From Ariolimax columbianus (taxonomy: Eukaryota > Mollusca > Gastropoda > Stylommatophora > Arionidae), in contig JAVGWX010000004.1 in NCBI GenBank assembly GCA_036924085.1, positions 77,673,090-77,737,089 of the forward strand: a stretch of 64,000 nucleotides of DNA, in the 5' to 3' direction. Both the position numbers and the translations under genes were made by a program. Positions 1 through 64,000 of this stretch are shown in pieces. How positions within the stretch are numbered: the stretch's first letter is position 1; the number at the start of each line of letters is the position of its first letter. A model generated the notes under the pieces. That model saw only the letters and a list, made by a program, of their open reading frames with translations, made no database searches and was not told the origin of the DNA.

Positions 1-539
1 TACCTTGAATGAAGAATGGAGAAAACAGTACATCCAACAAGCAAACTAGGTTTAGCATACAGTAACAGGCCTCGTGCCTACTGAGTCTCTATCTCGCTCA
101 CCTGTGCTAGCACGTGATGCGAGCGCCACGGGCGAATCTGGTGGCAGGTGGGCGGGGAGGGGGGGGGGAGACGTGGGTGAGAGGGAACCGGGTGTCTACT
201 TAAACAAGGGGTTTCCAGCTTGTTCCAAGTTTTGGGGACTACTAGAGCCCCCATGTAAATTCGCTGAGACCCTGCATATTTCCTGGGAGGTGAATTTGAC
301 AACTTATGCCGAAGAAACAAATACTAACGTCTAGATTTGGTTGGAGGACCCTTCACTCGCCCCACATGACAAGCTGGGGATCCTGCCATGACTCTGTAAG
401 CATCTCCGCAGGACTTTTCGTGGACCTCCGCCCCCCCCCCCCCCCGCCCCTTCTTCCTTCCCCAGACTGATTCTATACCCATAAAACACTTCACTTCTCT
501 GTGAACCGCAAGCTGGGGTTGAAGAAACAGCAGGGAACG
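1..539. other. No gene recognised; G/C homopolymer runs
   Basis: I see no coding similarity, RNA gene or clear repeat in this stretch. It holds a G-rich run near 155-170 and a run of about 18 C at 430-446. Short open frames on both strands look like chance. Confidence 0.5.
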
Positions 540-800
540 AACTAACAGCAGCCAGCGACTCATAGATAGATGCTTGCATCTGTGTCAGCGAACTACAGCT
601 GACCACTACCATATTCCGCCTCCAAAGCGGCTTCGCCAGAAAAAGGCTACATCAATATATTCTGACTAAATGAACAGGGATTGCAGAGGGAAGGCAAAAC
701 TGGAACTAAAAAACGCCAGCTGAAATCGGATGTGTCGGGCAGAAAGCAGTAGAGATCGCAACCTCGTTTTAAACTGAGATACAACTTCACATAATCGTTA
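540..800 (+). repeat. SINE-3 copy (short interspersed repeat)
   Basis: The copy contains the motifs shared by all SINE-3 copies here: CAGCCAGCGACTCATAG near its start, GAGGGAAGGCAAA in the middle, then TGAAATCGGATGTGTCGGGC and the degraded remains of TACAGC..TACGACACAACGTCC. Related copies lie near 2066, 17915/18401, 19165, 40430, 47217, 48375, 56640 and 63955. I set the sense strand as the one where the family ends in (GAA)n. This copy lacks a clear tail. Confidence 0.6.
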
Positions 801-1002
801 ACGCCCAGGCGGATTACCTTGACTTTACTTGACCATATGTTGTCAGTCACTTGACTCTTTGAAGACCTTCACATAATTCAATGTGGATCCCTAGTGGACA
901 CTGGGTCATAGGCTGGGAACCGTTGTCTTGAAACCACTATAATTAGTAATTTGCAAGGAGCTGTAACTCGAACTACGAACCTCATTAGTGGCTTAAAGAG
1001 GG

Positions 1003-1038
1003 TGAGTGTGTGTATGTGTGTGAGAGAGAGAGAGAGAC
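1003..1038. repeat. (TG)n/(GA)n microsatellite
   Basis: Alternating GTGTGT followed by GAGAGA runs, simple-sequence DNA directly before a SINE-1 copy. Confidence 0.7.
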
Positions 1039-1059
1039 ACACAGAGAGGGAGAAATAAC

Positions 1060-1190
1060 GATTAGATCCATTAGTGGCGAGCGTGCGGCTAGAGTGCCTG
1101 CTGCTCTCGGCATTGATAATCGATTCAATTCCCGGTCTCGACACGTTCCAATTGACCCATATGTAAATTGGTACATAATAAACTGTCCAT
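1060..1190 (+). repeat. SINE-1 copy, tRNA-derived head
   Basis: A box-like segment (TAGTGGCGAGCGTG) is followed about 45 nt later by a B box-like segment (CGATTCAATTCCCGG), then by the SINE-1 body motif TGTAAATTGGTACATAA. Better preserved relatives at 22075 and 27365 carry GGTACCTGAC after TAAATGG. Mutated boxes and no tRNA fold make it a SINE, not a tRNA gene. Confidence 0.6.
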
Positions 1191-1209
1191 CATCATCCTG
1201 TAGCATGTT

Positions 1210-1700
1210 CTTTATAGAACGTCGCTCCCATCACAGTCTGTCTGAAAGAAACTCTTTCCATTGCCAAAACTCCAGCCTCCGCCAATCATATGTAGGCGTT
1301 CCTGAATATCTTGGTGCCATCGTCTTCTTGGTCTACCCCTGCCTCTTTTTTCTGGCACCATACCTTCCATCACTTTTCTCTCAACACCATTGTCTCTCTT
1401 GATGTGGCCTAAGTATTCCATTTTCTAGCCAAAATGAAATTGATAGACCAGGTCTCCTCTATGCTCAATTCTTGCCGAATGTCTAGATTTGTCATTTAGA
1501 AGTTTTGGTAATCGTCCATAATTCGCAGCCATAAGCTGCCACGAGAAAAGAAAACATGCTCTCAAGACTTTTACTTTTATCGGTTTGTTGGTGCACTGCC
1601 ATAATTTATTCAGGCTGTTCAGCCTCTGTGTTGCCATGGCTAGTCTTCTTCTGATTTATTTCGAGCTTTCGCCATTGTTGTCAGTTCTGGAGCCCAGATA
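1210..1700 (-). pseudogene. RTE-like retrotransposon RT C-terminal fragment
   Basis: The minus strand encodes the typical C-terminal end of RTE-like endonuclease-reverse transcriptases: a MATQRLNSLNKLW segment, KVKVLRACFLFSW, a change of frame, then YLGHIKRDNGVERKVMEGM and KRGRGRPRRRW. The GHIKR..MEGM..GRGRPRRRW pattern is the well known tail after the RT thumb. Catalytic RT motifs are absent, and at least one frameshift and stops separate the parts. A second copy of the same tail lies at 30145-30510 (minus). It is a 5'-truncated dead copy; family placement comes from motifs only. Confidence 0.65.
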
Positions 1701-1894
1701 CTCCAAGTGCGTGACCTGATTTATAAAATGTTAGCTCAGCGGTACAGGCAACTGGACCCTAAAAACATTGGAACATTTTATAATGAGGTTCTCTAACACT
1801 TCATCCTGGTGACAGACGCTACTGTGAGACTACATTGACGTTTATTTATAATATTATCTTTCTTTTTGTGGAGCGTGTAGCCTTGTCGACAGTG

Positions 1895-2065
1895 AGCTGG
1901 CTTGCTTAGACTGAGATTACAGCGAGCCATGGTTCGAAATCACGGACGGACAGAAACCAATCCGGGCGTGGTTCGTTCCTGGTACGTCCGCTTCTCCAGT
2001 CAACCCAGCTGTAAATGGGTACCTGACATATGAGTTTTGGAAAGTAAAAACAGCAAGGTAGCTCT
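1895..2065 (+). repeat. SINE-1 copy, tRNA-derived
   Basis: The sequence has GAGCTGGCTTGCTTAGACTG as the A-box side, ATGGTTCGAAATCACG as a clear B box (GGTTCGAAATC), then AACCCAGCTGTAAATGGG and TACCTGACATATGAG. This is one of the two best SINE-1 copies; the other is 27365-27540 on the minus strand. Pol III internal promoters are implied by family, not shown to be active. Confidence 0.7.
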
Positions 2066-2215
2066 TCTTCTTTGTCTTCCTCTTCTTCTTTTTTGTCTTC
2101 GGGGTTCGTCCTAAAAAAACGACTGTTGCGACGTTGTGTCGTAGTTTACAGCTAGGCTACGATATTTGCACCTTTCCTCCCGACACATCCGATTTCAGCT
2201 GGATTGATCATATGA
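2066..2215 (-). repeat. SINE-3 copy with pyrimidine/(GAA)n tail
   Basis: On the plus strand a CTTCTTC-rich tract (2066-2105) precedes GGGTTCGTCCTAAA, TCGTAGTTTACAGC, GCACCTTTC and CCCGACACATCCGATTTCAG. Read on the minus strand it therefore ends in a (GAA)n-type tail. The copy is cut short after the CATCCGATTTCAG core. Confidence 0.65.
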
Positions 2216-2295
2216 TGGCAAAGACTCAAGGAGGAAAACATTTTAAGTTTTGTGGATTAGGAGTGGATTAGGAGTGGATTAGGAGTTGTTCATTA

Positions 2296-2470
2296 GGGAT
2301 TACCTGAGTGGCAGGGCAGTTCAAGATTCCAGCAACAAATGGTTGGATTCCCGGTCCCGACACGATCTTGTCTACCCAGTTATAAATTGGTTCATGACTT
2401 ACATTAATGTAGGTGAAAAAGCGAGATAGAGTATTGGTCACCCAATCTCAGAAAATATTTAGAACTAGTT
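2296..2470 (+). repeat. SINE-1 copy, tRNA-derived
   Basis: A box-like CTGAGTGGCAGGGCAG and B box-like GGTTGGATTCCCGG are followed by CCCAGTTATAAATTGG and the AGGTGAAAAAGCGAGATAGA body shared with the 2995-3135 copy. Confidence 0.6.
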
Positions 2471-2499
2471 CATGATGTCCATCCATGTGGTATTCTTTC

Positions 2500-2990
2500 T
2501 TTGCGTTCAGGATCTTTGGTCATGCTATATATACAGGTCAAACGCCAAAGTGAAGTCTTGACCAGCTCCGCACACTCTGGCCAGGTCCGGTATCTCATTT
2601 CCCTATAGTGTCGGGAGTCATGTAGAATATGTTCAGAGTTCTAGCCTCCTGTTCCACATGGACACTCATCGGTGTGTGAGATCTTTAGTCGGTATAGATG
2701 TTCTAGTAGTCTGCAGTGACCAGTTCTCAGGCGAAATAAGGTAGTTGGTTGGTTTATTTTGAGCTGGTGAATTGGGTCTGGTGTGCTGCTTATGTTTCTG
2801 TCCTCTCTCCATTAGTGTATCTACTGATTTCTGAGGATGTTCATGATATCCCTTTATGTTACTCGATGACGAAATTGTCTATTTTTACAGCCATATTTTT
2901 CTAAAGCGTCAGCTCTCTCATTTCCTGTGACTCCGCAGTGTAGCCAATGCGGTGATATTGTTGAGGATCTCTGCAGATTCCCAAGTTCTG
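2500..2990 (-). pseudogene. LINE RNase H/C-terminal fragment (I-like)
   Basis: The minus strand encodes an RNase H end segment (HCGVTGNERADALEKYG, matching the last acidic motif NE.AD.LAK) and then, after frame changes, LFRLRTGHCRLL, a C..C..G zinc-knuckle-like stretch and a HIL segment. This order (RNase H, RTGH, cysteine cluster) is the C-terminus of I-group LINEs. The GAA-LINE in this window has the same order, but the sequence is clearly different, so this is another family. It is close to the fragment at 20790-21160. No RT core is present; dead. Confidence 0.6.
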
Positions 2991-2994
2991 CTCT

Positions 2995-3135
2995 GATCTG
3001 TGTCACCCATTTGTAAATTGCTAACTGACATAAGGGTGGTGAAGAAACGAGAAATAGAGCGGGCCACACAATCTACAAATATGTTTACACTTGATGTCCA
3101 CTCAGTTGTAAATTGGTACCAGGCTTACATTAACA
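2995..3135 (+). repeat. SINE-1 fragments
   Basis: Two partial SINE-1 bodies: CACCCATTTGTAAATTGCTAACTGACATAAG with the GAAGAAACGAGAAATAGAG body, and CACTCAGTTGTAAATTGGTACC. Heads are missing. Confidence 0.45.
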
Positions 3136-3504
3136 AACCAATGTTGTCTATAAAACAAAACTTAATCCTTGTCCACAACTATATTTTATCACACCTGCCA
3201 TCTCAACAGTCTGCTGAGGAAACAATGAGTCGAAGGATAATGCAATTTTGCAAACTTGACGGTTGGTATGTGCTGTTTATATCAGAAGTGACATCATCAT
3301 GGGCATCGTACGTATGTTCAATTGTTTTCGTTTGGTCCTGTTTCATTTGAACGCGCCTCGTAGATCCATAAAAACAAAGCTCGTTATGGAAACACTGACA
3401 ACTAATCAATAGCAAACAGTCTTGGGAAAGGATGTGCCTCAGAACGTGAAAAGTATAACGTAGTACACTGAAAACCTTTTCTCCAACAACAAGGGTATAA
3501 TGAG

Positions 3505-3770
3505 ACTAAAGTCTGGTCAAGCAAAACATTCTGATCGGTCAGGATCAGGGCATGCATTTTATGTTAGGGTCTGTTTCCTCCTGCATTTTCTAAGGATTTG
3601 CTTCCCCGGGGTAACGGCCGGTGCTGTGATGGGGAGCGAAACCCAGCGACTTCGCGTTGTGAGCCGTGTCACTTAACCACTAGCCCACGCCGTCCCTGCT
3701 CAGAATGTGAGAATAGCTACTGCAAACGAGCCTTTTCAGGGCGCACAAAAGAGTAGTAATCAGACTCATT
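3505..3770 (+). repeat. MSR element remnant split by SINE-2
   Basis: The left part (ACTAAAGTCTGGTCAAGCAAAAC..CTGATC) and the right part (TTTTCAGGGCGCACAAAAGAG) match the two ends of the MSR interspersed element seen whole at 21330-21775. The middle is lost and a SINE-2 copy sits between them. Confidence 0.5.
3555..3700 (-). repeat. SINE-2 copy, tRNA-derived head
   Basis: On the minus strand the copy starts GGGACGGCGTGGGCTAGTGG with a B-box-like GGGTTTCGCTCCCC, then CGGCCGTTACCCC and AAATCCTTAGAAAATGC. It aligns by eye with the copies at 16905-17075 and 29440-29607. Confidence 0.65.
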
Positions 3771-3904
3771 TTGAGTTTTCAACTTAAAAAACATTGTATT
3801 CAAGGGACGAAACTCTTGCATTATTGATTGTTTATGAGCCATTTGCGAATAAGGTCCCTTATTGTACTCGGATTTTCTGTTTTTAGAATGGATTTCATTA
3901 AGCC

Positions 3905-4030
3905 TTTAAGATTCACAAATTGTTTGATTAGTAGAGTGGTAGAACACTCGCTTTTTAAGACAAAAGTACTAGATTCAACTCTAACTACCAGCACGATTCA
4001 TACGACATAGCTGTACATTAGGGATTCATT
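3905..4030 (+). repeat. SINE-1-like tRNA-derived repeat
   Basis: TAGTAGAGTGGTAGAACACTCG looks like a tRNA A-box/D-arm and TAGATTCAACTCTAAC like a T-arm, about 45 nt apart. The tail TAGCTGTACATTAGGGATTC resembles the SINE-1 body. No CCA-end stem closes, so I do not call a tRNA gene. Confidence 0.45.
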
Positions 4031-4060
4031 TGAAAAGGCCAGACACACGCGACAAATGTC

Positions 4061-4093
4061 ATCCCCCCCCCCCACCCCCCACCCCCCACCCCT
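4061..4093. repeat. C-rich simple repeat
   Basis: Runs of C interrupted by single A, period about 7. Confidence 0.7.
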
Positions 4094-4899
4094 CGCTCCC
4101 TTGAGGGATACCTGTTTACAAGAAAGGCTTCGGGAGTAAACAATGCGGAAATATCTTTATCCTGTGCTATCTCCAGTCGTCACGATAAAGTCTTGCCACT
4201 GGCCAAATGCAGCTCAGGACCGGAGAGTGAGGTTGACAAAAGACGCAGTTTCTTCCTCACTTCAATCCAAATCACAGCACGTCATCCATTTCAGCCGACA
4301 CAGCAAGAGAAAGGAAAGTCCACATGGCTGAACAATGAGAGTCGTCTTCATCACATGTGATGGACGAACATCAGGGGTACATTTGCAAAATGGTACCTGA
4401 CACACGGTTATGAAAAAGGCAGCGAGGAAGGGAAATGACTACCTCCACTCGCAAAAGATATGGCCGTCTACAATGACGCCCCCAAATATTCATCTACAAC
4501 GCAGTTTCTGCAGTGGTACTAATTTTAGGTCAAAGTACTGCTGTTGAGAAGCCTTCTCGGTGTGAAGGTAAGTTTCAGAAACAATACCTCATATATGTAT
4601 ATTTATAAGCGAGGATGTGTGTCTGTCCGTGAAAATTATCTATATTTCTAATACATGACTGCATCTCCAATCCCAGCTGCACCAAATTTGATTCACGGAT
4701 CTGATTTGATCATTGAAATGTTTCATTCCACATTATAATAAAATAGAAAGGCAAATTTATTTGAAATATTTACAAAGGTAGTGTAGAGAAATACAAACGG
4801 TGACCTATGACCCAAAACGAGGTGTGATGCACATGCGAAAGACGCTTACGCAAATGTCAGACTCAATTTTTGTGTAGCCATCTTTACCAAATTGGGGAC
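4094..4899. other. No gene recognised; one SINE-1 scrap
   Basis: Only 4370-4440 is recognisable (GGTACATTTGCAAAATGGTACCTGACA, a SINE-1 body fragment). The rest is AT-rich and without coding signal; it is the left host flank of the compound insertion. Confidence 0.4.
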
Positions 4900-4912
4900 G
4901 ACTTAGTTATAC
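4900..4912. repeat. 13-bp target-site duplication, left copy
   Basis: The sequence gacttagttatac occurs here and again at 16777-16789, with nothing extended on either side. The left copy directly abuts the (CTT)n that is the 3' (GAA)n tail of LINE copy A, as expected after target-primed reverse transcription. The right copy directly abuts the outer end of the rDNA 5' ETS. The pair therefore brackets one 11.9-kb insertion. Confidence 0.75.
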
Positions 4913-4935
4913 TTCTTCTTCTTCTTCGTACGCAG

Positions 4936-7900
4936 TCAGACAGTAACCATTATTTTTTCGAAAAAAGCGGCGGTCATCCTGAGGCTGTCGCCGCTGCCAT
5001 AGAGCTTGTCTTGCAGTTCCACTGGTGATGGCCACATCTGCTCTCTCTGATCCTCGTATGTCGGGCAGTTCTGCAGCAGATGTTCAGCGGTCATTTTACC
5101 GGTACCGCACGGGCATTCGTCGGTACCACCTATCTTCAATTTGTTGAATAGGTGGTACCTCAGTCTATTGTGGCCAGTGCGAAGTCTGAAGACAACGACC
5201 TGCTCTCTTCGGTTCAACTGGTAATAGGCATCGTTTTTGGTGTAACCAGTATGTTCGGTTTCCCATTTGGTCATGTATCTGGCTTTGATAAGCCGTTTTG
5301 ACACTTCGTACGTCATACTAGTATCTGTTTGTGGTAGTCTTGCACCTTCTTTTGCCAGTCTGTCTGCCTCCTCGTTGCCTTGGATGTTGCAGTGTGATGG
5401 GACCCACTGTACCACTATCCTTTTTGGTGCGGACTGCTGGCACAGTTTGCAGAGTGCTGCTCTTAAGTCATTAAGCTCAGTGTTTTTCTGGCTTTTTAGC
5501 GCTGTGACTACGGCGAGAGCATCTGTAAGCAGGACTCTATGGCTTTCATTTTCATTTTGTGTCACCATTTCTTCCACTGCCGCCCTCAGTGCCTCTGCCT
5601 CCGCTCTGAAATTGCTTGTGTACTTACCAGTAGTGATTGACAGTGTTATTTGTCTGCCATTTGGTAGGTTCAGGAATGCTCCTGCCCCTCTGTTCTGTGT
5701 AGTGTTTGTTACAGAACCGTCGGTGTATGCATGGGTCCAGTCCATGCTTGGGTAGCTTTTCGATATGAAGCTTAGGGTAGTATCTCTCCTTTCTTTTTCA
5801 GTCTGGCAGTTTTTGTTTGCAATACCTGGTATATTTTCTACCACCTCTGGAAATATATCCTGCCTCCAGGTAGGTTTTCGTACAGTAGTGATGGGTTTTG
5901 GTGTTGTTAGGGCGTTTATGGGATCTTCGTGCATCTTTGCTTTGGCTATTTCTGCAAAGTTTCTCCGCTTTAGTTTCCCATTTCCCACATTGTTTAGTCT
6001 CTGATGCATTGGATGGTCAGTCAGTCTTCGGAGTTTCTCTGACTGCAGCTGGGCTCTGCAGTCTCTTCTATCGGTCATGGATTGCAGTTTTGTAATCTTT
6101 TCAAGTTCTACAATTGGCGTTGACTTCATGCCTCCTGTTATAACTCTCATGGCTTGGTTTTGAAGTTTGCTAACTTTATCGAAGTTCGCCTTTGCTGCTG
6201 TTGCCCATGCCGCAATGCCATACTCGAGAACTGGTCTCACTCTTCCAGTGTACAGTTTCTTTAGTATGCCTTCGTCTGCTCCCCAGCTTGTGCCAGCACG
6301 TTTCCTCATGATTGCCATTCTTTCTCTGGCCCTCATTCGGTTTCTCTCGATCTGACTTTTCCATATCATGCGCCGATCAAATGTGACTCCCAGACAGGTT
6401 GGGTTGTCGTTTGGCTGCAGGAATTTGCCATTTAGACTTAATTTGGTATTTTGGGGTTTTGTTGAAAGCGAGAATATTGTGCATGTGGTTTTCTCCTCGT
6501 TTATTTTGACCAGCCATGAGTTCGCCCACTCTTCCAGCGATGTTAGGGCCTGCTGCATCCGATTTCTTGCTATGGTGAGATTCTTTTCAGAGGTCCACAT
6601 AGCCAGATCGTCTGCAAACATTCAGCTATGGACTCTCCTTGGTATATTCTCTGTAATGTCGTTTATATATACCAGGAAGAGTGTGGGTGACAGTACTCCC
6701 CCTTGGGGTACTTCCTGCTCGAGTGTCACCTTTTTGCTCATCTGCCCTTGTACTTGGACTCTGGCCGTTCTTTGTTTGAGGTAGTGGTTGATCCACTTGT
6801 ACATTTTCCCACAAACATCACTTCTTCTTAGCTTGACTCTAAGTCCGTCTTTCCAGACTTTGTCAAATGCCTTTTCCAGATCCACCCAAACAGCTACTGT
6901 GTGTTTCTGTGCCTGGTAGGCATCTTCTATTTCCTGGGCTATGAGGATGACCTGGTCCTCAGTGGATCTGTGCTGTCTAAAGCCGGCTTGCTGTGGAATT
7001 AGTATTCGTTTTTCTTCCAGATGCCACATCAGTCTGGTGTTTATCATACGTTCCATCAGCTTGCCGACACAGCTCAGTAGGCTGATGGGCCTGTATCCAT
7101 TTGGATCTGTTTTGTCCTTTCCTGTTTTTGGTACTGGTACCAGTATTGCGTCTTTCAATTCTCCTTTTCCAGCTTTGGTTCAGGACCGATAGCAGTTTCC
7201 TCTTCGCTGTTTGGCCCAGCCCCATCAGCATTTCGTTTGTTATCCCGTCTTTTCCGGGAGATTTCCTTTTCTTTAATGTTCTCATAGCCTCTTCCATTTC
7301 GCTCATTGTTAATTTGGCCATCATGTGCTCTTCATGTGCCGTATTTATGTTGTCGTGCCCCTTTAGCTCTTCGCTAATGTCTGTATGCTTATCTGGAGGG
7401 ACCTCGATGTGGTTTGCTCTGGCATAGTGATCGACAAAAGCGTTTGCGGCTTTGTTACCTGTGAGCAAGTTTTCGCCCTGCTTGATGGTAATTTTGTTTG
7501 TTTGACGGGGTTTCGTCGTTCATGGCTCTGACTAACTTCCATAGCTTGTTCCCGTCTTTGTCCAGGTTTAGGCTTTCCGTTTTGTTTTTCCAGCTTTCTC
7601 TTGCTGTTTGCTTGAGAGTGTATTTGTATTTCGCCGTGGCGGCTTGGAGGGCGATGTTTGCCTCCATAGATTGTTCTCGCTCTGCCATGTTCCTAGAATT
7701 TGTTACTGCATCTTCCGCTTTCTGCAACTCATCATTCCAGTAGGGCTTATAGTTTTTCCTAGCTCCTCTTGGGATGGTTTCAGTGGCGGCTTGCATTATT
7801 GCCTTGCTCAGGCTTTCCACCATGGGCTTCATTTTGTTGTTTCGTGTGTTGATGGTTTCACACAGCCCATCTGTCAGGATTGCAAATCTGCCCCAGTCTG

Positions 7901-8105
7901 CTCGTTTGTAATTTCAACGTGGGAGCGGTTTTGTTTCCTGTGGGCCTACTTCCATATCGATGTCTAGCCTGATCGGCCTGTGGTCGCTACCTGCCAGTTG
8001 GTTTAGCACCTGGCGGTCTATTTTATGGTGTATGTCCTGTGTGGAGAAGGCCAAATCTGGAGTCGAGGTGGTATGCCATGTTCTTGAATAGAAGCTAGGG
8101 CTATC
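4936..8105 (-). pseudogene. Copy A reverse transcriptase/RNase H, broken
   Basis: The minus-strand frames together cover the pre-RT linker, RT and RNase H. Visible motifs are DLEKAFDKVW (RT motif A), PQGGVLSPTLF (motif B), FADDLAMW (motif C), TDGSVT, AEAEALRA, LLTDALAV and NEEADRLAKEGA (RNase H acidic residues), then CPCGTGK..HLLQNCP (cysteine/histidine cluster). Breaks: a TGA just before the FADD motif at 6621, a ~17-bp deletion near 7160 that shifts frame, and further frame changes near 7460 and 7830. The last 561 codons (4936-6621) are open. Not functional as it stands. Confidence 0.85.
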
Positions 8106-8117
8106 CTCCGGCCTATT
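8106..8117. repeat. 12-bp target-site duplication of copy B, left
   Basis: ctccggcctatt is repeated at 10933-10944. In the element's own sense strand this is AATAGGCCGGAG, a sequence that occurs once in the intact copy C (near 12957). Copy B therefore inserted into copy A at this site. Confidence 0.85.
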
Positions 8118-10932
8118 CTTCTACTTCTTCTTCTGCGTACACAGTCAGACAGTAACCATTATTTTTTCGAGAAAAGCGGCGGTCATCCTGAGGCTCTCGC
8201 CACTGCCATAGAGCTTGTCTTGCAGTTCCACTGGTAATGGCCACATCTGCTCTCTCTGATCCTCGTATGTCGGGCAGTTCTGTAGCAGATGTTCAGTGGT
8301 CATTTTACCAGTACCGCACGGGCATTCGTCGGTACACCCTATCTTCAATTTGTTGAATAGGTGGTACCTCAGTCAGTTGTGGCCAGTGCGAAGTCTGAAG
8401 ACAACTACCTGCTCTCTTCGGTTCAACTGGTAATAGGCATCGTTTTTGGTGTAACCAGTATGTTCGGTTTCCCATTTGGTCATGTATCTGGCTTTGATAA
8501 GCCGTTTTGACTCTTCGTACGTCATACTGGTATCTGTTTGTGGTAGTCTTGCACCTTCTTTTGCCAGTCTGTCTGCCTCCTCGTTGCCTTGGATGTTGCA
8601 GTGTGACGGGACCCACTGTACCACTACCCTTTTTGGTGCGGACTGCTGGCACAGTTTGCAGAGTGCTGCTCTTAAGTCATTAAGCTCAGTGTTTTTCTGG
8701 CTTTTTAGCGCTGTGACTACGGCGAGAGCATCTGTCAGCAGGACTATATGGCTCTCATTTTCACTGTGTGTCACCATTTCTTCCACTGTCGCCCTCAGTG
8801 CCTCTGCCTCCGCTCTGAAATTGCTTGTGTACTTACCAGTAGCGAATGACAGTGTTATTTTTCTGCCATTTGGTAGGTTCAGGAATGCTCCTGCCCCTCT
8901 GTTCTGTGTAGTGTTTGTTACAGAACCGTCGGTGTATGCATGGGTCCAGTCCATGCTTGGGTAGCTTTTCGTTATGAAGCTTAGGGTAGTGTCTCTCCTT
9001 TCTTTTTCAGTCTGGCAATTTTTGTTTGCAATACCTGGTATATTTTCTACCACCTCTAGAAATATATCCTGCCTCCAGGTAGGTTTTCGTACAGTAGTGA
9101 TGGGTTTTGGTGTAGTTAGTGCGTTTATGGGATCTTCGTGCATCTTTGTTTTGGCTATTTCTGCAAAGTTTCTCCGCTTTAGTTTCCCATTTCCCAAATT
9201 GTTTAGTCTCTGGTACATTGGGTGGTCCGTCAGTCTTCGGAGTTTCTCTGACTGCAGCTGGGCTCTGCAGTCTCTTCTATCGGTCATGGATTGCAGTTTT
9301 GTAATCTTTTCAAGTTCTACAATTGGCGTTGACTTCATGCCACCTGTTATGATTCTCATGGCTTGGTTTTGAAGTTTGTTAACTTTATCGAAGTTCGCCT
9401 TCGCTGCTGTTGTCCATGCCGCAATGCCATACTCGAGAACTGGTCTCACTCTTCCAGTGTACAGTTTCTTTAGTATGCCTTCGTCTGCTCCCCAGCTTGT
9501 GCCAGCAAGTTTCCTCATGATTGCCATTCTTTCTCTGGCTTTCATTCGATTTCTCTCAATCTGACTTTTCCATGTCATGCGCCGATCAAATGTGACTCCC
9601 AGATAGCTTGGGTTGTCGTTTGGCTGCAGGATTTTGCCATTTAGAAATAATTTGGTACTTTGGGGTTTTAATGAAAGCGAGAATATTGTGCACGTGGTTT
9701 TCTCCTCGTTTATTTTGACCAGCCATGAGTTCGCCCACTCTTCCAGCGATGTTAGGGCCGTCTGCATCCGATTTCTTGCTATGGTGAGATTCTTTTCAGA
9801 GGTCCACATAGCCAGATCGTCTGCAAACATTGAGCTATGGACTCTTCTTTGTATATTCTCTGGAATATCGTTTATATATACCAGGAAGAGTGTGGGTGAC
9901 AATACTCCCCCTTGGGGTACTCCCTGCTCGAGTGTCACCTTTTTGCTCATCTGCCCTTGTACTTGGACTCTGGCCGTTCTTTGTTTGAGGTAGTGGTTGA
10001 TCCACTTGTACATCTTCCCACAGACATCACTTCTTCTTAGCTTGACTCTAAGTCCGTCCTTCCAGACTTTGTCAAATGCCTTTTCCAGATCCACCCAAAC
10101 AGCTACTGTGTGTTTCTGTGCCTGGTAGGCATCTTCTATCTCCTGGGCTATGAGGATGACCTGGTCCTCAGTGGATCTGTGCTGTCTAAAGCCGGCTTGC
10201 TGTGGAATTAGTATTCGTTTTTCTTCCAGATGCCACATCAGTCTGGTGTTTATCATCCGTTCCATCAGCTTGCCGACACAGCTCAGTAGGCTGATGGACC
10301 TGTATCCATTTGGATCTGTTTTATCCTTTCCTGTTTTTGGTACTGGTACCAGTATTGCGTCTTTCCACGCCTGGGGTACAATACCCCTTTTCCAGCTTTG
10401 GTTCAGGACTGATAGTAGTTTCCTCTTCGCTGTTTGGCCCAGCCCCATCAGCATTTCGTTTGTTATCCCGTCTTTTCCGGGAGATTTCCTTTTCTTTAGC
10501 GTTCTCATAGCCTCTTCCATTTCGCGCATTGTTAGTTTGGCCATCATGTGCTCTTCGGGAGCCGTATTTATGTTTTCGTGTCCCTTTAGCTCTTCGCTAA
10601 TGTCTGTATGCTTATCTGCAGGGAACTCGATGTGGTTTGCTCTGGCATAGTGATCGACAAAGGCGTTTGCGGCTTTCTTACCTGTGATCAAGTTCTCGCC
10701 CTGCTTGATAGTAATTTGTTTATTTGACGGGGTTTCGTCGTTCATGGCTCTGACTAGCTTCCATAGCTTGTTCCCGTCTTTGTCCAGGTTTAGACTTTCC
10801 GTTTTATTTTTCCAGCTTTCTCTTGCTGTTTGCTTGAGAGTGTGTTTGTACTTCGCCGCTGCGGCTTTGAGGGCGATGTTTGCCTCCATGGATTTTTCTC
10901 GCTCTGCCATGTTCCTAGCATTTGTTACTGCA
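8118..10932 (-). mobile_element. GAA-LINE copy B, 5'-truncated, nested in A
   Basis: A 2.8-kb member of the same family in the same orientation as its host copy A. It begins at TGCAGTAACAAATG (10932, in the pre-RT linker) and ends in GCAGAAGAAGAAGTAGAAG at 8118. Both sides carry the 12-bp duplication. 5' truncation plus TSD plus (GAA)n tail fits ordinary target-primed insertion. Confidence 0.85.
8145..10910 (-). pseudogene. Copy B RT-RNase H ORF, interrupted once
   Basis: An 845-codon open frame (8373-10910) holds RT (VDLEKAFDKVW, VPQGGVLSPTLF, FADDLAMW) and a complete-looking RNase H (TDGSVT, AEAEALRA, LLTDALAV, NEEADRLAKEGA). It ends at a TGA after RTGHN where copy A reads NRLRYH; this single nonsense change cuts off the last ~75 codons with the CPCGTGK..HLLQNCP cluster, still readable at 8145-8348. 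The endonuclease domain was never copied. This is the best preserved RT plus RNase H in the window, so its insertion into A is fairly young. Confidence 0.85.
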
Positions 10933-11541
10933 CTCCGGCCTATTGATTAGGGAGAGATTTGTATCTATCTCCCAATCTTCCACTTCGTCACCTCTGCTGT
11001 CTGTGTCAGAGTATCCCCATCTCTCCGAGTGGCTGTTGAAATCTCCAACTACTATGCAGTTGGAGTCTCTGACCTCCATACTCGAGAGCGATAGGTCTCT
11101 ATTTGGTGGTCCGTACAGATTGAAAATGCGGAGCTTCGTCTCTTGAGCCATTATGTTAACTCCTACAATTTCTGCTTGTCCGGTGTGACTGACAGGTACC
11201 GCGCTACTCGGTATGCAGTTTCTGGTCAGTATCAGGACCCCTCCTTTGTGGCCTTCTCTATCGAGACGGAAGGTCTGGTATCCTCTGATTGAGAATTTAT
11301 GATTATTGTTGAGGTGCGTTTCCTGGATACATGCCACGTCAATCTTACCTTCATGCAGGTGATGTTTTAGGGAAAGTATTTTGTTAATGACTCCCTCCGC
11401 ATTACACTGTAGTATTTTGAGGGTCTTGAGTTTTTGGTCAATAAAAGTTGCCCCATAGCCATGTGCCTTGACTCCACGACACATGGGTGGGTGACCACCA
11501 GTAGTCAAGGGTGGGCCCCTTCGAGGCGTGAGGCCCGGCAC
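10933..11541 (-). pseudogene. Copy A apurinic-type endonuclease domain
   Basis: Minus-strand frame of an exonuclease-endonuclease-phosphatase fold: LQCNAEGVINK, VACIQETHLNNNH, GVLILTRN, FNLYGPPNRD and VVGDFNSHSERWGY. The domain nicks the target DNA in this kind of LINE. It stops where copy B is inserted (after INRPE), so the SDHRP motif lies on the other side of B. A frame change separates it from the likely start upstream. Confidence 0.8.
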
Positions 11542-11991
11542 TATCGCTGCCTGGCGGGACTAAGCAGGATAAGCGTCATGCGTTTTTCTGATCAGTTGTA
11601 CTGTCATCATGCTGCGATTTACGTTGCACTGTTTTGTTAGGCTTGCGGCCCCGTGCATCCGATTTCAAATGGCGTTTCTGTAGGGATGCCCTCCTTAGCC
11701 TTTGGCTGTCCTTAGCCTATCTAGCAGTTGTTTATGATCAGAGTTGTCTCTCTTATGGAAGTTGTCTTACCAGACTATCGAGTCTTCACTACTCGTGTCT
11801 ATAGGGTGCGATGATGATATGTCAGATGATATATGAGATATATGATATGGACTGGTTTACCCGGAAGAGAGGCAGCCCAGTGTGTCTGTATCCCAGGATC
11901 GTCACGTCCTGCCAGAAACGTAGCATTTGCATGTGAGTGGGGTATCTCTTTCTCCCTTTATTTTCTTGGCTTCTATGAAGAGATGGTACGC
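10933..11991 (-). mobile_element. GAA-LINE copy A, 5' part (5' UTR + endonuclease)
   Basis: Continues copy A upstream of the nested copy B. The 5' end is placed at 11991 because copies A and D both show the same sequence up to GATGGTACGC (plus strand) and then differ; D ends at 52246. The 5' UTR carries the core GAAATCGGATGCACGGGGCC near 11640-11670. Immediately outside, 11992-12000 repeats nine bases of the element (tatgaagag), then copy C starts in the opposite orientation. Confidence 0.8.
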
Positions 11992-12000
11992 TATGAAGAG
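11992..12000. other. Head-to-head junction of copies A and C
   Basis: Nine bases (tatgaagag) identical to 11974-11982 separate the 5' end of copy A (minus) from the 5' end of copy C (plus). From here both arms read outwards as near-identical sequence for about 1 kb, giving a very large imperfect palindrome. The extra bases look like slippage or a template jump. Confidence 0.55.
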
Positions 12001-15000
12001 ACGTGACGATCCTGGGATACAGACACACTGGACTGCCTCTCTTCCGGGTAAACCAGTCCATCTCATATATCACATACCATCATTGCACCCTATAGACACG
12101 AGTAGTGAAGACTCGATAGTCTGGTAAGACAACTTCCATAGGAGAGAAAACTCTGATCGTAAACAACTGCTGCCTTGCAGATAGGCTGGGGACAGCCAAA
12201 GGCTAAGGAGGGCATCCCTACAGAAACGCCTGTTGAAATCGGATGCACGGGGCCGCAAGCCTAACAAAACAGTGCAACGTAAATCACAGTATGATGGCAG
12301 CACAACCTATTCGAAAAACGTATGGCGCTCATCCTGAGGAGACCCGCCAGGCAGCGATAGCGCCGGGCCCCACGCCTCGAAGGGGCCCACCCTTGACTAC
12401 TGGTGGTCACCCACCCATGTGTCGTGGAGTCAAGGCACATGGCTATGGGGAAACGACTATTGGCCAAAACCTCAAGACCCTCAGAATATTACAGTGGAAT
12501 GCGGAGGGAGTCATTAACAAAAAACTTTCCCTAACACATCACCTGCATGAAGGTAAGATTGACGTGGCATGTATCCAGGAAACGCACCTCAACAAAAACC
12601 ATAAATTCTCAATCAGAGGATACCAGACTTTCCGTCTAGATAGAGAAGGCCACAAAGGAGGGGTCCTGATACTGACCAGAAACAGCATACCGAGTAGCGC
12701 GGTACCTGTCAATCACACCGGACAAGCAGAAATTGTAGGAGTTGACATAATGGCTCAAGAGACGAAGCTCCGCATTTTCAATCTGTACGGACCACCAAAC
12801 AGAGACCTATCGCTCTCGAGTATGGAGGTCAGAGACTCCAACTGCATAGTGGTTGGAGATTTCAACAGCCATTCGGAGAGATGGGGATACTCTGACACAG
12901 ACAGCAGAGGTGACGAAGTGGAAGATTGGGAGATAGATGCAAATCTCTCCCTAATCAATAGGCCGGAGGATAGCCCTAGCTTCTATTCAAGAACATGGCA
13001 TACCACCTCGACACCAGATTTGGCCTTCTCCACACAGGACATACACTATAAAATAGACCGCCAGGTGCTAAACCAACTGGCAGGTAGCGACCACAGGCCG
13101 ATCAGGCTAACCATTGACATGGAAGTAGGCCCACAGGAAACAAAACCGCTCCCACGTTGGAATTACAAACGAGCCGACTGGGACAGATTTGCAATCCTGA
13201 CAGATGGGCTGTGTGAAACCATCAACACACGAAACACCAAAATGAAGCCCATGGTAGAGAGCCTAAGCAAGGCAATAATGCAAGCCGCCACTGAAACCAT
13301 CCCAAGAGGAGCTAGGAAAAACTATAAGCCCTACTGGAATGATGAGTTACAGAAAGTGGAAGATGCAGTAACAAATGCTAGGAACATGGCAGAACGAGAA
13401 AAATCCGTGGAGGCAAACATCGCCCTCAAAGCCGCCGCGGCGAAGTACAAACACACTCTCAAGCAAACAGCAAGAGAAAGTTGGAAAAATAAAACGGAAA
13501 GTTTAAACCTGGACAAAGAAGGGAACAAGCTATGGAAGCTAGTCAGAGCCATGAACGACGAAACCCCGTCAAATAAACAAATTACTATCAAGCAAGGCGA
13601 GAACTTGATCACAGGTAAGAAAGCCGCAAACGCCTTTGTCGATCACTATGCCAGAGCAAACCACATCGAGGTCCCTGCAGATAAGCATACAGACATTAGC
13701 GAAGAGCTAAAGGGGCACGAAAACATAAATACGGCTCCTGAAGAGCACATGATGGCCAAACTAACAATGCGCGAAATGGAAGAGGCTATGAGAACACTAA
13801 AGAGAAGGAAATCTCCCGGAAAAGACGGGATAACAAACGAAATGCTGATGGGGCTGGGCCAAACAGCGAAGGAAAAACTACTATCAGTCCTGAACCAAAG
13901 CTGGAAAAGGGGTATTGTACCCCAGGCATGGAAAGATGCAATACTGGTACCAGTACCAAAAACAGGAAAGGACAAAACAGATCCGAATGGATACAGGCCC
14001 ATAAGCCTACTGAGCTGTGTCGGCAAGCTGATGGAACGGATGATAAACACCAGACTGATGTGGCATCTGGAAGAAAAACGAATACTAATTCCACAGCAAG
14101 CCGGCTTTAGACAGCACAGATCCACTGAGGACCAGGTCATCCTCATAGCCCAGGAGATAGAAGATGCCTACCAGGCACAGAAACACACAGTAGCTGTTTG
14201 GGTGGATCTGGAAAAGGCATTTGACAAAGTCTGGAAGGATGGACTTAGAGTCAAGCTAAGAAGAAGTGATGTTTGTGGGAAGATGTACAAGTGGATCAAC
14301 CACTACCTCAAACAAAGAACGGCCAGAGTCCAAGTACAAGGGCAGATGAGCAAAAAGGTGACACTCGAGCAGGGAGTACCCCAAGGGGGAGTACTGTCAC
14401 CCACACTCTTCCTGGTATATATAAACGATATTACAGAGAATATACCAAGAAGAGTCCATAGCTCAATGTTTGCAGACGATCTGGCTATGTGGACCTCTGA
14501 AAAGAATCTCACCATAGCAAGAAATCGGATGCAAACGGCCCTAACATCGCTGGAAGAGTGGGCGAACTCATGGCTGGTCAAAATAAACGAGGAGAAAACC
14601 ACGTGCACAATATTCTCGCTCTCATTAAAACCCCAAAGTACCAAATTAAGCCTAAATGGCAAAATCCTGCAGCCAAACGACAACCCAACCTATCTGGGAG
14701 TCACATTTGATCGGCGCATGACATGGAAAAGTCAGATTGAGAGAAACCGAATGAAAGCCAGAGAAAGAATGGCGATCATGAGGAAACTTGCTGGCACAAG
14801 CTGGGGAGCAGACGAAGGCATACTAAAGAAACTGTACACTGGAAGAGTGAGACCAGTTCTCGAGTATGGCATCGCGGCATGGACAACAGCAGCGAAGGCG
14901 AACTTCGATAAAGTTAACAAACTTCAAAACCAAGCCATGAGAATCATAACAGGTGGCATGAAGTCAACGCCAATTGTAGAACTTGAAAAGATTACAAAAC

Positions 15001-15610
15001 TGCAATCCATGACCGACAGAAGAGACTGCAGAGCCCAGCTGCAGTCAGAGAAACTCCGAAGACTGACGGACCATCCAATGTACCAGAGGCTAAACAATTT
15101 GGGAACTGGGAAACTAAAGCGGAGAAACTTTGCAGAAATAGCCAAAGCAAAGATGCACGAAGATCCCATAAACGCACTAACAACACCAAAACCCATCACT
15201 ACTGTACGAAAACCTACTTGGAGGCAGGATATATTTCCAGAGGTGGTAGAAAATATACCAGGTATTGCAAACAAAAACTGCCAGACCGAAAAAGAAAGGA
15301 GAGACACTACCTTAAGCTTCATAACGAAAAGCTACCCAAGCATGGACTGGACCCATGCATACACCGACGGTTCTGTAACAAACACTACACAGAACGGAGG
15401 GGCAGGAGCATTCCTGAACCACTGAAAATGACCACTGAACATCTGCTGCAGAACTGCCCGACATACGAGGATCAGAGAGAGCAGATGTGGCCATTGCCAG
15501 TGGAACTGCAAGACAAGCTCTATGGTAGTGGCGAGAGTCTCAGGATGACCGCCGCTTTTTTCGAGAAAATAATGGTTACTGTCTGACTGTGTACGCAGAA
15601 GAAGAAGAAA
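12001..15610 (+). mobile_element. GAA-LINE copy C, internally deleted
   Basis: A plus-strand copy. It starts at ACGTGACGATCCTGGG, about 90 bp short of the full 5' end, and ends in GTACGCAGAAGAAGAAGAAA at 15610. About 575 bp of the RNase H region are missing at 15419. The tail directly joins antisense 18S rDNA at 15611, corresponding to plus-strand position 54021 in the second rDNA block. No target-site duplication of its own is visible, because its left side is joined to copy A. Confidence 0.85.
12243..15425 (+). CDS. Copy C endonuclease-reverse transcriptase, 1060 aa
   Basis: This is the longest open frame of the window. Endonuclease at about residues 75-290: WNAEGVINKKL, VACIQETHLN, FNLYGPPNRD, VVGDFNSHSERWGY, SDHRPI. 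RT at about 560-830: NGYRPISLLS, VDLEKAFDKVW near 655, VPQGGVLSPTLF, FADDLAMW near 741. It then enters RNase H (TDGSVT near 1040) but stops at residue 1060, because an internal deletion has removed the remaining RNase H acidic residues. The last ~50 codons of the family (HLLQNCP..) follow in another frame (15430-15586). The start is uncertain: ATG at 12243 or 12291. Nicking and RT functions could be intact; RNase H cannot be. Confidence 0.85.
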   Translation: MHGAASLTKQCNVNHSMMAAQPIRKTYGAHPEETRQAAIAPGPTPRRGPPLTTGGHPPMCRGVKAHGYGETTIGQNLKTLRILQWNAEGVINKKLSLTHHLHEGKIDVACIQETHLNKNHKFSIRGYQTFRLDREGHKGGVLILTRNSIPSSAVPVNHTGQAEIVGVDIMAQETKLRIFNLYGPPNRDLSLSSMEVRDSNCIVVGDFNSHSERWGYSDTDSRGDEVEDWEIDANLSLINRPEDSPSFYSRTWHTTSTPDLAFSTQDIHYKIDRQVLNQLAGSDHRPIRLTIDMEVGPQETKPLPRWNYKRADWDRFAILTDGLCETINTRNTKMKPMVESLSKAIMQAATETIPRGARKNYKPYWNDELQKVEDAVTNARNMAEREKSVEANIALKAAAAKYKHTLKQTARESWKNKTESLNLDKEGNKLWKLVRAMNDETPSNKQITIKQGENLITGKKAANAFVDHYARANHIEVPADKHTDISEELKGHENINTAPEEHMMAKLTMREMEEAMRTLKRRKSPGKDGITNEMLMGLGQTAKEKLLSVLNQSWKRGIVPQAWKDAILVPVPKTGKDKTDPNGYRPISLLSCVGKLMERMINTRLMWHLEEKRILIPQQAGFRQHRSTEDQVILIAQEIEDAYQAQKHTVAVWVDLEKAFDKVWKDGLRVKLRRSDVCGKMYKWINHYLKQRTARVQVQGQMSKKVTLEQGVPQGGVLSPTLFLVYINDITENIPRRVHSSMFADDLAMWTSEKNLTIARNRMQTALTSLEEWANSWLVKINEEKTTCTIFSLSLKPQSTKLSLNGKILQPNDNPTYLGVTFDRRMTWKSQIERNRMKARERMAIMRKLAGTSWGADEGILKKLYTGRVRPVLEYGIAAWTTAAKANFDKVNKLQNQAMRIITGGMKSTPIVELEKITKLQSMTDRRDCRAQLQSEKLRRLTDHPMYQRLNNLGTGKLKRRNFAEIAKAKMHEDPINALTTPKPITTVRKPTWRQDIFPEVVENIPGIANKNCQTEKERRDTTLSFITKSYPSMDWTHAYTDGSVTNTTQNGGAGAFLNH

Positions 15611-16118
15611 GAGTCCCGTATTGTTATTTTTCGTCACTACCTCCCCGTGCCGGGAGTGAGTAAGTTGCGCGCCTGCTGCCTTCCTTGGATGTGGTAGCCG
15701 TTTCTCATGCTCCCTCTCCGGAAACCAACCCTGATTCCCCGTTACAAACATGATAGGCATGTCACGTACCATCGACATTTGATAGGGCAGACATTTGAAA
15801 GATGCGTCGCCGGCACATGAGGCCATGCGATCAGCACAAAGTTATCCAGAGTCACCAGTGGGGACGCCGCAACCCCGCGAGGGGAAACAACGATTGGTTT
15901 TTAACTAATAAAAGCGCTCTTTCCGCGAGGGTCGGAGCTTGGTAAGCATGTATTAGCTATAGAATTGCCACAGTTATCCAAGTAGGATCGTGTCATCTAA
16001 GGAACCTCGACTGATTTAATGAGCCATTCGCGGTTTCACCGTGAGACAGTGTGAACTTAGACATGCATGGCTTAATCTTTGAGACAAGCATATGACTACT
16101 GGCAGGATCAACCAGATA
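15611..16118 (-). rRNA. 18S rRNA 5' fragment (pseudogene)
   Basis: The minus strand starts TATCTGGTTGATCCTGCCAG (5' end of 18S at 16118) and runs ~508 nt through TGCATGGCTAAGTC.., the helix with ATTAGCTCTAG region and GGGAGGTAGTGACG to CAATACGGGACTC. It is cut where the LINE tail begins. The segment GATCGCATGGCC is kept here but deleted in the second block (54230). Scattered substitutions against the second block mark it as a non-functional copy. Confidence 0.9.
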
Positions 16119-16776
16119 TCTGTCGGAGACGTACGTAGCGCACACACCGGTCGGCGGATGAAGGGTGTGTAAAAAGCCTCACTGGGACGGCCGCAGGGAC
16201 CGACTGACGGAACGGACGGACGGTTGTTCCACCCGTCCCTCACTCCGTCGACCTAGGACCGCCTGACAGGGGCCCCTACACGCACCAGACGACCGACCGA
16301 CCGGGCTCGCTCGAGGAGGGATGGCAGCGCTCTGTGCAGAACGGATCCCAACGACCTCGGCGATGAATTTCACTGGGACTAGAGACAATTTGGCCTGCCG
16401 GCCTGTCCTTCTCCCGAGGGTTGGTCCCCCCCCCCCCCCCCCCGCGAGAACACAGGGCCTTGAGGCACGATTCCTGCTTTCCATTTGTCGGTCACAAGCT
16501 CTTTTCAAGAGTCTGACCACCAGCGAGACGAACTGTCGAGCTCTGCTATAAGCCTTAGATAAATCACCAAGGACTGACAACGTTTCCTGATATGGACCAG
16601 AGAAGCGCACCTCGGTGGAGGAGACGCCAAAACAAACCGCACCCCAATAGCTCTACGGGGAAAGGCAGGCGAGCGTTTTCCGCAAGCCCGCGCTATCGCT
16701 CCGCCTGGCGGGACTGAGATCGCTTTACGAACACTGGTTGAAATTGAATCGCGGCGGCGAGACAACTACCCCAGAT
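16119..16776 (-). other. rDNA 5' external transcribed spacer
   Basis: This stretch lies directly upstream of the 18S 5' end on the minus strand. It matches 54521-54949, upstream of the other 18S fragment, over blocks such as CACACCGGTCGGCG, GCCGCAGGGACCGACTG, GACCGACCGACCGGGC, GGATGGCAGCGCT, GCAGAACGGATCCCAACG, GAGACGAACTGTCGAG. A C-run at 16429-16443 is an expansion. The outer end at 16776 abuts the right 13-bp duplication and could be at or near the pre-rRNA start; the promoter itself is not identified. Confidence 0.75.
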
Positions 16777-16789
16777 GACTTAGTTATAC
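16777..16789. repeat. 13-bp target-site duplication, right copy
   Basis: gacttagttatac, identical to 4900-4912. Outside it the AT-rich host sequence resumes (gatttattgctttatg). Confidence 0.75.
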
Positions 16790-16904
16790 GATTTATTGCT
16801 TTATGTTTTTATTTTGTGAACCAATATGGAACCGAAAAATATAATCATTCATTGATTTTAATTTCTTATTTTATTCGTGGTGTGTGTTGCACTTTGTTTT
16901 TATT

Positions 16905-17075
16905 TTGCGCCTGTCGGCCCAGTGCATCCGACTTCGACATGTATTTCATGTAAGGGTCTGCATTTTCTAAGGGTTTGCTTCCCCTGGGTAACGGTCGGTG
17001 CAGAGATTGGGGAGTGAACCCAGCACTTTCAGACTGTGAGCCGTATCACTAGCACACGCCGTCCCCAGTAATTGA
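16905..17075 (-). repeat. SINE-2 copy
   Basis: Minus strand: GGGGACGGCGTGTGCTAGTG, a B-box-like GGGTTCACTCCCC, CCGACCGTTACCC, AAACCCTTAGAAAATGC, then GAAGTCGGATGCACTGGGCC followed by CAAAGTGCAAC. The last part matches the 5' UTR of the GAA-LINE (51900-51925 and 12236-12285). Confidence 0.7.
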
Positions 17076-17159
17076 TTTAACATTTGTAAGCAATGGTCGA
17101 GCAAAGGTCGAGAAATTGTCGAGCAAAGGACAAACGGATGCTCCATGTTCTGAATATCT

Positions 17160-17431
17160 TCGCAGAGAGGGGGAGGGGAAGAGATGGGTGGGTTAATGGA
17201 ACAGAGATGCGATGGGGATGTGTTGGGTTGTAGGGAAGAGGTAGACACTGAGGATGGACAGGTTAAGGGGAGGGGGTATGGGAACGAGACTGGGTGCGTT
17301 GAGGTGAGAAGCGATAAGGAAATTTCAGGGAAAGAGAGCGGTGGGGGCATGGGAGGGTTAGGGCTAAGAGGAGGGGGGGCATGGGAGGGTTAGGGCTAAG
17401 AGGAGGGGGAGCATGGGCGGCTTAGGGGGAA
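17160..17431. repeat. G-rich low-complexity DNA
   Basis: GA- and G-rich sequence with a ~30-bp unit (GGGGGCATGGGAGGGTTAGG) in two and a half copies at 17340-17420. GGGTTAGGG resembles a telomere repeat but is not tandem. Confidence 0.6.
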
Positions 17432-17757
17432 GGGAGGGGCGTGTTGAGAAAATAAGAGATGGGTGACTAAGAGGGAAGAGAGGGACGTGTTGAGAAAATA
17501 AGAGATGGGTGACTAAGAGGGAAGAGAGGGACGTGTTGAGAAAATAAGAGATGGGTGACTAAGAGGGAAGAGAGGGACGTGTTGAGAAAATAAGAGATGG
17601 GTGACTAAGAGGGAAGAGAGGGACGTGTTGAGAAAATAAGAGATGGGTGACTAAGAGGGAAGAGAGGGACGTGTTGAGAAAATAAGAGATGGGTGACTAA
17701 GAGGGAAGAGAGGGACGTGTTGAGAAAATAAGAGATGGGTGACTAAGAGGGAAGATA
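17432..17757. repeat. 46-bp minisatellite, ~7 copies
   Basis: Unit begins GAGGGACGTGTTGAGAAAAT and repeats every 46 bp (for example 17481 and 17527). Copies are virtually identical, implying recent expansion. Confidence 0.9.
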
Positions 17758-17914
17758 AAGACAATGTTCAGATGACATAACTGAAACATTACAACATCAT
17801 GGACTCACAATGACCAACGTAACCCACATGGCCTAGAAAGGGTGACTTCAGCTCCACAAGCCACATTAAGGCACAAGTGGGTGTAAAAAGTATTTCTTCC
17901 TCTCCTTAGCCGTG

Positions 17915-18640
17915 CTTCGTGGAAAGGACGTTGCGTCTAGTTCGCACATCGAAATCTGCGTTGTCCCAGTCCTGCTTTACGGTACCGAAACATGGGCATT
18001 ACTCAAACATGACATGTTGAGGATGGAGGCCTTTCACATGCGCAGCCAGCGGCGTATCCTGGGTATCCGATGGCATGACTACATCCGCAACATGGAGGTC
18101 TCTGCTAAAACATTAGTTGGAGAACCAATCTCAGAAACACTTGACTGGCACCGAGTTTCTTTGTTCAGTCATGTTGTACGGCTAGACCATGAAACACCTG
18201 CCCACAAGATACTACACAAGTCATTCCTCGGCGCCAAAAGTCTTCCCACGACCAGCTGGAGGCGCAGAAGAGTCCGTCCCCATACAGTATGGCTCCAGAA
18301 GACAGCAACTTCCCCTCCGCTCTGGACTAGACCTCGAACCATGCCATATCAGTGGGTCATGAATGTGGCCACAGACGTCTAAGCGAACATTATTATTACG
18401 CGAAATCTGCGTCTTTCGTCCCGACACATCCGGTTTCAGTTTGCTTGTTAAGGTCCTTAGTTTGCCTTCCCACTGCGATCCCCATTCTCTTAACCAGACT
18501 ACAAAAGTCCAGCTGGTTTCCAGGGCTGTCGTATGGAGGCAAAACAGGGTCTTGGACAGCTCTGATTTGCTGAACCTGATGCGAGCGGCCAGTTATGAGT
18601 CGCTGGCTGCTGTCAGCTCATTATTTGTGCTCTATCTTCA
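17915..18640 (-). repeat. SINE-3 copy split by a LINE fragment
   Basis: The outer parts 17915-17961 (GTGGAAAGGACGTTGCG) and 18401-18640 (TCCCGACACATCCGGTTTCAG, TTTGCCTTCCCACTGCGATCCC, CAGTTATGAGTCGCTG) form one SINE-3. The insertion between them is flanked by cgaaatctgcgt at 17950-17961 and 18401-18412, a 12-bp target-site duplication. Confidence 0.7.
17962..18400 (+). pseudogene. LINE RT C-terminal fragment with ATT tail
   Basis: Plus-strand frame VPVLLYGTETWALLKHDM, MRSQRRILGIRWHDYIRN and HKILHKSF is the C-terminal (thumb and after) region common to LINE reverse transcriptases. It ends in CATTATTATTACG right before the second copy of the 12-bp duplication. A related piece with the same junction to SINE-3 sequence is at 18840-19195 on the minus strand. 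5'-truncated and without the catalytic motifs. Confidence 0.65.
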
Positions 18641-18839
18641 GCCCCGAAAAGTATTTAAAGTAAAATTAGTCAATATAAGTCAATTAGGCAACCAGGTTAG
18701 TCAATCTTGTACTCTTATATAACCCACTGCATGTTGTGTTTCAAAAGCGCTCTTCACTCAGCGTGGGACAACTAGTTTCAAGTCTATGTAAATGGATGGA
18801 TAGGCAATCGCTATAGGGATTAGTTGAGGGGGCCAGCAA

Positions 18840-19195
18840 CATAATAAAAATAGTTCGCTTAGGCGTCTGAGGCCCGTTGCGTTGATCGGCAACATCTATG
18901 ACCCACAGCTGCGGCGTGGTTCCTGGTCTCGTCCAGAGCGGAAGAGGAGGTTGGTATCTGCTGGAGACATACTGTACGGGGACGGCCTCTTCTGCGCAGT
19001 CGGTTGTGGGAAGACTTTTGGCGCTGAGGAACGACTTGTGTAGTATCTTGTGGGCAACGATTTCCTGGTCATGCCATCGGATACCCAGGATTCGCCGCTG
19101 GTTGCGAATGTGGAAGGCCTCCATCCTCGACATGTCAGGTTTGAGTAATGTCCATGTTTCGGTACATTAAAGCAGGACTGGGACGATGCAGATTT
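18840..19195 (-). pseudogene. LINE RT C-terminal fragment, second copy
   Basis: Minus strand encodes the same stretch as 17962-18400 (MEAFHIRNQRRILGIRWHD, KILHKSFLSAKSLPTTD) with an internal deletion after WHD. Upstream it is joined to SINE-3 sequence in nearly the same way (GAAATCTGCATCGTCCCAG), so the composite seems to have been copied at least twice. Confidence 0.6.
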
Positions 19196-19262
19196 CACAG
19201 CTTAGCTGTAAACTAGACACAACATCCTTTCCAGGATGAACGCCGAAGAAGACGAAGAACAG
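19196..19262 (+). repeat. SINE-3 3' end with (GAA)n tail
   Basis: AGCTGTAAACTAGACACAAC, CCTTTCCAGGATGAACGCC then GAAGAAGACGAAGAAC. It shows the family's 3' end and GAA tail clearly. It sits inside the LINE fragment 19263-19600. Confidence 0.65.
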
Positions 19263-19600
19263 CAACAACAAGAAAACGAAGGCTTCTTGTCTCGACATGT
19301 CATGTTTTAGCAAAATCCAGGTTTCGGGGCCGTAAAGCAGGACTGGGATCATGCAGGCCTGGTAGGTGCGGATTTTTGTCCCAAATGGGGTTCTTGCCAT
19401 TACTCCACACACATCAGAGGTCGTGCATAGCGGACGCAGCTAGTTCGATCCGTCTTGACATATCGGGACCGCTGCGCACATCAGATGATATCATGCTACC
19501 GAGATAGATGAATTCGTTGGTACCCTACCCCGTGTCACCTTGGTTTTCAATACCCTGAGGTGCTGTGTCGGAACTCAGGTTCTGAACTTTGGTCTTCGCC
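19263..19600 (-). pseudogene. LINE RT C-terminal fragment
   Basis: The minus strand contains ACMIPVLLYGPETWILLKHD, the LLYG.ETW motif downstream of RT. The remainder (to about 19600) reads like RT thumb sequence with stops and frame changes. Confidence 0.5.
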
Positions 19601-19939
19601 CAGGATATAGACAGGATATGCCTCGTATGAAGTGCAAGGGATACCAAATATCAGGGGAAGTGTCGCAAAAATAACTAAAATAAAGACATTTTGTGAAATA
19701 GATATAAAACATGTGGAGATTAGTTCAGGAATGTATTAATTAATATAATCGATTACAAGGCATGCTTTACTGATTGTACATTCATCTACTTCTTCCTCGT
19801 TCGACATCAAACATTTAAATCATTCTCTCCAACAAAGACACGCCTGTAGTAGTCTTCAGAAGGCAGGTTACACTGCTCGCTATCAGACATCAATGGCTCT
19901 CACAAAACACACAGAGACAGACGCACATACACATGCGGT

Positions 19940-20215
19940 GAAAGAGATGGTAGGATTCTTGGTTGGTATATGAAGCGAGTGAGATGGTTGGGTCGTTGGT
20001 GGGTGCATGGAGTCAGTAAGATGGTTGGGTCGTTGGTGGGTGTATGGAGCGAGTGAGATGGTTGGGTCGTTGGTGGGTGCATGGAGTCAGTAAGATGGTT
20101 GGGTCGTTGGTGGGTGCATGGAGCGAGTGAGATGTTTGTGTTGGTGGGTTGGTATACAGAGCGAGTGAGATGGTTGAGTTATGGATGAGTTCACAAAGTG
20201 AGTGAGATAGTTTGG
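19940..20215. repeat. 37-bp minisatellite
   Basis: Unit ATGGTTGGGTCGTTGGTGGG plus 17 bases, about 7 diverged copies with period 37 (19984, 20021, ...). Confidence 0.85.
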
Positions 20216-20780
20216 TCTTGAGTCGGTGCACAGAACGAAGCCTGCATCACAATAACAATGAACACTAAAATAAAAACTGAAGCAATTACTTCAGCTCTAG
20301 ATTAATGACTGGCTGAGTGGCTTGGATGTCTGACTTGACACCTTGATGAAATACTTTCGAAACCTAGGCAAGTCATAGATTTGTTTCTCAATTGAAAGTG
20401 ATAAGGACATTCCTGACACTAAACAACATATGGAGATCCAGAACAATCAAGATTCAAACCAAAGTTTGAACACTAAACCCCAGTGTCAAGTCGGTGCTTC
20501 TATATGGGGCGAAGACATGGACAACGACCTTACCACAAAGACTCTAGTCACTTGTCAATGTATGCCTTGTTAAGTGTCAAAAATGCCATTCTTGCTTTTC
20601 AGTTCTGGTCTTTACCACTGTATCTGTTCACTCTGATGTGTCAATAGTACTGTTCAAATAGGCACAGGTATCCCCTTCATCTGGCTTTCTCTCCAGCATT
20701 GACTTGCTGATTTGGTTAATTTTAACGAGAGAGTCGATGCACTATCCAAAGCAGGTGGAAAAATGGAACAATTAACCCAT
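20216..20780. other. No gene recognised
   Basis: No coding or RNA signal. 20680-20730 (CTGGCTTTCTCTCCAGCAT) resembles the RT scrap at 21778-21830. Confidence 0.4.
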
Positions 20781-21165
20781 AAAGTGCCATATAAGGAGGC
20801 TAAAACTATTATTCACAGCCAATATAATATAAAATGGTAGAAAGAAATGGGAGAGAGTAACAGTCCAGACCCAATTCACCAGCTACAAAGATACCAGCAA
20901 CCTGAAATCTTCCGCATGAGAACAAGCCACAGCAGACTACTGGGCCGCGTATATCGGCCACAAAATCTCAGAAATAAATGAATGTCCATGTGGGACAGGA
21001 GTCCAGACCTCTGAACACGTACTTTAAGAATGCTCGGCCCACAAAGAACTAAGATGCCAGACCTAGCCCGATGAAGCAGAACTGAAGCAAAAACTATGAT
21101 GCCACCGCTCAGAACTGGAAAGTACTATGGACTTCGTCCTGGCGATAGTACTAAAGATTTAGCAT
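20781..21165 (+). pseudogene. LINE RNase H C-terminal fragment
   Basis: Plus-strand frames give VPYKEAKTIIHSQYNIKW, HQLQRYQQPEIFRMRTSHSR and, after frame changes, a CPCGTG-like cysteine stretch and SEHVL. This is the tail after RNase H of I-group LINEs, related to the 2500-2990 fragment and less so to the GAA-LINE. Several stops. Confidence 0.55.
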
Positions 21166-21177
21166 GATTAGAAAACC

Positions 21178-21328
21178 CGGATGCAGAAGAGAGTTAATTT
21201 TACGGAGCGTAGTTTTCTTTATGTTGATATTCAATCCCAATTTGGCTAATTTTTCCTTTCTCTCTTCAATTTTCTCTAGCAAAATACTTCTTTGCCAGAC
21301 TAAAATACTATTTGATTATCAAATGATA
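21178..21328 (-). pseudogene. RT fragment, first of a direct pair
   Basis: Minus strand reads KLAKLGLNINIKKT, resembling the RT stretch just after the catalytic YADD box (GL.IN..KT). About 135 bp are repeated in diverged form at 21830-21965 on the other side of an MSR element. Confidence 0.45.
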
Positions 21329-21329
21329 T

Positions 21330-21775
21330 TAGGGGTGAAGACTAATGTCTGGTCAGGCAAAATATACTGATCAGACATGTTAGTCAGGGTCACGCAAAAT
21401 ATACTGATCAGACATGTTAGTCAGGGTCACGCCAAATATACTGATCAGACATGTTAGTCAAGGTCACGCAAAATATACTGATCAGACATGTTAGTCAGGG
21501 TCACGCAAAATATACTGTCCAAGACCCTCACCACGGCTTCCTCATAATACTACCTGGAACAGGTTTTTTTCATGGCAGCCTGGGTAATAAAGTGAGGGAT
21601 CCACGTGATTCCCATAGTAGTGAGCGACATGCAGATGAAGCAAAGCATAGCACAACTGTCTGGAGGACCCCGATCCACCTTCATCCGCATTCTCAGGAAC
21701 TGAGGAAAACTACTGCAACCTGCCACTTAACGTCCTTTTCAGGGCGCACAAATGAGTAAACCTACTCACTGTGGG
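21330..21775 (+). repeat. MSR interspersed element, ~5 minisatellite units
   Basis: One end is GAAGACTAATGTCTGGTCAGG. Then come 37-38-bp units built on TACTGATCAGACATGTTAGT, then a unique tail: CAAGACCCTCACC, TTTCATGGCAGCCTGGGTAA, GTGAGGGATCCACGTGATTC, GTAGTGAGCGACATGCAGAT, CTGGAGGACC, CCACTTAACGTCC, CAGGGCGCACAAATGAGTAA and ACTGTGGGCATT. Relatives at 28405, 37490, 48705, 58572 and 62760 share the same order with different unit numbers. No ORF; a non-autonomous element of unknown class. Confidence 0.75.
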
Positions 21776-21777
21776 CA

Positions 21778-21970
21778 TTGGAAACAACCTCTTCTGGCTC
21801 TCCCTCCAGCATGACTTGTTATTTGCTGATAGAGTTAATATTAAGCAGCATGGTTTTCTTCATGTTGATATTCAGTTCCAAATTGGCTAATTGTTCCTTT
21901 CTCCCATCAAGTTTCTCTTATCAAATACTTCTTTGCCACGCTCATATATTATTTGATTACAAATGAGATT
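21778..21970 (-). pseudogene. RT fragment, second of a direct pair
   Basis: Diverged repeat of 21178-21328 (TTCATGTTGATATTCAGTTC, TTGGCTAATTGTTCCTTTCT). The MSR element at 21330-21775 lies between the pair. Confidence 0.4.
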
Positions 21971-22074
21971 TACATGTTACAGCATCAAATACCAACAAAA
22001 ATGATTGCATTAAACAAACAATAATTTTAGTTTCTGAACATAATGTAATGGGTATTTAAGGTGTAATTGGCTAA

Positions 22075-22235
22075 AGCATTTGCCTCTCGGAACATTGGGA
22101 CCAGTTTATTTCCTCTGTCTCGATATGCTCTAGATTACCTAGCTATAAATGGGTACCTGACTTACAGCAAGGACAGGCAAGGCTTCGACTAGGGAAAATG
22201 GCCTCTCAGAAAATCAAAGGCGTATAGTACAAAGA
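22075..22235 (+). repeat. SINE-1 copy
   Basis: AATTGGCTAAAGCATTTGCC as the A-box side, GGGACCAGTTTATTTCC as a decayed B box, then ACCTAGCTATAAATGGGTAC, CTGACTTACAGCAAGG. Confidence 0.6.
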
Positions 22236-22299
22236 TGTTTCTAACACTTTCTCCCTGAAAACATATGTCTGCATTGGGACCACTTCTACCATTTGTCAT

Positions 22300-22520
22300 A
22301 GTCTTTGTTTAATTGAATATATGTCTGTGTCGTATCAGATCATCTTTGGCAGCCCATGTTATGTGCAGATAGCCTCTATGAATAGATTTCCAGTTGTCAG
22401 AATTGAGGACAAGAGATGGTATCATTGTTGCTATTGTATCAGATAGGAATGGTGGAACTTCGGTTAGATGTCCATTTTGTATGTAAAGCATACGTTTCCT
22501 ATAAGTGTTTGGTCTTGTCT
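22300..22520 (-). other. Unidentified 60-70 codon open frame
   Basis: The minus-strand frame TYRKRMLYIQNGHLTEVP..HITWAAKDDLIRHRH is open from before its ATG at 22491 to a TAA at 22309. Composition looks coding, but I recognise no family. It could be a transposon scrap or a host exon. Confidence 0.3.
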
Positions 22521-22626
22521 TTTGTAAACAGATGAAGAGTATTTTGGCTCACAGACCTGCAATTAAAAAAATGGAAAGGTTGAAGTACATAATCTCTGAG
22601 GTCAGATTGTCTGTCATATAATAATA

Positions 22627-23543
22627 CGAGGGGCATTCAAATAAAACCGGAACTTTTTTGTTCTAGTTCTACCTGAATGGGTTATAGCTTTCTGGAATTA
22701 CTTTCGTTAGTTAGGGGCACTTGTGGTCTATTACTGCTAGGTAGTCCACTTGCCGAGGGCCAGTCATGTGACAGATAGATAAAAATGGAGGACAACACTG
22801 TTAGTACTTGCATGGAACAGCATGTTGTGATGAAGTTTCTTGTGAAAGAAGGCGTGAAACCTGCGGAAATTTACAGGAGACTGCAATCACAATATGGTGA
22901 TAAGACACTCAGCCCCAGTAAGACATTTGAATGGTGTCAATGTTTTAGAGAAGGCTGTACATCCATCAGTAATGATCCCAACTGTAGTGGCTCCCAACCC
23001 ACAGAAGTGATGCCAAGTGTTTTCTGGGACAAACTTGGCATCATTCATGTTGATTTTCTACCTCGTGGTGTCACTATCAACATTCAACAGTACATCCACA
23101 TTTCGAGTTATGTGCCATCTGCGGAAAAAAAGGCCTGATATGATCACAAAGGGTGTCCTGTTTCTGCAAGAAAACGCTCGACCTCATACGGCTCACCGCG
23201 CTATGTGCCATCTGCAGCAACTCGGCTGGAAGGTAATACCACATCCCACCTTACGGCACAGACCTCGATCCAAGCGGTTTCCACCTGTTTGGACCCCTAA
23301 AAGAATTCCTGGGAGGATAACATTTCAGCCCTGATGACGAAGTGAAACAGGCTGTCCTGGATTGGTTCGGACATACTGACAAATCTTTCTACACTTAAGC
23401 CTTACAAACATTACTTAAATGCTGGGATAAGTATATAAACGTTGCAGGGGATAACATAGAAATGTAAATACCATTTTTACTACTTTAAAACAAAATGTTT
23501 TTCCTTACAAGAAAAAGTCCCAGTTTGACTTGATCGACCCTCG
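22627..23543 (+). mobile_element. mariner element remnant with TIRs and TA target
   Basis: Left inverted repeat CGAGGGGCATTCAAATAAAA and the reverse complement of the right end CGAGGGTCGATCAAGTCAAA match over about 33 bp with mismatches. Both sides have TA (22625-22626 and 23544-23545), the mariner target duplication. The element is 917 bp against ~1.3 kb for a full mariner, so about a third is deleted. Confidence 0.8.
22785..23470 (+). pseudogene. mariner transposase, deleted and frameshifted
   Basis: The N-terminal helix-turn-helix region is visible (EQHVVMKFLVKEGVKPAEIY, then SKTFEWCQCFREG). A deletion removes the middle, including the first catalytic Asp. After a frame change come GVLFLQENARPHTA, where the usual DNARPH has Glu for the second catalytic Asp, and (another frame) DPSGFHLFGPLKEFLGG, where PSD is PSG, so the third Asp is lost as well. 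WDKYIN near the end is typical of the C-terminus. It cannot be active. Confidence 0.8.
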
Positions 23544-23557
23544 TAGTTGTCCATCGC

Positions 23558-23670
23558 AAGCAAAGATGGCAATATTATCTGACTTGTACTGCGAGATGTG
23601 TTCTCATATGGCTATTAAGACCAATCCTGGCACGGGAGACTTTCCCGCACTCGGGGCACTCACATGAGGA
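23558..23670 (-). pseudogene. LINE C-terminal zinc-finger scrap
   Basis: Minus strand reads CPECGKVSRARIGLNSHMRT, the C2H2-type motif found at the very C-terminus of several invertebrate LINE reverse transcriptases. Only this end is left. The mariner element abuts it. Confidence 0.5.
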
Positions 23671-23688
23671 GTCGGCTGTGTAAGCGTC

Positions 23689-23928
23689 ATGCGTTCTGTT
23701 CTGTCAGACGACACGCGTAATCCAAAGCCCGGCGATAGAGTTTTGTTCTACAATCTGATGAAAGCTTACCAGGTAGAACGATTTTCAGCAATCAACTACA
23801 AAGAGGTGACATCAATATTCTTCTGCCCTCCTGGTGAGCATCAGTCTCTTCTGAGCTCCCTATTTAACAGCTATTTGGGGATACTCCCATATGACATACA
23901 AATAACATGTCCCATCCTTCTTTGCTGA
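23689..23928 (+). other. Unidentified 79-codon open frame
   Basis: Open frame with PKPGDRVLFYNLMKAYQVER. I recognise no family and see no splice or promoter context that would support it. It may be chance. Confidence 0.2.
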
Positions 23929-24000
23929 ACCAATTTCAGAAGCGTATGAATGCTCAACATGTTGGTCTTGCCATGAATTTCAGAGAGGCACTTTGTTTTG

Positions 24001-24215
24001 TCACCTGATTCTGAGCAGCCAGTGCTGACTTCTCAAGTGAAAAAGATTTAGCTGTCTGGTGTGTCTGCTATACTTTGTCCATGTCTCAAAGGCATGAAAC
24101 AGAGTTGTTAACACTACAGCACAATACACTTCAAACTTGGTGGTGTCATTGATGCCCTGTTGGCTACATGGGTTTGTTTGCAGCCTACAAAATGCAGAGC
24201 TCATGTTTGCAATCC
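24001..24215 (-). pseudogene. RTE-like RT C-terminal fragment
   Basis: Minus-strand frame FEVYCAVVLTTLFHAFETWT, RHTRQLNLFHLRSQHWLLRI matches the stretch after the RT core (K..VYRAVVLTTLLYG.ETWT..RH...L..FHLR.LR.IL). Truncated on both sides. Confidence 0.6.
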
Positions 24216-24440
24216 TGCTATTAACATCACAGTCTGATCAGTATGTTTCACTTGGCCCTGACTAACATAGTCTGATCAGTGTATTTCACTTGACCCTAAC
24301 ATAGTCTGATCAGTATGTTTCACTTGACCCTAACATAGTCTGATCAGTATGTTTCACTTGACCCTAACATAGTCTGATCAGTATGTTTCACTTGGCCCTA
24401 ACATAGTCTGATCAGTATGTTTCACTTGACTCTAAGATAG
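24216..24440 (-). repeat. MSR minisatellite array without flanks
   Basis: Six units on AGTCTGATCAGTATGTTTCA and CTTGACCCTAACAT, the reverse of the 37490-38100 array. The unique tail of MSR is missing. Confidence 0.75.
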
Positions 24441-24599
24441 GAGAAGTATCATATCTTGTACATAATCTTCATCACTACACTTTGGACAGACTCTCTCACA
24501 AAAAAAACAGCAAAAGTGGATGGATATTGAAGGTTTATGAACATTGCACACAAAAAAAATCCAGAATATTCAGAATAGTAGAACCCCAAAAGTCACCAT

Positions 24600-25420
24600 T
24601 CACAAATATATCTGGATGTTTGTGACCTCTATCTACAAATCTTTCAGGATATTTGTGACCTCTATCTACACTATCTACAAATCTTTCGGGATGTTTGTGA
24701 CCTTATCTACAAATCTCTCTGGATGTTTGTGACCTCTATCTACAAATCTTTCAGGATATTTGCGACCTTATCTACAAATCTCTCTGGATGTTTGTAACCT
24801 CTTTCTACACTATCTACAAATCTTTCAGGATATTTGTGACCTTATCTACAAATCTCTCTGGATGTTTGTGACCTCTATCTACACTATCTACAAATCTTTC
24901 AGGATATTTGCGACCTTATCTACAAATCTCTCTGGATATTTGTGACCTCTATCTACACTATCTACAAATCTTTCAGGATGTTTGTGACCTTATCTACAAA
25001 TCTTTCAGGATGTTTGTGACCTTATCTACAAATCTTTCAGGATGTTTGTGAATTCTATCTACAAATCTTTCTGGATGTTTGTGACTTCTATCTACAAATC
25101 TTTCTGGATGTTTGTAACCTCTATCTACAAATCTTTCAGGATATTTGTGACCTCTATCTACAAATCTTTCTGGATGTTTGTAACCTCTATCTACAAATCT
25201 TTCAGGATATTTGTGACCTCTATCTACAAATCTTTCTGGATGTTTGTAACCTCTATCTACAAATCTTTCTGGATGTTTGTGACATCTATCTACAAATCTT
25301 TTTTGATGTGTGTGACCTTCACCTACACTATCTACAAATCGTTTTGTATGTTTGTGACCTCTAACGACACCATCTACACATTTTTCTGGATATCTGTAAC
25401 CTGTATGTACACTACCTAAT
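24600..25420. repeat. 33-bp minisatellite with variant units
   Basis: The unit ATCTACAAATCTTTCAGGAT plus ATTTGTGACCTCT repeats about 24 times. In 25040-25310 the period is exactly 33 bp, so a spurious 11-residue repeat frame stays open. Earlier units alternate with longer versions carrying an extra ATCTACACT or lacking bases. It lies just before a possible 3' splice site, so it may be intronic. Confidence 0.85.
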
Positions 25421-25486
25421 CATCCGTGTGGATATGTCCAGTTTCCATTTACTGACATTATCTATTCATCCTTTCTTTTTGCTGCA

Positions 25487-25710
25487 GCCGTTCCATTAGC
25501 AAATTATTTTACATGATGACGTTGCTAGCCCCATTCCCAAAACCCTCCTCAGTGTGGCTGTCAAACAATATTTGCAGGACCCAGTGGCCCTATTATATCC
25601 TCCCTAAACAGGAACCTACAGTATTCTCAAAATCAGCCAACAACAAGAAGGTTACTAAGCAACGAAGCCTCACCTCATTGCAAAGGTTGGTATCTGCAGA
25701 GAGTACATGA
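25487..25710 (+). CDS. Candidate terminal host exon, unidentified
   Basis: A polypyrimidine tract with acceptor (CCTTTCTTTTTGCTGCAG) ends at 25486. From 25488 one frame is open for 74 codons to TGA at 25710: FPKPSSVWLSNNICRTQWPY and TKQRSLTSLQRLVSAEST. The mixed composition looks like real protein rather than repeat. I recognise no family, and no other exon can be linked. It could also be a lucky frame. Confidence 0.3.
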
Positions 25711-26027
25711 TGAAAATCTGATAGTGGCCAGCTGTGTGCGCGTAGCACTTGTACCCAGAACACACTACATATGTATCTGTCGCTTGATGGCTGAATTCGG
25801 CCGGGCCTGGAGATGTATGTGGTTAAATGAGGAATATGGTTAACAAACCCACAGAGAAAGTGGATGAATGGGACAGACAAACACAGGCAAACAAGACAGT
25901 AGAGTTAACAAACAGAAGACAATCTCATATCAGACACTGTCATCAGGGATGAAGTGTTGGAGGCTACAACGTACTCGGCCTCAGATATTTTGTGAGGTGG
26001 GGGTGACCAGTGCTCAACCCTGTCAAC

Positions 26028-26791
26028 TTGTATAATATAGATAAATGTACAGTCATTCACATGGGTAGATCCAATATGGAACATAATTACAGAATGGGAG
26101 AGAACAATATTAGAAAGATAGAAAAGGAAAGGGACCTACGGGTTATTTTAGATCATTCAGGTAAAGTGAGTGAGCAAGTCCAGGCAGCAGTGAAAAAGGT
26201 TAATTTAATGTTGTGTAGGTAAAAAGAAACAATATACATAGGAGCAAGGAAGTGATTGTCAAACTGTAAAAAGTATTAGTTAGACCTAGATTAGAGTACT
26301 GTGTACAGGTGTGGAGTCCTTATCATAGAGGGGATATAAACATGCTGGAAATGGTTACAAAGAAGAGCGACAAAGCTGATAGTGGGATTCCAGAATTACA
26401 GTTATGAGGAAAGACCGAAAAACCAGCCTACGGTGAATAAAAAAGAGAAGAATTCGAGGTGACATGATACAGGTTTATAAGATAATCTACGGAAAGGATA
26501 AATTCGACAATAACACGTTTTTCAAAGTACAGCTGCTTAGAACAAGAGGGCACAGCCACAAATTATTAAAAAAAGGTCCGGATTAGATACTAGAAACTAT
26601 TTTGCTAGTCAAGAGAGTGGTGAATGCTTGGAATGCATTGCCACAGGAAATAGTGGAGTCAGGGTCAATTAATACATTCAAGAATAAATTGGATGTGCAC
26701 AGTTTTTAGAGCAAGGAAATGTAAATGAAACTGGTTGCATACAGACTCTATAAAGTCTTCTAAACCAGTATAAAGACGTTAAGTTAAGTTA
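26028..26791 (+). pseudogene. CR1/L2 LINE 3' fragment
   Basis: It aligns by eye with 62010-62759 of the larger CR1/L2 copy: DKCTVIHMGRSNMEHNYRMG, VILDHSGKVSEQVQAAVKK, and the 3' end ACCAGTATAAAGACGTTAAG with TTAAG repeats. Frameshifts and stops throughout. 5'-truncated within the RT thumb. Confidence 0.8.
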
Positions 26792-26816
26792 AAATGTAAG
26801 AATAAGAAACAATGAC

Positions 26817-27081
26817 TACGAATATCGTAACAAAGAATTTAACATTTCTTCATTCCCACCCTCGTATGTCACAACATTTATATCCGCGAACTCTTGCTCC
26901 CAAAACAACTGACCTGCCTCAGTACCAGGAACACTACTAGAGAAGTATGTGCCCACGACCTGCTTGTAAAATGAACGCAGCACTGCTCTTCTTTTGTCCA
27001 GTTTTCCAGGCTCCACTTTCTCTCTCTTAAGTGTGACTGTGCTGAGGCACCTGTTAGTACTTGTATTAACTAAAAGAAATC
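26817..27081 (-). CDS. Candidate terminal host exon, unidentified
   Basis: On the minus strand a possible acceptor (ATTTGTCTTCCAG, ending about 27082) is followed by an open frame of ~88 codons ending at TAG 26816: KREKVEPGKLDKRRAVLRSF, VVGTYFSSSVPGTEAGQLFW and EGGNEEMLNSLLRYS. Composition looks coding and is unlike the repeats around it. Family not recognised; no further exon located. Confidence 0.35.
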
Positions 27082-27364
27082 TGGAAGACAAATAATCAAA
27101 TCTTCACTAACATATCAATAGCAGAAAAGGTATCAAAAGGAAAAGGTGGGTCGCCTTCTACCACCCAGGGGTGCATAGGCCATCGACCAACCCTCACCAA
27201 GCAGCTCTGTCATGAGCAACCTTTTCCACTTCCTTCCAGCTTTTTCCAGTTTTCTTTATTTCTGCCTCCAGGTGGGTCACATGGGAACAATTGCCGTCGG
27301 GGATGAAGATAACATCTTCATGGACTAAGCCGCATCCTTTGTGAGATGGGGTGGCCAGTTCTTG

Positions 27365-27540
27365 CTGTTTATACCTTCCCCAACTCATACGTCAGGTACC
27401 CATTTACAGCTGGGTTGACTGGAGGAGCGGTCGTACCAGGAACGAAGCACGCCAGGATTTTGTTCTGTCTGTACGTGGTTTCGAACCCTGGCACGGTGTA
27501 ATCCCAGTCTTAGCAAGCCAGCTGCTCACTGTTGATTAGG
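27365..27540 (-). repeat. SINE-1 copy, well preserved
   Basis: Minus strand: CAGCTGGCTTGCTAAGACTG, B box CAGGGTTCGAAACCACG, CCTGGTACGACCGCTCCTCC, AACCCAGCTGTAAATGGGTA, CCTGACGTATGAG. Nearly the same as 1895-2065. Confidence 0.75.
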
Positions 27541-27714
27541 TTACTCGCTTCACTACAAAAGATATTAGAGGGCTTCAAATGAAAACCTTGAAAGTGGGAT
27601 AGACGTTTGAAAAACCATGTCTTTGCATTGTGATGATGATGATATAATGCCTTTAGCTGTGATCTTGCAGCTCTTGACAGCCCAATGCCTCCCGGATAAA
27701 AGCACACATCCTCC

Positions 27715-28080
27715 TCAATTGTTGTAGTGATGTATTGTGTATGGCGGGGTGTGGTGGGAGCAGCTGGTCTCGCAGACCGTCCAGCCCTCGACAGTCAGGA
27801 GATGCTCGACTGACTCCTCGTGGTCATGACAGAATCTGCAGTTTGGTTCACTTAGTTGGTCTATTCTATCCAGATGTTTGTTGAGAGGGGCATGGCCTGT
27901 TCTCAGCTTGAAGATCAAACTCTGGTCTCTTCGTTTTAGTTTCTTGGCTGGGCCCTGGGGATCTGGTTTTGCTTGGTGTTTGGTCTTTGCATTGCAACTT
28001 GTTAATATGGTTGCTAAGAATGTAAAGAGTGTCCTGCATGTGTCATCACGATAATTGAAGTTAAAAGAAGGCCGCCCCAC
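27715..28080 (-). pseudogene. LINE RNase H C-terminal fragment (third family)
   Basis: A 121-codon minus frame has RRDQSLIFKLRTGHAPLNKH, PNCRFCHDHEESVEHLL; that is the (Q)..FRLRTGH and C..C......HLL pattern after RNase H. It differs clearly from the GAA-LINE tail. No upstream domain remains. Confidence 0.55.
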
Positions 28081-28400
28081 TATTGATATGCTCCAAAGTG
28101 GTGCGTTTTGTTATCCATGTATCCGAGCAGCAAAGGGGTGAAACATATATAAATTCATTCAGAACATAAATGTTCTGCCAAATTATACAGATTATCTTAC
28201 ACAGGCATCTGTTGACGAAGAACTGGAGTCTTTACTGTATCGCTTTGGTGATCATCCATTTTTGGACAACTTGCAATATGTACTACCAGATTATAATGTT
28301 GGTCGCCCCTAGAATCCGAGTTTCGATGCTGTCACTGAACAATGAAAGAGTCAATAGTACTGATCCTCAGTTGAGCATTTCTTAACTAACAACATTTTTG
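28081..28400. other. No gene recognised
   Basis: AT-rich sequence, no repeat or coding match seen. Confidence 0.35.
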
Positions 28401-28404
28401 TCAC

Positions 28405-28795
28405 GACCACTCAAAAGAGATGATGTTGAATGCCCACAATGAGTAGGATAACGCTTTTGTGTGACCTAAAAAGGACGTTAAGTGGCGGGTTGTCGTAGCT
28501 TTTCTCACATCCCGAGCATACTGATGAGGGTGGACCAAGGTCCTCCAGGCGGTTGTGGTATGCTTGGCCTCATCTGTATGTCGCTCACTACTACGGGGGA
28601 TCATGTCGATCCCTTACCTTGTTACTCAGACTGTGATGAAAACATTCCGTTTCCAGGAAGGGCAACGAGGAAGCCAAGTTGAGGGTCTTGTCCAGTATAT
28701 TTTCCCTGCCCCTGACTAACATATCTAATCAGTATATTTTCTCTGACTCTGACTAACATGTCTGATCAATAAATATTGCCTGACCAGACGTTAGT
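28405..28795 (-). repeat. MSR element with 2-3 minisatellite units
   Basis: Complete order on the minus strand: GAAGACTAACGTCTGGTCAGG, a few TGATCAGACATGTTAGTC units, TACTGG ACAAGACCCTCAAC, then CGTAGTAGTGAGCGACATAC and GGACGTTAAGTGGC complement, to ATTGTGGGCATTCAAC. A short version of the same element seen at 37490-38370. Confidence 0.75.
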
Positions 28796-28977
28796 CTTCC
28801 TTCCCACTCACAAGAGATAACTTACAATACAAGAAGTGGTCCTATGTGAGCCTCTTAGGTTGCCTCTATTGTCGCTTCATTAGAGATTACTTTCACGTAG
28901 GCGCTTTGCGACTCTAGGCACTGTTGTCATGGTTCCGGCGATAGAGGTAAAACTTTTAAAATCGCCCTCGTATATAA

Positions 28978-29075
28978 TTAACTTAACTTAACGTCCTTAT
29001 ACTGGTTTAGAAGACCCTGCAGAGTCTGTATACAACCAGTGTCATTGACATCACATTGCTCTAAAAGCTATGCAC
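28978..29075 (-). repeat. CR1/L2 3' terminal fragment
   Basis: ACTTAACTTAACGTCCTTAT, CTGGTTTAGAAGACCCTGCA, CTCTAAAAGCTATGC: the reverse of the 3' UTR at 62670-62759. Confidence 0.75.
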
Positions 29076-29317
29076 ATCACCATAATGGTGACATTAATCC
29101 TTATAACTCTAATCATTGAAATAGGAATTATATATTTATAAGTCCAGCAAGATACATTTTCTCTTCATTAACTATTTGTTTAGAAATTAGATTGAAATGA
29201 TATTCCTTTTTAATATATATGTGAAAGATTATGTTGAAGAAAATTATAGACATGATTTCTTAAAATCTATTGGGAAAGTTAGGGTGTACTGTCTTCCCCC
29301 CTTCGCCATATGTTTCT

Positions 29318-29378
29318 ATCCCCCCCCCCCCCCCCATCCTTTGCCGTATGTCTCTATTGCCCCCCCCCCCCCCCCCCC
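29318..29378. repeat. C homopolymer runs
   Basis: Two runs of 15-17 C separated by ~30 bp; the open frames over them are proline artefacts. Confidence 0.7.
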
Positions 29379-29439
29379 TCGCAGTATGTCTCTATTTCCC
29401 AAGGCCGTGTTCATTGCACTATGTTTTTTTATTTTGTGC

Positions 29440-29607
29440 CTGTTGGCCCAGTGCATCCGACTTGGGCATACATTTTATATAAAGGTCTGCTTCCACCTGC
29501 ATTTTCTAAGGGTTTACTTCCCTGGGTAACGGCCGGTGCTGTGATTGGGGAGGAAACCCATCAGCTTCTGGTTGTGAGCTGTGTCATTCAACCCACACCG
29601 TCCCCTG
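29440..29607 (-). repeat. SINE-2 copy
   Basis: Plus-strand view GGCCCAGTGCATCCGACTTG, TAAGGGTTTACTTCCC, GGTAACGGCCGGTGC, GATTGGGGAGGAAACCC, CACACCGTCCCC; the reverse of the SINE-2 consensus. Confidence 0.7.
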
Positions 29608-29649
29608 TTAGCGTGTAATGAGTTAAGGGTTTGTCCCATAATAGTTAGA

Positions 29650-30020
29650 CTAGGAAGGCAGATGGAGCACTGGGTAGAGCACTACTCTGAGCTTTATTCA
29701 TGGGACTGCACGGTCACTCCAACAGCCCATGAAGCTGTTCAAGTCTATCCTAGAATGGAGGAGCTGGACGTCGAACGATCTTTAGAAGATCTCAATACAG
29801 CCATTGACAACGTGGCCCTAGGAAAAGCAGCACATAGCGGCGAGAGCCCACAGGTGATGCGACAGCTAAAACCAAGATCAGGGGAGTTACTATTAGGGAC
29901 TTGTTGTTTGCTGATGACGCTACAAGTGTCACTGACAGTCAGCAGGAACTCTAGATATTGATAAATCATTTCTGCCAGGTGTGCAAACATTTTGACAGTA
30001 AACAAATCACAAAAAGTCAT
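29650..30020 (+). pseudogene. LINE RT fragment with internal deletion
   Basis: MEHWVEHYSELYSWDCTVT, MEELDVERSLEDLNTAID and LGKAAHSGE match the region before RT (EEL...PTLEELSKAI..L..GKAPG). It then jumps, in a different frame, to RDLLFADDATSVTDSQQEL, which contains the RT catalytic FADD box. About 1 kb of RT is missing between. Confidence 0.6.
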
Positions 30021-30144
30021 GCCGGAGGGGGTAGGGAGCCTGGCAAACTAGAGAAATGTTGTACTTGGTCACCATGGTGATGTGTGAAATGAACGACCGT
30101 ACTTGTGGACAACGGGAACTTGGCAGCTCCATCAGCACAACGCC

Positions 30145-30510
30145 CCCCCCCCCTTTCCCGGTCTACCCCTTCCTCTTTTGCCTGACACCATACCTTCCAT
30201 CACTGTTCTCTCGAAACCGTTGTGTCTCTTGATGTGACCAAAGTATTTGTATTTGCTAGCCAAAATGGAATTGATAAACCGGTTCTCCTCTATGCTCAAC
30301 TCTTGCCGAATGTCTACATTTGTCTTTTTCTCTGTCCAAGATATTCTGAGGATCTTTCTGTAACATTTTGACTCGAAGTTCAAACCTTCAGGTGAGGAAT
30401 TGTATTTTCCTTGGCTTGTGGTTACGTATAACTTCCTGAGTATGTCAGAGACACGCTCAATCCACCGACGTTGAGATCTGCCCCTTGCTTGTGGGCCGGA
30501 AACCTTCATA
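30145..30510 (-). pseudogene. RTE-like RT C-terminal fragment
   Basis: Minus frame of 125 codons: NFESKCYRKILRISWTEKKT, NRFINSILASKYKYFGHIKR, VMEGMVSGKRGRGRPG. Same family as 1210-1700, and it fills in part of what is missing there. Ends in a C-run at 30143-30152. Confidence 0.7.
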
Positions 30511-30764
30511 TGATATGCTCTTGCTGCAGACTGCAGACATACTGGTCATAATGCATTCTGACTTAATGACCAAACCACTTGATTTGTTGGACGTCAATGT
30601 AGGCTCTAACTGGGTTTGTCCCCCCTATCTGCCTCAGCGTGGTGTTGCGGGTTCGGTTACGGATTGTCCTTCCGGCTGCACATCTCACACAGCGAATATC
30701 ACAGCTCTAGCTCTTACTCCTATGAGTTGCTAGTAAGGACCAAGTTTGACATTGGTAATACAAT
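30511..30764. other. No gene recognised
   Basis: No repeat or coding match seen. Confidence 0.3.
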
Positions 30765-31010
30765 ATAGGAAGAGCGCGTGGCCGAATGGTTTTGAGGCCT
30801 GCATGCCGACAAGGAGGGCAGCGGTTTGAATCCCCAATGTGACACATGTTGTTTTTCTGTTGGGGGTGAAATAAACAAACATAGCCAGCACATGACGTCG
30901 CGACAGAAGTGGCGAAGCGGCCTGTAGTCCTCAGCCTTCAAAACCCCTCGACTTCCCCAGCAATCGGAAAAATGTTGTATGACCAAAATTTAAAAAAAAT
31001 ACAATTTAGG
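30765..31010 (+). repeat. SINE-4 copy, tRNA-derived (Leu/Ser-like head)
   Basis: AGAGCGCGTGGCCGAATGG (A box) and GGCAGCGGTTTGAATCCCC (B box GGTTTGAATCC) are 45-50 nt apart, followed by a ~150-bp body and an A-rich end near 31000. Only copy of this family in the window. Confidence 0.6.
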
Positions 31011-31087
31011 AATAAACAGTGCATTTATCAGCCTCCTCTTAGTTGAAAGGAGCACTCTAGAGTGTTTCAAAATAGGTGCAATTTGAT

Positions 31088-31170
31088 CTATATAAAATTC
31101 ACATACATACACATACAGGTAGGTGCATATACATGCGCAGACACGCCCGAGCGCAAGCACGAAGACACAC
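31088..31170. repeat. (CA)n-rich stretch
   Basis: Imperfect ACATACACATACA and ACACGCACA runs. Confidence 0.5.
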
Positions 31171-31484
31171 GCACATGAATATGAAAAACATTTTCAAAGG
31201 GAAACAACAGTGAAAATGCTGACCCCAGAATATTATTGTCAACGGTGATACTGGCAGGAAAGTTACGCGGGGAAATCTGTCTCGTTGACTTAAGTGTCTC
31301 AACAGCTGGAGCCCAGAATCTGCCAACCTGAAATAGCAGATATTTCAACTACACTAACAATATTAGCACATGATGATAACAAAATAATTGAAACTACGGA
31401 TACAACGTTAGGGTCAGGCACAATATACCGACCATGACTGACATCTCTCTTCCATGTAGTATATTTATATTTGTTTTTATCAAC

Positions 31485-31625
31485 TACTACTAGTAGTAGT
31501 AGTAGTAGTTAGTAGTAGTAGTAGTAGTAGTAGTTAGTAGTAGCAGTAGTAGTGGTAGTAGCAGTAGTAGTAGTAGTAGTGGTAGTAACAGTAGTAGTAG
31601 TAGTAGTAGCAACAGTAGTAACAGT
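31485..31625. repeat. (TAG)n microsatellite
   Basis: About 45 TAG units with AAC/CAG variants. The same motif continues at 34260-34280, so the DNA transposon 31630-34259 inserted inside it. Confidence 0.9.
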
Positions 31626-31629
31626 CGTA

Positions 31630-31732
31630 TAGTCCGTCTTTTAATTCATAAATAAGGTCCAAAGCTATTTTCTACTAAAGTGCATGTCAGATCCAAATGA
31701 TTTTTCGCATGCAGTTTTAGAATATCAATGAC
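31630..31732 (+). repeat. Left terminal inverted repeat
   Basis: Pairs with 34155-34259 reversed; about 85 percent identical by eye. Confidence 0.8.
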
Positions 31733-31849
31733 GTTATGGAAATATTTTTTCTCTCAAAGAATTTAGTCTATATTAAAAGCAACCTCAGTAATAAAAACAT
31801 ACTTTTAACATGTTTAAGGTAGACACATTCCTGATTTACTCGTCCACCA

Positions 31850-33125
31850 ATTAGACACTGTGTCGAATGCGGGAAGACAGCAAAAGTCATGCAAGCAAAA
31901 CTGTCTAATTGTTATAGGCCAGTGTTGGGATGAGGAGACCATATCACAGGACATGAGAGACGCCAACGTAATCACCCATTACAAGAAAAAGGGAGAGGGT
32001 GGAGACTACAACAATTACAGGGGAATATCGCTCCCCAACACCGAAGGCAAAGTGTATGCTCGCATCATCTTGAGCTGGCTGCGAAAGCTGGCACAAAGGG
32101 TGTACCTGGAGTCTCAGCGCAGAACAGTCCCCCGTTGATATGGTCTTTTCATGGACAATTGCCGACTCTATTCGGCATTTTCTTTGCTATCGTGCTTATA
32201 TGCGCCTTTGGAACTGCCCCAAAGGGGGTATTTCAGCATACTAGGTAAGACATTGCTGCGCTGGTCACCCACACCGAAGCCGAATTACAGATTTTCATAT
32301 ATAGGTTGGCAAAATCTTGTGATCTGTTTGGACTCATCCTCAGCGTACAAAAGACGAAAGTGATGACACAGGGTACAGTTCCTACAGACATTGTCTTAAA
32401 CGATAAGAATCTTGAAGTAGTACATCACTTTAACTACCTCGGATCTATAATCACTGACAACCTTTCACTGGACGCAGAGCTGCAGAAACGATTAGGAATG
32501 GCCTATCAGCACTTGCCAGGCTCTCACAGAAAGTGTGGAATAACAATATAATGACCATCTCCACAAAGGTTGATGTGTACTGATCCTGTGTTAATAGTAC
32601 CCTGCTCTCTTGCAGCGAAACATGGACTCCTCTGTATGTCTCTCGTGAAAAAAAGCTAATTGCTTTTCATATACGCTGCCTAAGACGCATACTTGGAATT
32701 TCATGAAGTGACAGAGTGACTAACAGCGACGAGTTGGGCCATGCAAAGATTGCCAGTTCAGTTACGATCCTCCGCCAGCGCCGCTTGCGGTGGCTTGGTT
32801 ACGTGTGCAGAATGGAGGATGGGTGAATGCCAAAAGATATCCTATTCGGAGAGCTGACCACGGGTAAACGTAAAATAGGTAGATCCTTTCTCCGCTACAA
32901 AGATGTTTGCAAAAGTGACCTGGAGGCGTTGTATATGAACATCAGCAACTGGTAGGAACTTGCCAAAGACAGAGCCAGGAATTGTGTGCTTGTCTGCAGG
33001 CAGGGGAAGACAAGATGCGTCAAGATGCAGACTCCAAACGTGTGCAGCAAAAGCAAGGGCAACAACTGACTGCCCCCTCGCTAGCGTGAAGTCCATTGTC
33101 TCTCCAGACTGACAGGATGACAATC
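31850..33125 (+). pseudogene. RTE-like LINE fragment inside the DNA transposon
   Basis: Pieces in order: VITHYKKKGEGGDYNNYRGI and SLPNTEGKVYARIILSWL (RT motifs 1-2), a deletion, LVICLDSSSAYKRRK/ILSVQKTKVMTQGT (after the catalytic box), VVHHFNYLGSIITDNLSLD, then RCLRRILGIS and WLGYVCRMEDG..PKDILFG with stops. This is a recognisable RTE-like RT from which the FADD segment is missing. It splits the DNA transposon interior. Confidence 0.7.
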
Positions 33126-33284
33126 AATACTCATTAATTGTTTGAGGTGTGGTTATTGTGGCATATAGTTGCTTTTTTATAAACTTACATTGATATCAAT
33201 TTGAAAATGAGTTTGAAGTGCACATTTATAGCAATGCAGAAAGTTACAGTTTTACTATAACAGTTCTTCTGCAGGGAATCTAAG

Positions 33285-33713
33285 ATGGGTCATTTTCATG
33301 ACCTAGAGAAACAAACGCAATTGGCGTTTGGTCTGGATAGATCATCCTTTTACCGTTGGATTGGACATGACTCAGAGTTCACTCAAATAAAGCAAGTAAG
33401 TAAAATTATATTTGATGATTTCGACACAGATGTCATAAAACGGAAGATATCGAAACTGTTGACGAAAAATCAACTTGTTACTCTCCTGAAACTAACATTA
33501 ACATTAGAGCTCGTGTGGCTAAAGTCAAAGGACAAGTTGCCAAACAGAACAGAACATTTAAAATGTGGGATGTTGAGGTGTTGACACGTGAGTACCTTTC
33601 AAAAATAGACATACAGTTCTGGAAGAAGTGTGTTGAACATGTGCTCCGGGAAGAAGAACAGTACTGGCAACGAGATATTTTTCAACTTGTCGTCCAGTAA
33701 CAATTATCAACCT
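33285..33713 (+). pseudogene. DDE transposase C-terminal remnant
   Basis: In 33500-33700 the frame reads KGQVAKQNRTFKMWDVEVL, TREYLSKIDIQFWKKCVEHV and REEEQYWQRD. This resembles the end of IS630/Tc1-like transposases found in molluscs and cnidarians (W..VK..VA..N.TFK..DVE.L..E....I....W..C..HV...E..YW..D). The preceding frame (33285-33500; SSFYRWIGHDSEF) may be its N-terminal part, with a deletion between. The catalytic acidic residues are not seen. Confidence 0.5.
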
Positions 33714-34154
33714 CTTTGAATTGACAGATTCGGATGATTAATATAATCTTTTGGGGACATACTAATTAGCAGGTTTGGAAGAGTATGTTTATCAAAACAG
33801 GTGTACATACAATAGCAACAAATATATTGCAATATTCAAATGAGTTACACAACATGAAATTAGCTGCACAGTTGATACAGCCTTGGGAGTCTAAGGAAGA
33901 CCAAAGGGCTGTACTAACTTTTGTATATTGGTGTAATTTTTACGATTGTACATAAAGGGCAACACAAACAATCAATTGATCAGTCAAGACATTAAGAAGA
34001 TACACCAATGAACAAAATGCTGATAAATTCAGCTATGTACTGTAAAATCTTAAATTTAATGTCATTTTCTTGCAATGGTCTTAAAAGATCAAAAGAATTT
34101 GCTGATGTGCAAATGTCTTAACACCTATGGACTAAATAATATCAATGTTTTAGT

Positions 34155-34259
34155 GTCATGGATATTCTAAGGCTGCATGCAAAAAATAATTTGGATCTGA
34201 CATGCAGTTTAGTAGAAAATTGCTTTGGAATTCTTGTTCATGAATCAAAAGACGGACTA
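34155..34259 (-). repeat. Right terminal inverted repeat
   Basis: See the left repeat at 31630-31732. Confidence 0.8.
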
Positions 34260-34369
34260 TAGTAGTAGTAACAGTAGTACATTCTCAATAATTTGTTTGT
34301 ATAGTCAACATGTGGACAGTGGTTAAACAGGTAAATGTGTTTATTTATGCTGCTGTACCTGTTGCTTCT

Positions 34370-34560
34370 TGTGATCTGTCAAAACACGGAAACTCTTTTG
34401 GTACAGCCACATATTGAGATCTTGCAAATATGATCCTGCACAGAAAGGTGCAAGGTGGACCACGAAGAAGTCATCCCAAAAAGAGGTGGGAGAACAACAT
34501 AAACGAATGGACCAATCTCTGACCAGAGGAGGTACAGCCAACAGTGATTCTGGTCTCTTC
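34370..34560 (+). pseudogene. RTE-like RT C-terminal fragment
   Basis: Plus-strand frame NMILHRKVQGGPRRSHPKKR then WENNINEWTNL is the GTVQG.RRRGRPKKRW.DNI.EWT tail of RTE-like elements. About 60 codons remain, with stops before. Confidence 0.6.
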
Positions 34561-34561
34561 T

Positions 34562-34990
34562 GACTACGTGGATAGCTTTTTTTCTCAAAATATGTTAATT
34601 AAATGTTTTCTTGTTAAGACTGTCCTCCCCTTTTTGCAAGTCCAAATGTCCTCTAATTTCTCGGTTCACCACAGTGGGAAGGTAGCCACTGAAGTATGGT
34701 TCGCTTTCCGACAGCTACCTTATTTAATACAATCCTCGAAGCAAGAGTCTGCCACCAATGAAAGCCTGCAGTAGATATATAACGCATCTGCGAAGGTGAC
34801 TACAGGGTGGCAGTCAGAACTGTTGCTATACAAACTTGCACAATTACCAATCATTGCTGATTTATAAACAATATTAACAAGCAGATTCCAATGAGAACTT
34901 AACTACCCATTAAAGAGAACTCAAAATGGCGTTACTTACACGATTTTAAAAATTGTATTCCTTCAGGTTTTCCTATATTGTTTATACTTA
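34562..34990. other. No gene recognised
   Basis: AT-rich DNA without a recognisable feature. Confidence 0.35.
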
Positions 34991-34999
34991 CTAACTTTC

Positions 35000-35290
35000 C
35001 GTGTCCAAGCACCACGTCCTACAATGTGCATCAGTATTCAGCGACAGGGATTGCCTTGTCATTTGCCTCCAGAACGTCGTACCTATTGCATGTTTCCTGG
35101 AGGTTGGGGCAGGTCATCAGATGGTCTGGGTTCTGTATTGCCAGTCACATGTGTCATCATCTGTGTATCCCAGTTGTTTCATGTTCCTCTTGCCCCGTGA
35201 TACACCAGTTTAGAGTCTGTTTAGCGACCTCCATGTTGTGTATGGTAAATGATGATCGGGAGTAGGTTCCTCACGAAGTTCCATCTCTGA
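35000..35290 (-). pseudogene. LINE C-terminal fragment (RTGVSR..C..C type)
   Basis: Minus strand reads SLNRLQTGVSRGKRNMKQLG, YTDDDTCDWQ, LTCPNLQETCNR, LEANDKAIPVAEY. It corresponds to the tail SLNRLRTGV.R....M..WG....D.C.CG..Q...HLL.CP seen in a group of invertebrate LINEs. One or two frame changes. Confidence 0.55.
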
Positions 35291-35589
35291 GGCCTCCATC
35301 AATCTGTGCCATCTCTTGATACAACGGCTTTCAGAGCTTGTCTGTTTGGGCTTTGTTGATTTTAGGAAGCAATGTGTCGATATGAGTCTTGTCTCTGTAC
35401 CTTGTATTAAAAAATTGGGTGTCTTGGGTCATGCTCCTGTTTTTCTTAATCAATTTCTGCTGCAACACTTCTTCGGAACTCAGGTGGTGCTATGCCAATT
35501 TTGGGGTACCGGTAAATTTTATCAATGGGGGTTGGTATTATTGTTTATACTGATCATGTGCTAACTGGTTCTTTCAATATCCCTCTATG

Positions 35590-36020
35590 TCTGCAAAAAA
35601 CATGGACCATTACAGCAGACCTCCAGAGAAGAACCCAGGACATGGAGATGAGATGTCTTAGAAGACTCCTAAATATCACCTACACAGACCGTATCACAAA
35701 TGATGAACTACGGTGAAGAATCGAGAGTGCAAGTGCACTTTGCGACGACCTCCTCTTTACAATCAAAAGGCAAAAGCTGACTTGGTATGGCCACATCTCA
35801 AGGTCGAAGGGCCTTGTAAATACGATACTACAGGACACAGTACAGGGCAAGCGAAGGAGGGGATGTTCAAGAAAACGATGAGCAGACAGCATACATAAAT
35901 AGACTAACCTGTGACCCGAAGAGGCACAAAAAGCAACCACAGACAAAGATGGATGGTGCAGGGTTGTGGAGGTGTCAGCAGGGGTGCCCCAACGATCTCA
36001 AGATATCACAGGATGAACTG
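35590..36020 (+). pseudogene. RTE-like RT C-terminal fragment
   Basis: DMEMRCLRRLLNITYTDRIT and NDELR, then after a stop KRQKLTWYGHISRSKGL, TVQGKRRRG and, further on, a CRVVEVSAG..PQRSQD end. Order and spacing match the RTE tail; stops and frame changes mark it as dead. Confidence 0.65.
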
Positions 36021-36444
36021 AACTAATAATTGGTGAGCTTATTACACGGTTTTTGTTTGTGTCGTTTCCGTGTCTAATCCTTGATAAAGATCTGTTTATG
36101 TAGTGTTAGTGGTTGCATATACAAACTGCCTGTTCACCTTGGTTGTATTTCAACCTTGAAAGGTTTGATGCACCGTCCCCAGGGTATGCTAGCCACACAT
36201 GCTGCCGCTATCCCTCTTGTCATACACAAGGTCACAACAGACAGACTACCAACAATAAAGTCATTTGTTTTCGTGGCGCTTACCTCTCTCTCCAGCTCTG
36301 TTAACGATGGTGTCGGCCCGCATATAACGCACACATCCACGTGAGGTAGGAGTTGAAAGGTCAACAGGCGGTGAGGAACCTGATAATGATGTAAAAAGTT
36401 GAAGACATTATTAATAATAATACATTTTATTGCCATTTCATGTG
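36021..36444. other. No gene recognised
   Basis: No repeat or coding match identified. Confidence 0.3.
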
Positions 36445-36955
36445 TTGAAGGATAGGTTCAACACTATATTTTATTATTCACAACAGATTTTAGGAGAGCC
36501 TGATTTCAGTCGTTTGCCGAAGGATAGGTTCAACACTATATTTTATTATTCACAACAGATTTTAGGAGAGCCTGATTTCAGTCGTTTGCCGAAGGATAGG
36601 TCCAACACTATATTTTATTATTCACAACAGATTTTAGGAGAGCCTGATTTCAGTCGTTTGGCGAAGGATAGGTCCAACACTATATTTTATTATTCACAAC
36701 AGATTTTAGGAGAGCCTGATTTCAGTCGTTTGCCGAAGGATAGGTCCAACACTATATTTTATTATTCACAACAGATTTTAGGAGAGCCTGATTTCAGTCG
36801 TTTGGCGAAGGATAGGTCCAACACTATATTTTATTATTCACAACAGATTTTAGGAGAGCCTGATTTCAGTCGTTTGCAGAAGGATAGGTCCAACACTATA
36901 TTTTTCACCCTTAACCAGCTTTTAGGAAAGCCTGATTCGAGTCATTTACAGTATG
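36445..36955. repeat. 72-bp minisatellite, ~7 copies
   Basis: Units start at 36451, 36523, 36595, 36667, 36739, 36811, 36883 (GATAGGTYCAACACTATATT). The last is diverged. As 72 is a multiple of 3, one plus-strand frame stays open (36430-37143, 24-residue repeat with DRSNTIFYYSQQILGEPDFS); I regard it as a by-product, though the single-copy part after the array (36956-37143) is open too. Confidence 0.85.
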
Positions 36956-37120
36956 GTTTCATAGTGGCGATGAGTTTGCTAGACCCATGCACAACCCTCT
37001 TTAATCGGCTCAATCTCTCCTGTCAACATAGCATGAACCAAGTCACAAAGATATACGTTAGAAATGGCCTTCAGTCTGGATCTGGTACTGTAGCTATTTG
37101 TCCAGTTTTCGAGCTAAAGT

Positions 37121-37378
37121 CTAGTACATATTGTATTGAGTGAACCGAGTTGAATGCTTGTATTGAGTGAACCGAGTTGAATGCTTGTATTGAGTGAACT
37201 GAGTTGAATGCTTGTATTGAGTGAACCGAGTTGAATGCTTGTATTGAGTGAACCGAGTTGAATGCTTGTATTGAGTGAACCGAGTTGAATGCTTGTATTG
37301 AGTGAACCGAGTTGAATGCTTGTATTGAGTGAGCCGAGTTGAATGCTTGTATTGAGTGAACCGAGATGAATGCATATC
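37121..37378. repeat. 27-bp minisatellite, 9 copies
   Basis: TATTGAGTGAACCGAGTTGA plus ATGCTTG, period 27, with almost no variation. Confidence 0.9.
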
Positions 37379-37489
37379 TGACCTTATTGATACTAACGAT
37401 GACTTATGGATTTATTTCCCCGTTATTTATTTCCTGAACTAGCATGGGATGAAGACGCTGAGCAGCGCATAAGCTGTAGAGGTCAGCGA

Positions 37490-38370
37490 CTCATACTGAT
37501 CAGATTATGTTAGTCCGGGTATGTCAAAACGTACTGATCAGACTATGTTAGTCAGGGTCTGGCAAAACATACTATTCAGACTATATTAGTCAGGGTCTGG
37601 CAAAACATACCGATCAGACTATGTTAGTCAGGGGCAGGTGAAACATACTGATAAGACTATGTTAGTCAGGGTCAGGTGAAACATACTGATCAGACTATGT
37701 TAGTCAGGGGCAGATGAAACATACTGATCAGACTATGTTAGTCAGGGTAATGTGAAACATACTGATCAGACTATGTTAGTCAGGGGCAGGTGAAACATAC
37801 TGATCAGACTATGTTAGTCAGGGTCAGGTGAAACATACTGATCAGACTATGTTATAGTCAGGGTCAGGTGAAACATACTGATCAGACTATGTTAGCCAGG
37901 GTCAGGTGAAACATACTGATCAGACTATGTTAGGGTCAGGTGAAACATACTGATCAGATTATGTTAGTCAGGGTCAGGTGAAACATACTGATCAGACTAT
38001 GTTAGTCAGGGTCAGGTGAAACATACTGATCAGACTATGTTAGTCAGGGTCAGGTGAAACATACTGATCAGACTATGTTAGTCAGGGCCAGGTGAGCATA
38101 CAGATCAAGACCCTCGGCTGATTGCCATGCAGTTATCTGTGGAAACAGGATGTTTCATGGCAGTCTGGTTAACGATGTGAGAGTCGCTGAGATTCCACTA
38201 GTAGTGAGCAACACACAGATGACGTCTAGCGTAGCATAAGAGCCTGGAGGACCTCGGCCCACCTTCATCATGCACTCAGGATGTGAGGAAAGCCAATGCA
38301 GCCCACCACCTAATGCCTGTTTCGGGATGCACCAAAGAGTAAACATATTCGTCGTGGGTATTCAACAACA
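37490..38370 (+). repeat. MSR element with ~16 minisatellite units
   Basis: 38-bp units on AAACATACTGATCAGACTAT and GTTAGTCAGGGTCAGGTG (37500-38100), then the unique MSR tail: CAAGACCCTCGGC, TTTCATGGCAGTCTGGTTAA, AGTAGTGAGCAACACACAGA, GCCTGGAGGACCTCGGCCCA, CCTAATGCCTGTTTCGGGA, TCGTGGGTATTCAACAAC. It is the longest MSR array of the window. Confidence 0.8.
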
Positions 38371-38519
38371 ACAACAACATAAACATCATATGAGGAAGGT
38401 CACATGTTTAGTTAGTTTTCTTTCCACTTGTACCGTTGATCGTCAGGGGGAGCTTAAGTCGTATGTCCTGTGAGTCAATGTGAGCCCGTGTCATTTGCAC
38501 AATCACTCTAATGTCATCT

Positions 38520-38745
38520 ATCCACCTGCCTCGCGGCCGCCAATTGCCCTGTAGCCAGATCTACCATCGCTGTAAGCCATTAGTGGAAGTTGATGAGGGT
38601 GCATTCTCAACTTATTTTCTGCCTGGACATATATTCAGCACAAGACCTGCTGACCATACTTGGAATGTCGTCGTTCAGCTTTCTGTCTTTCCTGGTAACA
38701 CCGATGACCTTCCTAAAACACTTCATTTCCTGGAATGAAGCCATG
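38520..38745 (-). pseudogene. RTE-like RT fragment
   Basis: The minus strand reads EMKCFRKVIGVTRKDRKLND, the EMRC.RKILG...RDR..N segment after RT. The sequence continues without further clear motifs. Confidence 0.45.
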
Positions 38746-38787
38746 TTTGGCACTGGTAGCACATAGACGGCATAAATATACTGTTTA

Positions 38788-39724
38788 TCAGATGTTGCTT
38801 TGTTGCCAAACTAACGATTGGGTGCCTAAGCAGTGATAAGTCACAGATGTTGCTTTGTTGCCAAACTAACGATTGGGTGCCTAAGCAGTGATAAGTTACA
38901 GATGTTGCTTTGTTGCCAAACTAACGATTGGGTGCCTAAGCAGTGATAAGTCACAGATGTTGCTTTGTTGCCAAACTAACGATTGGGTGCCTAAGCAGTG
39001 ATAAGTCACAGATGTTGCTTTGTTGCCAAACTAACGATTGGGTGCCTAAGCAGTAATAAGTCACAGATGGTGCTTTGTTGCCAAACTAATGATTGGGTGC
39101 CTAAGCAGTGATAAGTCACAGATGGTGCTTTGTTGCCAAACTAACGATTGGGTGCCTAAGCAGTGATAAGTCACAGATGGTGCTTTGTTGCCAAACTAAC
39201 GATTGGGTGCCTAAGCAGTGATAAGTCACAGATGGTGCTTTGTTGCCAAACTAACGATTGGGTGCCTAAGCAGTGATAAGTCACAGATGGTGCTTTGTTG
39301 CCAAACTAACGATTGGGTGCCTAAGCAGTGATAAGTCACAGATGGTGCTTTGTTGCCAAACTAACGATTGGGTGCCTAAGCAGTGATAAGTCACAGATGG
39401 TGCTTTGTTGCCAAACTAACGATTGGGTGCCTAAGCAGTGATAAGTCACAGATGGTGCTTTGTTGCCAAACTAACGATTGGGTGCCTAAGCAGTGATAAG
39501 TCACAGATGGTGCTTTGTTGCCAAACTAACGATTGGGTTCCTAAGCAGTGATAAGTCACAGATGGTGCTTTGTTGCCAAACTAACGATTGGGTGCCTAAG
39601 CAGTGATAAGTCACAGATGGTGCTTTGTTGCCAAACTAACGATTGGGTGCCTAAGCAGTGATAAGTCACAGATGGTGCTTTGTTGCCAAACTAACGATTG
39701 GGTGCCTAAGCAGTGATAAGTCAC
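38788..39724. repeat. 55-bp minisatellite, 17 copies
   Basis: Unit CAGATGGTGCTTTGTTGCCA, AACTAACGATTGGGTGCC, TAAGCAGTGATAAGTCA. The first five copies have GATGTTGC, the next twelve GATGGTGC; otherwise only single private changes (39051 A, 39089 T, 39539 T). Confidence 0.95.
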
Positions 39725-40420
39725 AGATGTGTGACACCAAGTCTCTATGTCCCTGTCGATCCTGTCATCTGCTGAACAAATCAAATACCGCCCAAACACC
39801 TGAACTTGTGGGTCTTTGGAAGAGCAATATCATTTACAATTATTTTGAGTGGCCCAGGTATTCTACTGATCATCATAGTTTCTGTATTGATCACATGTTT
39901 ACAAGTTGTAAAATGAATGAACTCTGCTGTGACTCCAGGAAGGCAATGAACAAGGAAAGCCTTCCCTCCACTTGACTAAACTTAAGACCTGAGATCATGA
40001 AGCCTGTATCACATCATTCCATACATCAATGTCTGATATAAGAACTTTCTGCATTGTCGTTAAGAAGTCTGGCACTTACCGTGGGACTGCCTTGAGGCAG
40101 ATAAACAGGAACATCCCTGGTGGAGCAGGGCGACAAGGAAACCATAAGAAGCGACAGCAGCAGCAGCTCAGATGCTGTCAACTCCCACCATTTAGTGGTG
40201 GCGACTACAACACAACCGTGTACCACCAAGCATCCATATGGGCTGTCCGCTGCTTCTACAAAGGCATCTAAGAAACTCTGCAAAGTTAGAAAGACACATA
40301 CAGTATGCCAAAAAAAAGGAGTTATATAATTGTTCTTGCACGCCACATTTTTTCTGCTCTTGTTCTGAGCCTCTACGAAAAGCGTGTTCTTTATGATTTA
40401 TACTAAAATGATAGCATGTT
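39725..40420. other. No gene recognised
   Basis: Short chance frames only. Confidence 0.35.
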
Positions 40421-40429
40421 CATGATAAT

Positions 40430-40745
40430 CATCTTCTTCTTTCTCGCCTTCTTTTCCATCAGCGTTTGTCCTTAAAATGGATGTTGCATCGAAGTTTACA
40501 TCTGCTATCTGTACTTTTCAGCCCAACGTATCCGGTTCCTGTTAACAGGGCATTCTGGGACCAGGTTTGCCTTCCCTCTGGGATCCCTATTCCCTTAGCT
40601 AGACTAAGCTAGTACAGCCTGTTTCGAGGGCCGAGGCAGAATAGGTCAGCTGTGGTTCACTAACCATCACGCAAGCAGCCAGCTATGAGTCTCTGACTAT
40701 CGTCAGCTCATTCACTGCATTGTATCTTCGGCCCAGTCTATGGCA
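40430..40745 (-). repeat. SINE-3 copy
   Basis: Plus-strand view: TCTTCTTTCTCGCCTTCTTT, CCTTAAAATGGATGTTGCAT, CAACGTATCCGGTTCC, GTTTGCCTTCCCTCTGGGAT, GCAAGCAGCCAGCTATGAGT, CTTCGGCCC. A full-length copy of about 300 bp. Confidence 0.7.
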
Positions 40746-41728
40746 TTCAATAATATACTTCTACAATGCTGCACAAATGAATCCATGTAATTATCTTGAA
40801 ATATTTATTTGAAACAATAGCTAGTGGATAGTACAAGAAACATCTTTTTAGGAGATAAGTGTATCACATTGAAGATGGGTATCGCATGGAGGATATTCAT
40901 GTTGTACAAGAGTATTTCGTGCCAAACTTCGATGGTCACTATGAGTCATATCATGCATTCAGTGAGGATGATATCTTTGCGATTTGACCTAACCAGATGA
41001 GACGTGTGCGGTCGCTGAGGCGGGATCATGATGGAGAGGGACATATTCAATGTACGATGTCCATGACCCGCTTTAAGGGCTGATAATCGGGGACGTCCTT
41101 GGCAAGGCAAGCCACATGTTTAAATACGGTAAAACATTGGCGGTTTAGCATGGAGGCGAATCAAAGAATTAGTTCATGTATAAAATAAGAAAAGTAGCGA
41201 AGCGTTAAAATAGACCGGATAGGCTGAATTATCACAAAAATTTTGTGAAGAATTAGATAAGACATCTCTTAGCATAAAACAGATGTGAAATAAATAAGAA
41301 ATTGAAATTGTAAGTCATTTATGTTTAAGCGTAGTGAGATGATAGCAAATACGAGAAGCGGCAAAGATATTTTTTGCGTTGGATGGCTCTTTTATCTTTT
41401 CTACTTTTCTCTACTTCTGAATTCTGATGGATGTTCTTGTTCAAAGCTACACGTACCGAGTTGATTTAGCTCTTGACAACCCCTATTTGGTAGCAGGTTG
41501 CAGTGGGGGTCTTCTTACATTCTGTGGTGAACTTAAGATAGACCGGGGCCCTGACTGACTGTAGTGTAATACTTCTTCTTCTTCGTTCAAAATAAAGATC
41601 AAATTATTTGTACCTTCCCCCAGTTGGTTTGTTAGTAGCAGCATAGATGGCGCCTATCAGACTGCGGGTCTCTATAGTGTTTGAGTCTAGTAAGATGGAC
41701 TCGCACATCGGTTAACCACCCTTCAAGA
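40746..41728. other. No gene recognised
   Basis: AT-rich; no coding, RNA or repeat match seen. Confidence 0.35.
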
Positions 41729-41800
41729 AACTGGTTGTATACAAACTCTACAGAGTCTTCTAAGCCTGTATAAGAAAACGTTAATGTACGTTAAGTTAAG
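41729..41800 (+). repeat. CR1/L2 3' terminal fragment
   Basis: AACTGGTTGTATACAAACTC, GAGTCTTCTAAGCCTGTAT, ACGTTAAGTTAAG: same 3' end as 26710-26791 and 62690-62759. Confidence 0.75.
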
Positions 41801-41974
41801 GTCCCGGTTTCTCTAGCAAAGGGACCCATTGTTTGTCAGGTTATGGACAGAACGAGCCCTACTGTGTGTGTCATGCACAGTGGCGTTCAACGCCTCAGAT
41901 AGTTCCGTCTTTTCCTTTGTCGGTCTTTGGCCTTGAATCCATTGTATCTAAATAGCATTGCTTGTTTGGGTTTT

Positions 41975-44900
41975 GCTGCAGTTGTTGTAGCATTATTACG
42001 TGGCGAAACCATTTTAGCTGCTGTCTTTGGTGTAGTCTAATACTGCTGCTGTTGTGGTAGTATTATTACGTGGCGAAACCATTTTAGCTGCTGTCTTTGG
42101 TGTAGTCTAATACTGCTGCTGTTGTGGTAGTATTATTACGTGGCGAAACCATTTTAGCTGCTGTCTTTGGTGTAGTCTAATACTGCTGCTGTTGTGGTAG
42201 TATTATTACGTGGCGAAACCATTTTAGCTGCTGTCTTTGGTGTAGTCTAATACTGCTGCTGTTGTGGTAGTATTATTACGTGGCGAAACCATTTTAGCTG
42301 CTGCCTTTGATGTAGTCTAATACTGCTGCTGTTGTGGTAGTATTATTACGTGGCGAAACCATTTTAGCTGCTGCCTTTGATGTAGTCTAATACTGCTGCT
42401 GTTGTGGTAGTATTATTACGTGGTGAAACCATTTTAGCTGCTGTCTTTGATGTAGTCTAATACTGCTGCTGTTGTGGTAGTATTATTACGTGGTGAAACC
42501 ATTTTAGCTGCTGCCTTTGATGTAGTCTAATACTGCTGCTGTTGTGGTAGTATTATTACGTGGCGAAACCATTTTAGCTGCTGCCTTTGATGTAGTCTAA
42601 TACTGCTGCTGTTGTGGTAGTATTATTACGTGGTGAAACCATTTTAGCTGCTGCCTTTGATGTAGTCTAATACTGCTGCTGTTGTGGTAGTATTATTACG
42701 TGGTGAAACCATTTTAGCTGCTGTCTTTGATGTAGTCTAATACTGCTGCTGTTGTGGTAGTATTATTACGTGGCGAAACCATTTTAGCTGCTGCCTTTGA
42801 TGTAGTCTAATACTGCTGCTGTTGTGGTAGTATTATTACGTGGTGAAACCATTTTAGCTGCTGTCTTTGATGTAGTCTAATACTGCTGCTGTTGTGGTAG
42901 TATTATTACGTGGCGAAACCATTTTAGCTGCTGCCTTTGATGTAGTCTAATACTGCTGCTGTTGTGGTAGTATTATTACGTGGTGAAACCATTTTAGCTG
43001 CTGTCTTTGATGTAGTCTAATACTGCTGCTGTTGTGGTAGTATTATTACGTGGTGAAACCATTTTAGCTGCTGTCTTTGATGTAGTCTAATACTGCTGCT
43101 GTTGTGGTAGTATTATTACGTGGCGAAACCATTTTAGCTGCTGTCTTTGATGTAGTCTAATACTGCTGCTGTTGTGGTAGTATTATTACGTGGTGAAACC
43201 ATTTTAGCTGCTGTCTTTGATGTAGTCTAATACTGCTGCTGTTGTGGTAGTATTATTACGTGGTGAAACCATTTTAGCTGCTGTCTTTGATGTAGTCTAA
43301 TACTGCTGCTGTTGTGGTAGTATTATTACGTGGCGAAACCATTTTAGCTGCTGCCTTTGATGTAGTCTAATACTGCTGCTGTTGTGGTAGTATTATTACG
43401 TGGTGAAACCATTTTAGCTGCTGTCTTTGATGTAGTCTAATACTGCTGCTGTTGTGGTAGTATTATTACGTGGCGAAACCATTTTAGCTGCTGCCTTTGA
43501 TGTAGTCTAATACTGCTGCTGTTGTGGTAGTATTATTACGTGGTGAAACCATTTTAGCTGCTGTCTTTGATGTAGTCTAATACTGCTGCTGTTGTGGTAG
43601 TATTATTACGTGGTGAAACCATTTTAGCTGCTGTCTTTGATGTAGTCTAATACTGCTGCTGTTGTGGTAGTATTATTACGTGGCGAAACCATTTTAGCTG
43701 CTGCCTTTGATGTAGTCTAATACTGCTGCTGTTGTGGTAGTATTATTACGTGGTGAAACCATTTTAGCTGCTGTCTTTGATGTAGTCTAATACTGTTGCT
43801 GTTGTGGTAGTATTATTACGTGGTGAAACCATTTTAGCTGCTGTCTTTGATGTAGTCTAATACTGCTGCTGTTGTGGTAGTATTATTACGTGGCGAAACC
43901 ATTTTAGCTGCTGCCTTTGATGTAGTCTAATACTGCTGCTGTTGTGGTAGTATTATTACGTGGTAAAACCATTTTAGCTGCTGCCTTTGATGTAGTCTAA
44001 TACTGCTGCTGTTGTGGTAGTATTATTACGTGGTGAAACCATTTTAGCTGCTGTCTTTGATGTAGTCTAATACTGCTGCTGTTGTGGTAGTATTATTACG
44101 TGGCGAAACCATTTTAGCTGCTGTCTTTGATGTAGTCTAATACTGCTGCTGTTGTGGTAGTATTATTACGTGGTGAAACCATTTTAGCTGCTGTCTTTGA
44201 TGTAGTCTAATACTGCTGCTGTTGTGGTAGTATTATTACGTGGTGAAACCATTTTAGCTGCTGTCTTTGATGTAGTCTAATACTGCTGCTGTTGTGGTAG
44301 TATTATTACGTGGCGAAACCATTTTAGCTGCTGCCTTTGATGTAGTCTAATACTGCTGCTGTTGTGGTAGTATTATTACGTGGTGAAACCATTTTAGCTG
44401 CTGTCTTTGATGTAGTCTAATACTGTTGCTGTTGTGGTAGTATTATTACGTGGTGAAACCATTTTAGCTGCTGTCTTTGATGTAGTCTAATACTGCTGCT
44501 GTTGTGGTAGTATTATTACGTGGCGAAACCATTTTAGCTGCTGCCTTTGATGTAGTCTAATACTGCTGCTGTTGTGGTAGTATTATTACGTGGTAAAACC
44601 ATTTTAGCTGCTGCCTTTGATGTAGTCTAATACTGCTGCTGTTGTGGTAGTATTATTACGTGGTGAAACCATTTTAGCTGCTGTCTTTGATGTAGTCTAA
44701 TACTGCTGCTGTTGTGGTAGTATTATTACGTGGCGAAACCATTTTAGCTGCTGCCTTTGATGTAGTCTAATACTGCTGCTGTTGTGGTAGTATTATTACG
44801 TGGCGAAACCATTTTAGCTGCTGCCTTTGATGTAGTCTAATACTGCTGCTGTTGTGGTAGTATTATTACGTGGTGAAACCATTTTAGCTGCTGTCTTTGA

Positions 44901-46112
44901 TGTAGTCTAATACTGCTGCTGTTGTGGTAGTATTATTACGTGGCGAAACCATTTTAGCTGCTGTCTTTGATGTAGTCTAATACTGCTGCTGTTGTGGTAG
45001 TATTATTACGTGGTGAAACCATTTTAGCTGCTGTCTTTGATGTAGTCTAATACTGCTGCTGTTGTGGTAGTATTATTACGTGGCGAAACCATTTTAGCTG
45101 CTGTCTTTGATGTAGTCTAATACTGCTGCTGTTGTGGTAGTATTATTACGTGGTGAAACCATTTTAGCTGCTGTCTTTGATGTAGTCTAATACTGCTGCT
45201 GTTGTGGTAGTATTATTACATGGCGAAACCATTTTAGCTGCTGTCTTTGATGTAGTCTAATACTGCTGCTGTTGTGGTAGTATTATTACGTGGTGAAACC
45301 ATTTTAGCTGCTGCCTTTGATGTAGTCTAATACTGCTGCTGTTGTGGTAGTATTATTACGTGGCGAAACCATTTTAGCTGCTGTCTTTGATGTAGTCTAA
45401 TACTGCTGCTGTTGTGGTAGTATTATTACGTGGTGAAACCATTTTAGCTGCTGCCTTTGATGTAGTCTAATACTGCTGCAGTTGTGGTAGTATTATTAGG
45501 TGGTGAAACCATTTTAGCTGCTGTCTTTGATGTAGTCTAATACTGCTGCTGTTGTGGTAGTATTATTACGTGGCGAAACCATTTTAGCTGCTGTCTTTGA
45601 TGTAGTCTAATACTGCTGCTGTTGTGGTAGTATTATTACGTTGTAAAACCATTTTAGCTGCTGTCTTTGATGTAGTCTAATACTGCTGCTGTTGTGGTAG
45701 TATTATTACGTGGTGAAACCATTTTAGCTGCTGTCTTTGATGTAGTCTAATACTGCTGCTGTTGTGGTAGTATTATTACGTGGTAAAACCATTTTAGCTG
45801 CTGTCTTTGATGTAGTCTAATACTGCTGCTGTTGTGGTAGTATTATTACGTGGTGAAACCATTTTAGCTGCTGTCTTTGATGTAGTCTAATACTGTTGCT
45901 GTTGTGGTAGTATTATTACGTGGTGAAACCATTTTAGCTGCTGTCTTTGATGTAGTCTAATACTGCTGCTGTTGTGCTAGTATTATTACGTGGTGAAACC
46001 ATTTTAGCTGCTGTCTTTGATGTAGTCTAATACTGCTGCTGTTGTGGTAGTATTATTACGTGGCGAAACCATTTTAGCTGCTGTCTTTGATGTAGTCTAA
46101 TACTGCTGCTGT
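41975..46112. repeat. 70-bp satellite array, ~59 copies
   Basis: Unit: GTTGTGGTAGTATTATTACG, TGGYGAAACCATTTTAGCTG, CTGYCTTTGATGTAGTCTAA, TACTGCTGCT. Period 70 throughout. Main variable sites are TGGC/TGGT, CTGT/CTGC, and TTTGG in the first four copies against TTTGA later. Rare variants TACTGTTGCT (43791, 44421, 45891) and TGGTAAAACC (43961, 44591) recur exactly 630 bp apart, so a nine-unit block was duplicated. No open frame crosses it. Confidence 0.98.
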
Positions 46113-47216
46113 TCCCACCAGTTTCCTGATGTGTATATACACACACACTAGCAATTACCGTGCAAAAAGATATGACGTCAGTCAAATTATACCCTCCCCC
46201 ACTACATTTCTTCCCCCCCCCCCCCCTCGTCTGCCGTTAATAAGTAAAACTTTGTCTTGAACAAGATACTAAAGGAAGAACATGTGTTTATATTTTTTGA
46301 GGTACCAATAACGATGGGTTCGCTAATTATTATAGGACCAATGGAAGCAGCTGAGCTGAATGCAAGTGACGTCTCAAATATCGTATTAAGACAAAGTGTT
46401 ACCAAGTGACATCGGTAATACGCAATGTTGACAATTTGCAATGTTGACAATTTGCGACAGCTAGTTGTGATAATAATCTGCCATAATTGATAACATATTT
46501 GGCATTTGTCGGTCAATAAAGATATGTAGCGTTTCTCAAACCTAGGAAACTGCTAAAGGGAATATATAGATGCAGGCATGCGGGTCAGAATTAGTTACTT
46601 TACATGTAAGGAACGTAATTTCCTCCTCGTTTAGATATTTAATGGTTGCTTCCCTTTACACAAAACCTGCTCCATGCTCATGATACTAGCTCATTTTGGC
46701 ATGAAGAGGCAAACATTGTAAGGCGATGTAAATGGATGGCAATTGGACATTTTAAAATTTGGATTTGATCCATAGCTGGCATGTCTTTCTAATCTGTGCA
46801 ATATATATATTAAGAATTGCTATTACTAGTACAGATGCGCAATCTCTGATCAGAAAAGTCTGGGACAAGATACATTTGTAATTTCTTAAATAATTTCGAC
46901 GTAGGCGTCCTTTAAAATGACCAGCTACGGTTAAAACCTATGTTTAGAATTAGATTGAAAAAGTGAATGATTGTAAATGATTGGAAACATTCTTGCTTCA
47001 AGTGGATTCGGCTGCTTCTTCTTTGTCCTATTACCTTATGGTAGCTTAGACCATCAACGAATGTTCTACAAACAGACCTGTTCTTTGATATTTTCTTTAA
47101 TTCTTTCCAGCTTTTCCAATTTTCTTTGTATCAGGCTCCACGCATATTCTCCATGTTTTATATTGTTTTCCTTTGCTTCTCTTTCCCTGTGAGTTCCCTG
47201 ACAGGGATTGCCTAGT
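46113..47216. other. No gene recognised; C-run at 46212
   Basis: AT-rich DNA with (CA)n at 46139-46149 and a run of C at 46212-46226. No protein or RNA match. Confidence 0.4.
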
Positions 47217-47520
47217 TCTTCTTCGTGCGTTCTTAATCTCCCGCTACCAAGTCCTGAAAAGGACGTTGCAAAGTAGCAGAATGTTGTCTGGAGAAAGGAA
47301 TGCGTTGTGTCATAGATGACAGATTTTCTGCGATATTTGCACCTTTAGGTTTCGACTTCAGCGGGTATTTTTCAGTACCGGGTTAGCCTTCCCTCTTCGA
47401 TCCCTTCTTGTTAGCAAGTCTGTTTTGTTGATGCAGGATCACTGCGCGGATGTGTAAAATGGTCTTGGTAGCTTTCAAACGCTGCAGCTCATGCATCTTG
47501 ATCCTGGATTGCCTAGTGAT
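47217..47520 (-). repeat. SINE-3 copy
   Basis: Plus-strand view: CTTCTTCGTGCGTTC, CCTGAAAAGGACGTTGCAAA, GCGATATTTGCACCTTTAGG, TAGCCTTCCCTCTTCGATCC, GGATCACTGCGCGGATGTG. Closest to the copy at 56640-57000 (shared CTTCTT..AGCAAGTCTG block). Confidence 0.65.
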
Positions 47521-48374
47521 ACTGAGTTTGGGCTTTCACAGTGTGTGGTCTATCCAGCACTATCTTTTTCTTTTGTCGTCTCACTTTCTACCGAGTTGTA
47601 GCCTAGTGTTGTGGTATGTATTTGTCATTAGCGTTTCTCGTGGTCCGTGTACCATTTTTTCTATCTACATTATGCTTGGGTATACCTCTCGCCCATCTTC
47701 CTTCCTGTAGAAGGTTGCTTGAATAGTGTGGTGCGGTTCAATTCTCACAATGTGGATAAACCAATTCCTTTTCTGTTGCTAGATGTACTGTAGGCAGGGA
47801 AATGCTCGAACCTTTTCCCGAATATTTATATTGTGATACTGTCTCTTTTACTGTCTGTTTGTGTGAAAAACACCACAAAAAAAACAAAAACACAAACAAA
47901 GACACACACACTTATGTATGCCAATGTCATTATAACAACGGGATGCGCTTTGAATATAATCCTTTCAATGACTGTTTTTAAAGCACTGATGGCAACTTTC
48001 GGGATGATGCTGAAATATCCTAACAAACAATGGCTTTGGAATATCTTATATGGACAATGCAATGTAGGGTTGACGTTCTGTTTAATTTGTTCGCTAATGT
48101 CGGTAGATGGCGTGAGATGCAAGCTTCTCTCGCGGGATATCTCAGTGGTCGGTATCATTACAACAAGAAATGCTTCTTGTGTTTGTTCAACGAAGTTGAT
48201 CCATTGTTATCTCGGCATTCTACGTCCTCTAAAATCATGTTAGCTGTTAAAGGATAATTCGGTGAGTAGACTAATAGAAATTCTCTGCCACAATGTTCAA
48301 ACGGTACCATTCTCCATCTATCGTTAAATGTTAGCCTAGCATGGCGTTGTCCACACTTGTTGGGCCCGAGATGC
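47521..48374. other. No gene recognised
   Basis: Open frames to 136 codons (47833-48243) are present but show no family resemblance and no splice context I trust. Confidence 0.35.
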
Positions 48375-48655
48375 AGTAGTAAATAAGATTACAGCAAACA
48401 TCATAGCTGGATGCTTGGATCAGGGTCAGCAATCCAGAGCTGACTATGACCTTATTCCGCTTCCAGGTGGCGGCACTGGAAACAGGCTGCACTAGTCACT
48501 AGTGTAGTTTGGCAAAGGGATATGGATCGCTGTGGGAAGGCAAACCCGGGTTTCAAAACAGCCAAATGAAATCGTATGTGTCGGACCGAAAGGCGCAGAT
48601 ATTGCAGCCTCGCTGTAAAATATAATACAACGTCCTTTCCAGGTCGAACACGGAA
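48375..48655 (+). repeat. SINE-3 copy
   Basis: CCAGAGCTGACTATGACC, GGAAGGCAAACCCGGG, CAAATGAAATCGTATGTGTC, GCAGATATTGCAGCCTCGCT, ACAACGTCCTTTCCAGG. Sense orientation, GAA tail lost. Confidence 0.65.
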
Positions 48656-48704
48656 CTTGTCATATTAGTAAGGTAATTTATATTGTAATTAGCAGTTCCA
48701 TTGG

Positions 48705-49300
48705 TGAGGAAGACTAATGTCTGGTCAGGCAAACTATACTTATCAGACATGTTAGTCATTATCAGGCAAAATATACTTATCAGACATGTTAGTCATTATC
48801 AGGCAAACTATACTTATCAGACATGTTAGTCATCATCAGGCAAACTATACTTATCAGACATGTTAGTCATCATCAGGCAAAATATACTTATCAGACATGT
48901 TAGTCATCATCAGGCAAAATATACTTATCAGACATGTTAGTCATCATCAGGCAAAATATACTTATCAGACATGTTAGTCATCATCAGGCAAACTATACTT
49001 ATAAGACATTTTAGTCATCATCAGGCAAACTATACTGGCCAAGATCCTCAAATCAACTTCCTCGTAGCCCTTCATGGAAACGGGCTGTTTTCATGGCAGC
49101 ATGGCTAACAAGATGAGTGATCGACGTGATCCCCGCAGTAGTGAGCCTATTAAATCAAGCATACAACAACCATCTGGAGTGCCAAGGTCCGCCTTCATCA
49201 GCACATTCAGGGTGTGACGAAAGTTACTACAACCCGCCACTTTAAATCATTTTCAGGGCGCACAGAAGAGTAAATGTACTCAATGTGGGCATGCTTCTTC
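48705..49300 (+). repeat. MSR element with ~8 units, cut by LINE copy D
   Basis: Starts GAAGACTAATGTCTGGTCAG; 37-bp units on CTTATCAGACATGTTAGTCA; unique tail CAAGATCCTC, TTTCATGGCAGCATGGCTAA, GATCCCCGCAGTAGTGAGCC, CAGGGCGCACAGAAGAGTAA, CAATGTGGGCAT. It stops at GGGCATG, where the (CTT)n of LINE copy D begins; other MSR copies continue GGGCATTCAAC. Confidence 0.75.
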
Positions 49301-49302
49301 TT

Positions 49303-52246
49303 CTCCTTCTTCTTCGTACGCTGTCAGACGTCAACATGTATTTTTTTTTAAAAAGCAGCGATCATCCTAAGGTTATTGACACAGCCATAGAGCTTGTCTA
49401 GTTTTGCCACTGGTGATGGCCACATCTGCTTTCTCTGATCCTCGTATGTCGGGCAATTTCGCAGCAAATATTCAGCGATCATTTTCCCGGTACCACACGA
49501 GCATTCGTCAGTGCCACCTATCTTCAATTTATTGAATAGGTGGTACCTCAGTCTATTGTGGCCTGTGCGAAGTCTGAAGACCACGACCTGCTCTCTTCTG
49601 TTCAACTGGTAAAAGGCATTGTTTTTTGTGTAACCAGTGTGTTCTGTTTCCCATTTGGCCATGTATCTAGCTCTAATAAGCATTTTTGACTCTTCGTAGG
49701 TCACACTAGGGTCTGGTTGTAGTAGTCTTGCACCTTCTTTTGCCAGTCTGTCTGCCTCCTCGTTGCCTTGGATGTTACAGTGGGATGGAACCCACTGTAC
49801 CACTACTCTTTTTGGAGCGGACTGCTGGCATAGTTGACAGCGGACTGCTGGCATAGTTGACAGAGTACTGCTCTTAAATCATTAAGTTCAGTATTTTTCT
49901 GGCTTTTTAGTGTTGTGACTATGGCCAGGGCATCTGTAAACAGGACTATATGGCTTTCATTTCTTTTGCCTGTCACCATTTCCTCTACTGCAGCCCTCAG
50001 TGCCTCTGCCTCCGATCTGAAATTGCTTGAGTATTTTCCAGTTGCCACTGACAGTGTTATTTTTCTACCGTTTTGTAGGCTCAGGAATACCCCTGCCCCT
50101 CCGTTCTGTGTTGTATTTGTTACAGAACCGTCGGTGTATGCATGGGTCCAGTCCATGCTTGGGTAGTTTTTCGTTATGTACCTCAGGGTTTTGTCTCTTC
50201 TTTCTTTTTCAGTCTGGCTGTTCTTGTTTCCAATACCTGGTATATTTTCTACCACCTCTGGAAATATATCCTGCCTCCAGGTAGGTTTTCGTACAGTAGT
50301 GATGGGCTTTGGTGTTGTTAGTGCGTTTATTGGATCTTCGTGCATCTTTGCATTGGCTATTTCTGCAACGTTTCTCTGCTTTAGTTTCCCATTTCCCAAA
50401 TTGTTTAGTCTCTGGTGCATTGGATGGTCAGTCAGTCTTCGGAGTTTCTCTGACTGCAGCTGGGCTCTGCAGTCTCTTCTATCGGTCATGGATTGCAGTT
50501 TTGTAATCTTTTCAAGTTCTACAATTGGCGTTGACTTCATGCCTCCTGTTATAACTCTCATGGCTTGGTTTTGAAGTTTGCTAACTTTATCGAAGTTCGC
50601 CTTTGCTGCTGTTGTCCATGCCGCAATGCCATACTCGAGAACTGGTCTCACTCTTCCAGTGTACAGTTTCTTTAGTCCTTCTTTATCTAAATTGAGGCTT
50701 TCTGTTTTGTTCTTCCAACTTTCTCTTGTTATTTGGTTTAGAGTGTATTTGTATTTCGCCGTGATGGCTTTGAGGGCGATATTTGCCTCCATAGATTGTT
50801 CTCTTCGTCTTCCGCTTTCTGCAATTCATCATTCCAATAAGGCTTATAGTTTTTCCTTGCCCCTCTTGGGATGGTTTCAGTCACTGCTTGCATTATTGCT
50901 TTGATTAGGCTTTCCACCATGGGTTTTATATTGTCATTCTGTGTGTTGATGGTTTCACACAGCCCATCTGTCAGGATTGCAAATCTGTCCCAGTCGGCTC
51001 GTTTATAATTCCAACGTGGGAGCGGTTTTATTTCCTGTGGGCCTACTTCCATATCAACTTCTAGCCTAACTGGCCTGTGGTCGCTACCTGCCAATTGGTT
51101 TAGCACCTGGCGGTCTATTTTGTGGTGAATATCCACAGCGGAAAAGGCCAAGTCTGGAATAGTGGTGGTATGCCATGTTCTAGAATAGAAATTAGGGCTA
51201 TCCTCCGGCCTATTGATAAGATAGAGATTTGTGTCTATCTCCAAATCTTCCAATTCATCACCTCTGTTGTCTGTGTCCGAATATCCCCATCTCTCCGAGT
51301 GGCTGTTGAAGTCTCCAACTACTAGGCAGCTGGAGTCCTTGATTTCTATACTCGAGAGCGACAGGTCTTTGTTTGGTGGGCCGTACAGGTTGAAGATGCG
51401 GATCTTCGTTTCTGGTGTCATTATGTCGACTCCTACAATTTCTGCTTGTCCGGTGTGATTGACAGCTACCGCGCTACTCGGTATAAGTTACGTGTCAGTA
51501 TCAGAACCCCCTCCTTAGTGACCTTCTCTATCGAGACGGAAGGTCTGGTATCCTCTGATTGAGAATTTGTGGTTGTTGTTGAGGTGCGTTTCTTGGATAC
51601 ATGCCACGTCAATCTGACCTTCATCAGGTGATGTGTTAGGGAAAGCTTTTTGTTAATGACTCCCTCTGCGTTCCACTGTAGTATTCTGAGGGTCTTGTGT
51701 TTTTGGTCAATAGTTTTTGCCCCATCACCTTGTGCCTTGACTCCACAGCACATGGGTGGGTGACCACTAGTAGCATTGGGTGGGCCCCTTCGAGGCGTGA
51801 GGCCCGGCACTCTCTCTGCCTGGTGGGACTCCACAGGATGAGCACCAGACTTTTTTCTGATAGGTTGTGACTGCGATATACGTTGCACTTGTTTCGTTAA
51901 GCCTGTGGCCCAGTGCATCCGATTTCTACAGGCGTTTCTGTAGGGATGCCCTCCTTAGCCTTTGGCTGTCCCCAGCCTATCTGCAAGGCAGCAGTTGTTT
52001 GTGGTCAGAGTTTTTTCTCTTAGGGAAGTTGTCTTGCAGGACTATCGAGTCTTCACCACTCGTGTCTATAGGGTGTGGTGATGATATGATGGACTATGTA
52101 CTAGTTTGTACTATCCCAGAAGAGAGGCAGTCCAGTGTGTCTGTGTCTCAGGATCGTTACGTCCTGCCAGAACGTAGCATATGCATGTGAGTGGGGTATC
52201 TCTTTCCTCTCTTTATTTTCTCGGCTTCTCTGCAGTGATGGTACGC
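49303..52246 (-). mobile_element. GAA-LINE copy D, RT deleted
   Basis: Minus-strand copy with full 5' UTR (5' end at GCGTACCATC, 52246), endonuclease, RNase H and 3' tail CGTACGAAGAAGAAGGAGAA. About 1.3 kb covering the RT is missing at 50676 (junction at a GAAGG present at both ends of the deletion in copy C). A 27-bp tandem duplication (about 49816-49862) shifts frame in RNase H. Immediately upstream lies rDNA in the same orientation. Confidence 0.85.
49348..51918 (-). pseudogene. Copy D endonuclease and RNase H frames
   Basis: Endonuclease frames 51466-51918 and 50738-51421: WNAEGVINKKL, FNLYGPPNKD, VVGDFNSHSERWGY, SDHRPVRL. The frame 49803-50792 runs from the pre-RT linker (SLNLDKEG) straight to LKKLYTGRVRPVLEYG, skipping all RT motifs, then to TDGSVT and AEALRAAVEEM. 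49348-49854 holds NEEADRLAKEGA and the cysteine cluster CSCGTGK. The element cannot make reverse transcriptase and would need help in trans. Confidence 0.85.
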
Positions 52247-52431
52247 CTAGCATTCCCCGCCACCTGGGAGGTCGTCACAATAGGGCAGAGGTACAATGTC
52301 TGCTGGCCTGCATCTCTTCTGCTTCCATTGGGATGACTGATAGCAGACAGAGGTAAAGAGCAAGGCAGGAGTGCATTTAACCAGGGGACAAGCCTGGTCA
52401 TGGCACGGAAATGTTGTTCGCCTGGTGTGCG
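52247..52431 (-). other. Presumed rDNA 3' spacer
   Basis: 185 bp between the end of 28S (GATATGTC at 52432) and the 5' end of LINE copy D. By position it would be the 3' ETS or start of the intergenic spacer. I have no second copy to compare, so this is inference. Confidence 0.4.
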
Positions 52432-53143
52432 GACATATCTCATGATCAAGGGTTGAGTCTCAACAGTTCGCAGTGAGGTGGCTGCTCTACTGTTTACGAC
52501 ACCCTGACCGAGAACTGAGTCTTCTACTAGTGGTTTCACACCTCATCGCCGTATGGGATGAATATTGAGCAGCTTCCCGCCCGCCATGATCGGCGAACGG
52601 CAGAGACCTCTTTCTGCGGCTCGACTGGGTCGGGCTGAGACGCGAGCCCCAGGTCCCAACCATATCGTAGCCTCCCATCGCAGTGGTGCTGAGATTTAGA
52701 GCGGGATTCCGGCTTAGGGGCGTTCGGCCATAATCCCTCAGATGGTAGCCTCGCACCATTGGCTTATCAGCCAAGTACGTGGACCAAATGTCTGCGACCT
52801 GCGATTCCTCTCGAATTAAGCAGGATTTCCGTAGCAACGCCCTGTCATTATTAGGGTAAAACTGACCTGTCTTCCGAGGGTCTAATACCAGCACCCGTTC
52901 CCTATTAGACCCCACGAATCAAGAGAGGGCTTTTTAGTCAGTCAATGACCAAGTGTCTGAAACCTGCGATTCCTCTAGGGTTGAGCAGGATTACCGTAGC
53001 AGACGCTCTTTCATTTAGAGGGTAAAACTGACCTGTCTTCCGTGGGTCTAATTCCAGCACACGTTCCCTATTAGACCCAACGAAAGTGCTCCCAGTCTGT
53101 CAGTCATTTTACAGTGTTGGCGTGTTGAGTCAAATTAAGCCGC

Positions 53144-53183
<40 letters not shown>

Positions 53184-53270
53184 TCGAACACTGAATTCGA
53201 GCCAATCGAGCCACAGAGAGACTAGCCCCAGATTTTCGAGGGTCTAATTCCGGCACACGTTCCCTATTAG
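52432..53270 (-). rRNA. 28S rRNA 3' end patchwork with 18S pieces (pseudogene)
   Basis: Minus strand: 28S domain VI from GGTCTAATAGGGAACG through AGACAGGTCAGTTTTACCCT, GTAATCCTGCT-like and GAGAGGAATCGCAGG, AGCCAATGGTGCGAGGCTAC, GGGATTATGGCCGAACGCC to a 3' end near 52432. The sarcin-ricin loop, normally AGTACGAGAGGA, reads AATTCGAGAGGA, and in a second partial copy (52944-53071) AACCCTAGAGGA. Both are broken. Short 18S pieces (52909-52943, about 53072-53190) separate 28S pieces, each joined at the same 28S site. Confidence 0.85.
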
Positions 53271-53345
53271 ACCCAACGAAAGTGCTCTCGGCCTGTTAAT
53301 CATTTCAGTGTTGAGTCAAATTAAGCCGCAGGCTCCACTCCTGTA

Positions 53346-53378
<33 letters not shown>

Positions 53379-54520
53379 TTTGCAACCATACTTCCCCCGG
53401 AACCCAAACACTTTGGTTTCCCGAAGCTGCCCGCAGAGTCATCGAAGCAACTCCTGCGGATCGCTAGTCGGCATCGTTTATGGTCAGAACTACGACGGTA
53501 TCTGATCGTCTTCGCGCCTCTGACTTTTGTTCTTGATTAATTAAAACATTCTTGACAAATGCTTTTACAGTAGCTCGTCTTGCGGCTATCCGAGAATTTC
53601 ACCTCTAGCGCCGCAATACGAATGCCCCCGTTTATTCCCTGTTAATCATTACCTCCAGTTCCGAAAACCAACAAAATAGAACCGAGGTCCTATTCCATTA
53701 TTCCATGCACCATTATTCAGGCAGCCGAGGCCTGCTTTGAACACTCTAATTTTTTCAAAGTAAACGCGCCGGCCACCCGGGACGCTCAGCGAAGAGCACC
53801 GGCGAGAGAGAGCCGGCAGACGGTAGGGCAGGAGACAACAGGCAGTGAACTGGACCGCCCGCCTGCACCTGAGATCCAACTACGAGCTTTTTAACTGCAA
53901 CAACTTTAATATACGCTATTGGAGCTGGAATTACCGCGGCTGCTGGCACCAGACTTGCTCTCCAATAGATCCTCGTTAAAGGGTTTAAAGTGTACTCATT
54001 CCAATTACGGGGCCTCGAACGAGTCCCGTATTGTTATTTTTCGTCACTACCTCCCCGTGCCGGGAGTGGGTAAGTTGCGCGCCTGCTGCCTTCCTTGGAT
54101 GTGGTAGCTGTTTCTCATGTTTTCTCTCCGGAATCGAACCCTGATTCCCCGTTACAAACATGGTAGGCATGTCACGTACCATCAACATTTGATAGGGCAG
54201 ACATTTGAAAGATGCGTCGCCGGCACATGAGATCAGCACAACGTTATCCAGAGTCACCAGTGAGGACGCCGCAACCCCGTGAGGGGAAACGACGATTGGT
54301 TTTGAACTAATAAAAGCGCTCTTTCCGCGAGGGTCGGAGCTTGGTAAGCATGTATTAGCTCTAGAATTGCCACAGTTATCCAAGTAGGATCGTGTCATCT
54401 AAGGAGCCTCGACTGATTTAATGAGCCATTCGCGGTTTCACCGCGAGACAGTGTGAACTTAGACATGCATGGCTTAATCTTTGAGACAAGCATATGACTA
54501 CTGGCAGGATCAACCAGATA
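53271..54520 (-). rRNA. 18S rRNA 5' two-thirds (pseudogene)
   Basis: The minus strand runs from TATCTGGTTGATCCTGCCAG (54520) through CGCGGTAATTCCAGCTCCAA, the V4 region (about 53760-53890), GAATTGACGGAAGGGCACC to AACAC..GAGAGCACTTTC, where it joins 28S. About 1.2 kb of the ~1.8-kb gene is present. A nine-base loss in GATCGCATGGCC (near 54230) and the loss of ~25 bases after ACTCAACAC show that it is not functional. Confidence 0.9.
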
Positions 54521-54949
54521 TCTGTCGGAGACGGACGAACCACACACACCGGTCGGCGAAGGATGGATGTGTAGAAAGCCTCTCCAGGACAGCCGCAGGG
54601 ACCGACTGGCGATTGTTCCGTCCCTCACTCCGTCAACTAAGGACCGCCTGGCAGGCGCCCGTACACACACAAACCGACCGACCGGGCGCGCTCGGGGAGG
54701 AATGGCAGCGCTTTGTGCAGAACGGATCCCAACGGCCCCCCGCGATGATTTTCACTCGGATTGGAGAAGATTTTTGCCTGCCGGCCTGCTCTTCTCCGAC
54801 CGGTTGGTCGGGTGAGGACAGGGCCTTTAGGCACGATTCCTGCTTTCTATTTGTCGATCCAAAGCTCATTGCGAGAGTTGGATCACAAGCGAGACGAACT
54901 GTCGAGATTGGCTATACAAGCTATCCTTGGACGAACCACACGGACTGAC
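54521..54949 (-). other. rDNA 5' external transcribed spacer
   Basis: Homologous to 16119-16570. Similarity ends at GGACTGACA (54949); beyond this the two loci differ completely (tccaacaacaacc here). Confidence 0.7.
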
Positions 54950-55149
54950 ATCCAACAACAACCACTAGTTCCATAACCACCTCATGTTGAGAGCACTGGT
55001 AAGACCACACTGACATACATACAAAGAAGATTCACATCAACAAGAGCGTACACGTAACTTCACATACCTGTAATATAGCAGGTTCTGTAGGGACAAGAAC
55101 ATCGACAGCATTGGTGACGTCACAGAACTGTGCCAGTGAAGAGGACTGT
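54950..55149. other. No gene recognised
   Basis: Right flank of the second rDNA-LINE block. It starts CATCCAACAACAACC, which resembles the GGGCATTCAACAAC with which MSR elements end. Confidence 0.35.
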
Positions 55150-56245
55150 ATCAGCGTGTCTATCAGTCGGTAACAGATCTAGAACATGAGTCAGATCTCA
55201 GGTTATTGTATCTATCAGTCGGTAACAGATCTAGATCATCCACCAGATCTCAGGTTATTGTATCTATCAGTCGGTAACAGATCTAGAACATCAGTCAGAT
55301 CTCAGGTTATTGTATCTATCAGTCGGTAACAGATCTACAACATGAGTCAGATCTCAGGTTATTGTATCTATCAGTCGGTAACAGATCTACAACATGAGTC
55401 AGATCTGAGGTTATTGTATCTATCAGTCGGTAACAGATCTAGAACATCAGTCAGATCTCAGGTTATTGTATCTATCAGTCTGTAACAGATCTACAACATG
55501 AACCAGATCTCAGGTTATCGTATCTATCAGTCGGTAAAAGATCTCGATCATCAACCAGAACTCAGGTTATTGTATCTATCAGTCGGTGACAGATCTAGAA
55601 CATGAACCAGATCTCTGGTTATTGTATCTATCAGTCGGTAACAGATCTAGAACATCAACCAGATCTCAGGTTATTGTATCTATCCGTAACAGATCTAGAA
55701 CATCAACCAGATCTCAGGTTATTGTATCTATCCGTAACAGATCTAGATCATCAACCAGATGTCAGGTTATTGTATCTATCCGTAACAGATCTAGATCATC
55801 CACCAGATCTCAGGTTATTGTATCTATCAGTCGGTAACAGATCTAGAACATCAGTCAGATCTCAGGTTATTGTATCTATCAGTCAGTAACAGATCTAGAA
55901 CATCAACCAGATCTCAAGTTATTGTATCTATCAGTCAGTAACAGATCTAGAACATCAACCAGATCTCGTTATTGTATCTATAAGTCAGTAACAGATCTAG
56001 AACATCAACCAGATCTCAAGTTATTGTATCTATCAGTCGGTAACAGATCTAGAACATCAACCAGATCTCAAGTTATTGTATCTATAAGTCAGTAACAGAT
56101 CTAGAACATCAACCAGATCTCAAGTTATTGTATCTATCAGTCGGTAACAGATCTAGAACATCAACCAGATCTCAGGTTATTGTATCTATCAGTCGGTAAC
56201 AGATCTAGAACATCAACCAGATCTCAGGTTATTATATGAGTTAAT
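55150..56245. repeat. 52-bp minisatellite, ~21 copies
   Basis: Unit TATCTATCAGTCGGTAACAG, ATCTAGAACATCAACC, AGATCTCAGGTTATTG. Three units (55680-55790) lack the CAGTCGG block and are ~45 bp. Every unit has one or two AGATCT sites. The array lies upstream of the rDNA 5' ETS in rDNA orientation, where intergenic-spacer subrepeats would be expected, but the link is unproven. Confidence 0.9.
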
Positions 56246-56639
56246 AACAGATCTAGAGAATAGATCCATTATTGTGCCTATCAGCTGAGTAAAGAACTGG
56301 AATTTATTCTCTAACGATTCTCAATAGTCTCTGACAACGTGCCATAAATCTTCCTGAACATAATCTCCCAGTAATTTCAGAACGTATTTGAATCCAAGTA
56401 TCAACAAACGCATTTGTCTCAACCCTTATAAATAACAGCGCTTCCATGACTATAACCTATGTCAGTGACAGGCAGACAACTTGTATACAAGTGTACTAAT
56501 ATAAAGTTAAGCTGCTTTCTTAGGTGGACCCGGTCTAAGCAGAGAACAATAACAACCAAAGCTCTTTATACAGTCTAATCATTGAAATTGCGAACAACAA
56601 AACAAATCAAATCAACGGGAGTCAAATCAGGGAGTGGCT
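56246..56639. other. No gene recognised
   Basis: No repeat or coding match seen. Confidence 0.35.
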
Positions 56640-57000
56640 TGGCTTGTCTTCGTTTTATTCTCAATCTCCCACTACGAAACACTGAAAAGGCTTAAGTAGC
56701 AGAATGTAGTCCTGAGAACGGAATGCGTTCTGTCGTAGTTTACAGCTTGACTGCGATATTTGCACCTTTCGGTTCAACACATCCGACTTCAGCAACAATT
56801 TTTTTAGTACCGGGTTAGCATTCCCTCTTCGATCCCTTCTTCTTAGCAAGTCTGCCCTGCTATCCAGGATCACAGCGTGGAGGTGTAGAAGGGTCTTGGC
56901 AGCTTTGGTTCGCTGGCCCAGACGCAAGCAGTCAGCTATGAGTCGCTGACCCCTGCAGCTAATGTGCTGCTCAGCATCTTGATCCCATAAAAACAGGGAG
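56640..57000 (-). repeat. SINE-3 copy, full length
   Basis: Plus-strand view: TCGTTTTATTCTC, CACTGAAAAGGCTTAAG, TCTGTCGTAGTTTACAGC, GCGATATTTGCACCTTTCGG, CACATCCGACTTCAGC, TAGCATTCCCTCTTCGATCC, AAGCAGTCAGCTATGAGTCG. Confidence 0.7.
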
Positions 57001-57129
57001 TGAGACAGATAAAAAAGTCGTGTCTCTGAAGAGATAAATAAATAATGGCGTCCATAAGACGCTAGATAAAGGACAGATACATTAAGAGTAAAGGTCGCTG
57101 TCTACTCATGTGCCTTCACTGTTGTTGAT

Positions 57130-57510
57130 GAATATCCGACACTCAGATTCGTCATCTACGGAGCTATAAAGAAGCAGAGACACTCATCAAACGATCCATG
57201 AGGACGCAATGGAGAAAGGAGCACAGAGAATACAAGCCAGAAAATTACAGCATAGACATACTTGCCATAGATGGGCAGACAAAGATCTTCAGACTCAGAA
57301 CGGGACATTGCAGATTCAAGGTTCACCTCCACAGAATGGGTCTCAGATTCCCCGTCACGTGCGGTTGTAGAGTACCAAAGCAAAAATACCAGAACATGTC
57401 CTGCAGGACTGTCCAACTTGTGTAGACCAAAGAAAGGCAGTGTGGCCCAGGGGAGCGAACATGGTCGACAAGCTGTTGGAGACCGGCGAAGACATGAAAC
57501 CTACAGTCTC
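57130..57510 (+). pseudogene. LINE RNase H C-terminal fragment
   Basis: Plus frame: MRTQWRKEHREYKPENYSID, TKIFRLRTGHCRFKVHLHRM, TCGCRVPKQKYQNMSCRTVQ, then (other frame) a C-terminal ..PSVSFVNLTRLES. Family tail FRLRTGHCR..HL.R....C.CG..... The last codons are the first unit of the 39-bp array that follows. Confidence 0.6.
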
Positions 57511-58570
57511 CTTCGTGAACCTCACCAGACTAGAGTCATAGCATAAGTTAATCGTAAACCGCACCAGACTAGAGTCATGGCATAAGTTGATCGTGAACCT
57601 CACCGGACTAGAAGCATATCCTCAGTTGATCGTGAACCTCACTGGACTAGAGTCATAGCGTCAGTTGATCGTGAACCTGACTGGACTAGAGTCATAGCAT
57701 CAATTGATCGTGAACCTCACCAGACTAGAGTCAAAGCATCAATTGGTAGTGAACCTCACCAGACTAGTCATAGCATCAATTGATCGTGAACCTCACCAGA
57801 CTAGAGTCATAGCATCAATTGATCGTGTACCTCACCAGACGAGTCATAGCATCAATTGATCGTGAACCTCACCAGACTAGAGTCATAGCATCAATTGATC
57901 GTGAACCTCACCAGACTAGAGTCATAGCATCAATTGATCATGAACCTCACCAGACTAGAAGCATAGCATCAATTGATCGTGAACCTCACCAGACTAGAGT
58001 CATAGAATCAATTGATCGTGAATCTCACCAGACTAGAAGCATAGCATCAATTGATCGTGAATCTCACCAGGCTAGAGTCATAGCATCAGTTGATCGTGAA
58101 CCTCACCAGACTAGAGTCATAGAATCAATTGATCGTGAATCTCACCAGACTAGAGTCATAGCATCAGTTGATCGTGAACCTCACCAGACTAGAGTCATAG
58201 CATCAGTTGATCGTGAACCTCACCAGACTAGAGTCATAGAATCAATTGATCGTGAATCTCACCAGGCTAGAGTCATAGCATCAGTTGATCGTGAACCTCA
58301 CCAGACTAGAGTCATAGAATCAATTGATCGTGAATCTCACCAGACTAGAGTCATAGCATCAGTTGATCGTGAACCTCACCAGACTAGAAGCATAGCATCA
58401 GTTGATCGTGAACCTCACCAGACTAGAAGCATAGCATCAGTTGATCGTGAACCTCACCAGACTAGAGTCATAGCATCAGTTGATCGTGAACCTCACCAGA
58501 CTAGAAGCATAGCATCAGTTGATCGTGAACCTCACCAGACTAGAGTCATAGCATCAGTTGATGGAAGAAG
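57505..58570. repeat. 39-bp minisatellite, ~27 copies
   Basis: Unit CTCACCAGACTAGAGTCATA, GCATCAATTGATCGTGAAC. Main variants: CAATTG/CAGTTG, GAGTC/GAAGC, AACCTC/AATCTC, and GCATC/GAATC. 39 is a multiple of 3, so 57819-58577 stays open (13-residue repeat REPHQTRVIASID). The first unit coincides with the C-terminal codons of the LINE fragment at 57130-57510. Confidence 0.95.
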
Positions 58571-58571
58571 G

Positions 58572-58790
58572 AGTTGAATGCCCACCATAAGAACTTGTCT
58601 TTCGTACGACCTGGAAAGGGCGCTAGGTGGGGGAATGCTGCATCTTTGGGCACATCACGAAGTTGCTGATGAACGTGACATGGGGTCCTCCAGGCTGTTG
58701 TGATATGCTTCGAATCATCTGCGTGTCCCTCACTACTACAGAGATGACGTCGATATCACCAGACTGTAATGATTCATAATGTTTCCAGGC
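58572..58790 (-). repeat. MSR element, 5' part only
   Basis: TTGAATGCCCACCATAAGAA, GACCTGGAAAGGGCGCTAGG, GGGTCCTCCAGGCTGTTGTG, CCCTCACTACTACAG. The minisatellite part is missing. Confidence 0.6.
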
Positions 58791-58856
58791 AGGGAGAACT
58801 GCATGGAAGTGAGGCGGAGACTTGGTCAATCGAGCTCCAATTGATGCATATATTGT

Positions 58857-58924
58857 TGTTGTTTGACCAGGGTCCTCCAGGCAGTTGTGCTATGCTTGGC
58901 TTCATCTGTGTGTCACTCACTACT
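58857..58924 (-). repeat. MSR element, part 1 (split by CR1/L2)
   Basis: CAGGGTCCTCCAGGCAGTTG, GCTATGCTTGGCTTCATC, CACTCACTACTA. The continuation (CGGGGATCACATCG) is at 62760. Confidence 0.7.
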
Positions 58925-58932
58925 AAGGCCAA

Positions 58933-59741
58933 GTCAGATTATGTGATTTGTGTGGCGAGAATGTTAGTATTACTACAACGTTGGAAGATGAAGGAACCGT
59001 TTTATGTAGAATATGTAGAGTTGAAGAGAGGCAGGCACAAATGGATTGCAATATAAGGGAAAATGAGAAGAGATTGGAGGAGATAGAAAAGAGGCAGATG
59101 GAAATAGAAGGGAAACAAGTGAAAATGGAGGAAATTTTAAAGAAGCTGCAGTCAAGGTGTAGTCAAGGAAGTAAGGGAGATTTGAGTGAGGAAACAGCTC
59201 ACAGGGCAGAGAGCTTTGGAGAGAAGTATGCACATATAGGTGAGGGGTCAGTATTGGTAGTAGGAGATTCAATGGTGAGAGAGGTTGGCAGACATTTGTC
59301 TAAACAACACAACATGTTTGAAAGAATGGATATTGGGGGAGCAAAAATAGAGGATATAGAGGGGAGAATAAAGAGGTTAGATGACAAAGGAAACAGTCAT
59401 GTGGTAGTATTGGCAGGTACAAATAATGTAAAGAGAGATGGTACAGAAATAATTATGGATAAATATAAAAGACTTCTGAGAACACTTAAGGAAAAAAGTT
59501 TAGAAAGGTCACAATGATGGGCATTTTAGACAGAGCAGATAGGTCAGACTATCTAGATAGCAAAATAATAGGTATCAACCTTAGGTTACAGGTGATGTGT
59601 GCGGACATGGGAATGGAATTTATTGATGTTAAAGTAGACAAAAGTAAAATGTTAGATAGGGGAGGTTTACATCTAAATGAGATAGGACAGCATGTTGTAG
59701 CAAAGTATATGTTCTATCATTGTGTTAGAAATTTAAACTAG
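58933..59741 (+). pseudogene. CR1/L2 ORF1 protein with SGNH esterase domain
   Basis: N-terminus: two CxxC pairs (LCDLCGEN, VLCRICRVEE), a zinc-binding, PHD-like start. Residues ~35-75 are a Glu/Lys-rich coiled coil (RENEKRLEEIEKRQMEIEGK). Then an SGNH hydrolase: VLVVGDSMVREVG (block I, nucleophile Ser in GDS), VVVLAGTNNVKRDG (Gly-x-Asn block) and, after a frameshift near 59515, MLDRGGLHLNEIGQ (Asp and His of the last block). Such esterase domains are known in ORF1 of CR1/L2 elements of fish and other animals. The TGA at 59515 region cuts the frame before the last block. Confidence 0.75.
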
Positions 59742-59749
59742 TAAGGCCT

Positions 59750-62378
59750 ATGAAGTATGAGACTAAAGATAGGCCTACAATAGGGTGCTATAGAGGGTGT
59801 AGTCAAAGGGGTAAGTTGGTGTCAGGAAAGTGTGAAATACATAGTGGAAAAGCAAACACTAAAATGATAAAGCAGAAGCAAAAAGAGGAAAACCAACAAC
59901 ATTACAAACTAAAATGTTTTTATGCAAATGTGAGAAGCATAGTAAATAAAAGAGAAGAATTGGAATTGTATGTAGAAGAAGAAAAATCAGATATAATAGG
60001 GTTAACAGAATCATGGACATATGAGGAGATTGCAGATAGTGAACTTGAAATTGAGGGATATACAATGTTAAGGAAAGATAGGATAATTGGAGACAAGACT
60101 AAGGGATGTGGCGTTTTATTTTACTGTATAAATTCTGTTAATATAACGATCAAAGATTATTTATCACGTGGTAATAAAAATGAAAGTGTATGGGGAGAAA
60201 TAGAAAGTGGGGGTGAAAAAACAGTGATTGGAGTGTGCTATAGATGTCCATCAAGTCAAAAAGAGGAAGATGAGGAGCTGATTAGTAGCATAGCAAAGGC
60301 AAGTGAAGGGAAATTATTATTAATGGGAGATTTCAACTATCCAGAAATAAAATGGGATATGGCAGAAGCACTTGTAGAGTCAAAACCTTTTGTTAAGTGC
60401 ATAACTAACAATTTTTTAATTCAACATGTAGAAGCAGCCACCAGAGGCAAAAACATACTCGACCTAGTTTTTAACCACAGAGGAAAATATGATGGAAAAC
60501 GTTACCGTTGGGGAACTGTTTGGCTCAAGTGACCATCAAATCATCCGTTGGGATCTTATTGCAGGGAAAGAAGTAAACATAAACACGCGAACATACGACT
60601 ACTCTAAGGCAGATGTTAAGAGGATGAAAGAGGCAGTGAACCACATAATCTGGAAAGATATTGTCGTAGGAACAGATGTTGAACAGGAGTGGGAAAGTTT
60701 TAAAACAGTTCTAGAAACGCTAAAAGAGGAATGTGTTCCATGTAGGGAGGTAAACCCCAAGCGTAAAAAGTGGATAACTAGATTTGTAGTGAAATGTAGA
60801 AGAGCAAAAAATAAAACATGGAAAAAATATATAGAGGCAGGTAAATCAAAAGAAACATATGTAAAATATTTGGACAAGCAAAACATATCTCAGAAAGCGA
60901 ATAAAACAGCAAAAATAGACTTTGAAAAAAAACTTGCTCAGAGGATCAAGACTGACAGTAAAAGCTTCTTCTCTTATGTTAGAAATAAACAAAGAACGAA
61001 AGACAAAGTAGGCCCTCTCATAGACAGTACAGGGAAAATAATAAGTGAGAATAGGGAGGCAGCTAATCTGCTCAATCAGTACTTTGGCACAGTCTTCACA
61101 AAGGAGGACTGCTCCGAGATTCCAGAGCCTATAGATATTTTTTCAAAGAGACATGGATACAGCGGGATTAAGATCAATCTGTATTACAGAGGAAATGGTT
61201 TTTAAAAAATTGGAGGGGTTGAAAGTGAATAAATGTCCAGGTCAAGATGGTATTCATCCAAAAATCCAAAATTGCTGTATGAAATTAGAGACCAACTAGC
61301 AAAACCATTGGCTATATTATGTTCTCAATCACTTACAAAAGGGATTGTTCCACGGGATTGGAAAGATGCAGGAGTGATCCCCTTATTCAAAAAAAGGCAA
61401 AAAATCAGATCCAGCAAATTATAGACCGGTGAGTTTAACGAGCATAGTCTGTAAATTGTTAGAGTCAATAATCAAAGAAAACATTGTAATGCATTTAGAC
61501 AAATTTAATCTAATTAGAAATAGTCAGCATGGGTTTACTAGAGGGAGATCATGCTTAACAAATCTATTAGAATTCATGGAGGAGGTTACTAAAATCATAG
61601 ATAAAGGGGAGCCAGTGGATGTTATTTATCTAGACTTTGCAAAGGCCTTTGATAGAGTACCTCATCAAAGATTATTTCGAAAGTTAAAATCCCATGGAAT
61701 AGGTGGGGAAGTTGCCAAATGGATTGAAAATTGGTTAATGGGAAGAAGGCAGAGGGTGGGCATAAATAAGGAGTACTCTGAGAGGAGTGAAGTGAAAAGT
61801 GGTGTACCACAGGGCTCGGTTTTGGGACCAATTTTGTTCTTGATATATATAAATGATTTGGACATTGATATGAGATCCATGATTGCAAATTTTTTTTATT
61901 TGCTGATGACACAAAACTATGCAGTAGTGTCTCATCTAAAGCGGAAGTGGATATATTGATGTCGGATTTAGATAAAATTTGAGAATGGTCTGTAAGCTGG
62001 CAAATGGAGTTTAATGTAGATAAATGTACAGTCATCCACATGAGTAGATCCAATATGGAACATAATTACAGAATGGGAGAAAACAATATTAGAAAAATAG
62101 ATAAGGAAAGGGACCTAGGGGTTATAATAGATCATACAGGAAAGGTGAGTGAGCAAGTTAAGGTAGCAGTGAAAAAGGCAAATGCAATGTTAGGAATGAT
62201 AAAAAGAAATAGTAAACATAGGAGCAAGGAAGTGATCGTCAAACTGTATAAAGCTTTAGTTAGACCTAGATTGGAGTACTGTGTACAGGTGTGGAGTCCT
62301 TATCATAGAGGGGACATAAACATGCTAGAAAGAATACAAAAAAGAGCGACAAAGATGATAGTGGGATTCCAGTTATGA
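59750..62378 (+). pseudogene. CR1/L2 ORF2 endonuclease-reverse transcriptase
   Basis: Endonuclease (59750-60580): FYANVRSIVNKREELELYV, DIIGLTESW, LLMGDFNYPEIKWD and, after a frameshift near 60515, GSSDHQIIRWD. Pre-RT region 60489-61205. RT: PRDWKDAGVIPLFKK, frameshift near 61400, then SLTSIVCKLLESI, LDFAKAFDRVPHQRL (motif A), GVPQGSVLGPILFLIYINDL (motif B); the catalytic FADDTK is in another frame at about 61900. Thumb and end: WQMEFNVDKCTVIHM, VRPRLEYCVQVWSPY, ERIQKRATKMI. At least five frame changes. No RNase H, as expected for this clade. Confidence 0.85.
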
Positions 62379-62759
62379 GGAACGACTCAGAAAAACCGGC
62401 CTACAATGTCTCGAAGAGAGAAGAATTCGTGGTGACTTAATACAGGTTTATAAGATGATCAGAGGAATCGATAAATTAGACTTTAACAAGTTTTTTTAAA
62501 TACAGCCACCTACAATAACACGAGGGCATAGCTACAAGCTGACTAAAGAGAGGTATTAGGAAATATTTTTTTAGTCAGAGAGTGGTGTCTGCTTGGAATG
62601 CATTGCCAGGGGAGGTAGTGGAGGCAGGGACAGTTAATGCATTTAAGAATAAACTGGATGCGCATAGCTTTTAGAGCAAGGTGATGTAAATGTAACTGGT
62701 TGTAAACAGACTCTGCAGGGTCTTCTAAACCAGTATAAAGACGTTAAGTTAAGTTAAGT

Positions 62760-62940
62760 TACGGGGATCACATCGATCCCTCACTTCGTTAGCCAGGCTA
62801 CCATGAAAACAGCCCATTTCCAGGGAGAGCTACTAGGAAGCCGAGGTGAGGATCTTGGCTAGTATGTTTTGCCTGACCCTGACTAACATGTCTGATCAGT
62901 ACATTTTACCTGACCAGACGTTAGTCGTCCTCCCCGATGC
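62760..62940 (-). repeat. MSR element, part 2 (split by CR1/L2)
   Basis: CGGGGATCACATCGATCCCT, GTTAGCCAGGCTACCATGA, CTTGGCTAGTATGTTTTGCC, two minisatellite units (CTAACATGTCTGATCAGTAC), GACCAGACGTTAGTC as the end. Confidence 0.75.
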
Positions 62941-63012
62941 ATATATATATATATTATATGTGTCTGTGTGAGTATGGGTGTGTGTGGGAGTGCATTCGTC
63001 TGTGTGTGTAAC
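62941..63012. repeat. (TA)n and (TG)n microsatellites
   Basis: ATATATATATATAT and TGTGTGTGTGGGAG..TGTGTGTG runs. Confidence 0.75.
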
Positions 63013-63400
63013 AATGTATCAGTTTTGTTACCTGGTCTTTATATAACCTTCATTTACATACCGAATTTGATTTTTCTTTTCTAAATTTTTAGTGCTAACA
63101 CTTCGTGGTACTCATATAGCTGTTTATAGACCGGAACCAACACACGGACTGAGTAAAAGTCAATCGAAGATGAAGCGACACTGAAGGTCAGATGTCGATA
63201 ACATGAATGCGTATGGCCCTGTTACCTCCCCTTAACAGAAACACAATGAAACCTACGTAACTGCCACAAAGTCTTAATAAGTGACCACACACAAAAAAAA
63301 GAATGAAAACAACCAACAAATAACATCAGGAACAATCAGAACTTCCCTCTTTGTGAACGATAAAATAGTGTGATAATGTCGATAAACAGAAGTCCCTGCA
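63013..63400. other. No gene recognised
   Basis: No coding or repeat match seen. Confidence 0.35.
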
Positions 63401-63404
63401 ACAA

Positions 63405-63680
63405 AAAAATTGAAGTTGACATGGTACGATAAGGTTGTTAATGCTGACCTTGTGCAGCGAGCTGGGCAGATGGCAGTAGATCAAGGAAGAAAGAGAAGGC
63501 GTTGGCGATGGATAGGATACCATTTGCATAAGAGTTGGAATAACATTGCGAGAGAGTCGTTGCACTGGATTCGCAAAGGCATGAGACGTTGAGGTCGTCC
63601 AAAACACATTTGGCGAGAAGAACTAAAGACAATCATGAAAGAGGCAAAACAGACGTGGGAAGAGTTCTTTCTTGTTTAAT
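63405..63680 (+). pseudogene. LINE RT C-terminal fragment
   Basis: KRRRWRWIGYHLHKSWNNIA, RESLHWIRKGMRR, stop, GRPKHIWREELKTIMKEAKQ then TWEE. It matches the RRWRWIGH.LRK....I...AL.WN..GKRKRGRPK.TWRR.......... tail. One stop in 92 codons. Confidence 0.7.
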
Positions 63681-63689
63681 ATCTGACTT

Positions 63690-63955
63690 AATGTCCTTTT
63701 TTTCATCTTTCTTTCTATCTTTCTGTCTTGCTTTCTTTATTTTTCTTCATTACTTTCTTTCTTTCTGTCTTGCTTTCTTTCTTTCTATCTGTCTTTGCTT
63801 TCTTTCTGTCTGTCTTGCTTTCTTTCTGTCTGTCTTGCTTTCTTTCTTTCTATTTTTCTTTTTGTCTGTCTTGTTTTCTTTATTTTTTTCTTTCTGTATA
63901 ACTTTATTTCTGTCTGTCTGTCATTCTTTCTGTCTATCTGTTTTTCTTTCTTTCT
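63690..63955. repeat. (CTTT)n/(CTGT)n polypyrimidine microsatellite
   Basis: Long TTTCTTTCTGTC-type tract, directly followed by a SINE-3 start; it is probably the expanded tail of that SINE. Confidence 0.85.
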
Positions 63956-64000
63956 GGTGTTCGTCATAAAAAGGACGTGACATTTCGTAGTTTAAAGTGA
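63956..64000 (-). repeat. SINE-3 3' end, cut by window edge
   Basis: GGTGTTCGTCATAAAAAGGA, CGTGACATTTCGTAGTTTA. Confidence 0.6.

Follow-up and report, generated by a model that had tools for sequence, protein, structure and literature searches.

Background

The rRNA-derived heads of SINEs are inherited, and sit on non-autonomous elements. SINE heads derived from 28S or 5S RNA are named in PMC13174262, where LINE-1 chimeras with non-coding RNAs (U6, 5S, 28S and others) are described, and template switching or ligation are proposed as their source. The 28S segments of the 28S/L1 chimeras reported there (n=18) have a median length of 269 nt (50-482), lie mostly in LINE orientation and often start near 28S position 3,636. 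R8 is named among the 18S-specific LINEs in PMC7650587. According to PMC2718515, R1 copies residing outside Drosophila rDNA carry no upstream 28S sequence if of the ancestral type, and 7-28 bp of it if of the melanogaster type.

The DNA analyzed here is a stretch of 64,000 nt from a slug (the window), in which ETS, 18S and LINE sequences form a block bounded by a 13-bp duplication. The block is a member of a large, recently active LINE family with fresh pre-rRNA heads; a literature search retrieved no description of a LINE family with such heads. As in the LINE-1 chimeras of PMC13174262, an RNA sequence is fused 5' of a LINE inside a target-site duplication, but the slug heads are up to ~1.9 kb long and start at a fixed ETS base; they occur at dozens of loci or more, most of them joined at an 18S-like pad that the copies share. 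In Drosophila R1/R2, LINE and rRNA share one RNA, as they may in the slug, and melanogaster-type R1 5' ends feature upstream 28S (PMC2718515); yet slug heads comprise ETS and as much as 1,237 nt of 18S, not the 7-28 bp of 28S reported in that source for R1 outside rDNA. Unlike Drosophila R1/R2, slug copies are dispersed, 30 flanks being read without an rDNA target. They resemble R8 in having a LINE-18S junction, but this is located inside an 18S-homologous pad, and no fixed 18S insertion site was seen. As in rRNA-derived SINEs, the 5' end of the retroposon is rRNA sequence; unlike the inherited SINE heads, the slug LINE heads are renewed from rDNA. The known chimeras of LINEs and cellular RNAs are sporadic accidents, whereas the slug fusion is recurrent, long, made to pre-rRNA, and recent.

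Structure of the insertion

The 13-mer GACTTAGTTATAC occurs exactly twice on the plus strand of the 64,000-nt window, at the sites in Table 1, and never on the minus strand; given the window composition, the probability of finding a given 13-mer at a given place is ~2.7e-8. The right edge of the block is set independently of the 13-mer, as ETS relatives elsewhere in the genome end at the same base, 16776. At the left edge, the duplication adjoins the (GAA)5 tail of copy A. The original prediction, which had placed a 13-bp duplication around the block, beside a LINE tail and the end of the ETS, is confirmed on all three points. Its list of contents (minus-strand ETS and 18S, copy A with copy B nested, antisense copy C) also stands, except that the 18S segment ends at nt ~516 and not at nt 508. 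The outer duplication is supported as the mark of one target-primed insertion extending from the fixed ETS base to the (GAA)n tail of copy A, and the proposed target-primed origin of an ETS-to-(GAA)n chimera is strengthened by sister copies sharing start, tail and duplications.

Table 1. Features of the block and of copy D in the window
Feature	Positions	Strand
13-bp target-site duplication GACTTAGTTATAC, left copy	4900..4912	+
(GAA)5 3' tail of LINE copy A	4913..4927	-
3' part of LINE copy A, from the reverse transcriptase to the RNase H region	4913..8117	-
Copy B target-site duplication CTCCGGCCTATT, 12 bp, left	8106..8117	+
Nested copy B, 5'-truncated LINE, RT and RNase H domains (Pfam)	8118..10932	-
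Copy B target-site duplication CTCCGGCCTATT, 12 bp, right	10933..10944	+
LINE copy A, 5' part, begins at position 2449 of C22 copy	10933..11991	-
LINE copy C, antisense, younger, internal deletion at 15420/15425	12000..~15610	+
18S rRNA nt 1 to ~516, copy A head	15607..16116	-
5' ETS, first base of the head at 16776 (ATCTGGGG)	~16117..16776	-
13-bp target-site duplication GACTTAGTTATAC, right copy	16777..16789	+
Copy D LINE body, GAA-type tail, internal deletion	49294..52164	-
Copy D mid zone, degenerate 18S/28S repeats	52165..53307	-
28S 3' end in copy D mid zone, Rfam LSU 3005-3399 of 3401	52435-52843	-
Older head of copy D, with ETS and 18S nt 1 to ~1235	53308..54950	-

The suggestion that the whole 11.9 kb had been inserted in one event does not hold, since copies B and C entered the block separately and at a later time. 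Copy B is flanked by a duplication of its own. Copy C matches young copies at other genomic sites with 99.4-100% identity, and 1.27 kb of the expected head of copy A is missing where it resides; its (GAA)n tail adjoins the 18S, and no target-site duplication was found at its ends. The two parts of copy A are 96-97% identical to the C22 copy; given the point at which copy A begins on the latter, copy A lacks the remainder of its 5' region. The same identity values led us to discard twin priming as the origin of copies A and C. The block is one head-plus-LINE insertion, subsequently broken by B and C.

The elements are LINEs (non-LTR retrotransposons), as they feature an RVT_1-type reverse transcriptase (PF00078, E 1.8e-39 in copy C and 7e-39 in copy B; closest in PDB to LINE-1 ORF2p, E 7.6e-32), an endonuclease and a 3' tail next to a duplication. 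The endonuclease, found in copy C upstream of the reverse transcriptase, is of the apurinic type (PF14529, E 3.8e-18; PF03372, E 1.3e-12).

Copy D is a second, older member of the family in the window. The match of its ETS starts only at ETS position 198, and the sequence differs by ~16% from young heads. Differences amount to 67/422 (16%) in the ETS vs. 29/1205 (2.4%) in the 18S (Fisher p 1.5e-20). Only a chance 8-mer resulted from the search for a target-site duplication of copy D.

Sister copies in the genome

Heads were searched in the 2.29-Gb genome. The same head, made of ETS from one fixed base followed by 18S, opens insertions at dozens of dispersed sites at least, and the idea of a one-off event had to be abandoned. 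The further ETS...GAA-LINE blocks with duplications, which the original prediction had proposed to look for, do exist as dispersed sister copies. The first base of the head (ATCTGGGG) is identical in 28 of the 30 loci read, and lies within 4 nt in the other two; no two flanks are alike right up to the head start. The flanks (30, of 1.4 kb each) gave no match to ETS, 18S and part of ITS1, and insertion at one fixed rDNA site, as expected of an rDNA-specific R element, was thus not found. Clean duplications of 12-14 bp surround 8 of the 11 copies read at both ends; the remaining three feature a duplication in a repetitive flank, an imperfect one, and none (C2). LINE tails were found in 8/18 cases. 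Two (L040, L048) of eight LINE loci chosen by their 5' region have no 18S head. A further 39 loci are 100% identical (as rounded) over 420 nt spanning the junction, all with equal score, which indicates a recent burst.

Heads, lineages and functional rDNA

The three lineages recognized in the LINE mid zone differ by 13.7-17.9%, whereas heads differ by 2.3-2.9% within and between lineages. Head and lineage distances are not correlated (Mantel r -0.10, p 0.92), and shared ETS variants overall do not cluster by lineage (p 0.44 and 0.52). Heads reassort against LINE lineages; being uncoupled from them, they have been repeatedly drawn from functional rDNA or its transcript. The locus L031 is 93.9% identical to copy D in the mid zone and 83.3% in the ETS, but 82.9% and 96.9% identical, respectively, to the C22 copy, and thus carries a younger head on a LINE of old lineage. 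ETS sites 147 and 202 are commoner in one lineage, a bias hinting at some inheritance of heads; these two sites aside, the relationships of the heads do not agree with those of the bodies.

The consensus 18S of 23 heads has 0 differences over 1,235 nt from the functional rDNA L085, and head 18S has not departed from functional rDNA, unlike the drifting ETS, mid zone and body. The consensus ETS end shows 7 differences in ~290 bases from the assembled rDNA L085, and the consensus ETS 34/627 from that of L057; consensus heads do not, therefore, come from the present-day ETS. The heads look like dated ETS snapshots. If they are, they are a record of the evolution of the rDNA spacer, and likely mark the start of pre-rRNA. 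Seven functional rDNA loci, of 40 places listed, were read, and show no LINE interruption as far as readable before they run into N. An eighth locus, L083, turned out to be a LINE head, not functional rDNA.

Junctions between heads and LINEs

The pad in the LINE 5' region resembles 18S nt ~1174-1244. Most heads (29/34) join it at the homologous 18S site (nt ~1237). In four others the pad follows directly on 18S nt 719, 858, 904 or 1076, and inspection by eye shows 1-4 nt of microhomology; one (L029) joins the ORF from 18S nt 512. ITS2 is joined to the pad in L053 and L056. Joins outside the pad are found in L052 and L054 (28S end), in L083 (mid zone; the head corresponds to 18S 1043-1393), and in the mentioned L029. 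The LINE-side breakpoints of odd joins are mostly in the pad. Large 18S deletions end at most 87 nt from the junction in four out of five cases (L010, L026, L031, L046; not L035). Slug copies thus share with L1-type template-switch chimeras both a foreign RNA sequence 5' of the LINE inside one duplication and variable junction positions with homology or microhomology.

Origin of the heads

The chances are about even that a template switch during reverse transcription supplies the LINE 5' heads as new copies of pre-rRNA. A LINE of this type, equipped with endonuclease, reverse transcriptase, RNase H and (GAA)n tail, would be copied by target-primed reverse transcription from the tail, through the ORF, into a 5' region made of old 28S/18S-derived repeats. 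At the 18S-like pad the growing cDNA would move to pre-rRNA, usually at the homologous 18S nt ~1237, and copying would proceed to the pre-rRNA 5' end, the 5' base of the head being presumably the Pol I start; closure of the insertion would produce the 12-14-bp duplication. We infer that the exchange occurs on RNA, during reverse transcription. Tentatively, and with some doubt, the 18S-like repeats may be seen as an evolved landing pad, homology handover to nascent pre-rRNA taking the place of a stop at the LINE's own 5' end and renewing the head at each insertion in step with the host's current rDNA, and the genome keeping dated past versions of the ETS. A LINE residing in the rDNA unit would show a constant junction and start as well, and the four odd 18S joins may have arisen by later deletion, although most of the large 18S deletions found end close to the junction; joins outside the pad, the two lineage-biased ETS sites, the mismatch of the head ETS to present-day rDNA and the headless L040 and L048 also speak against a switch.

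Two explanations survive, and both had been proposed originally: a readthrough transcript and template jumps onto rRNA. The former, a real possibility though one that we do not favor, implies that LINEs of several lineages reside in 18S at ~nt 1237, and that Pol I readthrough ETS-18S(1-1237)-LINE RNA is retrocopied, concerted evolution holding the head equal to functional rDNA. It accounts for fixed start, fixed junction, zero-difference 18S and the burst of 39 loci, and has a precedent in the upstream 28S of the melanogaster-type R1 copies cited above (PMC2718515). However, the seven functional rDNA loci include no LINE-bearing unit as far as readable, several ETS haplotypes per lineage require many masters or frequent recombination, and residence alone leaves unexplained the ITS2-pad joins, L029, L083, and the clustering of odd joins in the pad. 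Because the genome holds dozens of natural replicates, the choice between template switch and rDNA residence is testable by sequence. Joining of pre-rRNA and LINE RNA by ligation or splicing before an ordinary insertion would yield an identical DNA product, and PMC13174262 names ligation as another possible source of L1 chimeras; this route is nonetheless improbable, as joins lie in homology or short microhomology. Equally hard to sustain, if not harder, is a self-propagating family whose head was captured once and inherited by every new copy: the three lineages and copy D do share the same architecture, and sites 147 and 202 lean this way, but heads overall do not track lineage, and both L031 and the constancy of the 18S amid drifting ETS, mid zone and body contradict it. 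That an rDNA fragment abuts a LINE through two unrelated events, or an assembly join, is scarcely credible: rDNA and LINEs are assembly-prone, and C2 lacks a duplication, but the join recurs at many sites with differing flanks, and duplications bracket head plus tail.

In a genome in which heads are renewed by template switch, or by any route of this kind, matches to 18S, ITS and 5.8S are not necessarily rDNA loci. C31 had been considered as an rDNA-LINE array; the tandem unit found there combines a fragment of a LINE with other DNA.

The rRNA-LINE family in the genome

The original prediction treated the chimera as a single unusual event, a view not borne out by the genome (2.29 Gb, 401 contigs). 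Among the best 40 of 3,305 first-look candidates for window 15600-16900 (a figure that does not count copies), the window is accompanied by 39 others, so that at least 39 further places exist at 95-97% identity; these matches extend from window 15607-15611 to 16770-16789. Thirty of the 40 listed places, the window (L009) included, were read with flanks. The start base is identical in 28 of these loci (L020 and L023 have a substitution beside it), and lies 1 nt later in L035 and 4 nt later in L027. None of the flank pairs is alike up to the start, and some repeat further out is common to 17 of 435 pairs. The 1.4-kb flanks of the 30 loci have no match to ETS, 18S or partial ITS1, and two contain a LINE piece. 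The 18S in the head, the pre-rRNA-derived 5' part, extends past nt 516 to about nt 1237 in 25 of the 29 non-window loci; a mid zone made up of degenerate 18S/28S repeats comes next. In copies read further the mid zone leads to the 3' end of 28S (Rfam LSU 3005-3399 of 3401 in L010, L051 and window copy D), and then to the LINE.

Unit of insertion

Searching the genome for other ETS...GAA-LINE blocks with duplications, a check the original prediction had proposed, did reveal further such copies. One on contig C22 (loci L049 and L010), 6,722 bases long and bracketed by two copies of GGATGTGGAATA, begins with ATCTGGGG, continues with ETS, 18S, mid zone, 28S end and LINE, and ends in (GAA)8. In 18 further copies the expected tail region was examined, the LINE end falling within the stretch in 8 and outside in 10. 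Perfect clean duplications of 12-14 bp flank six copies (L016, L020, L026, L028, L032, L033); L011 has a 13-bp duplication in a repetitive flank, L021 one of 11 bp with one mismatch. A copy on contig C2, both ends of which were read, has no duplication, and its tail adjoins another family member. Including the window, 8 of 11 copies have clean duplications, 2 weaker ones and 1 none.

Window copy C carries a stop-free frame of 1,062 aa with endonuclease and RT, copy B RT and RNase H; the nearest PDB relatives are LINE-1 ORF2p structures. The frame of the C22 copy is broken, and no second long frame was found upstream in it, the longest (162 codons) lying in the ETS.

Heads and LINE lineages

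Mid zones of 23 copies fall into three lineages, 13.7-17.9% apart and 3.1-7.1% within, and heads differ by 2.3-2.9% both within and between them. Head and mid-zone distances are uncorrelated (Mantel r -0.10, p 0.92), and informative sites of ETS and 18S do not cluster by lineage (53 sites, p 0.52; 17 sites, p 0.44); lineage 1 has a higher frequency of variants at ETS sites 147 and 202. Regardless of lineage, the LINE 3' ends of window copies A and B and of nine young copies are 94.4-98.5% alike (L028, a partial match only, was excluded), against 85-87% for D. Between D and the young consensus, 67/422 ETS, 29/1205 18S and 108/769 mid-zone positions differ (18S vs ETS rates, p 1.5e-20). L031 has a mid zone 93.9% and a LINE start 94.1% identical to D's lineage, with a young ETS (96.9% to C22, 83.3% to D). 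The data show that heads and LINEs reassort.

Heads and functional rDNA

Functional 18S was located with a stretch of 18S as query; of the 40 places listed, the best of 653 candidates, five are on C50, with 12.3 kb between two of them, and 29 on C1-C25. Seven of the eight places read (L079-L082, L084-L086) contain ETS and 18S, then N; the eighth, L083, proved to be a LINE head. Over 1,235 nt of 18S, the consensus of 23 young heads is identical to rDNA locus L085. Over about 1,525 bases of ETS end and 18S, it shows 7-8 mismatches to every one of the seven rDNA loci; those with L085 therefore all lie in about 290 ETS bases. The alignment holds 444 singleton variants and 17 sites with the minor allele in at least 3 copies; seven of the 30 loci, rearranged in the region, were excluded (L009, L015, L026, L029, L031, L035, L038), and L010 was retained despite a deletion. 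The 18S of young heads thus equals functional 18S, and heads originate from functional rDNA or its transcript.

The window-type ETS consensus differs from the ETS of locus L057 at 34 of 627 positions, while L057 and L085 align over 881 bases without a mismatch, with 4 gap positions; hence there are at least three ETS versions: D's, the window's and today's. For a query of 116 nt upstream of the L057 start plus ETS 1-330, the best 40 of 1,369 candidates are L057 and 39 further places, 99-100% identical, 38 on C1-C23 and one on C135; all 39 begin at query 101-116, the start base being 117. In young LINEs the 18S ends at nt 1237, with mismatches at 0/189 (L041), 0/176 (L042), 1/177 (L045) and 1/165 (L047) bases. 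The stretch across this junction recurs at 100% (rounded), with a single score, in at least 39 other places among the best 40 of 1,205 candidates. In places chosen by eye, one junction on C2 lies 1,687 bases from a modern start, the spacing that a head requires, and one functional-18S place on C3 lies 1,808 from another, so that the 18S there continues past nt 1237. In five of eight loci chosen by the LINE 5' region (L040-L042, L044-L048), an 18S head could be followed up to the join; L044 continues into N, and no 18S head was found in L040 and L048.

Dispersed rRNA sequence is widespread in the genome. In the search matches, the 18S stretch of the 29 listed places on C1-C25 is 99% identical to the query; for 5.8S, at least 40 matches spread over many contigs exceed the cut-off, and six of these matches were read.

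Junctions and origin of the heads

Among 34 heads (29 loci without the window, plus L041, L042, L045, L046 and L047), 29 pass from 18S to mid zone at 18S nt about 1234-1247; these include L035 (internal deletion in 18S), L038 (duplication with extra sequence in 18S) and L015 (skip into the ORF after the junction). Odd exits, followed by entry into an 18S-like pad in the LINE 5' region (18S nt about 1174-1244), are found in L010 (719 to 18S-equivalent 1222), L026 (1076 to about 1227), L031 (904 to 1151) and L046 (858 to 1211). In L053 and L056, 5.8S with ITS pieces is joined to the pad. On the LINE side, odd joins often lie in the pad. Joins outside it occur in L029 (exit at 512, into the ORF), L083 (18S 1043-1393 followed by mid zone), L052 and L054 (ITS1-5.8S-ITS2 joined to the 28S end, in L054 with a 28S 5'-end stretch of about 130 nt, by eye); in L057, ITS1-5.8S-ITS2 stands ahead of the ETS start.

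Reverse transcriptase would leave LINE RNA for pre-rRNA, in most cases at the pad. Such a template switch would explain the identity to functional 18S, the reassortment of heads and LINEs, and the pad side of odd joins. LINEs resident in rDNA, for which R1 offers a small-scale precedent (PMC2718515), would explain most of the data as a source of heads. Few L1 chimeras with 28S are known, and those are short (PMC13174262); the accessible part of a whitefish study links Rex1 to rDNA spread by chromosome mapping, and gives no chimera sequence (PMC3585787). No previously described family of this kind was found in the open-access literature, most subscription journals being outside this scope.

In L052 and L054 the ITS1-5.8S-ITS2 heads begin at nearly the same ITS1 position, differing by about 2 nt at most, and these starts may indicate where pre-rRNA is cleaved; the heads of L053 and L057 reach further up.

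The window block

Features of the window
Feature	Position	Strand	Remark
GACTTAGTTATAC, left copy	4900-4912		13-mer
GACTTAGTTATAC, right copy	16777-16789		13-mer
Deletion in copy C	15420-15425		RNase H region
18S	15517-16115	minus	Rfam; low end of match extends into copy C
Satellite	41974-46113		59 units of 70 bp, matching at about 97%
28S 3' end, second block	52435-52843		Rfam
18S, second block	53398-54517		Rfam
52-bp and 39-bp tandem repeats	55159-56237 and 57513-58562		adjoin second rRNA-LINE block; part of the latter repeat is an open frame of repeated peptide
Frames resembling pieces of another LINE-like element	58927-61959	plus	RT-type frame; by eye

The 13-bp duplication claimed around the block is real, GACTTAGTTATAC standing at both ends. 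Self-comparison identifies four LINE copies in the window (A-D). The 18S of A's head is interrupted at nt 516 by copy C, which is antisense, starts at C22-copy position 2532 and has its tail ending beside 18S GAAAGAG. Beyond it A restarts at C22-copy position 2449, the join containing a short repeated filler. Of the head expected for A, 1.27 kb is absent, and no target-site duplication was found flanking copy C. The simplest reading is an insertion of C with target deletion. Copy B is an ordinary nested insertion. The outer duplication marks one insertion, but entry of the whole 11.9 kb in one event, as predicted, is not supported, B and C being later insertions. The 18S lies on the minus strand as described, but A's head breaks at nt 516 rather than after nt 1-508.

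Head 18S ends at nt 512-516 in both L029 and the window (15607), next to LINE ORF in sense and to the antisense tail of copy C, respectively; either a hotspot or coincidence may account for this. On contig C31, locus L050 (236000-245500) holds two tandem LINE copies about 7.1 kb apart, 99.7-100% identical to copy C and followed by identical sequence after the tail; the genome search lists a third copy. The internal deletion of copy C is common to the L050 copies, and the deleted LINE form may therefore be mobile.
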